Origin: Fusobacterium varium
Lineage (GTDB): Bacteria > Fusobacteriota > Fusobacteriia > Fusobacteriales > Fusobacteriaceae
Assembly: GCA_900637705.1 (NCBI GenBank)
Contig: LR134390.1
Span: forward strand, 2,480,001-2,544,000
DNA length: 64,000 nt
Direction: 5' to 3'
Shown: one piece after another, positions 1-64,000 of the stretch
Numbering within the stretch: position 1 is the first letter of the stretch
How the letters are laid out: each line of letters begins with the position of its first letter
The notes under the pieces: model-generated
What the model was told of the DNA's origin: nothing
Database searches by the model: none
What the model saw: only the letters and a program-made list of their open reading frames with translations
Made by a program: the position numbers and the translations under genes

Positions 1-1761
1 ATTATCATTTAATTTTATTTTAAGTGGAATAATATTTATAGATAAATCTCCTATAAACTCCTTAGTCAAATCTGATGTAGAATCAGTAACTATTGCTACT
101 TCTGGCATATTTGGATCTCTATTTTCTATATAGATATAATATGGATAGTTTCCCTGATTTGCTTTAAATTCATTATATCTTATACCATTAGTTTCCTTTA
201 ATGCCTCATCAGCTTCCTGTGTTGCTCCCTCTCCAGTAACAGCAAATATATTTAGTGTATTTTCATTTATATACATTTCATAAATTTCTTTTATTAAAGA
301 AACAAGGTTCTCTGATTTTATTTTTATTTTTCCATTTACAAGAGCAATATAATTACCTTCTTCTATTTGGATATCGTCAACTTTTGTATTTCTCACAGCT
401 TTTGTTATTTCAATAGAAGAATTTCTTGCTGTCTGTTTTAAAATATCTTCAATTTTTTCATCTTTATTCTTTATAATATAATGTCCTTCCAACATTGATT
501 TTGTTTCAAGAACCATAATTTTTTTATTAGATCTTTCTGCTGCCATTTTAGCTGCCGATATAATATTCTTATTATTTGGAAGAATAACTATTTCTTCAGC
601 ATTTATTCTCTTTAATCCCTCTTCTATATCTGCCACACTGGGATTTTGTGTCTGCCCTCCTATAAGCACAGCTGTAGCACCATCATCAAGAAATAAACTT
701 CCAAGTTCTTTGTTATCTACAATAGCATAATATGCAATTGGTGTTGCATTTTCACTTCTAATAAATATTTTTTCTGTAGATTCTACTTGATAATTTGCAT
801 TTTCTGAAATAAGAAGATTTTGATGCTGTATTTCCATATTTTCTATTTTTATATTATTAAGATTTCCAAGTGTTCCTGCTATTTCTAAAACTTGTCCTGG
901 GTGATTTGTATGTATATGTGTTTTTGTTTTTTTAGCAGTTTGTGCACATACAAGAGAATCTCCTAATGGACTTATTTTTGCTTTATATTCATTTAAATCA
1001 AAATCCCCTGACTCAATTATAAATTCTGTACAATATTTAAATTTTATATCTTCTAGTACTTGAGTTGTATTTTCAAGTCTTTCTTTTCTTTTTGCTCTCG
1101 ACTGTACTATTCTTTCCAAGTCTTTCAACATTTCAGGATCAGTTACAGATTTTTCAAACCCCTCAAGAACATAGAATATTCCCTTTCCTCCAGCATCTAC
1201 TACTCCTGCTTCCTTTAATTTAGGAAGTTGGTTAGGTGTATTTTCCACTGCTTCATAAGCTACATTTTTTAAATGCACAAGAAAAAGGATAAAATCATCT
1301 TTATCTCCTTTATAGGCCACTGCTTCTTCTGCTACTCTTCTAATTACAGTAAGCATTGTCCCCTCTACTGGTTCAGAAACAGCTTGATATGCTTTTTCTT
1401 TTGCCAAAACAAAAGCATTGATAGTATCATCTACTGTAATTTCTTCTTTATCCCTTACTCCATTCAAAAACCCTTGTATGATCTGAGAAAGAATAGTTCC
1501 TGAATTTCCTCTCGCTCCTAGCAATACTGCTTCTGATACTCTATCAGCTAGTTCTTTCATACTTGGCTCATGATTCATTTTTATCAATTCATTTTCCACT
1601 GCTTGAAGTGTCATGGACATATTTGTTCCTGTATCACCATCTGGCACTGGATAAACATTTAAATCATTTAAAACATCTGCATATTTTGAAAGCCATCTAC
1701 TTGCAGCTATCAAAAGTTTAGTCAACCTTATAGAGTTAAGTACCTTTACCTCTATTTTCAT
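1..1761 (-). CDS. Fatty-acid kinase FakA (DhaL/DAK2) fused to a DegV (FakB-like) domain, C-terminus cut by window edge
   Basis: The frame is open from an ATG at 1761, preceded by GGAGGTAAATTAT, to the window edge (587 codons). The N-terminal third is a DhaL/DAK2 kinase domain with PVPDGDTGTN (Mg-ATP binding Asp cluster), GARGNSG and KEAGVVDAGGKG, as in FakA/YloV, which phosphorylates protein-bound fatty acids. From about residue 553 a second domain begins with VAIVTDSTSDL followed by INIIPLKI, the start of DegV/FakB proteins that carry the fatty acid. Kinase and carrier are separate proteins in Staphylococcus and Bacillus, so this is a kinase-carrier fusion; most of the DegV part lies outside the window. 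It is the last gene of the minus-strand operon that begins with coaE. Family assignment is firm; the fatty-acid role is inferred from the family. Confidence 0.88.
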   Translation of the reverse strand, partial: MKIEVKVLNSIRLTKLLIAASRWLSKYADVLNDLNVYPVPDGDTGTNMSMTLQAVENELIKMNHEPSMKELADRVSEAVLLGARGNSGTILSQIIQGFLNGVRDKEEITVDDTINAFVLAKEKAYQAVSEPVEGTMLTVIRRVAEEAVAYKGDKDDFILFLVHLKNVAYEAVENTPNQLPKLKEAGVVDAGGKGIFYVLEGFEKSVTDPEMLKDLERIVQSRAKRKERLENTTQVLEDIKFKYCTEFIIESGDFDLNEYKAKISPLGDSLVCAQTAKKTKTHIHTNHPGQVLEIAGTLGNLNNIKIENMEIQHQNLLISENANYQVESTEKIFIRSENATPIAYYAIVDNKELGSLFLDDGATAVLIGGQTQNPSVADIEEGLKRINAEEIVILPNNKNIISAAKMAAERSNKKIMVLETKSMLEGHYIIKNKDEKIEDILKQTARNSSIEITKAVRNTKVDDIQIEEGNYIALVNGKIKIKSENLVSLIKEIYEMYINENTLNIFAVTGEGATQEADEALKETNGIRYNEFKANQGNYPYYIYIENRDPNMPEVAIVTDSTSDLTKEFIGDLSINIIPLKIKLNDN

Positions 1762-1798
1762 ATATAATTTACCTCCGAAATTTTCTTTTTATTTTTCA

Positions 1799-2353
1799 CT
1801 AAAATGTTGGAGGATTTACAACCCATATAGCCTTTGTAAGTTTGTCAGTAGTATTTTTAAATCTATGTTTTTGACTAGATTTAAAATACAGGCTATCTCC
1901 CTCATTTAAACTATACACAGTTTCATCTATATATACATCTAGTTTTCCTTCGATAATAAAGATGAATTCCTCTCCATTATGAGTATAGAAACTTCTTCCA
2001 CTTTCTCCCTTTGGTCCTATTTCATAAAGAATAGGTTCCATTGTCTTGTCAATGTTTGAAGTTGTGAGAAGAGCCATTTTAGTGTTAGAATCTATACTTT
2101 CTATATATTTTCTCTCATCTTTTTTTACAACTTCCATATTTCTAGTTTCTTCTTCGTCTTCAATAAGATAACTTACCTTTACATCTAATGAAGTAGCTAT
2201 TTTTTTTAAATTTTCAATAGAAGGAGAAGCTTTTCCCTGCTCTATTTGAGATAAAAAACTGGCAGATAAGTCCACTTTGGAAGCTAACTCTCTTAAAGAC
2301 AGCCCTTTCTCGTTTCTACTTTTCTTTATTCTTTCTCCTATACTACTCATCAT
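1799..2353 (-). CDS. XRE-family regulator with C-terminal cupin domain
   Basis: This 184-residue protein has an N-terminal Cro/CI helix-turn-helix (about residues 7-60: GERIKKSRNEKGLSLRELA, then LSASFLSQIEQGKASPS). A cupin_2 fold follows at about residues 110-184 (NGEEFIFIIEGKLDVYI, LNEGDSLYFKS, HRFKN). Regulators of this build usually sense a small metabolite in the cupin barrel. The start overlaps the end of cinA by 11 bases, so translation is probably coupled. A second ATG follows the first directly and could be the real start. The effector is unknown; control of the downstream fatty-acid kinase gene is only an inference from position. Confidence 0.85.
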   Translation of the reverse strand: MMSSIGERIKKSRNEKGLSLRELASKVDLSASFLSQIEQGKASPSIENLKKIATSLDVKVSYLIEDEEETRNMEVVKKDERKYIESIDSNTKMALLTTSNIDKTMEPILYEIGPKGESGRSFYTHNGEEFIFIIEGKLDVYIDETVYSLNEGDSLYFKSSQKHRFKNTTDKLTKAIWVVNPPTF

Positions 2354-3557
2354 ACTCTCCTTTATCTAATATTTTTATCAGACTAAAAAGACTTTGAGAA
2401 ACTGCTCTTTCTCTAATTTTCATTCTATCCCCATTGAAAAATTTTTTTTCTACATAGATATCATTTTTGACTCTTATTCCTATATAAACAAGTCCAACAG
2501 GTTTTTCAGGCGTTCCCCCATCAGGTCCTGCTATTCCTGTAGTAGCAATGGCTATATCTGAATCAAGTCCCATGACCATCTCCTTAGCAGTTTCCTTACT
2601 CACTGCTCCATATTTTTCCAATGTTTCTTTTTTAACTCCAAGTCTTTTCATCTTAGCATCATTACTATATGAAACTATTCCTTCTTTAAATATTTCTGAT
2701 ACCCCTGGCACATCTATCAAACGACTGGCAATCATACCCCCTGTGCATGATTCTGCTGTTGAAATATTCATTCCAAGTTTTTTTATAAGTTCCACTACTT
2801 TCTTTTCCAGTCTATCTGTATTCTCACCAAACACATAGTTACCTATTTTATTATATATCTTTTCTACTATTTTTTCTACTTTATTTTTATTACTCTCTTT
2901 ACTTTGAAGTCTTACGATTGTTCCATAATTCTTTACAAGAAATTCGTAGTATATTCCATCTTCAGTAAAAAAATCCCTTATTTCTTGATCTAAAAGAGAT
3001 TCTGCCAATCCAAAAGTAAGTATATCTCTTATATAAATTCCATCAGCATTAATATTTTTTTCTTTACTATACCACTTTAAAAATTTAGGAAGCATATTAT
3101 ATAATTCCTTAGGAACTCCAGGAAATGCTGCTATTCCATCTATATATATTGCTGGAGCCATACCTGCATCATTTCTAAAACTTATAGCTCCTTTTGGTTT
3201 TTCTACTTCTTTTACATTTATATCTACAAAGTTTATTTTAGCTCTTTCAAATTTTTCTTTTAATTCTTTTAATTCATTTTCTTCAACTATAAGTGGTCTG
3301 TTCAAATATTTTGCAATAGCTTCCTTTGTTATATCATCTATTGTAGGACCAAGTCCACCTGACATTATAATAAGATCTACATTTTTCTTCCCGTAGTCTA
3401 CAGTTTTTATTATTTCATCCATAAAATCTCTGATTGTCACTTTAAATTCTATTTCTATTCCATATTTATTTAACTCTTCTGCTATATAAAGACTGTTGGT
3501 ATCCAGCATTCCTCCATTCAAAAGTTCAGTACCTACAAGAATCAAACCTGCCTTCAT
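2343..3557 (-). CDS. cinA: CinA family protein (nicotinamide-nucleotide amidase / competence-damage protein)
   Basis: At 404 residues it is the normal length for two-domain CinA. The N-terminal MoCF-like domain carries GTELLNGGMLDTNS and SGGLGPTIDDIT, typical of the COG1058 ADP-ribose pyrophosphatase part. The C-terminal amidase domain carries AESCTGGMIASRLIDVPG with the catalytic Ser, and TGIAGPDGGTPEKPVGLVYIG. The family removes the amide from nicotinamide mononucleotide and recycles NAD breakdown products. It lies 19 bases after pgpA and overlaps the next regulator gene, inside the coaE-to-fakA operon. Confidence 0.93.
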   Translation of the reverse strand: MKAGLILVGTELLNGGMLDTNSLYIAEELNKYGIEIEFKVTIRDFMDEIIKTVDYGKKNVDLIIMSGGLGPTIDDITKEAIAKYLNRPLIVEENELKELKEKFERAKINFVDINVKEVEKPKGAISFRNDAGMAPAIYIDGIAAFPGVPKELYNMLPKFLKWYSKEKNINADGIYIRDILTFGLAESLLDQEIRDFFTEDGIYYEFLVKNYGTIVRLQSKESNKNKVEKIVEKIYNKIGNYVFGENTDRLEKKVVELIKKLGMNISTAESCTGGMIASRLIDVPGVSEIFKEGIVSYSNDAKMKRLGVKKETLEKYGAVSKETAKEMVMGLDSDIAIATTGIAGPDGGTPEKPVGLVYIGIRVKNDIYVEKKFFNGDRMKIRERAVSQSLFSLIKILDKGEYDE

Positions 3558-3576
3558 TTATAATGCCCCCTATTTT

Positions 3577-4080
3577 TTAGAAAAATATGCTCCAAATACA
3601 TACCATTAGAAAATTCCCAATTATACCTGCTAAAAAATCATCTAGTACTACACCTATACCCCTTTCAAAATGCTGTGATTTATCAATAGGTCCTAATTTT
3701 GTTATATCAAAAAATCTAAATATAATAAATGCAATAACCATAGCTTTTATATTTTGAGATACTCCTACTGGATTTATAAGAAAAAGAGTAGTTAAATAAC
3801 CCAGCACTTCGTCTATTACTACATTTTGAGGATCTTTCTTTTTAAATATTTCTCTTTCACATATATCACTAACATATACTGCTACAGCAAAAAAAGTTAT
3901 TAAGAACATAAAATAAAAAGAGTTATAAACCATATTATTTGGAAAAAATTTTCTTATATAGGAAAGAATCATAAACAATGGCACTCCACCCAATGTTCCA
4001 AATGTTCCTGGTGCTTTAGGCATATCTCCAAGCCCAAACCATGTTCCTAAATCTCTTACCCATTTTTTATTTTTATCCAT
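3577..4080 (-). CDS. pgpA: Phosphatidylglycerophosphatase A
   Basis: This inner-membrane enzyme removes the phosphate from phosphatidylglycerol phosphate in phospholipid synthesis. PgpA hallmarks are GLGDMPKAPGTFGTLGG near the N-terminus, DPQNVVIDEVLGY in the middle, and FRFFDITKLGPI with GIGVVLDDFLAGI near the end. There are about four hydrophobic segments. The frame can extend to an ATG at 4104, but the GAGGGGTG ribosome binding site lies inside that extension. The ATG at 4080 (MDKNKKWVRD, about 167 residues) is therefore preferred; it starts 4 bases after the U32 peptidase stop. Confidence 0.92.
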   Translation of the reverse strand: MDKNKKWVRDLGTWFGLGDMPKAPGTFGTLGGVPLFMILSYIRKFFPNNMVYNSFYFMFLITFFAVAVYVSDICEREIFKKKDPQNVVIDEVLGYLTTLFLINPVGVSQNIKAMVIAFIIFRFFDITKLGPIDKSQHFERGIGVVLDDFLAGIIGNFLMVCIWSIFF

Positions 4081-4084
4081 AAAA

Positions 4085-6246
4085 TTAATACACCCCTCTT
4101 TCATAGTTAAATGCTCTGTATATTCCTGATCTTGTTTTTATGTTATTAAGAACCTCTCTAACTTCTTCTGGTGTTTCAGTTGTAAATTCTATGACTATTT
4201 CATCAATACATAGTTTTTTCATTTTCTCCATATCATTCAAAATATTCAAAGGTCTTTCAAAAAATATTTCACTGTTTCCTATACTATTTTTAATAACAGT
4301 AAATCTATTTCCTTCACTATTTTCTAGTACTTCTCTATTTTTGTCAAAAAGAGCAATTTCAACATACATTCCCTTTAATTTTGAATATCCTAATATAGCT
4401 TTTCTTAAACTTGTCTTACCTATTTCCTTTATTTTTTCAAAACTTATTTCAGGAGAAAGTATTACAGTTTCAGCTTTTCCTAGTTTAGCTAACTCTTCAA
4501 TAGTATATCTATTAGATATATTCAAATTCCAGTTTACAGTTACATCATTATTTTTATTTTTGATGAGTTGATATAGATTAGAGGCTAACTTGCTATCTAA
4601 ATTCTGCTCTTTTAACATTCCTTCACGAGCTATATCATATCCTCTTCTATATATTTTTTCTATTCCATATTCTTTTACTATTTTTTCCTGTGCAGTATTT
4701 GAAGTTATTACAGATAAAATAATCTCTCTTTCTGTATCTTCTTCATAAGGAAGCTGATATCTTTTTCCTGATTTTCTTCTATAACTCTCTACAATAAATT
4801 TTTCTAATTCTGCTGTTGCTGCTCTTCTTAAAGATTTTATTACAGATACAGGAAGAAATATTCCTTCAGATATATGACATTCTATTTCAGTTATATTGAA
4901 TGTACTCTCTCCAGATTCTTTCAATTTTTCTATTATTTCTTCTGGTGTTGCTGCTTTTTTAACTGCTGCTTCAACTTCATTTTCTCCAACTTTTTCCACT
5001 TGTATCTTTTTACCTTGATTATTTACAGCTTCTAGTTTTAATAAAGGTTTTTCACCTAAATTTCCAAAAAATTCTCCTGTTATATCAAGTTTTTGATCAT
5101 ATTTTTTTAATTTATTTTCGATATCATCATTCACTTCTTTAGCAAAACTTCTAAATATATATTTACTTCCCCTTGGAACATCTTTTAAAAAAATAGTTTC
5201 TCCAGCTTCAGCTGATTTTCTAAGTTCTTTTGACCCCTTCACTTCTATTTTATTCAGATATCCTCCACCAAGTTTTTCAAAATCTTTAGAAAGATATATT
5301 ATTCCATCTCCTAAAACAACTCTATCTTTAAGTTTCAATTCTTTTCCAAATATCAATCCTATCTCTTTACCTAAATTATATGAGTAGTTTTTGTTGATAA
5401 GAGATGTATCAGCTCCATTAAAATATCCTTTGCTATACCCTCTATTAAATACTTCCGATACTCTCTCTTCTACTTCTTTTTCATTTATCATTTGATGATA
5501 ATATTCAACAGTTTCAAATACATAATTAGGATCTTTCATTCTTCCTTCTATTTTTATACTTTCTATCCCTATCTCTTTTAACTTTTGAATTTCATCATAC
5601 CCTAACAATTGATCTTTAGGACTTAAAAAATATCCCTTATTTCCCTTGCTGTCAGTATACTCTTTTCTACAAGGCTGTGCACACATACCTCTATTTCCAC
5701 TTCTGCTTCCTATAAAGCTACTCATATAACAGTTTCCAGAATAACATATACATAATGCCCCTGATACAAATATTTCTAATTCTATACTTGTATTTTCTCT
5801 AATTTTTTTATCTCTTCAAATGTCATTTCTCTTGGAAGAACCACTCTTTTAAAACCTATTTTTCTTAGATACTCAGCTTCTATATGATTGCCTACTGTCA
5901 TTTGAGTGCTTCCATGATACTCCATGTCTGGAAAATTCTCTTTCATATATCTAAAATATCCTAAATCTTGAACAATAACAGCATCAAGTCCATGTTCATA
6001 CAACACTTTCAAATTTTCATAAAGAAAATCCATTTCTTTTTCCATCATTATTGTATTTAGTGTAAGGAATATCCTCACTCCTCTTTTATGAGCATAATCA
6101 AGAGCTTCCTTATATTCTTCCAGTGTGAAATTTTCAGCATTTCTTCTTGCTCCAAATCCTTTTAATCCCATATATATTTCTTGGGCTCCTGCTTTCACAG
6201 CAGCATAAAATCTCTCCATATTTCCTGCTGGAGCTACTATTTTCAT
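4085..6246 (-). pseudogene. U32 family peptidase with DUF3656-type C-terminus, frameshifted
   Basis: Two adjacent frames make one protein. The first (6246 to about 5782) gives the U32 N-terminal barrel (MKIVAPAGNMERFYAAVKAG, YHGSTQMTVGN). The second runs to 4085 with RSGNRGMCAQPCRKEY and a long C-terminal region. The break is at a run of seven A (minus strand) at 5803-5809. One more A joins the frames into about 720 residues and restores the U32 signature EIFVSGALCICYSGNC, which lies right after the break. Length and layout resemble E. coli RlhA (23S rRNA hydroxycytidine synthesis) more than a protease, so an RNA-modification role is possible. It is flanked by coaE (3-base gap) and pgpA. Confidence 0.82.
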
Positions 6247-6249
6247 AAT

Positions 6250-6849
6250 TTACCTCACATTTTTTATTTTTTGCAAGTTACAGTATACCACATTTACATG
6301 ATTTTTTAAATCTTCTAATGTACTATTATTATTTATTATGATATCTGCCCTTTCTACTTTATCTTCTAAAGGCATTTGAGCATCTATTATTTTTTCTGCC
6401 AATTCCCTGCTGTTTTTATCTCTTTCTATTACTCTTTTTACTTGTAATTCTCTTTTTATATATACTACAATTATCTTGTCACATAAATTTTCCATTTTTG
6501 CTTCGTATAATAGTGGAATATCAAAAATAACAATGGAATCCTGTGGAGTTTCCTTTTTCTTTTTTACAAATATTTCTATTACCTGTGGGTGTATTATCTC
6601 ATTTAGCTTCTTTAATAGCTCTCTGTTCCCAAAAGCTTTTTCTCTCAATTTTTCCCTTATTATTTTTCCTTTACTGTCGAGAATATCTTTTCCAAAAACT
6701 TCTGCTATTCTGTTTATAGTCTCTTCTTTTTGACTGACCTCTTTCACAAGCTCATCAGCATCTAATACTTCTAATCCTAACTGTTTAAAAAATTTGCTTA
6801 CTGTAGATTTTCCACTTGCTATTCCACCTGTCAGACCGACAATCATCAT
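6250..6849 (-). CDS. coaE: Dephospho-CoA kinase
   Basis: The protein has the P-loop GLTGGIASGKST at the N-terminus, DADELVKEV, and VVYIKRELQVKRVIERD with the lid arginines, all typical of CoaE at about 200 residues. It phosphorylates the 3'-OH of dephospho-CoA in the last step of CoA synthesis. The frame opens at a GTG at 6855, but the AGAGGTGG ribosome binding site covers that codon, so the ATG at 6849 (or 6846) is the likely start. It is the first gene of the operon that runs to position 1. Confidence 0.93.
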   Translation of the reverse strand: MMIVGLTGGIASGKSTVSKFFKQLGLEVLDADELVKEVSQKEETINRIAEVFGKDILDSKGKIIREKLREKAFGNRELLKKLNEIIHPQVIEIFVKKKKETPQDSIVIFDIPLLYEAKMENLCDKIIVVYIKRELQVKRVIERDKNSRELAEKIIDAQMPLEDKVERADIIINNNSTLEDLKNHVNVVYCNLQKIKNVR

Positions 6850-6973
6850 GTCCACCTCTTTTAAATTTCTATGTAAATAATACCATATTTTTCTTTTGAA
6901 TTTAATTGAATATTAATTATTTTCAAAATGTCCTTCCGTTTATTATACTACATTTCATAAATTACAACAATTA

Positions 6974-7000
6974 TAAAAAGGCAGAATGTATAACTCTGCC
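6974..7000 (-). terminator. Intrinsic terminator of the small-peptide transcript
   Basis: On the minus strand the arms GGCAGA and TCTGCC (6995-7000 and 6980-6985) enclose a short loop and are followed by TTTTTAT. It would end a transcript of about 330 nt that starts near 7303. Confidence 0.7.
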
Positions 7001-7054
7001 CTTTCACTGTTTTATTATATTTTTCACTCAAACCCTGTAGGGTTGAGGCTTAGT

Positions 7055-7168
7055 TTAGTAAACTAAGAGATAAATCCACATAACAGCAATAATAATGATC
7101 AAGAGAATATCTATAAAAGTACCTCCCTCAATCTTATTATTGTTAAAATGAAACTCCAGTTTAAACAT
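7055..7168 (-). CDS. 37-residue hydrophobic small protein with structured leader
   Basis: The ATG at 7168 has an excellent AAGGAGG site six bases upstream. The product has a polar start (MFKLEFHFNNNKIEGG) followed by a single membrane-spanning stretch (TFIDILLIIIIAVMWIYLLV) ending in Tyr. A consensus promoter, a folded leader of about 130 nt and a terminator frame it as an independent gene. Two strong hairpins follow: a 9-bp palindrome across the stop codon (7049-7068 region) and CTCAACCCT/AGGGTTTGAG next to it. It resembles type I toxin or small membrane-protein loci in layout, but I recognise no family and saw no clear antisense RNA gene. Confidence 0.6.
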   Translation of the reverse strand: MFKLEFHFNNNKIEGGTFIDILLIIIIAVMWIYLLVY

Positions 7169-7178
7169 ACTAAACCTC

Positions 7179-7290
7179 CTTGTTAAGATAGATTCTACTA
7201 CTAATAAGAAACGCTAATTACTTATTAGTATGAAAAAAGCTTCCACTAATGTGAAAGCTTATCTCATAGCGTTTTATCTATCTTAACAAG
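7179..7290 (-). ncRNA. Structured 5' leader RNA upstream of the small peptide
   Basis: Perfect 15-base arms at 7179-7193 and 7276-7290 close the structure. Inside are two hairpins: TACTAATAAG/CTTATTAGTA (7199-7208 with 7221-7230) and AAGCTTCCAC/GTGAAAGCTT (7237-7246 with 7251-7260, one wobble). The loop of the first contains AACGCT, complementary to AGCGTT near 7269-7274, so a pseudoknot is possible. The lower end of the outer stem runs three bases into the ribosome binding site, which could control translation. No known riboswitch class was recognised. Confidence 0.6.
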
Positions 7291-7309
7291 TACCCTTTCA
7301 GGTACTACT

Positions 7310-7337
7310 ATTATACCATATTTTATAGAAAAGTCAA
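7310..7337 (-). promoter_or_regulatory. Sigma-70 promoter of the small-peptide transcript
   Basis: On the minus strand TTGACT (7332-7337) and TATAAT (7310-7315) are separated by 16 bases. This places the start of transcription near 7303, just before the structured leader. A further small hairpin AGTACC/GGTACT lies at the transcript's 5' end (about 7290-7306). Confidence 0.75.
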
Positions 7338-7361
7338 TTTTATGCTCTTATAATCCCTAGA

Positions 7362-8450
7362 CTAATCTAAAAAGTTTTCATTAAAATAAGCAAGCAACGA
7401 TTTCATAACTTTTTCTGTTCCACCTACTGTATATAAATCTATTCCTGCTACCCCTTTTCTACACTTATACTCTAAACTTACTATCATCTGTTCATGATAA
7501 TTCTGTGCCAATGAAAATTTTGAAAATGCTATATTTCTATCAGGATTATAATATACAACTTTCAATTTTTCTACATATGGAGAACATTTTAATGAATTAA
7601 CTATATTTTCTAATTCATCTGTTACTTTTATACTTCCTTCCATTTCTTTATCTGATGGTGAATGTTTGCTTGTACTTAAAGGAAGATTGCTTGTTGATGT
7701 CATTCTTTTCATATAGAATTCTCCCATAGCAGAAAACTCAACATAACTTTCTCCATTTTCTTCATCAAATTCTATAAAATTTTTTAAACGAGGATTTTTA
7801 TCAAGAATCTCTTTTATTTCAGATTCCTTAACTTTTTCTTTTCTGTCCAGTAATTTAAAGAACTCTTTATTTTCCAAATAGAAATCATAATCAATTTTCA
7901 TAGGTAGAGGTGATATTTCTGTAACTTCATCAAACTCATCAAACATAAAATATGATTTTAAATGTAAAATTTGTGCCATAAGTCCTACTAAAAATATTTC
8001 AGCCTTATATCCTCCTACAGTACATACACACACATTTAAATTATTTCCTATCTTATTAACTATATTGCTTATCTCTTCTGTAAGTCCTTTAAGTCCAATA
8101 GTTTTAAATTCTTTATGATCCCTTTTATTTAAGCTATGAATAATTCTTTTCTCTACAACTTTTGCTATATTTTTTTTAAGTATAAATTCTTCAAGAACAT
8201 CTCCAGCCAGTTTCCCATTTACAGTATCATGAATCACTAAAAATATCCTTTTCCCAGAAAAAATTTTTTTCTCCATAAGATTTTCAAGAGCTATTATCTC
8301 TGCTCCATACCTTCTATCTCTAAAATCTTCTATATTTTCTTTTTCATAATACCCAAGTATATCTTCTTTAGTTATATTTTCTTTTTTGGGATTATTAGCT
8401 ATATAGTTCTCTACAAGACTGGTACCCACAGTCATAATAATATTGTCCAT
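7362..8450 (-). CDS. Orphan CARF-domain protein (APE2256/TIGR02619-like, Card1/Csx-related)
   Basis: The N-terminal half looks like a CRISPR-associated Rossmann fold that binds cyclic oligoadenylates: IIMTVGTSL near the start (nucleotide loop) and CVCTVGGYKAE around residue 150, then a hydrophobic helix. A winged-helix-like part follows (KESEIKEILDKNPRL, YVEFSAMGEFYM). A C-terminal domain of about 105 residues of unknown identity ends the protein. No cas gene or CRISPR array lies within the window. The frame starts at 8465, but the GGAGG site lies inside it, so the ATG at 8450 is preferred. The CARF call is fairly firm; effector activity is unknown. Confidence 0.75.
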   Translation of the reverse strand: MDNIIMTVGTSLVENYIANNPKKENITKEDILGYYEKENIEDFRDRRYGAEIIALENLMEKKIFSGKRIFLVIHDTVNGKLAGDVLEEFILKKNIAKVVEKRIIHSLNKRDHKEFKTIGLKGLTEEISNIVNKIGNNLNVCVCTVGGYKAEIFLVGLMAQILHLKSYFMFDEFDEVTEISPLPMKIDYDFYLENKEFFKLLDRKEKVKESEIKEILDKNPRLKNFIEFDEENGESYVEFSAMGEFYMKRMTSTSNLPLSTSKHSPSDKEMEGSIKVTDELENIVNSLKCSPYVEKLKVVYYNPDRNIAFSKFSLAQNYHEQMIVSLEYKCRKGVAGIDLYTVGGTEKVMKSLLAYFNENFLD

Positions 8451-8573
8451 TATGAGTTCCTCCATTCTGAATGTTTTTCTATCTAATTTATTACCCTTTT
8501 AGAAGTAATTTGTCAATAGATATACCTATGTTTTTTTAATTTCATGAAATAGTGAACTCTTGTATTTTTTAAT

Positions 8574-8611
8574 TTAATTAAAAAATGGAGAAAATCATAA
8601 AGATATTCTCC
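8574..8611 (-). terminator. Terminator after adenine deaminase
   Basis: The minus-strand stem GGAGAA...TTCTCC (8587-8611) is followed by ATTTTTTAATT. It ends the purine permease-deaminase operon. Confidence 0.75.
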
Positions 8612-8619
8612 AAACTTTT

Positions 8620-10331
8620 TTATACTATAAGATTTACAACTTTTGATTCAGTTACATCAATAAGACCTTTATCAGTTATTTTTAATGCTGGAGATACTGG
8701 AAGAGATAAAGTACAAAAAGACATTATAGGATTATAATGCTTATATCCAAGAGTCTTCATAGCATTTCTTAATTCCTCTACTTCCTTTCCTAGTTCTTCT
8801 ACACTTTTTTCAGATAATATTCCAGCTACTGGCAGTCTTACTTCACTTAAAATATTACCATCTTTCACAGCACATATTCCACCTTGAATTTCAATTATTC
8901 TATTAGCTGCTGCTACTATATCTTCTGCATTTTTTCCTATTACCATCAAATTATGATGATCATGAGCATATGTTGTGGCTATTGCTCCTTCTTTTATAGA
9001 ATCTCCTGTTACCAAACCAAATCCTACATTTCCATTTTTACCATGTCTTTCAAAAACAGCTATCAGGCAATATTCACTATTTTCCCAATCAAGATAACCA
9101 TCTTTGACAGGAACCGGTTTAATAAGCTCTTTAGTTCTTGTACTTCCATCACTTACTTCTATAACTCTGCACATCACTTCTTTTTCTCTGCTTTGCACAG
9201 GAATATTTAAATCTTCTTTTTTAATATTTTTCACATGGACACTCTTATAAAAATCTGATGGAAATTTATAAGAAGTAGGAATATATTTTTTTTCTTCTAA
9301 AGAATTATAAACCTCTTTACCATCTATAAAAGTATTTTTTATTTCAAAATTTTCCAAATCCTCTACAAATAAGAAATCTGCTTTTTTTCCAGGAGCCAGA
9401 ACACCTCTATCTAAAAGATGCATTCTTCTGGCAGGAGTATAAGTTGCTGAATATATAGCATCTTCTATTCTAAGACCTTCTTTCACAGCTTTTTTCATTA
9501 CAGCATTGAGATGCCCCTCATTAAGAAAAGTATCTGCCATTACATCATCAGTTACAAAAGAAAAATGCTCATAAAGATTATTTTCCTTAATGTAATCTAT
9601 AAGTTCCTTCTCAATGGATTTTGCCTGTATCTCAACAAACATACCATTTTCAAATCTCTGTTTAAATTCTTCCATTGTATGCTCTGTATGATCACCATTT
9701 ATTCCAAGATATAAAAACTTTGAAAGTTCAAGGTCAAGAAGTTTTGGACAGTGCCCCTCTATAGCATATGTAGGTTTTTCTTTTTTTACATACTCTATAA
9801 ATTTGCATATTTCCAAAGTATTATCAACTATGACTTTTCTGTAGTTCATTACCTCTCCTACACAGATAACTTTTGGATTTTCAGCAATTTTTTTCATTCC
9901 TTCGCAATCTATAATAGCTCCAGTTGTTTCTAATTCTTCTGAAGTTGATGGAACACTGCTTGGTATTCCATAAAATATACTTGTATCTATATTATTTTCT
10001 GCTTCTATCATAGCATATATTCCTCTATCTCCAAAAACATTAGCTATCTCATGAGGCTCTGCTACAATAGTTGTAACTCCATTTTTTGCAAGCTGATGAC
10101 AAAATGGTGCTGGTGTCATCATAGAACTTTCTATATGCATATGTATATCTATTAGTCCAGGTATCATATATTGATTTTTTCCATCTATTACTTTTTCAGC
10201 ATGAAATTCTACTTCTTTTTTAATATCTACATGAAATATTTTTTATCCAAAATAGCTACATTTGCTTCTCTAAATTTTTTTAAATATGAGTTATAAACTT
10301 TTACATTTTTAATTAATAAATCTATTTTCAT
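8620..10331 (-). pseudogene. ade: Adenine deaminase, frameshifted near the N-terminus
   Basis: The protein hydrolyses adenine to hypoxanthine and ammonia. Signature parts are PGLIDIHMHIESSMM (metal-binding His pair), VAEPHEIANVFG, TYAIEGHCP, and VTDDVMADTF. The long frame starts inside the family at PGLID. The missing N-terminus (MKIDLLIKNVKVYNS) lies upstream in another frame with its own ATG at 10331 and AGGAG site. A run of six A (minus strand) at 10239-10244 needs one more A to join them, giving 570 residues, the normal length for Ade. It follows the NCS2 permease gene by 20 bases, making a purine salvage operon. Confidence 0.9.
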
Positions 10332-10351
10332 TCTTTTCTCCTATTTAATTA

Positions 10352-11659
10352 CTATATTGTCAGTGTATAGAAGTAGTAGCAAAGAACTGCTGCAAATGGA
10401 TACATAGTTGCTGGCACTTCCTTACTTCTTCCACTTGCTACTTTTAATATTACATAAACTATTATTGCTGCTGATATTCCATTTGCAACATTAAAAGTAA
10501 ATATTGTTAAAGCTACTGACAAAAATGCTGGAATACATTCTGTTGCATCATCATAATTTATATTTCTCATTCCACTAAGCATTTTTACCCCAATAAGCAT
10601 CAATGTTGGAGCAGTTGCTGCTGCTGGTATCATAAGTGCTAAAGGTGTAATCAGAAACATAAGTAAAAATACTACTGAAGTAGATAGAGAAGTAAGTCCA
10701 GTTTTTCCTCCTGCTTCTACTCCACTTGCAGATTCCAAGTATGTAGTCATACAAGGCATACAGAAAAAACTTCCTAATACAGTAGATATTGAATCTACAT
10801 AAAAACATTTTTCTATTCCAGGAAGATTACCATTTTTATCTAAAAGACCAGCTTTCGCTCCTACACCTATAACAGTTCCAAATGTAGAGAAAAAATCAGG
10901 TATAAAAAGAGCAAATAAAAATGGAATATATTTTATATTTAATGCCCCTATTATATCAATATTAAAAGCCATTTCTGAAATACTTCCTGGTGCTGCAAAA
11001 ATAGTAGCTGGTATTTTTGTAACTCCTAGAGGTATTCCTATAATAGTAGTAAGTATTATAGCAAGAATTACTCCTCCATTTATTTTTCTTATCTCAAGAA
11101 TTAAAAGTATAATAAGCCCTATTACTGCGAGAATTGCTGTTGGGCTTGTTAGATCTCCAAATCCAAGTACATTTTTCTTTGCATTTGCAACTATTATTCC
11201 AGCATTTTTAAAACCGAGCAAAGATATAAATAATCCTATACCTGCACTAATAGATATTTTTATACTTAAAGGAATAAGTTTTACAATAATATCTCTAAGT
11301 CCTACAAAGGAAATAATAACAAAAAGTATCCCCTCCCAGAAAATAACTCCTGAAGCAACTGCTGGGGACATTTCCTCTCCAACTATCATTGTAATAGCAT
11401 ATACTCCTACACTTCCAAGACCTGGTCCCAATACAAATGGTCTGTTAGTTACAAATCCCATAACTGTAGATGTCACAGCACACAAAATTATAACCATAGT
11501 AAGAACTGCTGCCTTGCTAAATCCTGCTGCCCCCATCATAGATGGTACAGTTGCAAGTACATATGCCATTGTAGCAAAAGTTGTTATTCCAGCCAATACT
11601 TCAGTTTTTATATCTGTTCCATGTTCTTTCAACTTAAATTGCTTTTCTAAAAAATCCAT
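10352..11659 (-). CDS. NCS2-family purine permease (AzgA-like)
   Basis: This 435-residue, roughly 12-14-helix membrane protein imports purine bases by proton symport. Typical AzgA-group features are the start FKLKEHGTDIKTEVLAGITTF, the GPGLGSVGVYA turn and the late FSTFGTVIGVGAKAG segment. The adenine deaminase gene follows it, so adenine is a likely substrate. A TATACT-like -10 lies upstream on the minus strand near 11709. I saw no purine riboswitch in the leader. Confidence 0.88.
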   Translation of the reverse strand: MDFLEKQFKLKEHGTDIKTEVLAGITTFATMAYVLATVPSMMGAAGFSKAAVLTMVIILCAVTSTVMGFVTNRPFVLGPGLGSVGVYAITMIVGEEMSPAVASGVIFWEGILFVIISFVGLRDIIVKLIPLSIKISISAGIGLFISLLGFKNAGIIVANAKKNVLGFGDLTSPTAILAVIGLIILLILEIRKINGGVILAIILTTIIGIPLGVTKIPATIFAAPGSISEMAFNIDIIGALNIKYIPFLFALFIPDFFSTFGTVIGVGAKAGLLDKNGNLPGIEKCFYVDSISTVLGSFFCMPCMTTYLESASGVEAGGKTGLTSLSTSVVFLLMFLITPLALMIPAAATAPTLMLIGVKMLSGMRNINYDDATECIPAFLSVALTIFTFNVANGISAAIIVYVILKVASGRSKEVPATMYPFAAVLCYYFYTLTI

Positions 11660-11813
11660 TTTAAAAATTTCCCCCTTAAATTTAAAATTATAAATTAATA
11701 GAAGTAGTATAACATATATTCTTATTTTTTTAAACCATTTTATACCCCTATTCTATGCTGCTTATATATATATTTTATAGAATGTTTTTAATTATTTTTC
11801 CTTTCAAAAAATA

Positions 11814-11842
11814 TTGACTTTTTTACTGAAGTATAGTATTCT
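11814..11842 (+). promoter_or_regulatory. Promoter of pilus operon 1
   Basis: TTGACT (11814-11819) and TATTCT (11837-11842) are 17 bases apart, about 40 bases before the first c-di-GMP riboswitch. The -10 is weaker than in the two cassette promoters. Confidence 0.6.
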
Positions 11843-11879
11843 TAAGTATAAAATACGTATAAAAAAATGATTCAAAGAT

Positions 11880-11953
11880 ATTTTACGGCAAAGTAATGGA
11901 AACATTATGACGCAAAGCTATAGGGCCTGTTAAATGGTAGCCAGTTGCAATTA
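11880..11953 (+). ncRNA. Cyclic-di-GMP-I (GEMM) riboswitch 1
   Basis: The conserved GEMM-I core is present: GGCAAAG, a short P2 hairpin (TAATGGAAACATTA), GACGCAAAGCTATAGGGCC and GGTAGCCAGTTGC. The adenine that stacks between the ligand bases lies in the CGCAAAGC segment. It precedes the long pilus operon and is nearly identical to copies at 21642 and 23347. The 3' GTTGCAATT is also the 5' arm of the following terminator, so aptamer and terminator probably exclude each other. Confidence 0.93.
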
Positions 11954-12004
11954 TAAATAAGGTAGAGAAATAAATTATCTACTTTTTTATAGTTGCATTT
12001 TTTT
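11945..12004 (+). terminator. Riboswitch 1 expression-platform terminator
   Basis: TGCAATTATA (from 11946) pairs with TATAGTTGCA (11988-11997), with an inner GTAGA/TCTAC hairpin, followed by seven T. It starts inside the aptamer's 3' end. Ligand binding would be expected to prevent it (an ON switch), which is an inference. Confidence 0.75.
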
Positions 12005-12049
12005 ATCTAAATTTTAATTTAATCACTTATATATTTTGGAGGAAAATTT

Positions 12050-12577
12050 ATGAAAAAAATATTAATTCCCTTAGGAATATTTATTTTTTCTCTTACCACT
12101 CTTGGAGTAGCTGACAATGAAGCAATAATAGATATCAGTGCTGAATTTTTAGCCCCTATTACCATCGAAACCACAGAAGCAAGTTTTGGAACTATAGTAG
12201 CAGAAACTGGTATAGAGCCAACTACTAATTCAGGGAGAGGCAATGCTAAAAATGGAACCCTATCAATTACAGGAAATGGAAAAGTTTTTATAAGTTGGAA
12301 AGACAAAAATTCTGGAAAAGACTTTGAACTTTCTCAAGATGATCTTGAAGTTATCTTAAAAAAAGATGGAGATACCTCAGGGAATCCTCCAAAATTAATT
12401 TCAAAGTTTAAAGTTAGTGATAATGCTAAACTTCATATTTTCTCTATCCTTGCTACTAAAAATAAACAAACTCTTCAAATTATAGGAACATTAACAGATG
12501 TGAATGATAAAACTGCAAGTGGAACTTATAGTGGTGCTATAACCTTTAGAATCACTTATGATGAACCAACTAATTAA
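12050..12577 (+). CDS. Pilin subunit 1 (DUF4402/spore-coat-U-like major pilin)
   Basis: This 175-residue exported protein has a signal peptide (MKKILIPLGIFIFSLTTLGVA). The mature part begins with the alternating pattern IDISAEFLAPITIETTEASF and ends with ASGTYSGAITFRITYD, the C-terminal beta-strand motif of DUF4402/archaic chaperone-usher pilins. It has no cysteines. An AGGAGG-type site (TTTGGAGGAAAATTT) precedes the ATG. It is the first gene after riboswitch 1. Related pilins at 21812 and 23518 share the same ending. Confidence 0.8.
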   Translation: MKKILIPLGIFIFSLTTLGVADNEAIIDISAEFLAPITIETTEASFGTIVAETGIEPTTNSGRGNAKNGTLSITGNGKVFISWKDKNSGKDFELSQDDLEVILKKDGDTSGNPPKLISKFKVSDNAKLHIFSILATKNKQTLQIIGTLTDVNDKTASGTYSGAITFRITYDEPTN

Positions 12578-12655
12578 TAAATTACAAGATATTACTTTAA
12601 ACTTTTTATCAATTATTATTTTAAATAAATCAAATATTATAAAACGGTGGTGCTA

Positions 12656-14770
12656 ATGAAAAAATTTATTTCAATTTTCTTTATAGTCATAACTTCTTTT
12701 ATTTTTGCAAAAGAACCATTGACTGTAAAGATTCCTATTAATCTTACTGATATGTACTTATATAAAAATTTAGAAACTGGAAAATATGAAGGTGTTTATG
12801 CTGAAGTATTTGAAAAAATTAATAATGAAAAATTAAATTCTGCCTATATTTTAAATTATAAGTTAGAAAATAAAAACCCTGAAATTATGATTAGAGTTGT
12901 AGATTCTTATGAAGATAAACATTATAATTATATTCCTACATCTATCACATATAAAGTATCAATTTTAGTAAAAAACAATAGCAAGATTAGAAAAGCTAGT
13001 GATCTTAATGGATTAAAAATAGCTTATATTCCTAATTCACGTGGATTAAAAGAATTTGAAGAAAGATTTTCAAATATAAAATTTGAAAAAGTCATTGTTC
13101 CTAATGAAGATAAAGGATTAGAAGCACTTGAAACTGGAGAAACAGATGCTTTTATTGTGATAGACTGGTCTGAAAGCAATTCTGTTGAAAGTCATATTAG
13201 AATAATAGAATCTCTTCAATACAAAGAACAGATTGCAGTAAGAGAAGATAAACCTGAATTGTACAATTCTATCAAAACTTATATAACTTCTCTATCAGCT
13301 TCTAACTTTAATAATATTACAAAAAGAAATAGAATAAATTATTATACATATCTTTTAAAGGATACTCCCAATCAAGAAATTGTAAAAAATAAATTTAAAG
13401 AAATAAAAGTGCAGCTTCCTGATATGAAATATGTACTCCCTATTTTTTATGAAAAAAATGGAAAATATAAGGGACTTCTTCCTGACATATTGAAAGATTT
13501 AGAAACTATCATTGGTGTTCCTTTTAAAATGACTAAAAGTGATGGAGATATAAATGCTTATATTATAAAGAATCAGAAAAAAATGGAAAAATATATTTTT
13601 AGTAGCCCATATTACTCTAGTGAGATTGCCATAGCAAATAAAAAACTTGATTCTTATGGAGCAAGTATCAGTGATTTAGACAACAAAAAAATACTTATTG
13701 TTCAAAATAGTTATTTTTCTGAATATCTCCCATCTGTAGTCAAAAATATCACTATAATTCCTACCAAATCAGTTCAAGAGGGACTTAAAAAATTAGCTGC
13801 TGGTGAAGGGGATTATTTTGTTGGATTTGCAAGTGTTATCAGAGGTGCTATAACTAATGAATTTTTAGATGATGAAGTTAAAATAGCTGGAACTATAAAT
13901 GAAAATATGGCTATCAGCCTTGGAGTAAAAAGCAATGAAGAAGAACTAAGCCAGCTTGTTAATACTGTAATGAGAAGTTTTACAGTTGATAAAACTCTGT
14001 CTGATCCTGAGGCTAATAAAAATATTCTTGTAGAGAAAAATTATAAACTTATGATGAAAGTAGCTATTCCAACTATTATCTTTATAATTATATTAATTAT
14101 AGTTCTTATAAAATCCGAAAAAAATAGAAAAAAAGCTGAAATTCTAGGTAATGCTCTAGTTGAAACATTGGAAATGATAAATCAATTAGACCAAGAAGAA
14201 GCTGGAGATCATGCAAAAAGATTATCTATGTACTCTGAACTACTTGCTGATAAATATGGTTTGGATAAAAAAGTAGTGTCTGAAATCAAAAAATTTGCTA
14301 TTCTTCATGACTTAGGTAAAGTTATTGTTCCTAATGAAATTTTAAATAAACCTGGAAAATTAACTGCTGAAGAATTTAATAAAGTAAAAGAACATGCTGT
14401 TGTAGGGCATAAACTTGCTGAAAAATTAGGATTAGGAAGTGTCGCTGAAAATCTTATTAAATTCCATCATGAAAAATGGAATGGTTCTGGATATCCATTA
14501 GGATTAAAAGGAAATGAAATTCCAATAGAGGGAAGAATTGTATCTCTAGCTGATACTTATGATACATTAAGACAAGATAAAGCTTACAGAGCTGGATTTA
14601 CACATGAAGAAGCTGTAAAAATTATAACTAAAGAAAGTAATATCAGTTTTGAACCTGAATTGGTAAATCTTTTTCTGGAAAATAGCGAACTATTCAAAAA
14701 AATCTATGAAGAAAATACAAAATCTATATACCTTGCTGATGAAATATACTCAGCTATAAAAAATAAATAA
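12656..14770 (+). CDS. HD-GYP cyclic-di-GMP phosphodiesterase with periplasmic SBP_bac_3-like sensor domains
   Basis: A signal peptide is followed by two extracytoplasmic regions (about residues 25-240 and 250-455) that resemble family 3 solute-binding proteins. A membrane helix comes next (AIPTIIFIIILIIVLI, about 465-485), then a cytoplasmic HD-GYP domain with ILHDLGK (about residue 550), KEHAVVGHKLAEKLG, FHHEKWNGSGYP and LADTYDTLR. All metal-binding His/Asp motifs and the GYP are intact. HD-GYP proteins break down c-di-GMP to pGpG/GMP. It sits in an operon controlled by a c-di-GMP riboswitch, so a feedback loop is likely. The frame opens at a GTG at 12647, but ATG 12656 fits the GGTGG site better. 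Confidence 0.88.
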   Translation: MKKFISIFFIVITSFIFAKEPLTVKIPINLTDMYLYKNLETGKYEGVYAEVFEKINNEKLNSAYILNYKLENKNPEIMIRVVDSYEDKHYNYIPTSITYKVSILVKNNSKIRKASDLNGLKIAYIPNSRGLKEFEERFSNIKFEKVIVPNEDKGLEALETGETDAFIVIDWSESNSVESHIRIIESLQYKEQIAVREDKPELYNSIKTYITSLSASNFNNITKRNRINYYTYLLKDTPNQEIVKNKFKEIKVQLPDMKYVLPIFYEKNGKYKGLLPDILKDLETIIGVPFKMTKSDGDINAYIIKNQKKMEKYIFSSPYYSSEIAIANKKLDSYGASISDLDNKKILIVQNSYFSEYLPSVVKNITIIPTKSVQEGLKKLAAGEGDYFVGFASVIRGAITNEFLDDEVKIAGTINENMAISLGVKSNEEELSQLVNTVMRSFTVDKTLSDPEANKNILVEKNYKLMMKVAIPTIIFIIILIIVLIKSEKNRKKAEILGNALVETLEMINQLDQEEAGDHAKRLSMYSELLADKYGLDKKVVSEIKKFAILHDLGKVIVPNEILNKPGKLTAEEFNKVKEHAVVGHKLAEKLGLGSVAENLIKFHHEKWNGSGYPLGLKGNEIPIEGRIVSLADTYDTLRQDKAYRAGFTHEEAVKIITKESNISFEPELVNLFLENSELFKKIYEENTKSIYLADEIYSAIKNK

Positions 14771-14790
14771 ATACTGCAGAGGTGAATTTT

Positions 14791-16233
14791 TTGAGAAAAT
14801 ACTTATTGATGCTGATATTTAATTTTTCTTTAATATTTAGCTTTAGCAGTACTACTAATGAGGTAGAAAATATTTTTGCTGATGAATTTGGATATCAAAA
14901 TATAAAAATTAGTGAAATACCTGAAACTTTAAATATTCTTCAAGGATTAAGAGTTTCAACAATTGATCCTGCAATGATAAAAGATAATTACTCTAAAAGA
15001 GCTATTCCTTTACTATATGATACTCTTTTTGTCTTTGATGAAAATAAAGTAATAAAACCTAATTTAGTAAAAGACTATAAATGGTTAAATGAAAAAGAAC
15101 TATTTATAGAATTAAAAAATGATATAAAATTTCATGACAAAAGTATGCTTACTGCAAAAGATGTTAAAGATTCATTAAAATATCTAAAAGAATATGGAAC
15201 ATTAAAAAACTTTTACTCTGAGATAACAGATATAAAAGTTTTAAATACAAGAGAATTAATAATAAAAATTGCTGAAAAAGACAGTCTTTTTTTAATTTCG
15301 CTAACCTATGAAGTCAGTTCCATAGTTAAAAGAAATGAAAATGGAATAATTGGTTCTGGTCCTTTTGTTATCAAAAGCTTCAATGGAAAAACCTTGAAAT
15401 TAGAAAGATTTCCTGACTATTTCAATGGAATTTCTAACATAAAAAAAGTAAATATTGGAGAAGAAGTAAATGAAAGCCAAAGACTTATAGCTTTATTTAA
15501 TGATAAAGCAAATATTGCTTTAGATGTAACAGAAAAATCTTTAAATAATGCAAAAGAATATGGAATAATTGATGAAAATTTATTTATTGAAAAAAATGAT
15601 GAAACAGAAAGTACAGTACTTATGTTTGGAAATCAAAAAGATTACTCTTTAGAATGCAGAAAAGCGATTGAAAGTGCTATTCAGAGAACAGCTGATTCTT
15701 TTTTTCCTAAAGAAATGTTCACTCCAAGACTTTCTAAAATAAACATTGATTATAGTACTTCAAAAGCCAAAGAAAATATAAACAAAGCTGGATTAAAAAA
15801 TAAAGAAGTCAATATTATGGTGCTTAATACAAATAATAGTATGGAACAGGCAGAAAAAATAAAAGTTGCTCTTGAAAAAGCTGGAATGAAAGTAAATCTT
15901 ATGCCTCACCAAATAGATTCATACTATATTAAATTCCAAAATAAAGATTTTGATCTTGCTATTTTTAATGTTACATTCAACAGTAATTATACTGTATTTA
16001 ATTTAGGAAAAGTTCTTCTTTATGACATTGGAGATATGGAAATGTACAATGCTTTACAACCATTTCTTAAAATAATAAAAGAAGAAAAAGATAAAGAGAA
16101 AAGGGATCAAGTATTTGATAAAATAGTTCAACTTATCTATAATGATCTTCCATATATCCCAATTTCTCATGGTAAAACTCTCATAATTGGAGCTGAAAAA
16201 TATAAATATATAAAAGTAAGGGGAGGGGATTAA
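14791..16233 (+). CDS. Extracellular solute-binding protein family 5 (OppA/DppA-like), no lipobox
   Basis: This protein of about 480 residues has a signal peptide and the SBP_bac_5 pattern (LYDTLFVFDENKVIKPNLVKDY, ELKNDIKFHDKSMLTAKDVKDSL, GSGPFVIKSF, LERFPDYFNG). Such proteins bind peptides or other ligands for ABC importers. No permease or ATPase gene lies nearby and no lipobox Cys is present, so it may feed a sensor such as the neighbouring HD-GYP protein rather than a transporter. The frame opens with GTG at 14782, but this is part of the GAGGTG site. TTG at 14791 is the preferred start. Confidence 0.75.
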   Translation: MRKYLLMLIFNFSLIFSFSSTTNEVENIFADEFGYQNIKISEIPETLNILQGLRVSTIDPAMIKDNYSKRAIPLLYDTLFVFDENKVIKPNLVKDYKWLNEKELFIELKNDIKFHDKSMLTAKDVKDSLKYLKEYGTLKNFYSEITDIKVLNTRELIIKIAEKDSLFLISLTYEVSSIVKRNENGIIGSGPFVIKSFNGKTLKLERFPDYFNGISNIKKVNIGEEVNESQRLIALFNDKANIALDVTEKSLNNAKEYGIIDENLFIEKNDETESTVLMFGNQKDYSLECRKAIESAIQRTADSFFPKEMFTPRLSKINIDYSTSKAKENINKAGLKNKEVNIMVLNTNNSMEQAEKIKVALEKAGMKVNLMPHQIDSYYIKFQNKDFDLAIFNVTFNSNYTVFNLGKVLLYDIGDMEMYNALQPFLKIIKEEKDKEKRDQVFDKIVQLIYNDLPYIPISHGKTLIIGAEKYKYIKVRGGD

Positions 16234-16273
16234 AATATATAAAAGAGTAAAAATAATTGTAGTACTCACCTTT

Positions 16274-17125
16274 ATGATATTTTCCTTTTCTTATTCAGAT
16301 AATACTACATTTGATGTTTCAGCAAGAGGAATATATACAAAGGAAGAAATTATTTTAGGAGTAACAGGAAGAATTGATTTTGAAATTAGTGAAGTTACAA
16401 TAAGAGCTAAGAATAATACTAATTATACTTATTTTGAAGTTGCAAATACAGAAATAGGAAATGAAAATTTTATCAAGGGGCAAAACTTAAAAATAGTAAA
16501 TATTAACAAAGGTATTGGAAATGAAAAACATATTTATTTTAAAGATAATGAAGGTAATTCAATTGATACTATTAAATTTTCTTTAAAAGGTACTCTCCTT
16601 TTTAATTGGAATAAAACTAATAAAAACCCTAGTCTAATTATTGGTTATAGAGGCGAAGAAAATAATACTAGAATAGCCTCTAGTGCTAATAACTATATAA
16701 CTGTTAATCTTAGTGACATAAAACCAATATCTTTACTAAAAATAAATGTCAAGAAAGACCTGTATCTTGGAAAAGGAATAGCTGGTACTAGCCTTGATAC
16801 TTCTAAAGGCAGTGGTTATCCTGCAGAAATTGAAACTACTGGAGAATATGGTAAAAATGTAAAATTTGAAATTCTAAATCCTGAAAATATAAAAATTGTC
16901 AATGCTAATAATTCTCAAGACTCATTAAAAGTTGATGTTTGGTTTGAAGGCTCTACTGGAAATAGTACAACTATAAAAAGAAATTTAAATGAAAAATCTA
17001 CTAATGAAACTACTTATACAGGGAAAATATCTAACATCAAAATTCATGGTAAATGTGAGTCAAATGTAAATAGCCATGGAAAATATAAAGGAAATTTTAG
17101 AGTAAGAGTGGAGTATGATGATTAA
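16274..17125 (+). CDS. Candidate two-domain tip adhesin / minor pilin
   Basis: The protein has two pilin-like halves. The first begins NTTFDVSARGIY. The second starts near SLLKINVKKDLYLGKG and ends with SHGKYKGNFRVRVEYD, the same C-terminal strand motif as the major pilins. Two-domain subunits placed next to the usher are typically tip adhesins. With ATG 16274 the signal peptide is too short. The frame is open upstream to about 16229 and would encode KIYKRVKIIVVLTFMIFSFS, a good signal peptide, but it has no ATG, GTG or TTG. An ATA at 16235 lies 8 bases after GGAGG and is a candidate start. The stop overlaps the usher start. Confidence 0.62.
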   Translation: MIFSFSYSDNTTFDVSARGIYTKEEIILGVTGRIDFEISEVTIRAKNNTNYTYFEVANTEIGNENFIKGQNLKIVNINKGIGNEKHIYFKDNEGNSIDTIKFSLKGTLLFNWNKTNKNPSLIIGYRGEENNTRIASSANNYITVNLSDIKPISLLKINVKKDLYLGKGIAGTSLDTSKGSGYPAEIETTGEYGKNVKFEILNPENIKIVNANNSQDSLKVDVWFEGSTGNSTTIKRNLNEKSTNETTYTGKISNIKIHGKCESNVNSHGKYKGNFRVRVEYDD

Positions 17126-19736
17126 AAAGAGAAAGCTTCTGCCTTTCTTAATATTTTCAATGCTTATTTCTACACCTCTTTATTCAATAGAAGGTTATGA
17201 AAATTTTGAAGATTCATATATACAGATAAGTGCCAAAAAAATCAAAGATGATTTTTTTATGGTAAAATATGATTACGATAATGAAGAAGTTTACATAGGA
17301 ATGAATGCTTTATTCTATTTTATGGAACTTTATGGACTTGAAGTAAATATTGGAAAAAAATCTATATCTGGAAAACTTGAGGGAAAAAATTTAAATGTTT
17401 CTTTTTCAGATGATGAAGCTTATGTCTTAGATGAAGAACTATTTGTTAATTCAAAAGCCTTAGAAAGAAAAATGAATTTTTCCTCAATAAAATATGACTT
17501 TTCATCTTTAAGATTAACTTTAGACCCAAATTTTATTCTTCCATATGAAGAAAGAGAAAAAGGAAAAGTAGAAAGATTGAGGCTAGACAGCAGAAAAGAA
17601 GAAGAAAAAAAAATTGATATTGAAGTGCCTAGGAAGTTTATAACTCCTGGATTATTAAAATTAGATTATTCTCAATCTGATATAAAAAAACCAGAGAATC
17701 ATCTTTCATATGAGTATGCTTCACAATTTCTGTACGGAGAATTATACCTATCAGGTGGTATAAGACCTGAATCAGAACTTACCTATGGTAATCTTACTTA
17801 TTCAGATATTGTAGGAGATAATGATCTTATATTGGGAAATTTCTCTCTTATAGCACCTAGTTTTTTAAATATAGATGGTAATATTCTAGGAGTAAGTTTC
17901 AATAATGAAGAAACATATGTAACAAAAGATGGAGCTATTACTGTTATCAAAGGAGAAGCATTTGATGCTGACATAATTGAATTATATAGAAATGGAATGC
18001 TTTTGAGCTATATATCTCCTCATACAAAAGATTTTGAATTTAGAATAGATGATGGCATACTTAGTTCTGATTATACATTAAAAATCTATTACAAAAATGG
18101 TGGAATAGAAGAAAGAACTGTATATTCTCTATCTGATTCTGAATTATTAAAAAAAGGAAGATATCGATTTTCAGCTCAAAGTGGTAAAAATGCTGATAAT
18201 GGTGATCCACAAAGCATTATAAAAACTTTTTATGGAGTAGCTGACAATTTTACTATTGGAGTAAGTGGAAGTAACCTTACAAGTACTTCTGGAAGAAAGT
18301 ACAAATTTTTAGAAAATACTTTCTTATTAAGTACAGGGTTTCACAATTTTCCAACTTTAATTAACTATAAAAATTTTTATGAAATAGAAAAGAAAGAAAA
18401 CAGCTATAATCTATCTGTGGAGCAAAAATTATTTACATATAATTTAAAATTCACTGAAAATAAATATTCCCCATATGTCTATGAAGATACAAATCTAAAA
18501 AAATATAATTCAATATCTATAGGTAAAAATTTTAATAGAAATTCTTTTGAATTTGGTCTTAATAGATATGTTTATTATAATACCAACATAGAAAGTAAAA
18601 ACATATACAGTACATGGTATTCTTCACTTTTTAATCCTGTATCATTCTCTTTAAGAATGGAAAAAGAATTAACAAAAGATAATGAAGGAATATCTTTTTA
18701 TCCCTCTTTTGCTTATTCTGGATTTCAAAGCTTAAATATGATGTTAGATGGAGAAATAAGTAAGAAAAGAACTGATGATGAGTATAAGCAGAAATATTCT
18801 CTTAGAATAAATAAAAGAAACATGGAATTAATAAAAGATACTCTGTTTGTTGATTTTGGTGTAGAGGCAAAATATTCCAATGAAACAGAAAAATTTAGAT
18901 ATGGTATCACTTTCACTATAGAATTAGATGATTTTATTTACCTTGAAGCTCCTACCAATGTTGTGATAGATGAAAATAATAATCGTAAAACAACTACAGG
19001 TCTTCATGCTAGCAAAATCATTGATCTTAGCAATCCTATTAGAAAAATTAAAAATAATGTTTCCATCACTGGAGCTTGGATACATGGCAAGGTATTTCTT
19101 GATAAAAATGGAAATGGCATATTTGATGAAGGAGATATTCCAATCCCAGAAGCTGGTGTTATGGTAAACAATAAAACTTTCCTAGCTGATGAAGATGGAA
19201 ATTATGTAGCTGAAGGAGTTGCTACCAACGAAATTATAGATCTTACAATTAACAGAAAAACTATTGACCCTATGATGAAAAATTCTAAGGGCGCTTTAAA
19301 AATAAAAACAAGAAAATCTTCTGGACTTAAAGTTGATATCCCTATTGAAGTCGTTTCAATGGTTACAGGAAATATCTGGAATACATCTGAATTTACAGAA
19401 AGGCAATTTATACAAGCTGTATCTATGACTACTATAGTCCTTGAAAAAGATGGACAAGTTCAATATGAAATTGATCCTGAATTTGATGGAATGTTCTTCT
19501 TTGAAGATATACCACCAGGACAATATAAAATGAAGTTCATATATCTTGGTCAGGAAAATTTTGGTTTCACTACTCCTGAACTAGATGTTGATGTTACTCT
19601 TGCAGATACAGAAACTGGAGAGTATTTTGAAGGTTATGATACTCAACTAATGAGAAAAGTTGATGAAGAAACAACTCAAGAAACAACAACTGATATGAAT
19701 GAAGATGAAATAGATAACATCTTAAATAATTACTAA
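17115..19736 (+). CDS. Outer-membrane usher for pilus assembly, with SdrD B-like domain
   Basis: This 873-residue exported protein has an N-terminal domain (about 30-150), a long beta-barrel region rich in alternating aromatic strands, and a plug-like E-set segment (DIIELYRNGMLLSYISP around residue 290). YGVADNFTIGVSGS is usher-like. Around residues 655-705 GKVFLDKNGNGIFDEGD marks an SdrD B/carboxypeptidase-regulatory type beta-sandwich, and a C-terminal domain follows. Layout is closest to CS1/archaic ushers. It is the only usher in the window and lies between the tip adhesin and the MORN protein. The usher call rests on domain pattern and neighbours. Confidence 0.75.
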   Translation: MMIKKRKLLPFLIFSMLISTPLYSIEGYENFEDSYIQISAKKIKDDFFMVKYDYDNEEVYIGMNALFYFMELYGLEVNIGKKSISGKLEGKNLNVSFSDDEAYVLDEELFVNSKALERKMNFSSIKYDFSSLRLTLDPNFILPYEEREKGKVERLRLDSRKEEEKKIDIEVPRKFITPGLLKLDYSQSDIKKPENHLSYEYASQFLYGELYLSGGIRPESELTYGNLTYSDIVGDNDLILGNFSLIAPSFLNIDGNILGVSFNNEETYVTKDGAITVIKGEAFDADIIELYRNGMLLSYISPHTKDFEFRIDDGILSSDYTLKIYYKNGGIEERTVYSLSDSELLKKGRYRFSAQSGKNADNGDPQSIIKTFYGVADNFTIGVSGSNLTSTSGRKYKFLENTFLLSTGFHNFPTLINYKNFYEIEKKENSYNLSVEQKLFTYNLKFTENKYSPYVYEDTNLKKYNSISIGKNFNRNSFEFGLNRYVYYNTNIESKNIYSTWYSSLFNPVSFSLRMEKELTKDNEGISFYPSFAYSGFQSLNMMLDGEISKKRTDDEYKQKYSLRINKRNMELIKDTLFVDFGVEAKYSNETEKFRYGITFTIELDDFIYLEAPTNVVIDENNNRKTTTGLHASKIIDLSNPIRKIKNNVSITGAWIHGKVFLDKNGNGIFDEGDIPIPEAGVMVNNKTFLADEDGNYVAEGVATNEIIDLTINRKTIDPMMKNSKGALKIKTRKSSGLKVDIPIEVVSMVTGNIWNTSEFTERQFIQAVSMTTIVLEKDGQVQYEIDPEFDGMFFFEDIPPGQYKMKFIYLGQENFGFTTPELDVDVTLADTETGEYFEGYDTQLMRKVDEETTQETTTDMNEDEIDNILNNY

Positions 19737-19759
19737 AAAATCAAAGGAGAAGGGTTATT

Positions 19760-20671
19760 TTGAAAAAATCAAAACTATTAATGATAATTATGATTTTATG
19801 TTTTAGTATATTCGGACTCTCATACTCTGATAATAAGAGAGTAGAGAAAATCGAAAATAAACAGATAAAAAATAATATTGTCTATTTCAAAAATGAATCT
19901 GTCCCTTTTACTGGTGAATTCAGAGGTACTGGTATCAATGAAGAATATAAATCAGGTATAAAAGATGGATTTTTCAAAGGCGTTATTTCAGATGAAGGAA
20001 AAAGCTTCATCTATGAGGGAAGATATGTAGAGGGAATAAAACATGGTCAGTGGGTTATTAAATATCTTACTGGAAGTAACAGAGCTATTCTTAGATATAA
20101 TTATGATAAACCACATGGTCAATGGGCATATTTTTATGAAAATAATAAAATAGAAAGTTATGAAAATTTTGAAGATGGAATTCTTTCAGGAAAAGTAGTA
20201 AATTACGATTCAAAAGGAAATGTAAAAACACAAGTAACATATAAAAGTGGACTGCTAGATGGAGAAGCTGTTTTCTTCCATAGTCCTGGGGTATTAGATA
20301 CTACAGCTATTTTCTCATATGGAAAACTTAATGGTCCCTTAAAAATGTTTTCTGCTGATAATATTCCTCTTGTAGAAGGAACTTATAAAAATAATAAAAG
20401 AGAAAATATTTGGAAATTTTTCTATAAAACTGGTGATATAAAAACAACTGTTACATATAAAAATGGATTAAAGAATGGTAAGGTCACAATTTATGATAAA
20501 GGTGGGGGAATTGTTCTGACATCTTTATTTGAAAATGGAGATGAAATTGATAATAATGGAAATATAATTGAAAAAAATCAGCCATTCAAAGATGGAATTG
20601 TAGAAAGATTTAAAAAATTCAATAGAAATCTAAAATTTGAAAAATATGACAAATTATTATCAGAACTTTAA
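19760..20671 (+). CDS. Exported MORN-repeat protein (YwqK-like)
   Basis: The protein starts with TTG after AAGGAGAAGGG and has a signal peptide (MKKSKLLMIIMILCFSIFG). The body is built of MORN_2-type repeats, recognisable as KHGQWVIKY, PHGQWAYFYENNKIE, LSGKVVNYDSKGNVK and KNGKVTIYDKGG. Such proteins are often labelled YwqK antitoxin-like, but no toxin partner is present here. Its place between usher and chaperone suggests a structural or anchoring part of the pilus machinery, which is inference. Confidence 0.7.
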   Translation: MKKSKLLMIIMILCFSIFGLSYSDNKRVEKIENKQIKNNIVYFKNESVPFTGEFRGTGINEEYKSGIKDGFFKGVISDEGKSFIYEGRYVEGIKHGQWVIKYLTGSNRAILRYNYDKPHGQWAYFYENNKIESYENFEDGILSGKVVNYDSKGNVKTQVTYKSGLLDGEAVFFHSPGVLDTTAIFSYGKLNGPLKMFSADNIPLVEGTYKNNKRENIWKFFYKTGDIKTTVTYKNGLKNGKVTIYDKGGGIVLTSLFENGDEIDNNGNIIEKNQPFKDGIVERFKKFNRNLKFEKYDKLLSEL

Positions 20672-20686
20672 TCTAGAGGTGATTTA

Positions 20687-21427
20687 GTGAAAAAAATATT
20701 TGCATTTTTAATGACTTTTATTATTGGAATAAATTTGTATGCTCTTAATTTTTCTGTAGCTCCTACAAGCTTCAAAGTTGAATTAAAAAAAACTGTAACA
20801 CAGGAAGTTTATATTATCAATAATACTTCTGCTCCTTTAAGAATAGAAACATACTTAGAGGCTGCTGAATCTTTTGAAAATTTTAATTTAAATGATAATA
20901 TCACTGTTTTTCCTAAAATGATATCTATCAAACCTGGAGCTAAACAAACTATAAGATTTAGAGTAAAGCCAAATACAGAAATGGCTGATGGTGAATACAA
21001 AAGTTTATTAATATTTAAAGAAGTTCCCAAGGAAATAAAAACTACAATTGTTAGTGATGAAAATAATAAGGGCTTATCTACAGAACTTACTTTTATAACA
21101 GAAGTAGCAATAGGTGTATCTGGTATCAAAGGAACCCCTATTATTGATGGTACAATACAAAATACAAAAGTAGCTTATTCTGGCAAGCTTATTTCACTCC
21201 AATGTGATACTATTTCAAAAGGAAACACCCCTATGAGAATAGACTATATATTAGAGAGTGAAGATGGTAACCTTATTTCTAAAGGTCGTCTTGGAACAAG
21301 TGCAAGAACTGGCGAAAAAAGACTTTCTACAAATATAGAAATTCCTGAACTAAAAGGAAAAAAAATAAATCTTATATTAAAAGACCAAAACAAAAAAGTT
21401 ATTTATAGTAGAATATATTCTCTATAA
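20687..21427 (+). CDS. Periplasmic pilus chaperone 1 (PapD-like)
   Basis: This 246-residue exported protein starts with GTG (site GAGGTGATTTA). It has the immunoglobulin-like chaperone pattern: LNFSVAPTSFKVEL, QEVYIINNTSAPLRIE, PGAKQTIRFRVKP and DGEYKSLLIFKEVP. The basic residues in QTIRFRVKP fit the subunit-binding strand. It closes operon 1 and is paralogous to the chaperones at 22467 and 24101. Confidence 0.82.
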   Translation: MKKIFAFLMTFIIGINLYALNFSVAPTSFKVELKKTVTQEVYIINNTSAPLRIETYLEAAESFENFNLNDNITVFPKMISIKPGAKQTIRFRVKPNTEMADGEYKSLLIFKEVPKEIKTTIVSDENNKGLSTELTFITEVAIGVSGIKGTPIIDGTIQNTKVAYSGKLISLQCDTISKGNTPMRIDYILESEDGNLISKGRLGTSARTGEKRLSTNIEIPELKGKKINLILKDQNKKVIYSRIYSL

Positions 21428-21440
21428 TAGCAGTCAACCA

Positions 21441-21470
21441 AAGAAGGAGTTTATTTCTCCTTCTTTTTAT
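21441..21470 (+). terminator. Terminator of pilus operon 1
   Basis: AAGAAGGAG (21441-21449) pairs with CTCCTTCTT (21458-21466), followed by a T-rich tail. Confidence 0.85.
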
Positions 21471-21578
21471 TTTTATGTTCTATTTTATATCTCTGACTTT
21501 TTTAATACACTTTTTCACTTAGGTTTATAAAACACCTTTTAATCGTTGTTTTTTTGAATATTTTCGAAAATTATTTCA

Positions 21579-21607
21579 TTGACATACGAAAATTAATAGT
21601 GTATAAT
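21579..21607 (+). promoter_or_regulatory. Consensus promoter of pilin cassette 2
   Basis: TTGACA (21579-21584) and TATAAT (21602-21607) are separated by 17 bases: a perfect sigma-70 consensus just upstream of riboswitch 2. Confidence 0.85.
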
Positions 21608-21635
21608 TATATTACATAAGAAAAGTATATTTTAA

Positions 21636-21710
21636 TTTCTTGGCAAAGTAATGGAAACATTATGACGCAAAGCTATAGGGCCTTTTAAATGGCAGCCAGT
21701 TGCAATTATT
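21636..21710 (+). ncRNA. Cyclic-di-GMP-I (GEMM) riboswitch 2
   Basis: It has the same core as riboswitch 1: GGCAAAG (21642), GACGCAAAGCTATAGGGCC and GGCAGCCAGTTGC. The P3 side reads CCTTTTAAATGG instead of CCTGTTAAATGG. It controls pilin 2. Confidence 0.93.
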
Positions 21711-21762
21711 ATTAAAAAGTATGATTGTCTAATCATGAGTTTTAATAATAATTGCATTTTTA
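21701..21762 (+). terminator. Riboswitch 2 expression-platform terminator
   Basis: Perfect 17-base arms TGCAATTATTATTAAAA (21701-21717) and its complement (21740-21756) enclose ATGATT/AATCAT and are followed by TTTTTAG. The 5' arm begins within the aptamer's last conserved bases. Confidence 0.85.
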
Positions 21763-21811
21763 GTATACAGGGGAATAAATAAAATATTAAAAATTTTAGG
21801 AGGGAAAGACT

Positions 21812-22378
21812 ATGAAAAAATTATTATTATTAGCTGGATTATTGGTTGTAACTGGATCAGCTTTTGCTGCAGATATTAAAACAGAAGCAAGTGGAAATGT
21901 TGATATTTATGCTCAGGTTCTTACTAATTTGGAAATTGATTCAAAACCTTTAAATTTTGGTGTTCTTGGAATAAATGACAGTAAAACTATAGGAGCAAAT
22001 GATGGTGGTGCTGGTAGTTTTACTATTACAGGAGCAACAAATACAAATATTACTTTAACAATAGCAGATACTGGAGATACAAGTAAGACATTTGTTAATG
22101 GAGAAGTTATAGCTAAATTAGTAAGAGAAGGTGGAAATAGTGCCACTGGTAATGATATATTAACTCCAAAAATATATGTATATGATAATGGTGATAAAAT
22201 AACTAATACAACTTTTAATATTGCTTCTAAAAACCGACTACATGTAGCACAATCAAAAGAATTTAAAGTTGCAGGAGATATTGAAACTAGACCCGAACAA
22301 AATACTGGTAATTATAAGGGTACTATAAAAGTAACTGCTAAATATGATTCTTGGCCTGCTACTACTCCTACTAAATAA
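21812..22378 (+). CDS. Pilin subunit 2
   Basis: This 188-residue exported pilin has signal peptide MKKLLLLAGLLVVTGSAFA and a mature start like DIKTEASGNVDIYAQVLTNL. Its central Gly/Thr-rich beta strands lead to the final NTGNYKGTIKVTAKYD motif shared with the other pilins. It has no cysteines. A strong AGGAGG site precedes the ATG, and the gene is first after riboswitch 2 and a consensus promoter, so it is probably a major subunit made in quantity. Confidence 0.82.
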   Translation: MKKLLLLAGLLVVTGSAFAADIKTEASGNVDIYAQVLTNLEIDSKPLNFGVLGINDSKTIGANDGGAGSFTITGATNTNITLTIADTGDTSKTFVNGEVIAKLVREGGNSATGNDILTPKIYVYDNGDKITNTTFNIASKNRLHVAQSKEFKVAGDIETRPEQNTGNYKGTIKVTAKYDSWPATTPTK

Positions 22379-22413
22379 CTAGTTCTATAAATCAATAATA
22401 AGTTTCAATGAAA

Positions 22414-22441
22414 CAGCAGCAAATAAATGCTGCTGTTTTTT
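22414..22441 (+). terminator. Intercistronic terminator between pilin 2 and chaperone 2
   Basis: CAGCAGC and GCTGCTG arms with an 8-base loop are followed by six T. It lies between two genes of one cassette, so partial termination would give more pilin than chaperone. Confidence 0.8.
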
Positions 22442-22466
22442 AACTAAATTCTTTGGAGGAACATAC

Positions 22467-23216
22467 ATGAAAAAACTATCTTTTTTTATCATTTTATTGG
22501 TACTTTCTACAGCTTCTTATTCTCTTAATTTTTCTGTTATGCCTACAGGATTTGTAGTAGATTTAGATAAGGTTTCTACTCAAGAAGTATACATCACTAA
22601 TAACACTTCTGCCCCACTTAGATTGGAAGCATATTTTCAAAGTGATTCTGATTTTGGAGAAAATTTTAATCTTAATTCTAATTCTGTAATATTTCCTAAA
22701 ATAATAGCTATTAAACCAGCAGCTAAACAGACTATAAGATTTAGAACAAAACCTGATGCTAATATGAAAGATGGAGAATATAAAAGTTATCTCACTTTTA
22801 AAGAAATTCCTCAAGAAATAAAAACTATTCCTGGCGAAGATAGTAGTAATAAAACTGCAATGTCAACTAATTTACAAATGATTACTGAAATTAGTATTAG
22901 TGTATTTGGACAGAGAGGAAAACAAGTATCAAAAGGAACTTTAAATAATTTAAAATTAAATTATAATGGTAGCTCAATATTTATTACTGCCAATGCTTTA
23001 TCAGAAGGAAATGCTTCTATAAAATTCTACTATAATTTAAAAGTTTTAAATTCTGATGTTGAGTTAGAAGGAATGCTTGGAATGTCTGCCAGAGAGGGAA
23101 AAAAAGATATAAATATATCAATTGACCCTGAAATAAATTTAAAAGGAAAAAAAATAAAATTTACAGTAATAGACCAAGATGGAAAAATATATTATGATAA
23201 AAACCATAACTTGTAA
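22467..23216 (+). CDS. Periplasmic pilus chaperone 2 (PapD-like)
   Basis: This 249-residue exported chaperone has LNFSVMPTGFVVDLDK, QEVYITNNTSAPLRLEAYF, PAAKQTIRFRTKPD and KDGEYKSYLTFKEIP. It is closer to chaperone 3 than to chaperone 1 (for example shared SDSDFGENFNLNSN-type and REGKKDI stretches). It is paired with pilin 2 and has no usher of its own. Confidence 0.82.
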   Translation: MKKLSFFIILLVLSTASYSLNFSVMPTGFVVDLDKVSTQEVYITNNTSAPLRLEAYFQSDSDFGENFNLNSNSVIFPKIIAIKPAAKQTIRFRTKPDANMKDGEYKSYLTFKEIPQEIKTIPGEDSSNKTAMSTNLQMITEISISVFGQRGKQVSKGTLNNLKLNYNGSSIFITANALSEGNASIKFYYNLKVLNSDVELEGMLGMSAREGKKDINISIDPEINLKGKKIKFTVIDQDGKIYYDKNHNL

Positions 23217-23291
23217 TAAATAATTTAAAATATTTAATTTCTTTTTATTCTATATAATATCTTTAATTCTTGCTTTTACACATTTTTTATA

Positions 23292-23320
23292 TTGACATAT
23301 GTTAATTACTAATATATAAT
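23292..23320 (+). promoter_or_regulatory. Consensus promoter of pilin cassette 3
   Basis: TTGACA (23292-23297) and TATAAT (23315-23320) are 17 bases apart, directly upstream of riboswitch 3. Confidence 0.85.
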
Positions 23321-23340
23321 ATATTAAAGAAGTTATGTTA

Positions 23341-23414
23341 AAATTCGGCAAAGTAATGGAAACATTATGACGCAAAGCTATAGGGCCTGTAAAATGGTAG
23401 CCAGTTGCAATTAT
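23341..23414 (+). ncRNA. Cyclic-di-GMP-I (GEMM) riboswitch 3
   Basis: The core GGCAAAG (23347), GACGCAAAGCTATAGGGCC and GGTAGCCAGTTGC is identical to riboswitch 1 over the conserved part, except CCTGTAAAATGG in the P3 loop. It controls pilin 3. Confidence 0.93.
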
Positions 23415-23465
23415 TATTAAAATATAAGGATAAGCCTATATTTTTAATAGTAGTTGCTTTTTTTA
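23407..23465 (+). terminator. Riboswitch 3 expression-platform terminator
   Basis: Arms beginning GCAATTATTATTAAAATATA (23407-23426) and ending near 23457 in TAGTAGTTGC pair with few mismatches and are followed by a run of T. Confidence 0.8.
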
Positions 23466-23517
23466 TTTTACAGACTATTATTGTTATTAAATATTTTATA
23501 TTTTAGGAGGAATATAT

Positions 23518-24033
23518 ATGAAAAAATTATTATTGCTAAGTAGCATATTAGCAATATCTACAACTATTTTTGGTGCTGGAATGTCTAGTAGTGATGATTT
23601 AAAAGTTACAGCTCAAATTATCAAGCCACTTAGTATAACTACAAAAGAAGTTAATTTTGGTATAATTACTGTTGGTCAAAAAAATATTTCAACAGAAGGT
23701 ACATCTGGAGATGGTAAAATTGAAGTTAATGGTGAAGCAAATAGCAATGTTAGATTTCAGCTTGATGGTCTTAGTTCTTCTATCATATTAAAAACTAATG
23801 ATAGTGCTAATACTTTAAGTGCAAATTTAAAAGGAGTTAATTCTTCTTCTTCTTCTGAATCTAGTACTAATTTAGCTGAGCTTTTTGACAGACAACATGC
23901 TTTAAATGAAAATGGTTCTATAGCCTTTATTATTCATGGAACAATACCAGATGTTCCTGAAGGCACAGCTTCTGGATTATATACAGGAACAGTTAAAATT
24001 ACAGCTAAATATGATTTTAATTCTAACAAATAA
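23518..24033 (+). CDS. Pilin subunit 3
   Basis: This 171-residue exported pilin has signal peptide MKKLLLLSSILAISTTIFGA. The mature part has SSDDLKVTAQIIKPLSITTK and a serine-rich stretch, and ends with ASGLYTGTVKITAKYD, the family's terminal strand. A GGAGGAATATAT site precedes the ATG. It is paired with chaperone 3. Confidence 0.82.
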   Translation: MKKLLLLSSILAISTTIFGAGMSSSDDLKVTAQIIKPLSITTKEVNFGIITVGQKNISTEGTSGDGKIEVNGEANSNVRFQLDGLSSSIILKTNDSANTLSANLKGVNSSSSSESSTNLAELFDRQHALNENGSIAFIIHGTIPDVPEGTASGLYTGTVKITAKYDFNSNK

Positions 24034-24045
24034 AGTGTTAAAGTA

Positions 24046-24075
24046 AAAAACAGTAGCAATATTGCTACTGTTTTT
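24046..24075 (+). terminator. Intercistronic terminator between pilin 3 and chaperone 3
   Basis: A perfect palindrome AAAAACAGTAGCAAT/ATTGCTACTGTTTTT lies between the pilin stop and the chaperone start. Like the one in cassette 2 it could set the pilin to chaperone ratio. Confidence 0.82.
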
Positions 24076-24100
24076 CAACTTAAATCAATGGAGGACTTTT

Positions 24101-24844
24101 ATGAAAAAATTTCTTTTTATCATATTATTATTGAGTTTTTCAGTGTTATCATATTCTCTTAATTTCTCTGTAGCTCCTACAGGATTTTCTGTAGAATTGG
24201 ATAAAACTTCTACACAAGAAATAACTATTATAAATAATACTGCTGAACCATTGAGATTAGCAGCATCTTTTCAAAGTGATTCTGAATTTGGAGAAAAATA
24301 TAATCTCAATTCTAACCTTACTATTTTTCCAAAGATAATATCTTTAAAACCAGCAGGAAAGCAAATAGTAAGATTCAGAGTAAAACCTGATTCATCTATA
24401 AAAGATGGAGAATATAAAAGTTTACTCACACTTACTGAATTACCTGGAGAAATAAAAACTATTCCTAATGAAAATAATTCACAAACTGTATCCTCTACTT
24501 TAAAAATGGTTACAGAAATTAATGTTGCAGTTTATGGATATAAAGGAAGTCTTATACATAAAGGAATATTATCTGATGTAAAATTAAACTACAATGGAAA
24601 TTCTGCACTTATTACAGCTTCTTCATTTTCAGAGGGAAATACCTCTTTAAAATTTTCATATAGCTTAAAAGTTCAGAATTCCGATGCTGAAACATCTGGC
24701 TTACTTGGAGTATCTGCTAGAGAAGGTAAAAAAGACATACGTCTATCAACTCAATTAGGTAGTAATTTAAAGGGAAAAAAAGTAAAATTAGTAATTACTG
24801 ATCAAAATGGAAAAGTATACTATGACAAAATTCATACTTTATAA
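24101..24844 (+). CDS. Periplasmic pilus chaperone 3 (PapD-like)
   Basis: The start is ATG 24101, preceded by ATGGAGGACTTTT; an upstream ATG at 24062 lies in the terminator hairpin and would spoil the signal peptide MKKFLFIILLLSFSVLS. Chaperone motifs are LNFSVAPTGFSVELDK, QEITIINNTAEPLRL, PAGKQIVRFRVKPD and KDGEYKSLLTLTELP. Its end overlaps the convergent glycosylase gene by 13 bases. Confidence 0.83.
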   Translation: MKKFLFIILLLSFSVLSYSLNFSVAPTGFSVELDKTSTQEITIINNTAEPLRLAASFQSDSEFGEKYNLNSNLTIFPKIISLKPAGKQIVRFRVKPDSSIKDGEYKSLLTLTELPGEIKTIPNENNSQTVSSTLKMVTEINVAVYGYKGSLIHKGILSDVKLNYNGNSALITASSFSEGNTSLKFSYSLKVQNSDAETSGLLGVSAREGKKDIRLSTQLGSNLKGKKVKLVITDQNGKVYYDKIHTL

Positions 24845-25493
24845 TTTAATATAAAACAAAAAGAAGCTGCTATTTTTAGCTTCTTTTTATTTAACTCAAT
24901 TTTTTTAGATACATATATACTATTTGTTATATAAAATCTCCAAGGTTTTAGTGCATCTTCTTCTGCATAATCTATTCCTATTCTTGTTGTTTCAGTTATT
25001 TTCTCAGGAATATAACCATCACTCTCTATCCAGATATTTTTCTTCTTTGTTAAATCATCACCATTATCTTCTTTAGTTATCCCTAATGCCTTAGTTAATT
25101 TACCAGGTCCATTAGATATATCTTTTTCTTTTTTTACTTTTCTTTCAATCAACATTAATTCTTTATTATCGAGTGGTTCCACCCCTCTTATAAGAACAGC
25201 TTGAGGATTATTTTTTACAGATGCTGTCACATTAAAACAATTATACATACCATATATTAAAAATACATAGGAATATCCCCTTCTTTATACATAACTTCTG
25301 TTCTTTCGGTTCGCCTATTATTATATGAATGACTTGCTTTATCCTCTGCTCCCATATATGCTTCTACCTCTGTTATTCTTCCTTTAAAAAGATTTTTACC
25401 TCTTTTTTTAACCAATATTTTACCTAAAAGCTCTTTAGCTACTGTTACAGCATCTCTTGTGTAAAACTCTCTATTTAATATCATATATTTCAC
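24832..25493 (-). pseudogene. DNA-3-methyladenine glycosylase (AAG/Mpg type), frameshifted
   Basis: Two frames make one protein. The first (25493-25257) has [34 protein letters not shown] and NNRRTEVMY-type residues. The second has IYGMYNCFNVTASV, GPGKLTKALGIT and TTRIGIDYAEEDALKPWRFY. A single missing base between about 25266 and 25280 (a run of four G or two C on the coding strand side) separates them; repaired length is about 220 residues. The enzyme excises alkylated purines. The last 20 or so residues come from reading through the shared terminator and are unusual for the family. Confidence 0.85.
24859..24892. terminator. Terminator between chaperone 3 and the convergent glycosylase gene
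   Basis: AAAAGAAGCT (24859-24868) and AGCTTCTTTT (24878-24887) form the stem with T tails on both strands. It lies within the extended C-terminal codons of the glycosylase gene. Confidence 0.78.
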
Positions 25494-25726
25494 CTACTCT
25501 CTTTTTCTTAATTATAACAAAAAATTAATGATAAAAATATTTTCTTTTTAAAAATGGATATAATTTTATATTTATTACAATATCAATATATTTTATTTAT
25601 ATTAATTCTTGACTTTTAAATTTCTAAAAATACTTATGTGTCTAGCTTTTTCAAGCTTTTATATATTTTATTGTGTTCAAAATATTTTTAATAATTATAT
25701 AAATTTTGTATTTTACATAACTTTCA

Positions 25727-25755
25727 TTGATTTATTCTAGTTTTCTTTATATAAT
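25727..25755 (+). promoter_or_regulatory. Promoter of the FMN-binding protein gene
   Basis: TTGATT (25727-25732) and TATAAT (25750-25755) are separated by 17 bases. The rest of 25494-25726 is AT-rich and holds nothing I recognise. Confidence 0.7.
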
Positions 25756-25794
25756 TTAAGTATAAACTATTCTAATTTCAATCAAGGAGGATAT

Positions 25795-26529
25795 ATGTTA
25801 AAAAAATCAATTTATACCCTTTTAGCTGGAAGTCTATTTCTAGGAATGAGTTTCAACCTTTCTGCTGAAACAAAAGTATATCAAGGTCTTGGGAAATCTG
25901 CTAATTTCCGTGTAGGTCCTGGTAAAGACAGTAAAGGAGTAGATGTATACAGTCTTAACTATGTAACTGCTTCTGGATTATTTGATGAAAATGGAAGAAT
26001 AATTAATATTGTTGTAGATGCTCTTGAAGTAAGTACTCCAAATTATGATGGTGCCTCTATGCCACATTTTTCTGGTTGGCCTGGAACACCTGGATATAAT
26101 GTTACTGACCATGAATCTGGAAAAGTTACTGGGACATCAGAAAATACAGTTGAAAATATCACTGCTGAGGTAAATGGTTGGAAAACTAAACGTGAGCGTG
26201 GAAAAGACTACGGAATGAATCCAAGAAACGAATGGGATAAACAAATGAATTTTTATCAAGAATTTTTTAAAGGTAAAACTGTTGATGAAATAGAAGCTTG
26301 GTTTAGTAAATCAACTTCTGATATAAATGGAAGACCTTTAAAAGAAAAAAGTAAGAATGAAAAAGATAAAGAGAAATTCAATAAATTATCTGATACTGAG
26401 AAAAAGGAACTTGTTGATGTTGTAGCTGGAGCTACTATGAGTATAAAAGACTCTCATGGAGATATTCTTGGAGCTATCAAAAATGCTTATGAAAATCGTG
26501 TGGAAGTTGCTCTTCCAGCCTCAAAATAA
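25795..26529 (+). CDS. Exported FMN-binding-type protein with flavinylation-like motif
   Basis: This 244-residue protein has a signal peptide (SIYTLLAGSLFLGMSFNLSA). A repeat of the pattern GLGKSANFRVGPGKDSKG lies near the N-terminus, and VVAGATMSIKDSHGDILGAI near the end resembles the ApbE target motif Dxx(S/T)GAT of covalently flavinylated proteins, with Ala in place of the usual Ser/Thr. Such proteins carry electrons outside the cytoplasmic membrane. A consensus-like promoter and AAGGAGG site precede it. The FMN attachment is inferred. Confidence 0.65.
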   Translation: MLKKSIYTLLAGSLFLGMSFNLSAETKVYQGLGKSANFRVGPGKDSKGVDVYSLNYVTASGLFDENGRIINIVVDALEVSTPNYDGASMPHFSGWPGTPGYNVTDHESGKVTGTSENTVENITAEVNGWKTKRERGKDYGMNPRNEWDKQMNFYQEFFKGKTVDEIEAWFSKSTSDINGRPLKEKSKNEKDKEKFNKLSDTEKKELVDVVAGATMSIKDSHGDILGAIKNAYENRVEVALPASK

Positions 26530-26534
26530 TTACA

Positions 26535-26564
26535 AAAAAAGATGGTTTTTACACCATCTTTTTT
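26535..26564. terminator. Bidirectional terminator
   Basis: AAAAAAGATGG (26535-26545) and CCATCTTTTTT (26554-26564) lie between the convergent FMN-binding and acetyltransferase genes. Confidence 0.85.
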
Positions 26565-26986
26565 ATTTTCATATGCAGTATTGGAAAAGGATTTCCCATG
26601 CTGTCAAATTCATCTCTTGATACTACTTCAAAACCCATATATTGATAAAATTTTAAAGCTTTCTCATTCTGCTCATTTACATCTACTTCATCTATTCCTT
26701 TATTTTCTAAAACATATTTAACAAGAGATTTTCCTAAAGACTCTCTAAAATACTCTGGATCTATAAAAAGCATTTCTATTTTTTTCTCTGCTATTCCTAT
26801 AAAACCAGTTATTTTTTCATCATTATTTTTTGTACAATATATTTCTACTCCATTAAAATAAAGGGGTATCTCTTTTTTTATACTTGCTATATCTTTTTCA
26901 GTAAGGAAATTATGGGTAGCTCTTACAGATCTTTCCCATATTTCTTCTAATTCTTCATAATGCATTTTGCCTGCTCTAAAAATCAT
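26549..26986 (-). CDS. GNAT family N-acetyltransferase
   Basis: This 145-residue protein has the GNAT core: GFIGIAEKKIEMLFIDPEYFRESLGKSLV-type strand and acetyl-CoA loop (ESLGKSLVKY), and ALKFYQYMGFEVVSRDE. The substrate is unknown. It resembles YjaB/PA4866-like small acetyltransferases. It follows another GNAT gene by one base. Confidence 0.85.
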   Translation of the reverse strand: MIFRAGKMHYEELEEIWERSVRATHNFLTEKDIASIKKEIPLYFNGVEIYCTKNNDEKITGFIGIAEKKIEMLFIDPEYFRESLGKSLVKYVLENKGIDEVDVNEQNEKALKFYQYMGFEVVSRDEFDSMGNPFPILHMKIKKMV

Positions 26987-26987
26987 T

Positions 26988-27515
26988 CTATACCTCTCTC
27001 CCCATTATATAGTTATCATAGTATACTCCATCAATAAACAAGCATTTTTTAATAGTTCCCTCTTTCTCAAATCCAAATTTTTCATATAGATGAATAGCCT
27101 TTTCATTGTCTATTCTTACATCAAGATTTACTTTAGTGAGTCCACCTTCTTTTGCTTTTTCCAAAGCATACTCCATTAGATATTTTCCTACACCTATTCC
27201 CCATGCCTTTTTTTGAACACATATTCCTAAATTTCCCATATGTTTCAATCTTATTCTTTCTTCTCTCGCTCCTATACTGCAGCTAGCAATTATTTCATCA
27301 TCTATTACAGCTACAAGCATAAAGTTTTTAGGAGTAAATGACTTTATATATTTCTTTTCATCTTCAATATCTTTATCATATCCCTCTTTTCCAAAACCAA
27401 GAAAATCAGTTTCTCTCCCAGCATGATTTATATGTACCAAAAGTCCTTCTGCATCTTTTTCTTCAGCAAGTCTTATTACAAGTTTCTTCCCATTTTTTAG
27501 TATATATTCTTTCAT
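26988..27515 (-). CDS. GNAT family N-acetyltransferase (RimJ/RimL-like)
   Basis: The core includes CVQKKAWGIGVGKYLMEYAL (acetyl-CoA loop) and KAIHLYEKFGFEKEGTIKK, typical of RimL/PhiNO-like acetyltransferases. The frame extends to 27611 through a terminator hairpin, but GGAGGAATGGATT places the start at ATG 27515 (about 175 residues). The target is unknown. Confidence 0.86.
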   Translation of the reverse strand: MKEYILKNGKKLVIRLAEEKDAEGLLVHINHAGRETDFLGFGKEGYDKDIEDEKKYIKSFTPKNFMLVAVIDDEIIASCSIGAREERIRLKHMGNLGICVQKKAWGIGVGKYLMEYALEKAKEGGLTKVNLDVRIDNEKAIHLYEKFGFEKEGTIKKCLFIDGVYYDNYIMGREV

Positions 27516-27541
27516 AATCCATTCCTCCAAATATACAGTAT

Positions 27542-27579
27542 AAATTAAGTCCATACTGAAACAGCATGGACTTAATTTA
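27542..27579 (-). terminator. Terminator after the 27,577 gene
   Basis: A perfect 13-bp stem AAATTAAGTCCAT/ATGGACTTAATTT with an 11-base loop directly follows the stop codon of the upstream minus-strand gene. Confidence 0.8.
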
Positions 27580-27986
27580 TATTTCCTCAGATAATTTCCA
27601 GATAAGCTCATCTTTCATTTCTTGAAAATCTTTTAATAATGATATTTTCCAATTTTCACCATAAAGTTTTACTTCAAAATTTCTTATCTCTCTTTCAATA
27701 TTTCCTTTAGTAACTGCTTTTTTATCAAATAAAAGAGCTCTTTTTTCTTCTTTTCCTTCTATATTTATAAGAAGCATTCCTTTATTATATCCTAATATAG
27801 CCACTTCAGATATTTTATCTACATTTTCTTTCTCAATAGCTCTTTCTTTTCTACTTTCAGCATTTTTTCTTTTATTTTCGGTCAATCTCTTAAATTTTTT
27901 TCTTCTTCAAGTCTTTTCGCCTTTTTTAATTTTTTATGTTTTGAATAGGCTAATCCTTTTGGCTTATCCTTGCTTATTATTTCCAT
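27577..27986 (-). pseudogene. Hypothetical basic coiled protein, frameshifted
   Basis: The start codon at 27986 opens MEIISKDKPKGLAYSKHKK in one frame. A run of seven A (minus strand, 27895-27901) needs one more A to continue into the downstream frame (TENKRKNAESRKERAIEK...), giving about 136 residues. The N-terminal half is highly charged and helical; the C-terminal half looks like a small alpha/beta fold (FEVKLYGENWKISLL). I do not recognise a family. Confidence 0.55.
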
Positions 27987-28208
27987 TTCTATTCCTCTCT
28001 TTATACTTATATTACTGAATATTATAACATATCTGATAAAAAATAGAAATAAAAAGTATTATATCCTTTTCAAATACAAAAAGTTAAAATTTTATAATTT
28101 TCTCCTCTCACTTTTATGGAAATTAAAAATTTTATAGATTATTTTTCAGAAATGCTATAAAATACAATAATGTAATATACTATTAAAAAACAATGGGGAG
28201 ATTTACAA

Positions 28209-29540
28209 ATGGAAAAAATTAAAATTAAATCACTTATGTCCTTGACTGTTCCAATTTTTCTAGAACTTCTATTAGTTAATGTTGTAGGAAATATTGATAC
28301 AATTATGCTTGGAAAATATAGTGATAAAGCTGTTGGAGCTGTTGGTGGCATCAGTCAGGTATTAAATATTCAAAATGTTATATTCGGATTTATATCTCTT
28401 GCTACAAGTATTCTTATAGCTCAATACATTGGTGCCAGAAATAAGAAAAAAATTAAAGAAGTTATCAGTGTATCTGTTTTGTTTAATATAGTATTGGGAA
28501 TTCTTATGGGACTTATTTATTTTATATTTTGGAATCATATCCTTATAAAAATAAAACTTCCAACAGAACTTATAGGTATGGGAAAAACTTATTTTAAATT
28601 GGTTGGAGGATTATGTGTATTTCAGGCTATTACACTTACCTGTGGAGCAATTATGAAAAGTCATGGTAATCCTAAGCCTATGTTGTTTGTAAATATTGGA
28701 ATCAATTTATTAAATATTCTTGGAAATGGTATGTTTATATTCGGTTGGTTTGGAATGCCCATTCTTGGGACTACTGGAGTTGGAATATCTACTGTTATTT
28801 CAAGAGGTCTTGGATGCATTGTTGGTCTTATAGTCATGATGAGATATTGTAAATTTAGATTTAGAAAAAAATATCTTTCTCCATTTCCATTTAATGTTAT
28901 AAAAAATCTTCTTTCAATTGGAATACCAACAGCTGGTGAAAATCTCGCTTGGAATGTTGGTCAACTTATGATTTTGTCAATGGTAAATGCTCTTGGTACA
29001 AGTTATATAGCTTCTCGTACTTACCTTATGCTTGTTGCGACTTTTGTAATGACATTCTCTATTTCATTAGGACAGGGAACTGCTATACAGGTAGGTCAAT
29101 TAGTAGGAGCTCACGAACCTGAAGAAGCCTATAAAAAATGTTTTAAGAGTTTAAAATTGTCGATAATCTTAGCTTTTATTGTTACTTCCATAGTTGTTCT
29201 TTTTAAAAGAAATATAATGGGAATTTTCACTACTGATCCTACAATATTGGAAATATCTTTAAAAGTATTTCCATTGATGATAATATTAGAAGTAGGAAGA
29301 GTATTCAATATTGTTATTATTAACTCTCTCCATGCTGCTGGTGATATAAAGTTTCCTATGTTTATGGGAATAATTTTTATTTTTATTGTTGCTGTACTTT
29401 TTTCATATATTTTGGGAATAAAATTAGGTTGGGGACTTGTTGGAATATGGATAGCCAATGCTGCTGATGAATGGTGCAGAGCTATTGCTATGCTACTTAG
29501 ATGGAAAAGCAGAAAATGGGAAAGCAAACGTTTTGTATAG
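28209..29540 (+). CDS. MATE family efflux transporter
   Basis: This 443-residue, twelve-helix protein has MATE features: PIFLELLLVNVVGNIDTIML, the first-half IAQYIGARNKKKIK loop, and the second-half GQGTAIQVGQLVGAHEPEEAYK. It exports drugs or metabolites using Na+ or H+. The start is the ATG after GGGGAGATTTACAA. It is followed by a HAD phosphatase after 9 bases. Confidence 0.9.
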   Translation: MEKIKIKSLMSLTVPIFLELLLVNVVGNIDTIMLGKYSDKAVGAVGGISQVLNIQNVIFGFISLATSILIAQYIGARNKKKIKEVISVSVLFNIVLGILMGLIYFIFWNHILIKIKLPTELIGMGKTYFKLVGGLCVFQAITLTCGAIMKSHGNPKPMLFVNIGINLLNILGNGMFIFGWFGMPILGTTGVGISTVISRGLGCIVGLIVMMRYCKFRFRKKYLSPFPFNVIKNLLSIGIPTAGENLAWNVGQLMILSMVNALGTSYIASRTYLMLVATFVMTFSISLGQGTAIQVGQLVGAHEPEEAYKKCFKSLKLSIILAFIVTSIVVLFKRNIMGIFTTDPTILEISLKVFPLMIILEVGRVFNIVIINSLHAAGDIKFPMFMGIIFIFIVAVLFSYILGIKLGWGLVGIWIANAADEWCRAIAMLLRWKSRKWESKRFV

Positions 29541-29549
29541 GGGGAAGAT

Positions 29550-30301
29550 ATGAAACTACTTTTTAGTGATTTTGACAGAACACTTTATGTAAATAAAAAT
29601 ATTACTCAGGAAAATCTTGATGCTATTAATAAATGGCAGGAAATGGGAAATCTTTTTATTATTACTACTGGCAGATACAAAAAATCTATCATTGAACAGA
29701 TGAAAAACTTTTCATTAAAACCTGATTATTATATCTGTAACAATGGGGCTGTAATACTTGATAAAGAACAGAATACAATTTTTTTCAAATATATTCCAAA
29801 TCAAGAAATAGAACAAATTATACAATACATATATAAAAATTATGAGAATTCTCTTGAAATAATAGAAAAAGAAAGAACAATAAAAATTATGAATGATGTG
29901 GGAATTGATAATCATCACTCTGTTGACATCATTTTAGATAAAGAACATATTTCATCAATAAAAGATGTTGTCCAAATTCACAAAAAATTTGATACAGAAG
30001 AAAGAGTAAATGACTTAATAAGTAATCTCAATATTAGATTTCGCGATTCACTTGTAGCCTATGCTAATGTCCTCAATGTAGATATTGTTGCTAAAGGTAT
30101 TAATAAATCTACTGGAATAGATTTTATTTGCAAAGGAATAAAAATATAGAAGATATACTTGTTATTGGAGATTCATATAATGATATAGAAATGGTTGAAA
30201 AGTATAACGGATTTACTGTTGAACATGGAAATGAGGATATAAAAAAAATAGCCAGAGAAATACTTCCAGATGTTGCTTCTTTATTAAAAAAATATCTTTA
30301 A
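29550..30301 (+). pseudogene. Cof-type HAD phosphatase, frameshifted
   Basis: The first frame has the HAD motif FSDFDRTLYVN and TTGRYKKSI. It stops at KGIKI. Adding one A to the run of five at 30140-30144 continues into NIEDILVIGDSYNDIEM, the third/fourth HAD motif, and ends at 30301, giving 250 residues, normal for this family. Such enzymes dephosphorylate sugar phosphates or similar metabolites. Confidence 0.82.
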
Positions 30302-30349
30302 TCTATATTTTTCTTTTTAATTATATTATTTTAAAATGGAGTTGGTAAA

Positions 30350-30814
30350 ATGAAATTTAAGTGTCCTATGTTGGTAGTAAACGATATAGAGAAATCAAGA
30401 GAATTTTATAAAAAAGTTTTGGGATTAAGAGTCATTTCAGATTTTGGAGCAAACATAACTTTTACTGGAGGATTAGCACTTCAAACTAAAGAATCATGGA
30501 TTGAATTTATTGGAAAACAGTCTAAAGATATAAAATATAAAGGTAATGATGCAGAAATGTATTTTGAAGAAGATGATTTTGATAATTTTATAAAAAAACT
30601 AAAATCTTTTTCTGAAATAGAATATGTTCATGATGTAATAGAACATTTTTGGGGACAGAGAGCTGTTAGATTTTATGATCCTGATTTTCATATTATTGAA
30701 GTTGGAGAAAATATGAAATTAGTCTGTAAAAGATTTTTGGAACAGGGAATGTCAATAGAAGAGGTAGCTAAAAAAACTCTTTTCTCTGAAAAATTCGTTC
30801 AATCTTGTCTTTAA
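30350..30814 (+). CDS. VOC family protein (glyoxalase/bleomycin resistance fold)
   Basis: The first 125 residues form a VOC fold (PMLVVNDIEKSREFYKKVLG, ... VRFYDPDFHIIEVGE). A helical tail follows (QGMSIEEVAKKTLF). Metal ligand positions appear partly kept, but the substrate is unknown. Confidence 0.82.
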   Translation: MKFKCPMLVVNDIEKSREFYKKVLGLRVISDFGANITFTGGLALQTKESWIEFIGKQSKDIKYKGNDAEMYFEEDDFDNFIKKLKSFSEIEYVHDVIEHFWGQRAVRFYDPDFHIIEVGENMKLVCKRFLEQGMSIEEVAKKTLFSEKFVQSCL

Positions 30815-30828
30815 ATAAAATTAGGAGA

Positions 30829-30852
30829 GGGTGGTCTTAGACCACCCCTTTA
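30829..30852. terminator. Bidirectional terminator
   Basis: GGGTGGTC and GACCACCC arms with a 3-base loop lie between the VOC gene and the convergent oxidoreductase operon. Confidence 0.78.
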
Positions 30853-30872
30853 TATTATTTTGGTTGTGCAGA

Positions 30873-31817
30873 CTATTTATCTAATTCTTCTCCACATCTT
30901 TTAAGAAGTCTTTCCCATTTCAAATCCACATCTTTTTGAATTCTATCTATGATGTGTCTGTTTTCTGGTTTAAATAGATGTTTAAATCTTCCCTGCTTTT
31001 TCAAAAATTCCTCTACTGGTAATTTTACTTTTGGTCTATAACTTAATTTCCATTCTCCATTTATTACTTCAAATAGTGGCCAATAGCAAGTTTCTACTGC
31101 TAATTTACACATTTCCATCAAGTCTTCTCCCTCATATCTCCATCCTCTTGGGCATGGGGCTAATATATTTAGGAATGCTGCTCCTTCTGTATAGATTGCT
31201 TTTTCTGCTTTCTCATGAAGGTCTTTAAAGTTTCCCATAAATGTTGTCTGAGCTACATATGGTACATTGTGAGCTGATATTACATCTGTAAGATCTTTTC
31301 TTCCTTGTGGCTTTCCTGCACTTTCTTTTCCTATTGGTGTTGTTGTTGTATCTGCTCCTATAGGTGTCGCTGATGATCTTTGGATACCTGTATTCATGTA
31401 TGCTTCATTATCATAACATACATACACCATATCATGTCCTCTTTCCATTGCTCCTGATAATGATTGGAATCCTATATCATAAGTTCCTCCATCTCCTCCA
31501 AAAGCTATGAATTTATATGACTCATCTATTTTTCCTTTTTTCTTTAATACTTTATATGCAGTTTGTGCTCCACTTATTGTTGCTGCTGCATTTTCAAATG
31601 CTGAGTGAATAAATGAATCTTTCCATGCTGTATATGGATATAGGAAAGTTGATACTTCAAGACAGCTTGTTGCACTACATATTACTGCTTCATCTTCCTC
31701 TTTTAATGCTCTTAATACTCCTCTTACTGCTACTGGCGCTCCACACCCTGCACACATTCTGTGTCCTCCAGTAAGTCTTTCAGGTTTTTCCATTTCTTTT
31801 TTGAAATTATATGCCAT
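30873..31817 (-). CDS. porB: 2-oxoacid:ferredoxin oxidoreductase, beta subunit
   Basis: This 314-residue subunit binds thiamine diphosphate. The motif is GGDGGTYDIGF with the following NEAYMNTG, and an N-terminal CAGCGAPVAVRG carries cluster-ligand cysteines. With the alpha, gamma and delta subunits upstream it oxidises a 2-oxoacid (most likely pyruvate, possibly 2-oxoisovalerate) to acyl-CoA and reduced ferredoxin in anaerobic metabolism. It is the last gene of the four-gene operon. Confidence 0.9.
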   Translation of the reverse strand: MAYNFKKEMEKPERLTGGHRMCAGCGAPVAVRGVLRALKEEDEAVICSATSCLEVSTFLYPYTAWKDSFIHSAFENAAATISGAQTAYKVLKKKGKIDESYKFIAFGGDGGTYDIGFQSLSGAMERGHDMVYVCYDNEAYMNTGIQRSSATPIGADTTTTPIGKESAGKPQGRKDLTDVISAHNVPYVAQTTFMGNFKDLHEKAEKAIYTEGAAFLNILAPCPRGWRYEGEDLMEMCKLAVETCYWPLFEVINGEWKLSYRPKVKLPVEEFLKKQGRFKHLFKPENRHIIDRIQKDVDLKWERLLKRCGEELDK

Positions 31818-31829
31818 ATTCCTTTCCTC

Positions 31830-33008
31830 CTACTCTCTTACACCAAAATGTCTATATGTATCTTTAACTTCCTGATCTTTTTCTGCCAATAGAGTATTAA
31901 ATATCTCTTTTATATGATTTACAGTTATATCTCTTCCTCCAAGTCCATATACATAGTTGATCATTTTTGGTCTTGGACTGCAGTCATAAAGGGCTGATCT
32001 TACCTCTGCAAACACTGGTCCTCCAGCAGCTGAGAATCCTTCACATTTATCCATTACTGCTACCATTTTGATATTTTTAAGCGCCTGTGCTATTTCTTCC
32101 ATTGGGAATGGTCTGAATACTCTGATTTTTAGAAGTCCTACTTTTTTACCTTCTTTTCTCAATTCTTCTATTGCTGCTTTAGCTGTTCCAGCAGTTGAGT
32201 TGATAACTACTATTGCAACTTCTGCATCATCAAGTCTATATTCTTCAAATAATCCATATTTTCTTCCAGTAAGTTTTTCATATTCTGCTGCTACTTCAAG
32301 AATTACTTTTTTAGCATTCATCATAGCATAAGCTTGATTTACTTTATGCTCCATATAGTAAGAAACTATATCATAAGGTCCTACTGCTGTAGGTCTTTTA
32401 GCATTTAAAAGATAATCTTCTGGTTTATACTCTCCAACAAATGCTTTAGCTTTGTCATCTTCTAATAGTTCTATATTTTCTACAGCATGGCTTGTTATAA
32501 ATCCATCTTGACATACCATTACTGGAAGCTGAACATCTGGGTGCTCTCCTATTCTGTTAGCTTGAAGCATATTATCATAAGCTTCCTGATTTGTTTCGCT
32601 ATATAGTTGAATCCAACCAGTATCTCTTGCTCCCATAGAGTCACTATGATCTGCATTGATATTAATAGGTCCTGTAAGAGCTCTGTTTACACATGCTAAA
32701 GTTACAGGAAGTCTTGCAGAAGCTACAACATAAAGCATTTCCCACATCAATGCAAGTCCACATGATGAAGTAGCTGTCATAGTTCTCGCTCCAGCTGCCT
32801 GTGATCCCATTGCTGCTGACATAGCGCTGTGTTCTGATTCTACTGGAATAAATTCACTATCTACTGATCCATCTGCAACATATTGAGAGAAATATTGTGG
32901 TATCTCTGTTGATGGAGTGATTGGAAAAGCAGGTACTACATCTGGATTTATTTGTCTCATTGCTATTGCAACAGCTTCATTTCCTGACATTCTTTCTCTT
33001 ATACTCAT
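31830..33008 (-). CDS. porA: 2-oxoacid:ferredoxin oxidoreductase, alpha subunit
   Basis: The 392-residue subunit has the alpha-domain pattern AFPITPSTEI, EHSAMSAAMGSQAAGARTMTAT-type (split here) and ALTGPININADHSD, then the C-terminal domain with VVINSTAGTAKAAIEELR. It forms the thiamine site with the beta subunit. It starts 16 bases after the delta gene. Confidence 0.92.
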   Translation of the reverse strand: MSIRERMSGNEAVAIAMRQINPDVVPAFPITPSTEIPQYFSQYVADGSVDSEFIPVESEHSAMSAAMGSQAAGARTMTATSSCGLALMWEMLYVVASARLPVTLACVNRALTGPININADHSDSMGARDTGWIQLYSETNQEAYDNMLQANRIGEHPDVQLPVMVCQDGFITSHAVENIELLEDDKAKAFVGEYKPEDYLLNAKRPTAVGPYDIVSYYMEHKVNQAYAMMNAKKVILEVAAEYEKLTGRKYGLFEEYRLDDAEVAIVVINSTAGTAKAAIEELRKEGKKVGLLKIRVFRPFPMEEIAQALKNIKMVAVMDKCEGFSAAGGPVFAEVRSALYDCSPRPKMINYVYGLGGRDITVNHIKEIFNTLLAEKDQEVKDTYRHFGVRE

Positions 33009-33024
33009 TAATTCTACCTCCGAA

Positions 33025-33327
33025 CTACTCTTTTATAAATTCTATCGCTTTAAATGGACATGCTTTTACACAAATTCCACAACCTTTGCAATGATCCATA
33101 TCAAAATCTAATCTCTTTCCATCTTTTACAGGTATTGCTGAATCTGGACAGCAAGGCACACATAAAAGACAGTCAACACATTTATCTCTCAACAATACTG
33201 GCTTCATTGATCTCCAATCTCCAGTTCTAAAATGTTGAGCACTTCCAGCTTCATAGACTACTCCACCAGGAGTTATATCTTTCCAGTTAATATCTTCAGT
33301 TATTAGTACACCAGCTTTATTTTTCAT
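33025..33327 (-). CDS. porD: 2-oxoacid:ferredoxin oxidoreductase, delta (ferredoxin-like) subunit
   Basis: This 100-residue protein carries two 4Fe-4S motifs, CVDCLLCVPCCP and CKGCGICVKACP, which pass electrons to ferredoxin. Its ATG overlaps the gamma stop codon (TAATG), so the two are translationally coupled. Confidence 0.93.
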   Translation of the reverse strand: MKNKAGVLITEDINWKDITPGGVVYEAGSAQHFRTGDWRSMKPVLLRDKCVDCLLCVPCCPDSAIPVKDGKRLDFDMDHCKGCGICVKACPFKAIEFIKE

Positions 33328-33902
33328 TATTCCTTCACCTCATTCATAGAACGTACTAATGCTGCCATATTTCCCTTTAGTACTTCTGGTTTACTTGCAA
33401 ATTTATGCGCAAAAGAGTTTTCCATTGCTTCAAGAAAAGCTTTTTCTTCCATTACTCCACTTACTTTTACTACTGCTCCAAGCATAGGAGTATTAGGGAA
33501 GTTTTTACCAAGAGTTTCTTCAGAAATAGTTCTTGCATCACAAGTATAAACTCTTCCTTTGTACCCTTTTAAAAGAGCTTTAAATTCAGAAGCAGGTTTA
33601 GAACTATTGATGATGATAGCACCATCTTCCTTAAGTCCTTTAGTTACATCTACACTCTCAATAAGAGTTTCATCAACAACAACAACGAAATCAGGTTCAT
33701 AAATATTAGAATGAACTGTAACTCTCTCTTTAGAGATACGATTGTAAGCAGTGATAGGAGCTCCCATTCTTTCAGGTCCATATTCTGGGAAACCTTGAAC
33801 ATACATTCCACCACTGAATGCTGCATCTGCTAAAAGTAAAGAAGCTGTTTTGGCTCCTTGACCGCCTCTTCCATGCCATCTTATTTCAAAAATTTCTTTC
33901 AT
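33327..33902 (-). CDS. porG: 2-oxoacid:ferredoxin oxidoreductase, gamma subunit
   Basis: This 191-residue subunit has the gamma-domain start FEIRWHGRGGQGAKTAS and PEYGPERMGAPITAY, and late NTPMLGAVVKVSG. It is the first gene of the operon gamma-delta-alpha-beta, the usual order for four-subunit enzymes. The substrate cannot be told from sequence alone. Confidence 0.92.
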   Translation of the reverse strand: MKEIFEIRWHGRGGQGAKTASLLLADAAFSGGMYVQGFPEYGPERMGAPITAYNRISKERVTVHSNIYEPDFVVVVDETLIESVDVTKGLKEDGAIIINSSKPASEFKALLKGYKGRVYTCDARTISEETLGKNFPNTPMLGAVVKVSGVMEEKAFLEAMENSFAHKFASKPEVLKGNMAALVRSMNEVKE

Positions 33903-33965
33903 AGACTACCTTCCTTTGCATATTTATTTATTAAGAGTTTATCATCACTCTTGATATCTTAAAAT

Positions 33966-34681
33966 TTAACCATTTATAAATTTTCTAACAAAATCATTTT
34001 TGGGATTTTTAATAATATTTTCAGGAGTATCATACTGCATTATCTCTCCATTATTCATAAGGCATATTTTATCAGCTATTTTTATTGCTTCCTGAATATC
34101 ATGAGTTACAAAAATAATTGTCTTCCCAAGTTTTTTTGAATATCTATCAATTCATCCTGCAGTTGCTTCCTGCTTATTGGGTCAACTGCACTAAAAGGCT
34201 CATCCATAAGTATTATTCCTGGATCAAGAGCAAAAGCTCTAGCTACCCCCACTCTCTGCTGTTGTCCTCCACTAAGTTCTAAAGGATATCTCTCGGAAAA
34301 TGTTGCATAATCAAGATTTATCATTTTCATGAGCTCTTTTGTCCTCAAATTTATTTTATTTTTATCTATATTTTCTATTTTAGCAATAAGTTCTATATTT
34401 TCTTTTACAGTCATATGTGGAAAAAGTCCAGTCTGCTGTATAACATATCCTATATTTCTTCTTAGTTTAATAGTATCTTTTTGAGAAATATCTTCCCCAT
34501 CTATATATATTTTTCCTGAAGTAGGAAGAATAAGTTTATTTATCATTTTTAAAGTTGTAGTCTTTCCACAGCCACTAGAACCTATTATAACTGTAATTTT
34601 ACCTTTTTCTATCTTCAAAGAAAGGTTTTTTATTATATGATATTCTCCAAAATTTTTGTTTACATCAACAAATTCTATCAT
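33966..34681 (-). pseudogene. Osmolyte ABC transporter ATPase (OpuCA/ProV type), frameshifted
   Basis: The protein has Walker A GSSGCGKTTTL, signature LSGGQQQRVGVARA and Walker B GIILMDEPFSAVD. The frame stops early; adding one A to the run of seven at 34131-34137 (minus strand) gives QKKLGKTIIFVTHDIQEA with the switch His and runs to 33966 (238 residues). It lacks the CBS domains of classical OpuCA. It is followed upstream in the operon by the fused permease/binding protein, so the import of choline, glycine betaine or carnitine is likely. Confidence 0.85.
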
Positions 34682-34694
34682 TTTATACTCCTTT

Positions 34695-36266
34695 CTATTT
34701 CAAAAGTTCATATTCCTCTATAAATTCCAGTGCTGCCTCATTTGGTTTCTTCCCAAGATTTTCTACTTTATGGTTAAGAGAAGATATTACTTTATCATTC
34801 AATACACTTTGTAATTTCTCTATTATTGGAACTATTTCTGGATATTTTTCTATTATTTCATCTCTTACAAGAGGAACAGCATAGTATGGTGGAAAGAAAT
34901 GCCTATCATCTTCCAATACTACTAAATCAAGTTTTTGAAGAAGAGCATCTGTAGTATATACATCTATTACATCACTCTCTTTATTTGTCAAAGCAAGATA
35001 TTTAGAACTTCCATCTATACCTATTACTTTTCTAAAATCTAATTTATATTTTTTACTTAATCCTATATAGCAATCTTCTCGATTAAGAAATTCAAGACTT
35101 GCTGATAGAGTAAGATTTTTTGCTATTTTTTCTAAATCACTTATTGTTTTCAGATTATACTTTTCAGCAGTATCCTTCCTTACAGCCAGTGCATAAGTAT
35201 TATTAAAGCCAAGCTGCTGTAAAACATCTATACTATATTTTTCTTTCATATCTTTTTTCACTGTGTCATATACCTTTTCCATATCTTGAATAGGTGGATA
35301 TTTTAATGTATCTCCATATACTGTTCCTGTATAATCAACATACATGTCTATTTCATTGCTCTTCAGAGCATTAAAACATACTTGCGTTCCTCCAAGAGCA
35401 AATCTTCTATCTATAGATATATCTGTTTTTTCCTCTATCATTATAGCCATTATATTTGCTAATATTTCTCCCTCTGTAAACTCCTTGCTTCCCATAACAA
35501 TAACTTTTTCACTTCTAGGTTTATACATAGTTACCCTTCCACAAAAAATTACTGTGAAAATTATTCCTGCAAGCATTGTTGCTGCTAATATTCTTTTCTT
35601 TTTTCTATTATTGAAAATAGATCTCTTCTTATTAAGCTGTATACCTGTTGGAATAACAGCTTTTTCTAAAATTCCAGTAAGATAATCTATCAATAAAGCC
35701 AATATACATGCTGGTATGGCTCCTGCTAATATTTGATAATTATTTATTGTCCTTATTCCTGAAAACACAAGATAACCTAATCCCCCTGCTCCTACAAAAG
35801 CAGCAATAGTCATAAGTCCTACAGATGTTACCACAGCTATTCTTACTCCCCCCATTATCACTGGAAGAGCCAGTGGTAGTTGAACTTTCTGCAGTATTTG
35901 ATATTTTGTCATTCCTATTCCTTCTGCAGCTTCAATAGTGAGAGGATTTATTCCATCTAAACCTATATATGTATTTTTAACTATTGGAAGAAGTGAATAA
36001 AGAACAACAATTATTATGGCTGGAAGTTTTCCTATCCCAATGATTGGAATTAAAAAACCAAAAAGAGCCATACTTGGGACTGCTTGTATAATATTTATTC
36101 CTCCAAGTATTGTTTTTCTTGCTTTTCCATAATAAGTTATAATTATCCCTGTTGGTATTCCTATAATTACTGCCATTATAATGGACATAAAAGATAAGAA
36201 TATATGTTCACAGGAAAAGAAGAAGATTTCCCTATGTATTTTTAAAATATACTCTAAAAACTCCAT
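34695..36266 (-). CDS. Osmolyte ABC transporter permease fused to substrate-binding protein (OpuB/OpuC type)
   Basis: The N-terminal 210 residues are a six-helix BPD permease with the EAA loop EAAEGIGMTKYQILQKV and GAGGLGYLVFSGI. A further membrane helix leads to a binding domain (VIVMGSKEFTEGEILANIMA, RRFALGGTQVCFNALKSNEIDMYVDYTGT), the quaternary-amine binding OpuAC fold. This permease-receptor fusion is common in OpuC/OpuB-like systems of Firmicutes and Fusobacteria. It starts the two-gene operon with the ATPase. Confidence 0.9.
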   Translation of the reverse strand: MEFLEYILKIHREIFFFSCEHIFLSFMSIIMAVIIGIPTGIIITYYGKARKTILGGINIIQAVPSMALFGFLIPIIGIGKLPAIIIVVLYSLLPIVKNTYIGLDGINPLTIEAAEGIGMTKYQILQKVQLPLALPVIMGGVRIAVVTSVGLMTIAAFVGAGGLGYLVFSGIRTINNYQILAGAIPACILALLIDYLTGILEKAVIPTGIQLNKKRSIFNNRKKKRILAATMLAGIIFTVIFCGRVTMYKPRSEKVIVMGSKEFTEGEILANIMAIMIEEKTDISIDRRFALGGTQVCFNALKSNEIDMYVDYTGTVYGDTLKYPPIQDMEKVYDTVKKDMKEKYSIDVLQQLGFNNTYALAVRKDTAEKYNLKTISDLEKIAKNLTLSASLEFLNREDCYIGLSKKYKLDFRKVIGIDGSSKYLALTNKESDVIDVYTTDALLQKLDLVVLEDDRHFFPPYYAVPLVRDEIIEKYPEIVPIIEKLQSVLNDKVISSLNHKVENLGKKPNEAALEFIEEYELLK

Positions 36267-36302
36267 AATTTACCTCCTTCTTTTCCTTTACAAATAATGT
36301 TG

Positions 36303-37537
36303 TTAATTTATAATTTCTTCTTTTCTTTCTCTACTCACTATTCTCAACAGTGTATAAGATGCTATTATTCCTAAAATACTACAAGCTAAAGAAAGTGAAA
36401 AACATATTTATAAGCCATATTTCCATATTTATCCAACCAGCTTCCAACCAATGTATAATAGAAAGCATCTGGAAGGAATCCAATAACAGATACAAATCCC
36501 ACTACTATTCCTGTTACATTAATAGGAATATTAGATTCATCTACTGTTGCAAAATAAATACCTCTAAAAGCAAACATTAATATTGTCAGAACAAGCATAT
36601 TTACAAGAGCTACATATACTAATGATGGATTTCCTGGTGTGATTAGGAATACTGCTTGTGTTATTGTTACTAAAATAAATCCTCCAAAAAGACATTTTGT
36701 TGACGAACCTATTTTATCTGCTATTACTCCTGCTAGTGGAGAAGCTATAAACTTAATAACATATGTTCTGCATATAGCAACAAATGAAACCAATGCCATA
36801 GACATCTTAAATATCTCTGTCATATATGGATTAAGATAAGTAAGGCTTGAAAATACCATGTAAGCTGAGAAAATAATTGCACTTATCAGCCATGCCTTTG
36901 GCATTTTTACAGCTTGTATTAAACTTGTAAATTTTACCTGCTCTTTTTTCTCTACTTCTCTTTCTTTTATCACTATAAACAGAATTATTCCACATACTAT
37001 TGAACAAACTGAATACATTATAGTTGCAGCTTTAAATCCTTCTACTATATTCTCAAATTTTGAAAAGAAATATAATCCTCCAAATGAAAGTACAGTTCCT
37101 GCCACTCCTCCGAAACCTTCATAAAGTCCGAATAATCTTCCTTGTTCTGAACTATCTCCAAGCATTCTGATTACTTTGATTATAGCAGCAAAATACGTAA
37201 GAATGGTAGTTATTCCAAAAAGAAAGAAAATCATACAAAGAATAGAATAGCTTGGTGCCATTGCCATCCACATACCTAAAATTCCTGATGATACTAGTGA
37301 AAAAGAAACAAGTTTTTTAGCTGAATACTTATCTGCAAGCCACCCACCTGGGAAGTAAGAAACTGTTGCTACTATTCCATATATACTTAATAGATTCCCT
37401 AATTGTTTATGATTTAAACTTAAAGCTTCTCTCATTGGATCATAAAACACTGATTTCATATAAGGTAAGCTGTACATAGCTGTAGTTGCAAATCCTATCA
37501 TAAATACTATTATAAATTTTTTCAATCTATCATTCAT
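36303..37537 (-). pseudogene. MFS transporter (OPA/NarK-like), frameshifted near C-terminus
   Basis: A twelve-helix major facilitator with GGWLADKYSAKK in the first half and GVIADKIGSSTKC in the second. The open frame stops 12 helices short of the usual end; adding one base to the run of five at 36398-36402 continues into SLACSILGIIASYTLLRIVS and ends at 36303 (411 residues). It begins two bases after the PLP enzyme gene, so the substrate may be a sulfur amino acid or its product. Confidence 0.8.
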
Positions 37538-37539
37538 AA

Positions 37540-38703
37540 TTATCTCTCCCCCTCATTTATTTCATTTAATGCATTTCTCAAATCTGCTATGAGATCAGCA
37601 TCTTTTTCCAGCCCCACTGCTATTCTAACAAGTCCACCATCATATAAAGATATAAGAGTATGTCCCTCTCCAAGACTTGTAGCTATTGTAATTAATTTTA
37701 CTTTATTTATAAATTTTTTTGTCATAGCAACTCTTTCTTCATCAGTTCCAGTCTTTTTCAAAGTGAATGAAAGCATTCCTCCACCCATTCCATTCATCTG
37801 TTTCTGACACAATTCATAATCTGGACTGGACTTTAATCCTGGATAATTTACATTTTCAACAAGAGGATGACTTTCTAAAAATTCAGCTATTGCTAAAGCA
37901 TTTTTACAATGTCTTTCTACTCTCATATCAAGTGTTCTTATCCCTCTAAGAATAAGCCATGCTGTCATTGGTGCAAGACATGCTCCTGTAAAACAAGGCA
38001 TAGAAGGCCATTTTATCTTATGAATAAGTTCTCTTTTTCCAAGAACTGCACCTCCTATTGCATCTCCATGACCATTGAGAAATTTTGTAAGACTATGAAC
38101 AACAAGGTCTGCTCCTAATTTTGTTGGATATTGTATAGGATTTGGTGCAAATGTAGAATCTACCACAAATATAAAATCTTGTTTCTCTTTTAAACTGGCA
38201 ATTTTTTCTATATCGACCAATCTTAATGAGGGATTTAAAGGTGATTCTATATACACTATTTTTGTATTTGGTTTTAAACATTTTTCTATATTTCTATAGT
38301 CTGTAGCATCTACGAAATCTGCTTCCACTCCAAAATTCATAAGACACTCTTTTACAAAAAGTGTTGTGTGAGAAAACATTCCATTTGCACAAATTATATG
38401 ATCTCCACTTTTTACCTGACTGAAAAACATAGAAGTTACTGCTCCCATTCCAGAAGAAGTTACTACCCCAGTTTCACATCCTTCTATCAAAGCAAGAGTT
38501 CTTGCAAGTTCATCAGTTGTAGGGTTTGATTCTCTAGCATATACATGTCCCCAGTTATAACACAGATCCTCAAAATGTTCTTGAGTAACAGCTCCATATG
38601 TTGCTGTCTGATATATAGGTGAAGTAAGTGACCTTGCTTCACTATCTGGAGTATGACATCCATGAGCTAGTTTTGTTTCTAATTCCATTTCCTTTATAGA
38701 CAT
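37540..38703 (-). CDS. Cys/Met metabolism PLP-dependent enzyme (cystathionine gamma-synthase/lyase or methionine gamma-lyase family)
   Basis: The protein of about 387 residues has TSPIYQTATYG, YARESNPTTDELARTLA, VVTSSGMGAVTSMF and the PLP lysine in HSLTKFLNGHGDAIGG, which mark the family. Whether it makes cystathionine or cleaves Met, Cys or homocysteine cannot be told. The frame opens at 38718, but GGGAGATGG inside it sets the start at ATG 38703 (MSIKEMELETK). It heads an operon with the MFS transporter. Confidence 0.88.
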   Translation of the reverse strand: MSIKEMELETKLAHGCHTPDSEARSLTSPIYQTATYGAVTQEHFEDLCYNWGHVYARESNPTTDELARTLALIEGCETGVVTSSGMGAVTSMFFSQVKSGDHIICANGMFSHTTLFVKECLMNFGVEADFVDATDYRNIEKCLKPNTKIVYIESPLNPSLRLVDIEKIASLKEKQDFIFVVDSTFAPNPIQYPTKLGADLVVHSLTKFLNGHGDAIGGAVLGKRELIHKIKWPSMPCFTGACLAPMTAWLILRGIRTLDMRVERHCKNALAIAEFLESHPLVENVNYPGLKSSPDYELCQKQMNGMGGGMLSFTLKKTGTDEERVAMTKKFINKVKLITIATSLGEGHTLISLYDGGLVRIAVGLEKDADLIADLRNALNEINEGER

Positions 38704-38840
38704 ATAACCATCTCCCATGATACTTTTATTTATCTTTGAAATAATTATATATCAATTCAACTCCAATAATATCAAAAAAGAACAAAAACAACTATTTATT
38801 TCCCGAAAACTTTATTTTTTTTCCCAAAATTTATTTTTTA

Positions 38841-39500
38841 TTACAATCTATAAAAATTTTCAAAATAATTCTCACTTATTTTTTTCAGTATACTTCTTCC
38901 AAGATATATCTTCTGCCCACTATTTGTCATTACGTATTCTTCTTTATAATCTATTTCCTTTATCTTCTTTATATTGAGAATTATTCCTCTTTCAATTCTT
39001 ATAAAGTCAGAATCCTCCATAAATTTTTCAATTTCTGTTAGAGATTTTTTTAAAAAATAAGAATTTCCATCAACAATAGCAAAAGATTTTTTCTGATTCC
39101 TGTCATATGAAAAATATTCAATATCTTCCATAGGAATTATTACATCTTTAAAGCTGTCAGATAATATGACTTTATTTCGTTTATCTAACTTTACTCTCTC
39201 TTGTTTTTCTATAAGTAATTTCTCAAGAAATATATATTCATCTCTTCCCTGAAAAGATATTTTATTTATAAAATTACTATATCTCTTCAAAAATTTTGTT
39301 TCTACTCTATCTGAATAAATATACATTTTCTTTAAATTATCAAAATGAATATTCTCAATGTTAAAAATATTATTATCAGTTATCAGAATAATCTCTTCTA
39401 TAAAACACATCTCAAAATTTTCTACTCTTTCAATATCAAAAGTAAAAGTTTCTTTTAAAAGGTAAAAAAACAAATCATCTCCATAAAATAGAAATTTCAT
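38841..39500 (-). CDS. LytTR-type response regulator with atypical N-terminal domain
   Basis: The C-terminal 100 residues form a LytTR DNA-binding domain (IPMEDIEYFSYDRNQKKSFAI, FIRIERGIILNIKKIKEID, MTNSGQKIYLGRSILK). The N-terminal 110 residues lack a recognisable phospho-acceptor Asp pattern. Its ATG overlaps the stop of the upstream membrane protein gene (TAATG), so both are made together and probably act as one signalling pair. Confidence 0.8.
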   Translation of the reverse strand: MKFLFYGDDLFFYLLKETFTFDIERVENFEMCFIEEIILITDNNIFNIENIHFDNLKKMYIYSDRVETKFLKRYSNFINKISFQGRDEYIFLEKLLIEKQERVKLDKRNKVILSDSFKDVIIPMEDIEYFSYDRNQKKSFAIVDGNSYFLKKSLTEIEKFMEDSDFIRIERGIILNIKKIKEIDYKEEYVMTNSGQKIYLGRSILKKISENYFENFYRL

Positions 39501-41079
39501 TATTTTTCACCTCCACTGTTTCCAGCAAGTTTTTCTCTTATTATTCCTATTATCTCTATTTTTTTCCTGTCATCAACTTTTTCTATAAGACCAGCTAACT
39601 CTTTTATATAAAATAAATCTTTTTCCAAAATCTCTATTTTTTATTAAGCTCTTTTTCTATTTTTTTATAATGATGTATCTGTAGATTCTTAAGCAAAAGA
39701 TTTTCAATTACAGGAGCTGTTTCCAGAGTAAGCTTTTTAAAGTTTTTAAGTTTTCTTCTATATAACAACATACGTGGATCTTTTATATAAATAAAACCTA
39801 AAAGTTTATTTCTATTTTGTATTTTTATTCTTATATCATATTTTTTCCCTTCAAAAATTGGAGAAAAAGTTATCAATGGTTCATCTTCATATTTGCTGGA
39901 ATCAAAATCAAGATCAAATACTGTCATTTTAAACTCTATTAGTCTGAACATTTTTATATATCCATCTTCAAGAAAAATATAAAATTCATTTAAAGATTCA
40001 ATCCCTTTTAATTTATTTAAAAAATTATCAAAATTTACCTCTTCCTGTTCTGAAAAAAATAAAAAAACAAAAGAAATAATTTCTACAGATATGATTATTG
40101 CAAGCATTCCAGTAACATATCCAGTAAGTATATTTTTCTTTATAAAATAACTTATAGTTATAAAGGTTATTAATATCCTTGTTACATTAAAATTTATAGT
40201 TCTAAAAAACTGATTATCTGTTGTTAGTTTAATATCTTCAAGCTGTACATGAACAAAAAGTATATTCAACATAAAATGAGCCATAAATTCAAAATTTCCA
40301 TATAAATTAAGCTCATTGTAAATATATATACTACATAAAAGCTGAATCGAAAAAAGTATAAAATAATAAAGAGATTCTTTCTTCTTATTTTTATTCTTAT
40401 TATAAAAAATTGAAATAAAACTGAATATCATTATTATGACAATAAACCCATTTTTAAAATAATCAAAAAATATCTGCAACCCTAAAGTAGGACTCATGAA
40501 ATCTTCTGTAAAGTATATAGTATGAAACTCTTTAATAGCAAGTGAAAGGGGAAAAACTGTCACAACTATCAGAATAAGATTTATTATATCTATTATTTTT
40601 GACTGTTTATTAAAAAGTAATTCCCAAAAATATTTTATAAATCTTACATATCCACAAAATACAAATATCCAACTTAAAATAGTAAGAAATACTTTACAAT
40701 TATCAAAAGGAAGTACATAGCTTAAAATCTCTGTTCCTATTGCAAAAGAAAAATAAAGAGAACCAATATATAATATACTCTCTTTACAAGTTTTATGAAA
40801 AAGTATAGTAAGAAGTATCAGATATGTTAGATATCCACTACCTAAAAATAGTATTATATATCTCTTATAAGCATAGATAAGGGACATATTTACATTTTCA
40901 GTAACTACTTCCACTTTCAAAAGCTGAATCAAATCTGATATTCTTGAATAATCTGTAAATTTTTCTTTTATAGGTATATCTCCCATAAAATTTAAACATA
41001 TAAATGATAAAAAAAGAAAAAATATTATCAATATTATCTCAGATACATGATTTTTCTTTACTGTTTCTATTATTTTCAT
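39500..41079 (-). pseudogene. Multi-helix membrane sensor-like protein, frameshifted near C-terminus
   Basis: About nine membrane helices fill residues 15-345, followed by a cytoplasmic region (about 350-480) that looks GAF-like and a coiled-coil tail. A run of six A (minus strand, 39637-39642) needs one more to read ELNKKIEILEKDLFYIKE and end at 39500, giving 526 residues. No histidine-kinase motifs are present. Coupling to the LytTR gene suggests a membrane input protein for it. I recognise no named family. Confidence 0.6.
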
Positions 41080-41235
41080 CTTCCACCAACCCTTATAAGC
41101 CTTATTTTCTTTTCCATTATAGCATTTTTTATTAAAAAGTATTCTAAATTTTAAGACCTTTCCTTCTATATATTTCTAGAAACTTTTCAAAATTTCTACA
41201 GTTCATTATATATTTTATGAGTTATTTTTATAATT

Positions 41236-41318
41236 TCCTAAATATCATGAGTTACAAAAATAATTGTTTTTTCAAGATTTTTTTGAATAATTATTAATTC
41301 ACTCTGCAATTATTTTAT
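41236..41318 (-). pseudogene. Relic of an OpuCA-like ABC ATPase gene
   Basis: This stretch matches 34090-34172, inside the osmolyte ABC ATPase gene, over about 83 bases with scattered changes. In the minus-strand frame it still reads QKNLEKTIIFVTHDI followed by a stop. No start, Walker A or signature motif is left around it. The remainder of 41080-41419 is AT-rich with no other feature I recognise. Confidence 0.7.
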
Positions 41319-41419
41319 TTTTAAAATTATTTTATTTAAAAATATCTTGATTTTCAAAATAAAATGTTTTATAATTCTATTAGCAGAAAAAATAAAATGA
41401 AAAAAGGAGAGTTATAATT

Positions 41420-41896
41420 ATGAAAACTGGAATTTTTTATGGAAGTACAACTGGAGTTACTCAAGATATTTCTGAAAGAGTAGGAAAACTATTAAATGCA
41501 GATGTTATGCCAGCATCTGATATTGATAAAATAAAAGATTATGATTTAGCTATTCTGGCTACATCTACATGGGGTATGGGAGATCTTCAAGATGACTGGA
41601 TTGATCCTCTAGATAAATTAAAAACAATGAATCTTGCTGGAAAAAAAATAGCCTTGATAGGTGTAGGAGATCAAGAAGGATTTGGAGATACTTTTGTTGA
41701 TGGAATAGGAATAATCTATGATGAAATAAAAGGAAAAGGAATCACTCTTGTGGGAAAAACTTCTACTGATGGTTACTCATTCTCAGATTCAAAAGGTGCA
41801 GATGATGGTGAATTTTTAGGGCTTGTTATTGATGAAAATAACCAAAGTAATCTTACTGATGAAAGAATAGCTGCTTGGGTTGAAAAATTAAAATAA
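41420..41896 (+). CDS. Flavodoxin
   Basis: At 158 residues this is a long-chain-type flavodoxin. The FMN phosphate loop is GIFYGSTTGVTQDI, with STWGMGDLQDDW and GVGDQEGFGDTFVDG flavin-contact loops. It carries low-potential electrons, for example from the ferredoxin oxidoreductases. A ribosome site GGAGAGTTATAATT precedes the ATG. Confidence 0.92.
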   Translation: MKTGIFYGSTTGVTQDISERVGKLLNADVMPASDIDKIKDYDLAILATSTWGMGDLQDDWIDPLDKLKTMNLAGKKIALIGVGDQEGFGDTFVDGIGIIYDEIKGKGITLVGKTSTDGYSFSDSKGADDGEFLGLVIDENNQSNLTDERIAAWVEKLK

Positions 41897-41907
41897 TTAT
41901 ATAAATA

Positions 41908-41960
41908 AAAAAGAGAATGAATCTAAAACTTATTTAAAATTTTAGCCATTCTCTTTTTTA
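41908..41960. terminator. Bidirectional terminator
   Basis: AAAAGAGAATG (about 41909-41919) pairs with CATTCTCTTTT (41947-41957) between the flavodoxin gene and the convergent Hint gene. Confidence 0.75.
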
Positions 41961-41966
41961 TTTTAT

Positions 41967-42380
41967 TTATCTTCTATTTTGTACTTCAAAATCTCCAACA
42001 GCTATACCCTCTGCTATCATAAAGTTTCCAGAAATATCTAAATTAAATGCCCTGTCATTATATTCAATGCAGCTTATTGAAGCAATTTTAGATTTATCTC
42101 CATAAACTATTGATATCTCATCATCTTCATTTATCTCATTTGCTCTTTTTATTCCTGTTGCAGTTTTTATGGGGTGATTATCTGTAAGTATAATTTTTGA
42201 GCCATTTTTTAATTCTATACACATCATGTGTTCTTCTCTTCCCTGCCATACATTTCTTACTATTTTAGGTTCTCCTAAATCACACATTACCATATCTCCT
42301 ATTCTTATCTCCCTAACAGGTTTTTGTGATCCATCAGCCATAAGTATTCTAGTATTTTCTTCTAAGCACATCTGCATCAT
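41967..42380 (-). CDS. Stand-alone Hint (intein/hedgehog-type) domain protein
   Basis: Nearly the whole 137-residue protein is a Hint fold. Block A is CLEENTRILMADGSQKPV with the catalytic Cys, block B is ILTDNHPIKTATG with the TxxH pattern, and the last strands are FNLDISGNFMIAEGIAVGDF. The terminal His-Asn of inteins is missing. The reading frame starts at 42380, but GGAGG is better spaced for the third ATG (about 42371), which would place Met directly before the catalytic Cys, so that Met removal would expose an N-terminal Cys. There is no extein-like partner. Function unknown. Confidence 0.72.
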   Translation of the reverse strand: MMQMCLEENTRILMADGSQKPVREIRIGDMVMCDLGEPKIVRNVWQGREEHMMCIELKNGSKIILTDNHPIKTATGIKRANEINEDDEISIVYGDKSKIASISCIEYNDRAFNLDISGNFMIAEGIAVGDFEVQNRR

Positions 42381-42421
42381 CCTCCATAAATAATAATATA
42401 ACCCCTTTTTCCTTACTACAA

Positions 42422-43263
42422 TTATAGCTTATTTTTTATTATTTTCAAAAGAATAATACTATTTTTTACAGGTATCTGAATTTCAGTAACATATTCATTT
42501 ACATTATCTGTAATATGTATCTCTATATGATATATTTCAATTATATCTCCCACTACAGTAAGGTTATTTGTTTTTATATATTCCTTTAAAAAAGCATAGT
42601 GTTCTCTCACTTTTTCATAGCTTCCTTTAAATACAAAAGTTAAATACAGCCCTTTTTCTATTGTATTTTCTGCTTTATCAGTAGTTATTACAAATGTACT
42701 ACTATAATCAAGATATTTATTATTTTCCCAGTTTTCTTTAAGAATAGTAGTTCCAACTTCACTTTCAGTAAAAATAAAATCATTATCATCTGGAAGTTTC
42801 TTTTTTAATTTTTTAAGTTCAAAGTCAATTTCCCATTCTTCATGAAAATTTCCTTTCTTATATAAAATATATCTTTTATCTATCTCCTTTAATACAGGTT
42901 TTTCATATTCCTCAAATTTTTCAAAATACTCTATATTTTTTTCTTGTCCTTAAGTTCTTTTTTTAATTCAGATAACTTCTTCAATTTTTCTTCTATTTTT
43001 ATCAGTTGAAAATCTATTACTTCCTTTGTTTTTATTAAATTTCTATCTTCCATGAATTCTGTTATTTCTTTTAATCCAACTCCTAAATTTCTCAAATTTC
43101 TTATATTATTTAATTTCCATATTTGTTTTTGAGAATAATATCTATATCCATTTTCATCTCTCACATCAGGAATAATCAATCCTATTTTTTCATAATGCCT
43201 TAATATATCACTGCTTATATTATAAAGTTTACTTATCTCACCAATTTTATATAATTTTTTCAT
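42422..43263 (-). pseudogene. MerR-family regulator with GyrI-like effector domain, frameshifted
   Basis: The N-terminal winged helix is IGEISKLYNISSDILRHYEKIGLI with YRYYSQKQI, then a coiled coil. A run of seven A at 42936-42942 (minus strand) needs one more to continue into a GyrI/BmrR-type ligand-binding domain that ends at 42422 (280 residues). Regulators of this build bind drugs and switch on exporters. It is divergent from a MATE gene whose promoter has the 19-base spacer typical of MerR activation. Confidence 0.83.
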
Positions 43264-43319
43264 AATATCTCCTTGATAAACTCTGTAAATTAGATTTTTT
43301 TAATTATAACACATTTTCC

Positions 43320-43350
43320 TTGACCTTGGAATGGTTCTAAGGTTTAAAAT
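43320..43350 (+). promoter_or_regulatory. MerR-type promoter/operator of the MATE gene
   Basis: TTGACC (43320-43325) and TAAAAT (43345-43350) are separated by 19 bases, the over-long spacing used by MerR proteins. The spacer holds an imperfect inverted repeat ACCTTGG-N7-CTAAGGT. Confidence 0.8.
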
Positions 43351-43379
43351 ATAATTAAATACTAAAAGGAGTGATTTAT

Positions 43380-44702
43380 ATGAAAGAAAAAAATTCATTA
43401 ATAAGGACCATACTGAGGTATAGTATACCTTCTGTAATCTCTATGTGGATGTTCACTATTTATACTATGGTAGATGGTATATTCATTGGAAAATATGTTG
43501 GGCCTTTAGGTCTTGCAGGAGTAAATATTACTATGCCTCTTATCAATTTTACATTTGCTGTTGGAATAATGATAGCTGTTGGAAGTTCAACAATGATAGC
43601 TATACATTTTGGTGAAGGTGACTGAACAGCTGGGAATAAAATATTTACTACAGCAACTTTATCTTTAGCTACTTTTGGAATAATTCTTTCTGTCCTTATA
43701 ACAATATTTATAGAACCTATTATTCATTTTTTAGGTGGCAGTGGAGTATTATTTCCATATGTAAAAGATTATATGAGTGTTGTTATTTTATTCTGTACTT
43801 GTTATATGGTAGGTTATGCTCTTGAAATATATATAAAAGTAGATGGTAACCCTGTTTATCCAGCTATTTGTGTCATGACTGGAGGTATTGTAAATATATT
43901 TTTAGACTATCTTTTTGTTGCAGTATACCCTTACGGAATAAAAGGAGCTGCTTTTGCTACAGGAATGTCACAGCTTACATCTACTTCTATGCTTCTTTTT
44001 TATATATTATTCAAAACTAAAAAAATAAAATTTATAAAATTAAAATATTCCTTTAAAGACTTATTAAAAATTTCTAAAATAGGCTTTGCTGAATTTCTTG
44101 CAGAAGTTTCTACTGGTATTGCTATATTTATTTTCAATATTGTTTTAATAAAGGAGCTAGGAGAAAAAGGAGTATCTGCTTTTGGTATAATTGGTTACAT
44201 TTCCTCTTTTGTAGTTATGACTATGATAGGATTTAGTCAAGGAATACAACCTATTGTCAGTTTTAATCTAGGAGCAAAAAAATATACAAATGTAATAAAA
44301 ACTTTAAAAATAAGTCTATTGATGATAATAACCACAGGAATAGTTTTTTATGGAAGTATAAATATTTTCTCTGAAAAAATAATATCAACTTTCCTGAATG
44401 ATATAGAAACATTTAAAATGACAAAATATGCTCTTGCTGTTTATAGTTTTGCTTATATAATCAATGGACTAAACATAGTTACAGCTGGTTACTTTACAGC
44501 TGTAAAAAAAGTTAAAATATCTACTACAATAACTATCTTAAGAGGTGTTATTCTTATAGGAATATTCCTTATAGTTCTTCCTAGATTATTTGGTACTGTA
44601 GGCATATGGTGGTCTGTTCCTGCTGCTGAATTAGTTACTCTTATTTCATCTATTTATTTTATTAAAAAATATATGCATAAATATGAGAATATTAGAGCTT
44701 AA
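43380..44702 (+). pseudogene. MATE family efflux transporter interrupted by an in-frame TGA
   Basis: The frame from ATG 43380 (MKEKNSLIRTILRYSIPSV) reads through MATE helices to HFGEGD, meets TGA at 43623-43625, then continues in the same frame with TAGNKIFTTATLSL to a normal end at 44702 (440 codons). All other MATE features are intact. A Gly or Arg codon one base away would restore it, so this is a recent nonsense change or a base-call error. Translation could restart only well inside the protein. Confidence 0.85.
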
Positions 44703-44853
44703 CTATTCTCTATATACATTCTACTCAAAATATAAACCTTTAGTTCTCAAAACATTCAAAAAAAATTAAATTTTCTCCATATATCAAAATTTTTCCAACT
44801 TTTTTCTTTAATGTGATAAAATAAAGAAAAATTGCATGGAAAGGTAGAAACAG

Positions 44854-45636
44854 ATGATAAAACTGATTATTACAGATATGGACGGAACTTTACTTGATGA
44901 TAACAATCACATAGATGAAGAATTCTGGGAACTTGAAAAAAAGCTTAATGAAAAAGGTATTATCTTTGCTGCAGCAAGTGGAAGACAATACTATAACCTT
45001 CTTCACAGATTTTCTCCAATTAAAGATGATATGCTTTTTATAGCCGAAAATGGAACTTATGTTATGTATAAAAATAAAGAATTATACATTAATACAATCC
45101 CAAAAGAAGAAGCAATAAAACTTATTGAAGTTTCCAGAGAGATAGAAGAAGCTCATGTAGTACTTTGTGGAAAAAAATCTGCATATATAGAACCTTGTAA
45201 TGAAAAATTTATGGAAGAGTTTAAAAAATATTACACTGAATTAGAAATAGTTGATGACCTTACTAAAGTAAAAGATGATATTTTAAAACTAGCTATATGT
45301 GATTTCATAGGTTCTGAAAAAAATAGCTATACACATTTTAAAAAATTTGAAGATAAATATAAAGTAGTTATTTCAGGCAAAATATGGCTTGATATAATGA
45401 TGTCTGATGCCAATAAAGGAAAAGCTGTTGAAATGATTCAGAAAAAACTTGGTATATCATATGATGAAACAATGGTATTCGGAGATTACTTAAATGATCT
45501 TGAAATGATGTCTACAGGAAAATACAGTTTTGCTATGGAAAATGCACACCCTCTTTTAAAAAATCATAGCAATTTCACAGCTGAAAGTAATAATGATAAT
45601 GGAGTAATAAAAGCTATAAAGAAGTATGCTTTATAA
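44854..45636 (+). CDS. Cof-type HAD hydrolase
   Basis: The 260-residue protein has DMDGTLLDDNN at the start, ASGRQYYNLLHRFS, KGKAVEMIQKKLGI and VFGDYLNDLEMM, the four HAD motifs with a C2-type cap. These enzymes dephosphorylate sugar phosphates, FMN or pyridoxal phosphate. The frame is intact, unlike the relative at 29550. Confidence 0.9.
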   Translation: MIKLIITDMDGTLLDDNNHIDEEFWELEKKLNEKGIIFAAASGRQYYNLLHRFSPIKDDMLFIAENGTYVMYKNKELYINTIPKEEAIKLIEVSREIEEAHVVLCGKKSAYIEPCNEKFMEEFKKYYTELEIVDDLTKVKDDILKLAICDFIGSEKNSYTHFKKFEDKYKVVISGKIWLDIMMSDANKGKAVEMIQKKLGISYDETMVFGDYLNDLEMMSTGKYSFAMENAHPLLKNHSNFTAESNNDNGVIKAIKKYAL

Positions 45637-45734
45637 ATATTATTATTTCTTTTATCTGTAACAGAATTGCCATAAAACAATGGTATATTTTAAACATAAA
45701 TAAATCTTTCCCCAAGATGTTTTATATATAGATA

Positions 45735-45775
45735 ATAAAGAAAGCAGTTCTATTGAACTACTTTCTTTATTTTTT
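45735..45775. terminator. Bidirectional terminator
   Basis: ATAAAGAAAG and CTTTCTTTAT arms with AGTTC/GAAC inside lie between the HAD gene and the convergent SIS/PTS operon, followed by T runs on both sides. Confidence 0.78.
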
Positions 45776-45779
45776 GATA

Positions 45780-46808
45780 TTAGTAATCAAACTGTCTATA
45801 GTATCTTCTAATATCAAGACTATGTTTAGTATTGTCTTCAAAATGGAATGCCATACGGTCTACTAATACAGTAGAAGCTATAGTTGGAGCTATTATCCAA
45901 CGATATTTTTCATCTATTCCATTAAGCTCAAAATCTTTAGTATCTATTACTATAAGTTTATCTGTATAGCTCTTTAAAAATCTTTCTGCTCTTTCATCCA
46001 AAATACGAGTTTTTCCAGCTCCTTTTACAAGAAATACACATACATCTTTTTCTACTATCTCTAGAGTTCCATGAAAAAATTCAGCACTTGTTACTGATTT
46101 AGTTCTTATCCACTGCATTTCTTCCAACAAACACATAGAAAATAGGTAAGTTTCTCCCCATACTTCTCCTCCACCTACCCATATCATATATGGTTCTTTA
46201 TAGTATTTTTTTCCAACTTCCTTTGCCACTGGATCAAATTTATATTTTGCCTCCAATAAATTTTCAGGAAGATTCATCAACTGATCTGCAAACTTATCAT
46301 AATCATTAAAATCTCCATTGTTTTTCATCAATCTGAAAAATAGCCAGAATAACAATATATATTCATACTCTACCCCGTTTTCATGTCTCATAGGAATAAC
46401 ATAATCTGAATTTTGAGCTAAAGGTGACTCTTGATTTTTAGTACAACTAATAACAGTTATCCTATTTTCTTTGCACCATTTAGCTATTGCCACTGTTTCT
46501 TTAGTGTCTCCAGATTTAGATAAAGTAATAACTATTGAATCTTTTGACAGTGATTTATGTCCTCTTACTAGAAGCTCTGCTGCCTGTTCTACAAAGACAG
46601 GTTTTTCTGTTACTTGTTTTGCTATCTCTCCCATAGCCATCATAGGAGCCAAACTTCCTCCCACTGCTGTAAAGAATATATTCTTATATCCTCTTACTGA
46701 CAATTCATCTGCTACTTTCTCTGCATAAGGACGAGCTTCTCTTATCAACTCTGCACTTTTTCTGTATTCTTCCTCATTAAACTTTAACATTTCGCCATAT
46801 TTTGACAT
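45780..46808 (-). CDS. SIS-domain deglycase, FrlB/GfrF-like (fructoselysine-6-phosphate deglycase)
   Basis: The 342-residue protein has two SIS halves: FFTAVGGSLAPMMAMG and VITLSKSGDTKETVAIA in the first; WVGGGEVWGETYLFSMCLLE in the second. It resembles FrlB and GfrF, which split fructoselysine 6-phosphate into glucose 6-phosphate and lysine. It is the last gene of a six-gene set with a mannose-family PTS, the same order as Salmonella gfrABCDEF. The exact substrate is inferred from this order. Confidence 0.7.
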   Translation of the reverse strand: MSKYGEMLKFNEEEYRKSAELIREARPYAEKVADELSVRGYKNIFFTAVGGSLAPMMAMGEIAKQVTEKPVFVEQAAELLVRGHKSLSKDSIVITLSKSGDTKETVAIAKWCKENRITVISCTKNQESPLAQNSDYVIPMRHENGVEYEYILLFWLFFRLMKNNGDFNDYDKFADQLMNLPENLLEAKYKFDPVAKEVGKKYYKEPYMIWVGGGEVWGETYLFSMCLLEEMQWIRTKSVTSAEFFHGTLEIVEKDVCVFLVKGAGKTRILDERAERFLKSYTDKLIVIDTKDFELNGIDEKYRWIIAPTIASTVLVDRMAFHFEDNTKHSLDIRRYYRQFDY

Positions 46809-46844
46809 TACTTATTCCTCCCACATTTATTAATTTTTTACCAA

Positions 46845-47930
46845 TCAAATTTTGCTTTTTAATATTGCATCAAAATCTTTAAATATTTTAATCCCCAAAT
46901 TTATTCCTTTAAATTCTGCTATTGTACAGCTCATAAGTTGTATTGGGATTACTAAAAGTAGAGCTGCTAGATGTTCATTAAGTTTTTTGCCTACTTTAAT
47001 ATTTATATCCCCATGATTAAGTCCTATGATTACACTCTTGCCTACATATGGATTCATATAATCTTTTAACGCCTTAAGCCTTTCACTTAATTTTCCTTCA
47101 TTATCCAAATAGAATAGCACATGGCTTTTATCAGCTTCAAGATAGGGCCCATGCATATATGCTTCCAATTCAAATCCCTGTGAAGGACATCTAACTGTTT
47201 CTGTAAATTTAGTTTCAAATTCTTTTACAGTTCCATAACATGAACCGTATCCTACAGCATTGAACCTTGCTGCTTTTTTAAAATCTTCTCTATTTTCTAA
47301 CAAATATATATCTGTAGCATTTATTGCTTGAGGTATTGCTTTTATTATATCTTCTATTTCTACTAGATATATTTTCTCTTCATTTCTGGAAATTAAACTC
47401 TTTTCTGCTCCTACTGACACTGCTAGCAAGAAAAGATTTAATACTGTTGCAGAAAATCCTTTAGTCACAAATCCTACCTGTTCTATCCCAAAGTTAAGAT
47501 TCAGCACCATGTCTGCATATTTTCTTATTGGACTTTCTGAATTTGAAGTTACTGCAAGAGTCTTTACATCAGAACTATTTTTTACATACTCAAGAGCATA
47601 TATAGTTGAAGCACTTTTCCCACTTTGAGATATAGCTATTACCAAATCTAAATTTTTATTAACTTTTTCATAATTATAATAATTAAAAGGTTCTTTTATA
47701 TCTATATTTATATCCAATAGATTTTCCATAAAATATTTACCTAACTGTGCTGCATTCATTGATGAACCAGTAGCTAAAATCAATACATTTTTTATCTCCA
47801 GTTTTTTCAGTTTTTCAATAATCATAGAATTTTTATTTTTAAATTCTGCAAATATTTTTTTTAATACTTTCTCTTCTTCAAGAATATTGCCCCTCATTGT
47901 TTCTTTTTCTTTTTCTGTTTCAACTTTCAT
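46845..47930 (-). CDS. SIS-domain deglycase/isomerase, GfrE-like
   Basis: The 361-residue protein has GlmS-type isomerase halves: ILATGSSMNAAQLGKYFME, VIAISQSGKSASTIYALE, VGYGSCYGTVKEFETKF and QGFELEAYMHGPYLEADK. In gfr operons such a protein splits glucoselysine 6-phosphate. Site GAAGGTGAGATT precedes the ATG. It lies between the PTS IID gene and the FrlB-like gene. Confidence 0.68.
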   Translation of the reverse strand: MKVETEKEKETMRGNILEEEKVLKKIFAEFKNKNSMIIEKLKKLEIKNVLILATGSSMNAAQLGKYFMENLLDINIDIKEPFNYYNYEKVNKNLDLVIAISQSGKSASTIYALEYVKNSSDVKTLAVTSNSESPIRKYADMVLNLNFGIEQVGFVTKGFSATVLNLFLLAVSVGAEKSLISRNEEKIYLVEIEDIIKAIPQAINATDIYLLENREDFKKAARFNAVGYGSCYGTVKEFETKFTETVRCPSQGFELEAYMHGPYLEADKSHVLFYLDNEGKLSERLKALKDYMNPYVGKSVIIGLNHGDINIKVGKKLNEHLAALLLVIPIQLMSCTIAEFKGINLGIKIFKDFDAILKSKI

Positions 47931-47959
47931 AATCTCACCTTCCTCTTGAAATAATCTAA

Positions 47960-48778
47960 TTAAAACAATCCAATGAATGAGCCAACTATTCCTACTACTG
48001 CCATTCCTAATAAAATAACCAAAGGCTTTACTTTTTTTCCAAGAAGATAGTATACTACTCCAAAAGTTCCAAGTTGTAACAATCCTGGCATTATATCATT
48101 CAATATCCCCTGAACTGTTATTGCACTATCTCCACTTCCAAAGCTCAATGGAATTGTTATTTCTATCATTCTGGCTGCCATAGCTCCTATTACTATCAGT
48201 CCCAATATAGAAGCTCCAAAAGTAAGTTTTTCCATAGCTCCTGTTTTTTCTAACTTAGTAAGAAATTCTATACCCAGTTTATATCCCAGTTTTACTAAAA
48301 TATATCTTATAATGATATGAGGTACATTGAATATCAAAAGAAACATAATAGGTCCCAATATATTTCCTCTTAACGAAAGTGCAGTTCCTATTCCTGTAGC
48401 TATAAGTCTTAGTGTTCCCCAAAAAAATGAATCCCCTATTCCAGATAAAGGTCCCATTAAAGCAGTTTTAATATTATTTATAGAATTATCATCAAAATCT
48501 TCTGATTCAGAATTTTCTTGTTCCATAGCAGTAGATATTCCCAACATAAGAGTCACTATATGAGGTGTCATATTAAAAAATTCAAGATGTCTTTTAAGAG
48601 CTTTTTTTAGTTCTTCTTTATTATTAGCATATAATTTCTGTAAAACAGGTATCATAGCATATATATATCCAAGATTCATTTGTCTTTCATAATTCCATGA
48701 AAATTCCATTTGAAAAGATCTCCAAAACACCCTATTCAGCTCTTTTTCTGTTATCTTATTTTCATTAGAAGTCTTCAT
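47960..48778 (-). CDS. PTS mannose-family transporter subunit IID
   Basis: The IID pattern is present: FWRSFQMEFSWNYERQMNLGY, FFNMTPHIVTLMLGISTAMEQE and ALMGPLSGIGDSFFWGTLR, then C-terminal helices. It forms the membrane channel with IIC. The frame opens at 48799, but the GGTGGAAGAAG site fits ATG 48778 (MKTSNENK), which overlaps the IIC stop by 14 bases. Confidence 0.92.
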   Translation of the reverse strand: MKTSNENKITEKELNRVFWRSFQMEFSWNYERQMNLGYIYAMIPVLQKLYANNKEELKKALKRHLEFFNMTPHIVTLMLGISTAMEQENSESEDFDDNSINNIKTALMGPLSGIGDSFFWGTLRLIATGIGTALSLRGNILGPIMFLLIFNVPHIIIRYILVKLGYKLGIEFLTKLEKTGAMEKLTFGASILGLIVIGAMAARMIEITIPLSFGSGDSAITVQGILNDIMPGLLQLGTFGVVYYLLGKKVKPLVILLGMAVVGIVGSFIGLF

Positions 48779-49547
48779 CTTCTTCCACCTCACCTTCATT
48801 ATTTTTATCTGTATTACGCAACTTTATTCCACTTGTCATGTTTACTGTAATTACAGCTAGTATTGCCCCAAGTATTGCTATCCCTGTCAATGGAATCTCA
48901 GTATATACTGCTACTGCAAATCCAAGAAAAAGATATGGTATTACCGTCTTATTCAGAAGAAGTCTAGCAAGCATTGCAAACCCTAAAGCAGGGATTATTC
49001 CAGTGGCTACAGCCAATCCTTGCTGTACAAAATTAGGTATAGCTTTTAATACAGCTGATATAGCATTACTTCCCAGCAAATAAGAAAGAAATACTATCAT
49101 TGCCAACATGAAAGATAATCCAAATCCAGATAACAATTGCATTCTTTCTATCCCTTTATAGTTTCCTTCTTCTGCATAGGTATCAGCTTTATGACATAGA
49201 ACAGGAATTAGAATTCCCAAATATATATTTTTTAGCACTAATACAAATGTTGCAATTGGCAGAGCCAAAAGGAGTACTGCCTCTACTCCTGAGTTTGAAG
49301 CTATAGCAAAAGCAACTCCAAGTATTCCTCCTGTTACTACATCTGGTGGAATTGCTCCCCCTACTGAAAATGATCCTATAAAAGCAAGTTCTAAGGTAGC
49401 TCCCATAATTAGTCCTGTTTTTACATCTCCCATAACAAGTCCTGTAAAAAGTCCTGTAACTATTGGTCTAGATATCAAACTGGTTCCTAGAGCAAATTCA
49501 CTTTGTGCTATAAAAGCAATTACTCCTAATAATAATGCCTGTAACAT
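48765..49547 (-). CDS. PTS mannose-family transporter subunit IIC
   Basis: The 260-residue membrane protein has RPIVTGLFTGLVMGDVKTGLIMGATLELAFIGSF-type sequence (GLVMGDVKTGLIMGATLEL) and the long conserved loop GGAIPPDVVTGGILGVAFA, typical of IIC subunits. It ends in an acidic tail. Confidence 0.92.
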   Translation of the reverse strand: MLQALLLGVIAFIAQSEFALGTSLISRPIVTGLFTGLVMGDVKTGLIMGATLELAFIGSFSVGGAIPPDVVTGGILGVAFAIASNSGVEAVLLLALPIATFVLVLKNIYLGILIPVLCHKADTYAEEGNYKGIERMQLLSGFGLSFMLAMIVFLSYLLGSNAISAVLKAIPNFVQQGLAVATGIIPALGFAMLARLLLNKTVIPYLFLGFAVAVYTEIPLTGIAILGAILAVITVNMTSGIKLRNTDKNNEGEVEEDEDF

Positions 49548-49566
49548 AATTCAACCTCCTCCAATA

Positions 49567-50027
49567 TTATTTATATATAATTTTACTATCTGCTGGCAAC
49601 TGTCTGATTTCTATTTCTATTCCTTTTTCAGTCAGTTTCCTTAACATTTTTTCTTCTTCTTCTGTCAAATTTATTGTTTTAGAAATATTTCTACTTCCTT
49701 CTCTACTTTTTATTCCACCTAAATTTATCTCTTGTATAGATTTTACTTTTGAAGCGATTTTATAAGCGTCTTCTACAGATTCCACTACTATAAAGAGTTT
49801 ATATTTATCAGTTACTCCTGAATTTAAAGCTATTATTCCATCTTCTACATTTTTATTACTAATTTTACCCCTTGTGGTTTTGCTAATTTCATTGTGGTTT
49901 TTCTCAATTCATCTGATGCTACAGCATCATTTGCTATTAGAATACAGTCAGCTCCCAAATTCTGTGTCCATGAAAATGCTACCTGTCCATGCATCATTCT
50001 GTGATCTACTCTTAATAAAAGTACCAT
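49567..50027 (-). pseudogene. PTS mannose-family subunit IIB, frameshifted
   Basis: The N-terminal part has the phosphorylated His in LRVDHRMMHGQVAFSW. The frame breaks at a run of five A (minus strand, 49850-49854); one more A gives VIKNVEDGIIALNSG and joins the downstream part (NLGGIKSREGSRNISKTI) to 49567, giving 153 residues, the normal length. It passes the phosphate from IIA to the sugar. Confidence 0.87.
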
Positions 50028-50076
50028 AATTTTCTCCTCCTATTTCTTTCACTAACTTTTTAAAAGTCCTCATCTT

Positions 50077-50484
50077 CTATTTTTTCATTTTTTCTAATTC
50101 AAGATTGCAATATTTTACAGCATCTGATGAGTTAGCTATAGCATCTTTTATTAACTCATCTGCTGTTTCATATTCTTCATATTCTCCTAAAAGCGCCAAC
50201 ATCAATGAAAGATTTAACCCACACACTACATATAGATTAGGATTAAGTGCTGTTTTCTCCATAAAAGCATTATTTACACTTCCACCAAAAATATCTGTTA
50301 TAGCTATTATCTGTTTATCCTTATGTTTCATTAATATTTTATCTATCTCTCTATCCAGATTAAAGTTTTCCTCTGTATAACATGATAAACACTCCAAATT
50401 TTTAAATTTCCCCAGTACTATTTCTATTGAATTCTTTATTCCTTCTGCAAATTTCCCATGTGTAACCATTACAAAATAAATCAT
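50077..50484 (-). CDS. PTS mannose-family subunit IIA
   Basis: This protein of about 135 residues has FVMVTHGKFAEGI with the phosphorylated His, and ITDIFGGSVNNAFMEK, the EIIA-Man fold. GAGGTG precedes; the frame's GTG at 50493 overlaps this site and ATG 50484 is preferred. It is the first gene of the PTS operon. Confidence 0.9.
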   Translation of the reverse strand: MIYFVMVTHGKFAEGIKNSIEIVLGKFKNLECLSCYTEENFNLDREIDKILMKHKDKQIIAITDIFGGSVNNAFMEKTALNPNLYVVCGLNLSLMLALLGEYEEYETADELIKDAIANSSDAVKYCNLELEKMKK

Positions 50485-50493
50485 TTCGTTCAC

Positions 50494-50694
50494 CTCTAAT
50501 ATCTTTTCTCATAAATTAGCACATATGAAAATAGGTGTCAAATTTTTCAATTTTATCGTCAAAATATTATTACCTCTTTGAATAATATATGCTATACTAC
50601 TCTTAAATCAAGTTTTTTTATAGAAATTAACGACTTATAACGGTTATTTTTTTCGTTAATTATAGTATATTTTTTTAATAAAAAGGGGACAAAA
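50494..50694. promoter_or_regulatory. Divergent intergenic region between PTS operon and Rep_3 gene
   Basis: About 200 bases hold an inverted repeat ATTAACGA/TCGTTAAT around 50625-50660 with TTATAACGGTTAT between, which could be an operator or initiator-binding site. A weak TATACT -10 (50593-50598) points toward the Rep_3 gene. No perfect iterons were seen. Confidence 0.45.
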
Positions 50695-51948
50695 ATGAAA
50701 GAAATAAATAAAATTTACAACAAAAATTTTAATTTTTCACCTTTCAGAAACACTGAAATACAATTTACAAAAAAATTCTCTAAAAATGATACTCTCTTCA
50801 AACAATATCTCATAAAAAAAATTATTATTACTGATGAAAAAGTTTTCCAAATTACACAAAAAGATATTGAAAAAATTATGACTTTTCCACATAAAGAAAA
50901 TTTAGATTCTTTCTTAATAAAATTCTGTTCCAAAAGAATAATTATAAATTATAGAAAATCTAAATTGGATTCTTACGAACTTTCTTTAAATATAATATCT
51001 TCTTATTTAAAACATAATGATAATTATACAATAAAATTAAGTGATGATTTCTATAAAATTTTTAACTCTGAAAAAAATGATTTTAAACTTTTTAATTTAA
51101 ATACTCTTCTAAGTTTTTCCAATACAATCAGTAGAGATTTATTTTCTCTCATAAAAGATACATATAATGAGTCTTCTATTGAAATAGCTCTAGAAGATTT
51201 AAAATCCTATCTGAATATAGATGATAGTTATGATAGATTTTTTGATTTTGAAAGAAAGATTCTTATTCCCTCTCTAAAAGAAATAGAAGAATTTGTTTCA
51301 TATAAAATTGAATATTCAAAAATTAAAGATTCTCTAAGCAGAAATGGGAGGGTTAAAGGAGTACGTTTTGATATAATTCAAACACCTGACAATAAAAGAG
51401 AAAAAAATCTTTCTCTTTTATATGAGCTTATTATTCCTTTTGCTAAAAACAGTGAAATATTAAAGGAATTTATAAAAAATCAATCTGTATTTCATAGTTT
51501 TAATTATCTAAAAAATAATATTGAGTACTCCCTTCTTCACAGTGGGCAAAATTTTGATAGTTTCTTAATAGAAGCAATTAAAAATGACTATGTAAATACT
51601 AGATTTAAAAATAAGGTTAAGAACTATGCTGAAAAATATATTCTTATATCTAATATTAACCAAAATTTTACTACCCTAGATGATTTTAAAACTAGAGTTT
51701 TAAAAGAGATAAATGATAAAAAAATACATGAACTTTCCCTAATTTTAAAATTTTTTAAACATTCTCTAGATAAAATAGAGAATAATTTTTACCAAAATGA
51801 AGTTTTAATGAAAAGTGAAATTTATTCTATTTTTTACAAAGAATTAAAAGAGATAAATGAATGTACTTTTGAAAATAAAAAAATTATAATTATAGCTGAA
51901 TTTAATGATACTTGCAGCAATAGTAATCTAGCTATTTTTAAAAAATAA
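50695..51948 (+). CDS. Rep_3-family plasmid-type replication initiator protein
   Basis: The 417-residue protein contains the double winged-helix signature of RepB/Rep_3 initiators: SRDLFSLIKDTY, IALEDLKSYLNIDDSYDRFFDFERKIL-type segment (ALEDLKSYLNID), PSLKEIEEFVSYKIEY and GRVKGVRFDI, at about residues 130-230. The N-terminal and C-terminal parts are long and not recognised. No partition, relaxase or toxin genes flank it, so it is either an integrated plasmid relic or a domesticated DNA-binding protein. The ATG follows GGGGACAAAA. Confidence 0.68.
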   Translation: MKEINKIYNKNFNFSPFRNTEIQFTKKFSKNDTLFKQYLIKKIIITDEKVFQITQKDIEKIMTFPHKENLDSFLIKFCSKRIIINYRKSKLDSYELSLNIISSYLKHNDNYTIKLSDDFYKIFNSEKNDFKLFNLNTLLSFSNTISRDLFSLIKDTYNESSIEIALEDLKSYLNIDDSYDRFFDFERKILIPSLKEIEEFVSYKIEYSKIKDSLSRNGRVKGVRFDIIQTPDNKREKNLSLLYELIIPFAKNSEILKEFIKNQSVFHSFNYLKNNIEYSLLHSGQNFDSFLIEAIKNDYVNTRFKNKVKNYAEKYILISNINQNFTTLDDFKTRVLKEINDKKIHELSLILKFFKHSLDKIENNFYQNEVLMKSEIYSIFYKELKEINECTFENKKIIIIAEFNDTCSNSNLAIFKK

Positions 51949-51951
51949 ATA

Positions 51952-51993
51952 AAAAAACTCTGACAATATTCTTTTAATTATCAGAGTTTTTTA
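51952..51993 (+). terminator. Terminator after Rep_3 gene
   Basis: AAAAACTCTGA and TCAGAGTTTTTT arms follow the stop codon and could also end the convergent antiporter transcript. Confidence 0.75.
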
Positions 51994-52010
51994 TCTATTT
52001 CTTTTTTCTA

Positions 52011-53189
52011 TTACTCTTTTTTTAAAAATTTCTTATAACTATAATCTATTGCAAAGGCTCCCAATGGTGCAGTCACAAGTATAGAAAGAACTGCTATTGT
52101 CAAAGTAAGTTCTCCACATGCAAGTCCCATAGATAGAGGAATCCCTCCAATAGCTGCCTGTACAGTTGCTTTAGGTGTATAAGCCATCATTGTAAAAACT
52201 CTTTCTTTCATATTAAGCCTGCTTCCTAACAAGCAAAAATAAACTCCTGTCATTCTGAAGATTAATGCTCCAAATATCAATATTATTGCTAAAACTCCTG
52301 CTGCAACAGCATATTTTATATCTACAGTTGCTCCTACTAATACAAAGAGAAGTATTTCAGCAGCTACCCATAATTTTGAAAACTTTGCTGAAAGTCTTTT
52401 TGCAAGGACAGCATAATTTTTTAAAATTCCTATTCCAATACTCATTATTGCTATAAGAGCAGAAAATGGAATCTTTGCTCCTGCTTTTTTTTCAAATTCC
52501 AATAATAAAAATGATATACTTAATAAAATGACTACTTTTACAGAATCTCTCATATGGAACTTTTTGAAGAATTTTACCATTATATATCCAATTACTATTC
52601 CAGTTATTATTCCAATCACTATTGAAACAGGAACATTTATCAATTTTATAACTGATAATCCTCCCCCTTTTTCAAAACCTAAAAAAGAGGTAAATAATAC
52701 AATAACAAAAACATCATCTACTGAAGCACCAGCCATTATCAACTGTGGAATACTTCTTCCTGTTCCTCTTTTTTCCTCTATCAATTTCAACATTCTTGGA
52801 ACTACAACAGCTGGAGATACTGCTGCTATTACACTTCCTATTATAGCTGCTTCCAGTACTGTTATTCCTAAAAGTTTCGGAGCTATAAGAACAGTTCCTG
52901 TGATTTCAAACAGTGCTGGTAAAAAACACATAAGAAAGGCTGGTCTTCCTGCTCTTTTCAAATCATCTATATCCATTGCCAAACCTGCTCTAGTAAGTAT
53001 TATAACCAAAGCCAACTGTCTGAGATTTGAAGATATTGAGAGTATAGAGTCATCTAAAAGATTCAGGGCAAATGGACCTAATATTACTCCTGTTATTATC
53101 ATTCCTAAAAGAGCTGGAAGTTTTAATTTTGTAAATAATGTTCCTAATATCAAACCTGTTAAAAATATAAGTGCTAAGCTTGTTAACAT
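52011..53189 (-). CDS. Cation:proton antiporter (CPA2, KefB/NapA type), fluoride-responsive
   Basis: This 392-residue, roughly 12-helix protein has GLILGTLFTKLKLPALLGM, GVILGPFALNLL, LVIILTRAGLAMD (helix with carboxylate) and AVSPAVVVPRMLKLI, GASVDDVFVIVLFTSFLG, the paired acidic residues typical of CPA2 exchangers. It lies behind a fluoride riboswitch, so its role is probably relief of fluoride or of the proton load fluoride entry causes. Confidence 0.87.
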   Translation of the reverse strand: MLTSLALIFLTGLILGTLFTKLKLPALLGMIITGVILGPFALNLLDDSILSISSNLRQLALVIILTRAGLAMDIDDLKRAGRPAFLMCFLPALFEITGTVLIAPKLLGITVLEAAIIGSVIAAVSPAVVVPRMLKLIEEKRGTGRSIPQLIMAGASVDDVFVIVLFTSFLGFEKGGGLSVIKLINVPVSIVIGIITGIVIGYIMVKFFKKFHMRDSVKVVILLSISFLLLEFEKKAGAKIPFSALIAIMSIGIGILKNYAVLAKRLSAKFSKLWVAAEILLFVLVGATVDIKYAVAAGVLAIILIFGALIFRMTGVYFCLLGSRLNMKERVFTMMAYTPKATVQAAIGGIPLSMGLACGELTLTIAVLSILVTAPLGAFAIDYSYKKFLKKE

Positions 53190-53210
53190 TTTTTCCTCCT
53201 CATAATTAAT

Positions 53211-53255
53211 AAAAAAAACTGATGTCCTGCATTAAAAATATGCAGAAGTCATCAG
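53211..53255 (-). terminator. Expression-platform terminator of the fluoride riboswitch
   Basis: On the minus strand CTGATGACTTCTGCAT (53240-53255) pairs with ATGCAGGACATCAG (53219-53232) and is followed by seven to eight T. Its 5' arm is the conserved GCTGATGACTTC end of the aptamer, so ligand binding should prevent termination. Confidence 0.88.
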
Positions 53256-53305
53256 CTTATAAGCGGTTTTTGTGTTGTCACAAAGGGAGAACCTCATTCC
53301 CAAAG
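53238..53305 (-). ncRNA. Fluoride (crcB-type) riboswitch
   Basis: The minus strand reads GGGAATGAGGTTCTCCC, a short TTTGTG/CACAAA hairpin, AAACCGC, TTATAAGC and GCTGATGACTTCTGC. This follows the crcB consensus closely (compare the Thermotoga petrophila aptamer GATGAGG...GCTGATGGCCTCTAC). It precedes the antiporter gene, a known target class of fluoride riboswitches. Confidence 0.9.
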
Positions 53306-53322
53306 TATTAAATTTTCAATTT

Positions 53323-53351
53323 ATCCTATCATTTTTATCTATTTTTGTCAA
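53323..53351 (-). promoter_or_regulatory. Promoter of the fluoride riboswitch-antiporter unit
   Basis: TTGACA (53346-53351) and TAGGAT (53323-53328) on the minus strand are 17 bases apart and about 20 bases before the aptamer. Confidence 0.7.
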
Positions 53352-53360
53352 TCATTCTTA

Positions 53361-53984
53361 TCAAAGAACCATATGAGCCTGTAATATTCCCATAAGCCCA
53401 CTGAAAAATATTCTTATACCTATAGACATAATAAATATCTGCATTACTCTGGATAAAATATACAATACAAGTGTTCCAACTATTTTTTCTAAATAATTTC
53501 CAAGAATAAAAGTTAGATATATAAGGATAAAAGCTATCAAAATAGAAAAACTTGTCATTATGATTCCTTTTTCTGCTTTTAATATCAGTACAGTAGTTAA
53601 ACTTCCAGGTCCTACCATCATTGGAAATGACATTGGTATTACAGCTCTTTTTATCTGATCCTCTGGAGATATTTCATCCTGCTGGGTATCCTGCTTTCCT
53701 ATTGAAAAAATAAGATTTCTAAAAGCCATTACAACAAGAATCATACCTCCTGCCATTTTTAATTCTTTCATATCTATTTTATAGAAATTTGTCATTAAAA
53801 ATTCTCCCACTAAACTGAACAGCCACATTATAAAAAAACCAGTTACAGCTATAGTTTTAAAAAGTTTCTTCCTTGTTTCTTTTTCCATTTTCTCTGTCAT
53901 TCCTACAAAAAGAGGAACATTTCCAAATGGGTTGAGTACTGCTACAAGCATTAAGGTTTCAGTAAATATTTGATAAATGTTCAT
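53361..53984 (-). CDS. MarC/UPF0056 family membrane protein
   Basis: The 207-residue, six-helix protein has VAVLNPFGNVPLFVGMTE, AGGMILVVMAFRNLIFS and IPMSFPMMVGPGSLTTVLIL, the MarC family hallmarks with conserved prolines and glycines. The transport role of the family is not established. It is transcribed on its own. Confidence 0.88.
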   Translation of the reverse strand: MNIYQIFTETLMLVAVLNPFGNVPLFVGMTEKMEKETRKKLFKTIAVTGFFIMWLFSLVGEFLMTNFYKIDMKELKMAGGMILVVMAFRNLIFSIGKQDTQQDEISPEDQIKRAVIPMSFPMMVGPGSLTTVLILKAEKGIIMTSFSILIAFILIYLTFILGNYLEKIVGTLVLYILSRVMQIFIMSIGIRIFFSGLMGILQAHMVL

Positions 53985-54116
53985 TTTCCCTCCCTCTAAT
54001 AAACTAGTTTCTATATAAGTCTTATATAATTTTTATCAATTTTCCTTTTTTAAATTTAACTTCAAATACTCTAATATTTAAGTTATAATTATAATAATTA
54101 TAAAATGGAGGTAATT

Positions 54117-55154
54117 ATGGGAATAGAAAATCTAAACATAAAAATAGGAAAACTTCCTTCTGGAAAAAATAATCTTATTAGTGATGTAAAAGGTATAAAA
54201 GTTGGCCATACTACTTTAAATGACGGAAAAATAAAAACAGGAGTCACAGCTTTGATTCCCCATACTGGAAATATATTTAAGGAAAAACTTATATGTTCTT
54301 CCTATGTAATAAATGGCTTTGGAAAAAGCTGTGGTCTGATGCAGATTGATGAATTAGGAACCCTTGAAACTCCTATCATTCTTACAAATACTTTAAGTGT
54401 GGGAACTGCTTCAAATGCTCTTATTAAATATATGATTAAAAATAATGAAGATATTGGAACAACTACTGGAACAGTAAATCCTATAGTATGTGAATGTAAT
54501 GATGGTTTCTTAAATGATATAAAAGGATTTCATGTGAAAGAAGAACATGTTTTTCAAGCTCTGGAAAATGCTGAGGTAAAATTTCAAGAAGGAAGTATAG
54601 GAGCTGGTACAGGAATGAGCTGCTACCAACTGAAAGGTGGAATTGGTTCTGCTTCCAGAGTGATTAAATTAGATGAAAAAGAATATACTATTGGAGCTAT
54701 GGTACTTTCAAATTTCGGTTTAAAAAAAGATCTTATAATAAACGGAAAGAAAGTAGGAGAAAAAATTATTACAATGGAAAATGAAGAACAACTGGAAAAA
54801 GGTTCCATTATAATCATTCTTGCAACTGATATTCCCATGAGTGAAAGACAATTAAAAAGAATTTCTAAAAGAGTTCCTGTTTCCCTTGCTAGAACTGGTT
54901 CCTATATTGGTAATGGAAGTGGTGATGTTGTCATTGCTTTTACTACTGCAAATAAAATTATGCATTATGAAGAAAAAGACATTATAAATATAAAAATAAT
55001 TAATGAAAACAAGATAGATAGAATATTTCGTGCTGTTGTAGAAGCTGTAGAAGAATCTATTATCAGTTCTCTTCTTCATAGTATTACAACTACTGGCAGA
55101 GATGGAAATACAAGAGAATCATTAAATAAATATATTGATTTTATACTCAAATAA
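54117..55154 (+). CDS. P1 family peptidase (DmpA/S58 aminopeptidase type)
   Basis: The protein of about 345 residues has GIKVGHTTLNDGKIKTGVT, GFGKSCGLMQIDELGTLETPI-type residues (QIDELGTLETP), and IGAGTGMSCYQLKGGIGSASR with the autocleavage/nucleophile region. Such enzymes cleave themselves into two chains and act as aminopeptidases. The frame opens at 54105, but GGAGG inside it sets the start at ATG 54117. Confidence 0.9.
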   Translation: MGIENLNIKIGKLPSGKNNLISDVKGIKVGHTTLNDGKIKTGVTALIPHTGNIFKEKLICSSYVINGFGKSCGLMQIDELGTLETPIILTNTLSVGTASNALIKYMIKNNEDIGTTTGTVNPIVCECNDGFLNDIKGFHVKEEHVFQALENAEVKFQEGSIGAGTGMSCYQLKGGIGSASRVIKLDEKEYTIGAMVLSNFGLKKDLIINGKKVGEKIITMENEEQLEKGSIIIILATDIPMSERQLKRISKRVPVSLARTGSYIGNGSGDVVIAFTTANKIMHYEEKDIINIKIINENKIDRIFRAVVEAVEESIISSLLHSITTTGRDGNTRESLNKYIDFILK

Positions 55155-55249
55155 TCTCTAGTAATTCTTTAATAAATATGTTAAAATATAAAGTCGTTTA
55201 AATTAAAATAATTAATTTTTTATTTTTTATAATTTTAAAGGAGAGATGA

Positions 55250-56761
55250 ATGAAGATAGGATTTGATCATAATAAATATCTTGAAGAACAATCAAAGTAT
55301 ATTCTTGAAAGAGTAAATAATTTTGATAAATTATACCTTGAATTTGGAGGGAAACTTTTGTTTGACCTTCACGCTAAAAGAGTTCTTCCTGGTTTTGATG
55401 AAAATGCCAAAATAAAATTATTACACAAGTTAAAAGAAAAAGTAGAAATTGTTATTTGTGTATACTCTGGAGATATAGAAAGAAATAAAATTAGAGGAGA
55501 TTTCGGTATAACTTATGATATGGACGTCTTCAGATTGATAGATGACCTTAGAGAATATCAATTGGCAGTAAATAGTGTAGTTATAACAAGATATGATGAC
55601 CAGCCTGCTACAACTCTATTTATAAATAAATTAGAGCGTAGAGGGATTAAAGTATATAAACATAGAGCAACTAAGGGATATCCTACAGATATAGATACGA
55701 TTGTCAGTGATGAGGGTTATGGAAAAAATCCTTATATAGAAACAACTAAGCCAATAGTTGTAGTAACTGCTCCTGGTCCTGGAAGTGGAAAACTTGCCAC
55801 TTGTCTAAATCAGTTGTATCACGAATACAGAAGAGGAACTTTTGCAGGATATTCAAAGTTTGAAACTTTCCCTGTATGGAATGTACCTCTTAAACACCCA
55901 TTGAACATTGCATATGAAGCAGCTACTGTAGATTTAAAAGATGTAAATATGATTGATCCTTTTCATTTAGAAGCTTATGGTGAAACAGCTATAAACTATA
56001 ATCGTGATATTGAAGCTTTTCCTCTATTAAAAAGAATAATTGAGAAAATAACAGGAAAAGAATCTATGTATAAATCTCCTACAGATATGGGAGTAAATAG
56101 AGTTGGTTATGGAATAGTTGATGATGAAGTTGTAAAAGAAGCTTCTAAACAAGAAATAATAAGAAGATATTTTAAAACTGGATGTGAATATAAAAAAGGT
56201 TATGTAGATAAGGAAACTTTCCAGAGAACGCAAATGATAATGGAATCTTTAAACCTAAAAGAAGAAGATAGAAAAGTAGTATCTGTGGCTAGAGAAAGAT
56301 TAACTAAATTAAAAACTGAACACAATGATAAAAATTGTATTTGTTCTGCTATAGCTTTAGAGCTTTCTGATGGTACTATTGTTACTGGAAAAAAATCAGC
56401 TTTAATGGATGCTGCTTCTGCTGCTATTCTTAATGCTATTAAACATTTTGCAAATATAAATGATGAGATACTTCTTATATCTCCAGTTATACTTGAACCA
56501 ATTATCAATTTAAAATCTAAAACATTCCAAAGCAAAAATATAGCTCTTGATTGTGAAGAAATATTAATAGCTTTAAGTATTTCTGCTGCAACTAACCCAA
56601 TGGCTCAAGTAGCTATGGATAAAATACATATGTTAAAAGGAGCTCAGGCCCACAGTACTAATATCCTTAGCAGAAATGATGAACAGACTTTAAGAAAATT
56701 AGGTATTGACCTTACTTGTGATCAAGTATTCCCAACAGAAAATCTTTATTACAATATTTAA
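55250..56761 (+). CDS. DUF1846/UPF0371 family protein
   Basis: The 503-residue protein has [59 protein letters not shown] (P-loop-like) and [19 protein letters not shown], all diagnostic of UPF0371. The family has no established reaction; an ATP-dependent ligase or kinase has been suggested from structure. It has its own AGGAGAG site and is followed by a terminator. Confidence 0.92.
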
Positions 56762-56768
56762 ATAAATT

Positions 56769-56805
56769 TAAGGAATAATTCAAATATGGTTATTCCTTTT
56801 TTTAT
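56769..56805 (+). terminator. Terminator after the DUF1846 gene
   Basis: AAGGAATAA and TTATTCCTT arms are followed by TTTTTTATTTTTT. Confidence 0.78.
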
Positions 56806-56934
56806 TTTTTCTAATATAGTGCAACTATTCTATGACAAAATGCAAAGAAAGATTACTTGTAAGCAAATTCAGTCCATGCTATATTTATTATATATTACAT
56901 ACATCAGTAAATTACATGCTTCAAGGGGGAAAGG

Positions 56935-57525
56935 ATGAATAAAGAAAAAGCATATTTTTTAGTAATAATTTTGGGAATTGTAACATTAACAATTATTTTC
57001 TTAATTTCAAAATTTATGTCTAAAATTTTTGAAAACAAAAATTATCCCAAAGATAATTTAGTAGAAATATTATTCACTTCTTCTACTAAAAAAAATATAG
57101 ACAAAGGTATCCTAAAAAAATCTTATATTGGAAAAAATAATTCTATGCTGCAAATATATGAAAATGCTGTTGTTTTTTTAAGAAAAGATAAGGAAAAAAT
57201 TCACTATTTTTCTGAAATTGCTCTAATTACCTCTTTTATAATAATGAACAGTTGGGGAAAGATATATGGTTATGGATATCATTTTTATAATGATAATGGA
57301 AGTCTTATTGAAACTATAACCAGCAGTGAAAAAAATATTGGTAGTGATACTTCTTCACATACTAGTTTTGAAAATCTAGATGATTTTGAAATAGAATTAC
57401 TAAAAAATAATATCTGGGTGCTTGATATAAAATATTTAAAACCACATGATGGAAAGTTTAAACTTCCTTATGCTGCCATTGATAAGGCCTTTAAGCGCAG
57501 AAATGAATTGTTAAAAAATAATTAA
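56935..57525 (+). CDS. Hypothetical single-pass membrane protein
   Basis: The 196-residue protein has one N-terminal membrane helix (AYFLVIILGIVTLTIIFLI), then an alpha/beta domain with SMLQIYENAVVFLRKD and YFSEIALITSFIIMNSWGKI. It looks like a PH/YcxB-type fold (the neighbouring minus-strand gene is YcxB-like), but no family is recognised with certainty. GGGGGAAAGG precedes the ATG. Confidence 0.6.
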   Translation: MNKEKAYFLVIILGIVTLTIIFLISKFMSKIFENKNYPKDNLVEILFTSSTKKNIDKGILKKSYIGKNNSMLQIYENAVVFLRKDKEKIHYFSEIALITSFIIMNSWGKIYGYGYHFYNDNGSLIETITSSEKNIGSDTSSHTSFENLDDFEIELLKNNIWVLDIKYLKPHDGKFKLPYAAIDKAFKRRNELLKNN

Positions 57526-57531
57526 AATTTA

Positions 57532-57560
57532 AAAGAAGCGAATAAATCGCTTCTTTATTT
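57532..57560. terminator. Bidirectional terminator
   Basis: AAAGAAGCGA (57532-57541) and TCGCTTCTTT (57547-57556) lie between convergent genes. Confidence 0.82.
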
Positions 57561-57570
57561 CTTTTAATTT

Positions 57571-58080
57571 TTATAAGATTACTTCTAATTTTTTTACTTC
57601 ATTACACTTTTCTTTTATAAAGTGTAAAAACTCTGTATAATCTCCTGAATAAAACCCATTCTTTTTTAAAATAATTCCATCTGTTTTCCCAATCATTAAA
57701 ATGCAAATGCCCTTTAGATTATATATTGAATTTATATCTCCATAGTCAAAATATTTTTTATTTTTACCAATTTTTACTATTATTCTATCAGTAAATTCCA
57801 CCTCTGTTTCTAAAATTCCTTCTTCATCTAATGAATTTTTATACAAAATTTCACTCTCTAAAGTATAAAGAAAGTTTATCAGAAAAAGAAGAATAATCAT
57901 TCCAATCATACAAAGAACAAATTTTATATTTACTAAATCAAATTTATTAGCTATAAAAAGGCAGAATACAGTACTTCCAATAAGAAATATTATTCCTGCA
58001 TGAAGATATCTGTATTTATAATATTTTACAAATTCTCTAAACATCTGTTGGGTATAAATATATCTATTCTTAAATTCCAT
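57571..58080 (-). CDS. YcxB-like membrane protein
   Basis: The 169-residue protein has two membrane helices (YLHAGIIFLIGSTVFCLFIA and FVLCMIGMIILLFLINFLY) and a C-terminal PH-like domain with YFDYGDINSIYNLKGICILMI and KNGFYSGDYTEFLHFIKEK, the YcxB pattern. Its role is unknown. Confidence 0.72.
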   Translation of the reverse strand: MEFKNRYIYTQQMFREFVKYYKYRYLHAGIIFLIGSTVFCLFIANKFDLVNIKFVLCMIGMIILLFLINFLYTLESEILYKNSLDEEGILETEVEFTDRIIVKIGKNKKYFDYGDINSIYNLKGICILMIGKTDGIILKKNGFYSGDYTEFLHFIKEKCNEVKKLEVIL

Positions 58081-58297
58081 TTTTACCCCTCCTTCTGCTT
58101 TTATATAAAATGTTTATTTATATAATTATTCTAGAATAATTTGATATTTCTTCTTTTTTATAATTTTATAATATAAAAGAAGTTAACTTATAAGTAAAAG
58201 TATAATTTTAGAATTTTTTCAATAAAAAATTTGTTATTAATTTCTTGCTTTATTTTTTTAGCCTTTCTCCTTCCAAATTATAATTTCCTAATATATA

Positions 58298-58341
58298 AAA
58301 AAACTGACTCAGCATATAATTTAAATGCCTGTCAGTTTTTT
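58298..58341 (-). terminator. Terminator after the K+/H+ antiporter gene
   Basis: AAAAACTGAC (58298-58307) and GTCAGTTTTT (58331-58340) form the stem. The rest of 58081-58297 is AT-rich and holds nothing I recognise. Confidence 0.78.
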
Positions 58342-58346
58342 ATTTA

Positions 58347-59741
58347 TTATTTAGTTGAAAACAATATTTTATCTCCAGCTTTTAATATTACATCTCCTTT
58401 TGGAGTTATATCTTCATCTCCACGTCTTATAGAAATAATATGCATACTTTTTGGTAGCTGAAGATCTTTTATCTTTTTATCTACATATTCTGAACGTTTA
58501 TCAAGATAAAGTTTTTTAATAGAAAGTTCTTCTAATTCTTCTAAATCTATTTCATTAGCTTTATCATCTACAACTTCTTCTACAAGTCCCAAATATTTTG
58601 CAAGAGGCTTTAATGTCATTCCCTGTATCAATACTGAGAATACTACTAGGTAAAATACCATATTAAATATTCCTTGAGAATTATCTATTCCTGCTGTAAT
58701 AGCTGTTGTAGAAAATATAATTGGTACTGCCCCTTTCAATCCTGCCCATGACATAAAAAATTTTTCTTTTTTACTATAATTAAATGGAGCCATTAAAGAA
58801 AATACAACTATTGTTCTTGCTACAATTGTTATCATTATTGCAAGAATACTTCCTGCTATCATAACCATTTTTAGCTGACTTGGAAAAACTAGAAGTCCAA
58901 GAATAATAAACATTGTTATCTGCATTAACCATGAAGCTACTCTCATATTTCTAATAGTATTCATTCTAAAATCAAATCTTTCATTCCCTACCATTATTCC
59001 CATAAGGTATATTGCAAGAAAACCATTTCCTCCAATAAGGTTAGTTGCTGAAAAACATATAAACAACACAGCAATCATATGTATAGTAAGAAATTCTTCT
59101 CTTTCTATATGAAGTATCCTTCCCATAGGAAGAGTTATTTTTCCAAATAATACTCCCATCAATGCTCCAACTATTATCTGCTGTATAAGAAATAAAATAC
59201 TCATAAAGATATTTGAATCTCCAGCTTGAAACATTGATAAAACGAATAGAATAAGAGCATAAGCCATAGGGTCATTACTTCCTGATTCTATCTCTATTAC
59301 TGTTCTTATCCTTTTTTTCAGGTTAGAGCCTCCCAGCATAGATATAACTGCTGCTGCATCAGTTGATGATACTATTGCTCCAAAAAGAAAAGCCTCTTTC
59401 AAAGTAAAGTCTGTTATCATATATGCTGCAAAAGCTGCTAATACTGCTGTAAGAAAAACTCCTGCTGTTGCTAATATCCCACTGGGGTAAAGTGCCATCA
59501 TGGCATCTGATTTTTTTGTTTCCAAAGCTCCTGCAAAAAGAATAAATAACAACGCAAAATTTCCTATATTTTGAGTTAATTTTGCATCATCAAATTCTAT
59601 TTTTCCAATTCCTTCTGATCCTGCTGCCATTCCTATAAAAAGAAACATTATAAGTAAAGGTATCTGTACTTTTTTCGTTACTCTTATTGAAAGCAGACTT
59701 ATTAATAACAAAATACCACATACTAAAATTTTATAATCCAT
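58347..59741 (-). CDS. K+/H+ (CPA1, NhaP2/CvrA-type) antiporter with TrkA-C domain
   Basis: The 464-residue protein has about 12 helices with LLFILFAGALETKKSDAM, GAIVSSTDAAAVISMLGG and EIESGSNDPMAYALILFV, the CPA1 acidic motif, and MSWAGLKGAVPIIFSTTA. The last 70 residues are a TrkA-C ligand domain (KIKDLQLPKSMHIISIRRGD, VILKAGDKILFST). This composition fits NhaP2-type potassium/proton antiporters that help in osmotic and pH control. Confidence 0.9.
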   Translation of the reverse strand: MDYKILVCGILLLISLLSIRVTKKVQIPLLIMFLFIGMAAGSEGIGKIEFDDAKLTQNIGNFALLFILFAGALETKKSDAMMALYPSGILATAGVFLTAVLAAFAAYMITDFTLKEAFLFGAIVSSTDAAAVISMLGGSNLKKRIRTVIEIESGSNDPMAYALILFVLSMFQAGDSNIFMSILFLIQQIIVGALMGVLFGKITLPMGRILHIEREEFLTIHMIAVLFICFSATNLIGGNGFLAIYLMGIMVGNERFDFRMNTIRNMRVASWLMQITMFIILGLLVFPSQLKMVMIAGSILAIMITIVARTIVVFSLMAPFNYSKKEKFFMSWAGLKGAVPIIFSTTAITAGIDNSQGIFNMVFYLVVFSVLIQGMTLKPLAKYLGLVEEVVDDKANEIDLEELEELSIKKLYLDKRSEYVDKKIKDLQLPKSMHIISIRRGDEDITPKGDVILKAGDKILFSTK

Positions 59742-59860
59742 ACTTCAACTCCTTTCGCTTAAAAGGTTTATACTATATTTTATAATATATTTAAAAAACA
59801 TACAACTTAATTTCCTTTATAAACAAAATCATTTGAAAACAGTACGAAAAATGAACTTTA

Positions 59861-61147
59861 TCACTTCTTTTTAAAGATAATACTAAAAATGACAGCAAAT
59901 ATTAAACTTGGCATTATCCATGCAAGTCCAAAGGTTTGTAATGGAAGCTTTACATATATTTTATTCAAAAATTGAAGATTTATTCCAAGAGTTTGAGTCA
60001 TTTCAAAAAAACCTACTATTCCTGCTCCTATTACAGCTCCAAGATAAGTTTTGTCTGATGAAACATACTTTTTAAAACAATTAAGTAATATCAAAACTAT
60101 TGCTATTGGATAAAGAAATGTTAGTATTGGAGCTGATACTTTTACTATTGCATCTACTCCAAATCCAGCAAAAATGAAACTCAATACAACTGTCCCAATA
60201 ACTATTTTCTCATATGAAATTTTTAAAAGACTACTAAAATAATCTCCTACTGTTGCTGTAAGTCCTATTGCTGTTGTTAAACAAGCTCCTGCTACACAGA
60301 TTCCCAAAGCCAAGTTTCCTTCTTTTCCTAACAACTTATTTACTATATCTGTTAAAAGCTGAGTAGTTCCTGTACTATGAAGTATTCCATAAGAAGTAGC
60401 TCCTATATATAGAAGTCCTCCATATACAACTGAAAGTCCACAAACAGCTATCATACTTGAGTTACTTAAAAAATTCATTTCCTGTTTTACAGTAAGATTT
60501 CTTCCACTTCTGATAGCTTTCAATATTATGCTTGAAAATATTATAGCTGCAAGAGTATCCATTGTCTGATATCCATTATAGAAACCATATCTAAATGTAT
60601 TATTAATTTCTTTTTCTAATGGCTCTCCTATTGGAAAAAATATTCCTTTTATAATTATAACTGCCAATATTATTAATAATACTGGTGTAAGAATCTTTCC
60701 AATTCTTTCTATAACTACATTAGCTTTTATAGAAAATAAAAGTACAATTATAAAATAGCAAGCCAAAAAACCATACTTATATAAATTTTCATTTCCATTA
60801 TTTATATGAGGAAGAAGCATCAATTCAAAAGCTGTAGCTCCAGTCCGAGGAATTGCAAGAAAAGGTCCAATAGCTAAAATTAAAACAATATTAAATATCT
60901 TACTGAAAAGGGGTGATACTTTATCAGCAAAATCATCTAATTCTTTTCCTGCTAATGCTGATGATAATATTGCCAAAAGAGGAAATCCTATTCCAGTTAT
61001 AAAAAATCCTGCTGCAGCTGATATCCATTTATCACCTACTACATATCCTACCATAGGTGGAAATATCAGATTTCCAGCTCCAAATAACATTGCAAATAGG
61101 GCAAATCCTGTTAATATAACATCTTTTTTCTTATAAATATAAATCAC
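59861..61147 (-). CDS. brnQ: Branched-chain amino acid carrier BrnQ (copy 1)
   Basis: The 12-helix carrier has KKKDVILTGFALFAMLFGAGNLIFPP, PFLAIPRTGATAFELM and CVAGACLTTAIGLTATVGDYF, hallmarks of LIVCS/BrnQ Na+ symporters for Leu, Ile and Val. The frame opens at ATG 61174, but that ATG lies in the T tail of a strong hairpin and has no ribosome site. GGAG upstream fits GTG 61147 or the ATT at 61138, which aligns with the ATG of copy 2, so the start is uncertain. Confidence 0.88.
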   Translation of the reverse strand: MIYIYKKKDVILTGFALFAMLFGAGNLIFPPMVGYVVGDKWISAAAGFFITGIGFPLLAILSSALAGKELDDFADKVSPLFSKIFNIVLILAIGPFLAIPRTGATAFELMLLPHINNGNENLYKYGFLACYFIIVLLFSIKANVVIERIGKILTPVLLIILAVIIIKGIFFPIGEPLEKEINNTFRYGFYNGYQTMDTLAAIIFSSIILKAIRSGRNLTVKQEMNFLSNSSMIAVCGLSVVYGGLLYIGATSYGILHSTGTTQLLTDIVNKLLGKEGNLALGICVAGACLTTAIGLTATVGDYFSSLLKISYEKIVIGTVVLSFIFAGFGVDAIVKVSAPILTFLYPIAIVLILLNCFKKYVSSDKTYLGAVIGAGIVGFFEMTQTLGINLQFLNKIYVKLPLQTFGLAWIMPSLIFAVIFSIIFKKK

Positions 61148-61177
61148 TCCAATCTTAAAAATTACCTTATTCATAAA

Positions 61178-61234
61178 AATAGTATGCCTTAAAAGGAATA
61201 TTTCTCTTTCCTTATTATTTTAAGGCATACTATT
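61178..61234 (-). terminator. Long inverted repeat between the two brnQ genes
   Basis: Perfect 17-base arms AATAGTATGCCTTAAAA (61178-61194) and complement (61218-61234) end in a T run on the minus strand. It can end the copy 2 transcript or attenuate copy 1. Confidence 0.75.
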
Positions 61235-61277
61235 TATTTTTTAGTTATTAAATTGTAACATTTTTTCTAAAAAAATA

Positions 61278-62549
61278 TCAATGTTTTTTAAAAAAACTAA
61301 ATATTATTCCTCCTACTACTCCAGGAAGTACCCAAGATAAACCAAAACTTTCTAAAGGAAGCTTTGAATAAATAGTACTGAATAGTTCAATATTGATTCC
61401 CATTGCCTGCATAGCTTCATAAGCACTTACTATTCCAGTTCCTATAACAGTTCCTACATACACATTATCATTCTTTATCATATTTTTCATAAAATTCAAA
61501 AAAATTAAAGCTATAGATATTGGATAAATAAATACTAACACAGGTACTGCTAATTTTACTATAGCATCTACTCCAAAACTAGCAAAAATAAAACTGATTA
61601 TTACTGTTACTATCACTACCTTCTCATATGCTATTTTCAAAAGCTCACTGAAATAATCCCCAACTGTTGCTGTAAGTCCAATAGCAGTAGTAAGACAAGC
61701 TCCAGCTACACATATTCCAAGTACAACTTTACCTATTTTTCCTAAAAGAAGAGTTACTACAGTAGAAAGAAGTTCTGTACTTCCTATTCCCTGTGTCAAT
61801 ACTCCAGTTGCAGTTCCACCAATATATACAAGCCCTCCATATACTATCGTAAGACCTCCAATAGCTATAAAACTTGCTTTTATTAAAAATGAAAATTCTG
61901 CCTTTTCACTGATATTTCTTCCTTTTCTTATTGACTTCAATATGATTTCTGAAAAGACTATTGCTGCAAGAGTATCCATTGTCTGATATCCATTGAGAAA
62001 TCCATACTTAAATGGTGTTGCTGCTCCCATAATTTTAGGTTCTCCTATTGGAGAAAATACCCCTTTAAATATTATTATTGCCAAAACTATAAGAAGTATT
62101 GGAGTAAGAATTGCCCCTACTCTATCTACTACTTTGCTTGACTTTAGGGAAAATAGAATAGTTACTGCAAAAAATATTGTTAAAAAACCAAATTTATATA
62201 TTTGGAAATTTTCTATATTTTGAGGAACCATCATTTCAAAAGCTGTAGCTCCTGTTCTTGGCAGAGCCAAAAGAGGCCCAATAGACAAAATAAGTGCTAT
62301 ATTAAATATTTTACTAAAAAGAGGTGAAACTCTTGTTGCAAAACTATCGAGATCTTTCCCTGCAACTGCTGCTGCTATTATTGCTAAAAGTGGAAATCCA
62401 GCTCCAGTTAATATAAATCCTATAGCTGAAACTATCCAATTATCTCCATTGGTAAATCCTACTACTGGTGGAAATATCAAGTTTCCAGCTCCAAACAGCA
62501 TTGCAAATAAAGCAAATCCTGTTAATATGACATCTTTCTTTTTATACAT
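61278..62549 (-). CDS. brnQ: Branched-chain amino acid carrier BrnQ (copy 2)
   Basis: The 423-residue carrier begins MYKKKDVILTGFALFAMLFG and has LLALPRTGATAFEMM, QTMDTLAAIVFSEII and GICVAGACLTTAIGLTATVG. It shares long identical stretches with copy 1, so the pair arose by tandem duplication. AGGAGGAAAAG precedes the ATG, and a consensus promoter with a palindrome lies about 100 bases upstream. Confidence 0.93.
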   Translation of the reverse strand: MYKKKDVILTGFALFAMLFGAGNLIFPPVVGFTNGDNWIVSAIGFILTGAGFPLLAIIAAAVAGKDLDSFATRVSPLFSKIFNIALILSIGPLLALPRTGATAFEMMVPQNIENFQIYKFGFLTIFFAVTILFSLKSSKVVDRVGAILTPILLIVLAIIIFKGVFSPIGEPKIMGAATPFKYGFLNGYQTMDTLAAIVFSEIILKSIRKGRNISEKAEFSFLIKASFIAIGGLTIVYGGLVYIGGTATGVLTQGIGSTELLSTVVTLLLGKIGKVVLGICVAGACLTTAIGLTATVGDYFSELLKIAYEKVVIVTVIISFIFASFGVDAIVKLAVPVLVFIYPISIALIFLNFMKNMIKNDNVYVGTVIGTGIVSAYEAMQAMGINIELFSTIYSKLPLESFGLSWVLPGVVGGIIFSFFKKH

Positions 62550-62639
62550 CTTTTCCTCCTAAAAAAATTTATACCACTATACATAAAGCCTCTATATTAA
62601 TACCTTTAAGTTTATATTTTATACTTAATGATTAATAAG

Positions 62640-62681
62640 TGTACTAACAAAAATTATATCAATATTTTTAGTACATGTCAA
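62640..62681 (-). promoter_or_regulatory. Promoter with operator-like palindrome upstream of brnQ copy 2
   Basis: On the minus strand TTGACA (62676-62681) and TATAAT (62653-62658) are 17 bases apart. TGTACTAA (62640-62647 on the plus strand) and TTAGTACA (62668-62675) are perfect inverted half-sites flanking the -10 region, typical of a repressor site. The rest of 62550-62831 holds a weak TTAAGT/ACTTAA hairpin in the leader and nothing else recognised. Confidence 0.7.
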
Positions 62682-62831
62682 TATAGTAATATTACAAGAC
62701 TATTTTTTCAGTATAAAATTCATATATAATTTTTACTATTTTTAGATGGTTTCTTTAAATAATATCTATATAATAATATTAAATTTTATTGTATAATAGT
62801 AAATAAAATATATTTTTAAGGAGGAAAAATT

Positions 62832-63191
62832 ATGTCAGTACTATTTATCAACTATCCTAAATGTAGCACTTGTATCAATGCTAGAAAGTGGCTTGAAGAA
62901 AATAATATAAAATTTACGAGTAGACATATTGTTGAGGATAATCCAAAAGAGGAAGAGTTAAAAAAATATATAAAGCTAAGTGGGCTTCCTGTAAAAAAAT
63001 TCTTTAACACTAGTGGTATGCTCTATAGAGAAATGAATTTAAAAGAAAAAACTGCTTCAGCTACTGATGATGAAATGATTAAAATACTTGCTACAAATGG
63101 TCTGCTTGTAAAAAGACCTTTAGTTGTAACTGATGACGGAGTTTTAATTGGCTTTAAAGCTGATAAATGGAAGGAATTCTTTAACAAATAA
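62832..63191 (+). CDS. ArsC/Spx family (YffB-like) protein
   Basis: The 119-residue thioredoxin-fold protein has CSTCINARKWLEENN (CxxC) at the N-terminus, SGLPVKKFFNTSGMLYRE and LLVKRPLVVTDDGVLIGF. This is the arsenate reductase/Spx/YffB family. The CxxC and lack of the arsenate-binding Arg set make a Spx-like or glutathione-linked redox role as likely as arsenate reduction. GGAGGAAAAATT precedes the ATG. Confidence 0.87.
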   Translation: MSVLFINYPKCSTCINARKWLEENNIKFTSRHIVEDNPKEEELKKYIKLSGLPVKKFFNTSGMLYREMNLKEKTASATDDEMIKILATNGLLVKRPLVVTDDGVLIGFKADKWKEFFNK

Positions 63192-63218
63192 AAATATGAA
63201 CTTCTTGGGAGGAAGATT

Positions 63219-64000
63219 ATGAAACTTAAAAAATTAGTATTTTCTTTTATAACCATTATTTTTTTATTGGCTGGCTGCAGTAATATTCAGTCTAATCCAA
63301 ACAATAAATATGAACTTGTTGTTATTCATCTAAATGATGTTCATGGAAGAGCTGAAGAAGGAAAATATGATGGAATTGGGTATCCTAAAGTCGCTTCTAT
63401 AATCAATAAATATAGAGAAGTCTTTGGAAAAGAAAATGTTCTTTATTTAGATGCAGGAGATAATATTCATGGAACTACTTTTGCTACACTTGAAAAAGGA
63501 GAATCTATGATAAATCTCTCAAATGAAATGGGTCTTGATGCGATAGCTTTAGGAAACCATGATTTTAATTATGGAATGGAGCAACTATTAAAACTAGAAA
63601 ATATAGCAGATTTTAAATTTCTTACAACTAATGTATTAACCAAAGATGGAAACCCTATTGGAACAAAGTATATTATAAGAAAAATAAGAGGTGTCAAAGT
63701 AGGAATATTTGGTCTAACTACACCAGAAACTGTATATAAGGCTAATCCACAAATAGTTAAAAATCTAATTTTTGCAGACCCTATAGATACTGCAAAAAAA
63801 ACAACTGAAGAATTAAAGAAGAAAGGTGTTCAATTTATTATTGCTGTCACACATCTTGGTGATGATCCTTCTACTAAATATGAATGGCAGAGTGTAGGAT
63901 TAGCTGAATCTGTTCCAGAAATTAATCTTATTATTGATGGACATAGTCATACAGTTCTTAAAAACAAAACTGTAGTCAATGGTGTAACTATTGTACAAAC
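63219..64000 (+). CDS. Bifunctional metallophosphatase/5'-nucleotidase lipoprotein, C-terminus cut by window edge
   Basis: The frame starts at ATG 63219 after GGGAGGAAG and stays open to the edge. A lipoprotein signal ends in LAGC. The calcineurin-like phosphoesterase domain has LNDVHGRAEEG, LDAGDNIHG, LGNHDFNYG and IIDGHSHTVL, the metal and catalytic motifs of UshA/5'-nucleotidase enzymes. It hydrolyses nucleotides at the cell surface; the C-terminal substrate domain lies outside the window. Confidence 0.9.
   Translation, partial: MKLKKLVFSFITIIFLLAGCSNIQSNPNNKYELVVIHLNDVHGRAEEGKYDGIGYPKVASIINKYREVFGKENVLYLDAGDNIHGTTFATLEKGESMINLSNEMGLDAIALGNHDFNYGMEQLLKLENIADFKFLTTNVLTKDGNPIGTKYIIRKIRGVKVGIFGLTTPETVYKANPQIVKNLIFADPIDTAKKTTEELKKKGVQFIIAVTHLGDDPSTKYEWQSVGLAESVPEINLIIDGHSHTVLKNKTVVNGVTIVQ

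Follow-up and report, generated by a model that had tools for sequence, protein, structure and literature searches.

Three c-di-GMP-I riboswitches predicted to switch on a chaperone-usher pilus locus of Fusobacterium varium

A pilus locus of Fusobacterium varium carries a similar RNA leader at three places, which raises the questions of what these leaders are, which genes they govern and whether their ligand would turn those genes on or off. The locus lies in a 64,000-nucleotide stretch of contig LR134390.1 (the window), and its features are given below in window coordinates. Taken together, the sequence features indicated that the leaders are GEMM-I riboswitches which probably act as transcriptional ON switches of one chaperone-usher pilus locus, with predicted feedback through an HD-GYP protein.

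11814..11842, plus strand: promoter-like site of operon 1 (TTGACT-17-TATTCT; 9/12)
11877..11952, plus strand: c-di-GMP-I riboswitch aptamer RS1 (RF01051, 56.7 bits, E 2e-8; G20)
11946..12004, plus strand: RS1 intrinsic terminator (U7 tract after a hairpin of -18.8 kcal/mol; 5' strand UGCAAUU common to the aptamer)
12050..12577, plus strand: first gene of operon 1, encoding pilin-like subunit A (resembles DUF4402, with a sub-threshold Pfam E of 0.004; aligns with the other pilins)
12647..14770, plus strand: predicted SBP_bac_3 sensor fused to an HD-GYP c-di-GMP phosphodiesterase (HD_5 E 2.4e-31)
14782..16233, plus strand: peptide-type periplasmic binding protein (SBP_bac_5; Pfam E 1.5e-29)
16274..17125, plus strand: candidate tip subunit, a larger pilin-like protein (DUF4402 at a sub-threshold Pfam E of 0.0017)
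17115..19736, plus strand: divergent outer-membrane usher (AlphaFold2 and Foldseek; profile match to E. coli ushers)
19760..20671, plus strand: MORN-repeat protein (Pfam MORN_2 E 8.8e-11; position in locus conserved)
20687..21427, plus strand: PapD-like chaperone A (Pfam PapD_N above cut-off)
21440..21475, plus strand: intrinsic terminator closing operon 1 (10-pair stem, then TTATTTTTAT)
21579..21607, plus strand: perfect consensus promoter of cassette 2 (TTGACA-17-TATAAT; 12/12)
21632..21707, plus strand: c-di-GMP-I riboswitch aptamer RS2 (RF01051, 58.6 bits; G20)
21701..21761, plus strand: intrinsic terminator of RS2 (-21.8 kcal/mol, then U5; 5' strand common to the aptamer)
21812..22378, plus strand: pilin subunit B (DUF4402; Pfam E 1.4e-7, above cut-off)
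22467..23216, plus strand: PapD-like chaperone B (Pfam PapD_N 31.4 bits, above cut-off)
23292..23320, plus strand: perfect consensus promoter of cassette 3 (TTGACA-17-TATAAT; 12/12)
23337..23412, plus strand: c-di-GMP-I riboswitch aptamer RS3 (RF01051, 56.8 bits; G20)
23407..23464, plus strand: intrinsic terminator of RS3 (-17.2 kcal/mol, then U7; 5' strand common to the aptamer)
23518..24033, plus strand: pilin subunit C (DUF4402; Pfam E 8.1e-7, above cut-off)
24062..24844, plus strand: PapD-like chaperone C (62% identical to chaperone B)
24844..24858, no strand: junction without a cyclase gene (relatives G025 and G026 have a PAS-GGDEF diguanylate cyclase gene of ~1.8 kb here; collinear blocks meet at 24843/24859)

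Infernal searches (cmscan, Rfam 15) matched RS1 to RS3 to the full length of RF01051 (model positions 1-87) with scores of 56.7 to 58.6 bits against a gathering score of 35 bits, confirming the GEMM-I assignment of the initial annotation and the membership of all three copies in the c-di-GMP-I class. These were the only GEMM-I copies detected in the F. varium genome (3,302,398 bases searched), and all lie within one pilus cluster; a search of the same genome for c-di-GMP-II riboswitches, run without a positive control, found none. The count of three copies held, but the starts given earlier (11,880, 21,636 and 23,341) were moved a few bases upstream, to 11877, 21632 and 23337. The aptamers had been described as almost identical, and 57 to 59 of 60 core bases were indeed shared between copies. 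Only 23 to 28 of the 60 bases 5' of each aptamer were identical, so the likeness of the copies is limited to the aptamer.

The P2 stem of RS1 to RS3 ends in a GAAA loop of the GNRA type, a loop present in 135 of 138 family copies, and P2 pairs were standard in 814 of 828 cells across the 138 family aptamers, with covariation and several pair types. The motifs GGCAAAG and GUUGC, with the equivalents of G20 and C92, were present in each F. varium copy; positions 20 and 92 are those which we take to correspond to the Vc2 numbering. Binding of c-di-GMP by the three aptamers is predicted. A search for a conserved P1 helix in same-genus and Cetobacterium-type copies found none; this closing helix is absent from the Rfam consensus structure, and the true 5' and 3' flanks of same-genus copies paired no better than shuffled partners.

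The proteins encoded downstream were consistent with the chaperone-usher locus proposed in the initial annotation. The usher protein had no match to the Pfam usher model and found nothing as a single-sequence query against the named genomes, and no meaningful relative emerged from PDB sequence searches with profiles of the usher, chaperone and pilin. An AlphaFold2 model of the usher (mean pLDDT 77.6) was used with Foldseek, and the top 18 matches were all FimD/PapC (best E 6.6e-25); the usher profile matched E. coli ushers over 250 columns in the plug region. These matches agree with the usher fold of plug, barrel and periplasmic domains. With an usher alignment as the query, F. mortiferum and Cetobacterium MAGs yielded four loci. 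PapD_N was above cut-off in two chaperones and DUF4402 in two pilins, and SCPU was detected in 3 of 11 aligned pilins of the genus. These matches suggest that the locus products assemble a chaperone-usher pilus.

Each riboswitch heads a pilin-like gene, as had been stated. Promoter, riboswitch, pilin and chaperone form a repeated cassette, with one to three per locus, and this layout was kept in related Fusobacterium, where the pilins have diverged to about 20 to 40% identity. Relatives with ushers 48 to 91% identical likewise had the same locus order, and their riboswitches occupied the two corresponding types of site. A two-tier promoter pattern, weaker at operon 1 and perfect at the cassettes, was kept in relatives G025 to G027: the orthologous operon 1 sites had the same 9/12 hexamers, and the cassette 2 orthologues again scored 12/12.

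The direction of switching was approached through the terminators. Every aptamer ends at its 3' side in GTTGCAATT, and UGC(AAUU) also supplies the 5' side of a terminator hairpin. In agreement with the initial annotation, each copy had its own intrinsic terminator, with hairpins of -17 to -22 kcal/mol followed directly by U5 to U7. The overlap between aptamer and terminator was also present, but, with no conserved P1 detectable, the shared part was corrected to the 3' junction strand; for the same reason, the ligand would have to block the terminator chiefly via this strand. In unliganded folds, the UGC of RS1 was paired into the terminator at a probability of 0.59 to 1.0, and the conserved junction G-C sat in the terminator at a probability of at least 0.97 at the three sites. 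Overlapping terminators were detected in 16 to 18 of 21 same-genus copies by a loosened U-tract rule, compared to 0.4 expected from shuffled downstream DNA, and they were retained across orthologous copies though their sequences differ. An aptamer 3' strand inside the terminator 5' strand is an arrangement characteristic of ON switches and points to switching on by the ligand.

In the proposed model, the junction strand UGC(AAUU) of the nascent RNA would go into the terminator when c-di-GMP is absent, and transcription would end before the pilin gene. When c-di-GMP is present, the binding pocket would retain the junction bases, including the ligand-contacting C92 equivalent, formation of the terminator base would be prevented and RNA polymerase would read on. 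Operon 1, with its weaker promoter, would then supply the assembly machinery and the phosphodiesterase with its periplasmic sensor, and the perfect promoters of cassettes 2 and 3 would each drive a pilin and its own chaperone. The HD-GYP protein was the only HD_5 protein in the F. varium genome and its catalytic motifs were intact (LHDLGK ... HHEKWNGSGYPLGLKGNEIP; HD and HHExWNGSGYP), which suggests that it is an active phosphodiesterase, probably gated by an external solute through the SBP-type sensor region. As the RS1 operon holds the genome's only such enzyme, c-di-GMP at high levels should trigger its own breakdown; a phosphodiesterase made only at high c-di-GMP would thus provide built-in negative feedback, and wiring of this kind, inside a pilus operon, predicts self-limiting pulses of piliation.

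Comparison of 61 Fusobacteriaceae genomes detected GEMM-I in 37 of the 44 that have GGDEF and in 0 of the 17 that lack it (P = 6e-10). Ushers were retained in 8 of the 17 GGDEF-less genomes, and when only usher-bearing genomes were considered, GEMM-I was present in 30 of 32 with GGDEF and 0 of 8 without (P = 6e-7); shared descent inflates both statistics, and the pattern occurred within at least four genera. Related pilus loci of GGDEF-less genomes had neither riboswitch nor HD-GYP gene. This co-absence of riboswitch, HD-GYP and cyclase fits switching on by the ligand. An HD-GYP gene was found in the downstream run of 22 of 138 riboswitches in a census with home-made HMMs, the catalytic motif being required as the label otherwise also catches SBP-only proteins.

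Riboswitch class alone gives no direction, because the class I c-di-GMP riboswitches of Clostridioides difficile are OFF switches (PMC11477304). If the F. varium leaders behaved likewise, c-di-GMP would stabilize or permit the terminator and pili would be made at low c-di-GMP. Even with the junction bases occupied in the bound state, folding allows a shorter version of the hairpin, which would suit such behavior and, in an ON switch, might leave residual termination. Minimum-energy folds of the leaders showed no anti-terminator, however, the ligand-binding junction lies in the terminator's own 5' strand, and the unliganded RNA folds as the full terminator. Furthermore, a phosphodiesterase expressed at low c-di-GMP would lock the loop upon itself. 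We consider OFF switching unlikely.

The identity of the ligand was a further issue, as position 20 of GEMM-I sets the preference for c-di-GMP or cGAMP (PMC6456294). Of 21 same-genus copies, 4 have A at presumed position 20, beside G copies within one locus, which would suit aptamers that sense 3',3'-cGAMP or a locus of mixed ligand specificities. RS1, RS2 and RS3 all have G at this position, not the A20 of GEMM-Ib. Hypr enzymes, which make cGAMP, carry a diagnostic serine, and HD-GYP proteins are typical c-di-GMP phosphodiesterases. This serine was absent from the intact-motif GGDEFs of F. varium and from 11 matched in relatives, and the locus encodes an HD-GYP protein; a cGAMP or mixed specificity is thus very improbable here. 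It is scarcely credible that the leaders are decayed, non-functional copies left by duplication of a pilin cassette: their near-identity within the genome could stem from recent duplication, but the sequences upstream are unrelated, P2 changes in the orthologues of other species are compensatory and preserve the fold, terminators are kept with differing sequences, and riboswitches were missing wherever cyclases were absent.

As predicted ON switches of a pilus locus, the leaders resemble several known systems. They share aptamer sequence and structure, 5' leader position and intrinsic terminator platform with c-di-GMP-I (GEMM-I, RF01051) RNAs, but their predicted targets are chaperone-usher pilus genes and an HD-GYP phosphodiesterase gene. 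The C. difficile class II riboswitch Cdi-2-4, located 5' of pilA1, promotes read-through into the major pilin gene on c-di-GMP (PMC6366702), as is proposed for F. varium; it is an unrelated RNA, serves type IV pili and is the single riboswitch of its pilin operon, for which that paper mentions no phosphodiesterase, whereas operon 1 has an HD-GYP gene. GEMM-Ib RNAs of Geobacter use the GEMM-I fold as ON switches, some in tandem and some before pilus assembly genes (PMC6456294), but they have A20, bind cGAMP and act genome-wide on cytochromes, pilMNOP and other targets rather than at one locus. The usher fold, PapD-like chaperones and small secreted pilin-like subunits are shared with E. coli FimD/PapC and SCPU/DUF4402 pili. 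Unlike the E. coli systems, the F. varium usher lies below Pfam detection and has SdrD_B/CarboxypepD_reg-like domains at its end; the locus also provides a chaperone for each cassette pilin, encodes MORN and SBP5 proteins and would be controlled by riboswitches.

The RNA class is already known, but its use to govern a chaperone-usher pilus, with phosphodiesterase feedback built into the locus, appears to be undescribed. In the open-access literature, which is less than the whole, no earlier report of riboswitch control of chaperone-usher pili and almost no work on c-di-GMP signaling in Fusobacterium were found, in line with the earlier statement that such a regulon was not described for this group. 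New elements are the repeated cassette, the HD-GYP gene in operon 1, the co-absence of GGDEF and GEMM-I and the locus-edge cyclase of relatives. Riboswitch control would thereby extend to chaperone-usher pili, and Fusobacterium gains a directly testable c-di-GMP circuit.

A diguanylate cyclase gene at the locus edge was absent from the F. varium window and present in relatives (GGDEF E 9.3e-34), in some of which, the F. mortiferum-like G020 and G021, it was the sole cyclase of the genome. A tentative extension, which we consider possible rather than probable, is that Fusobacteriaceae pilus loci are self-contained c-di-GMP circuits in which the adjoining cyclase makes the signal, GEMM-I reads it and turns on the pilin-chaperone cassettes and HD-GYP erases it. 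In G020 and G021, the simplest genomes, the second messenger would then serve essentially one pilus, and in some relatives the cassettes might not all prefer one ligand (A20 beside G20). Natural controls for such circuits exist in sister species that lack cyclases, riboswitches and phosphodiesterase yet have kept the pilus genes.

The initial annotation had described three near-identical c-di-GMP-I (GEMM-I) riboswitches, each with its own terminator, over one chaperone-usher pilus region. A search with the Rfam c-di-GMP-I model (RF01051), the check that it had proposed, matched all three copies (RS1 to RS3):

11877-11952, + strand, RS1 c-di-GMP-I aptamer (Rfam)
21632-21707, + strand, RS2 c-di-GMP-I aptamer (Rfam)
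23337-23412, + strand, RS3 c-di-GMP-I aptamer (Rfam)
21440-21475, intrinsic terminator ending operon 1 (the genes behind RS1)

The aptamer cores were identical at 57 to 59 of 60 bases, and the 60 bases upstream were essentially unrelated. No fourth c-di-GMP-I aptamer was detected in the whole genome (a single contig of 3,302,398 bases, searched in its entirety).

All three aptamers headed pilin genes, as annotated. Operon 1 encoded, in order, pilin-like protein A, an SBP_bac_3/HD-GYP protein, SBP_bac_5, a larger DUF4402-like subunit, an 873-aa outer-membrane protein, a MORN protein and a PapD-like chaperone; RS2 and RS3 each preceded a cassette of a single DUF4402 pilin and a single chaperone. 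Pfam gave no usher match for the 873-aa protein. The best 18 PDB matches of its AlphaFold model (mean pLDDT, 77.6; built from a 21-sequence alignment) were all FimD or PapC, with E values down to 6.6e-25, and 250 columns around the plug domain aligned when its profile was compared with six ushers of E. coli K-12. Predicted fold and profile together identify this protein as a divergent usher and, with the PapD-like chaperone, bear out the assignment of a chaperone-usher pilus. A second usher gene (G000:C1:2939503-2942043) lacked a GEMM-I riboswitch, and hence not every chaperone-usher pilus of this genome is under GEMM-I control. The RS2 and RS3 promoters were perfect (TTGACA-17-TATAAT), whereas that of RS1 matched at 9/12 positions; the same two tiers were present at orthologous sites of relatives G025, G026 and G027 and would fit plentiful pilin versus scarce machinery.

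RS1, RS2 and RS3 all ended in GTTGCAATT, and at each site a long hairpin opened with the UGC of this strand and was followed by U5 to U7, so that every aptamer shares a strand with its own terminator. Ligand-free folding from the predicted start placed the junction G and C in the terminator with probabilities of 0.97 to 1.0 at the three sites, and holding these bases (and G20) unpaired cost 4.2 to 7.5 kcal/mol. Covariation was seen in the P2 stem among family aptamers. Same-genus copies gave no sign of a P1 helix closing the aptamer, and the competition would therefore concern the ligand-contact junction itself. By a strict rule, an aptamer-overlapping terminator was present in 16 of 21 genus aptamers, versus 0.4 expected with shuffled downstream sequence; three of the remainder were borderline and the other two passed a looser rule. 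Across the family, 71/138 aptamers had such a terminator (2.0 expected with the same shuffling). This geometry predicts that RS1 to RS3 would act as ON switches. The direction is one that we infer, because class I c-di-GMP riboswitches of C. difficile are OFF switches (PMC11477304); in Geobacter, deletion of the cGAMP cyclase lowered expression behind GEMM-Ib riboswitches, i.e., ON switching (PMC6456294).

GEMM-I was present in 37 of 44 GGDEF-bearing family genomes and in 0 of 17 GGDEF-less genomes (P = 6e-10), and in 30/32 versus 0/8, respectively, when only usher-bearing genomes were counted (P = 6e-7), statistics that ignore kinship. The pattern was repeated inside at least four genera. None of the 17 GGDEF-less genomes had an HD_5 domain above the cutoff. 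In two of them (G018 and G031) the locus read SBP5-large subunit-usher-MORN-pilin-chaperone, without HD-GYP or riboswitch; that of G022 was similar and additionally lacked SBP5 and MORN. Of the evidence that c-di-GMP is what the riboswitches and phosphodiesterase serve, this co-absence with GGDEF is the strongest. The operon 1 HD-GYP protein, the sole HD_5 protein of the genome, had intact catalytic motifs, and c-di-GMP should therefore induce its own breakdown through it; four EAL proteins were encoded elsewhere in the genome.

The order RS-pilin-HDGYP-SBP5-large subunit-usher-MORN-chaperone, followed by one to three RS-pilin-chaperone cassettes, was kept in G023, G025 and G026. G027 had the same order and two cassettes, with a riboswitch at the first only, and G020/G021 had a variant form. 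Riboswitch-linked pilins shared only 20 to 43% identity with pilin A by alignment; the aptamers were near constant. A GGDEF cyclase gene lay immediately 3' of the last chaperone gene in G025 (PAS-GGDEF; L038:14942-16519), G026 and G027, and a different GGDEF protein was encoded there in G023. In G020/G021, the genome's only GGDEF gene (CHASE-GGDEF) was close to the second riboswitch. The single GGDEF gene of G028 (locus L041) and of G034 (locus L193) adjoined two GEMM-I riboswitches controlling other genes, including, in G034, one for an OmpW-like barrel; in G035, the fifth single-GGDEF genome, it was on a separate contig. No cyclase gene was present at the locus edge in the window, where collinear blocks met cleanly at 24843/24859 (gap, 24844-24858), and the c-di-GMP sensed by RS1 to RS3 must therefore come from the general pool that other GGDEF proteins supply. 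The adjacent methylpurine-DNA glycosylase gene (24874-25484, - strand), intact in relatives, was split in two frames by a frameshift near 25260-25278.

The aptamer base that we take, by our own mapping, to be Vc2 G20 was G in RS1, RS2 and RS3 and A in 4/21 same-genus copies (loci L036, L038 and L039), alongside G copies of the same pilus locus:

G023 C20:32245, A20 GEMM-I copy
G025 C1:863189, A20 GEMM-I copy
G026 C1:2669408 and 2682585, A20 GEMM-I copies

No Hypr-type cyclase was seen among the GGDEF motifs inspected. Position G20 of Vc2 sets the preference of GEMM-I for c-di-GMP or cGAMP (PMC6456294).

Neither the RNA family nor ON-type control of pili by c-di-GMP is new in itself. C. difficile pilA1 is likewise under ON-type control, but by a class II riboswitch and for type IV pili; Geobacter GEMM-Ib control is also of the ON type. 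An open-access library yielded no description of a chaperone-usher pilus controlled by GEMM-I, nor of any Fusobacterium c-di-GMP riboswitch, in agreement with the view that such a regulon is not described for this group. Many Fusobacteriaceae GEMM-I sites preceded other surface genes (L042 to L141), encoding secreted-looking proteins of ∼1600 aa, tandem pilins and SBP-HD-GYP proteins. Elsewhere in the window, the gene for a transporter of the Na+/H+ exchanger type (52011-53189, - strand) was preceded by a fluoride riboswitch (53236-53310, - strand), and a CARF protein (Cas_APE2256/CARF_DUF2103; 7362-8465, - strand) was of the type tied to CRISPR type III cyclic oligoadenylate signaling.
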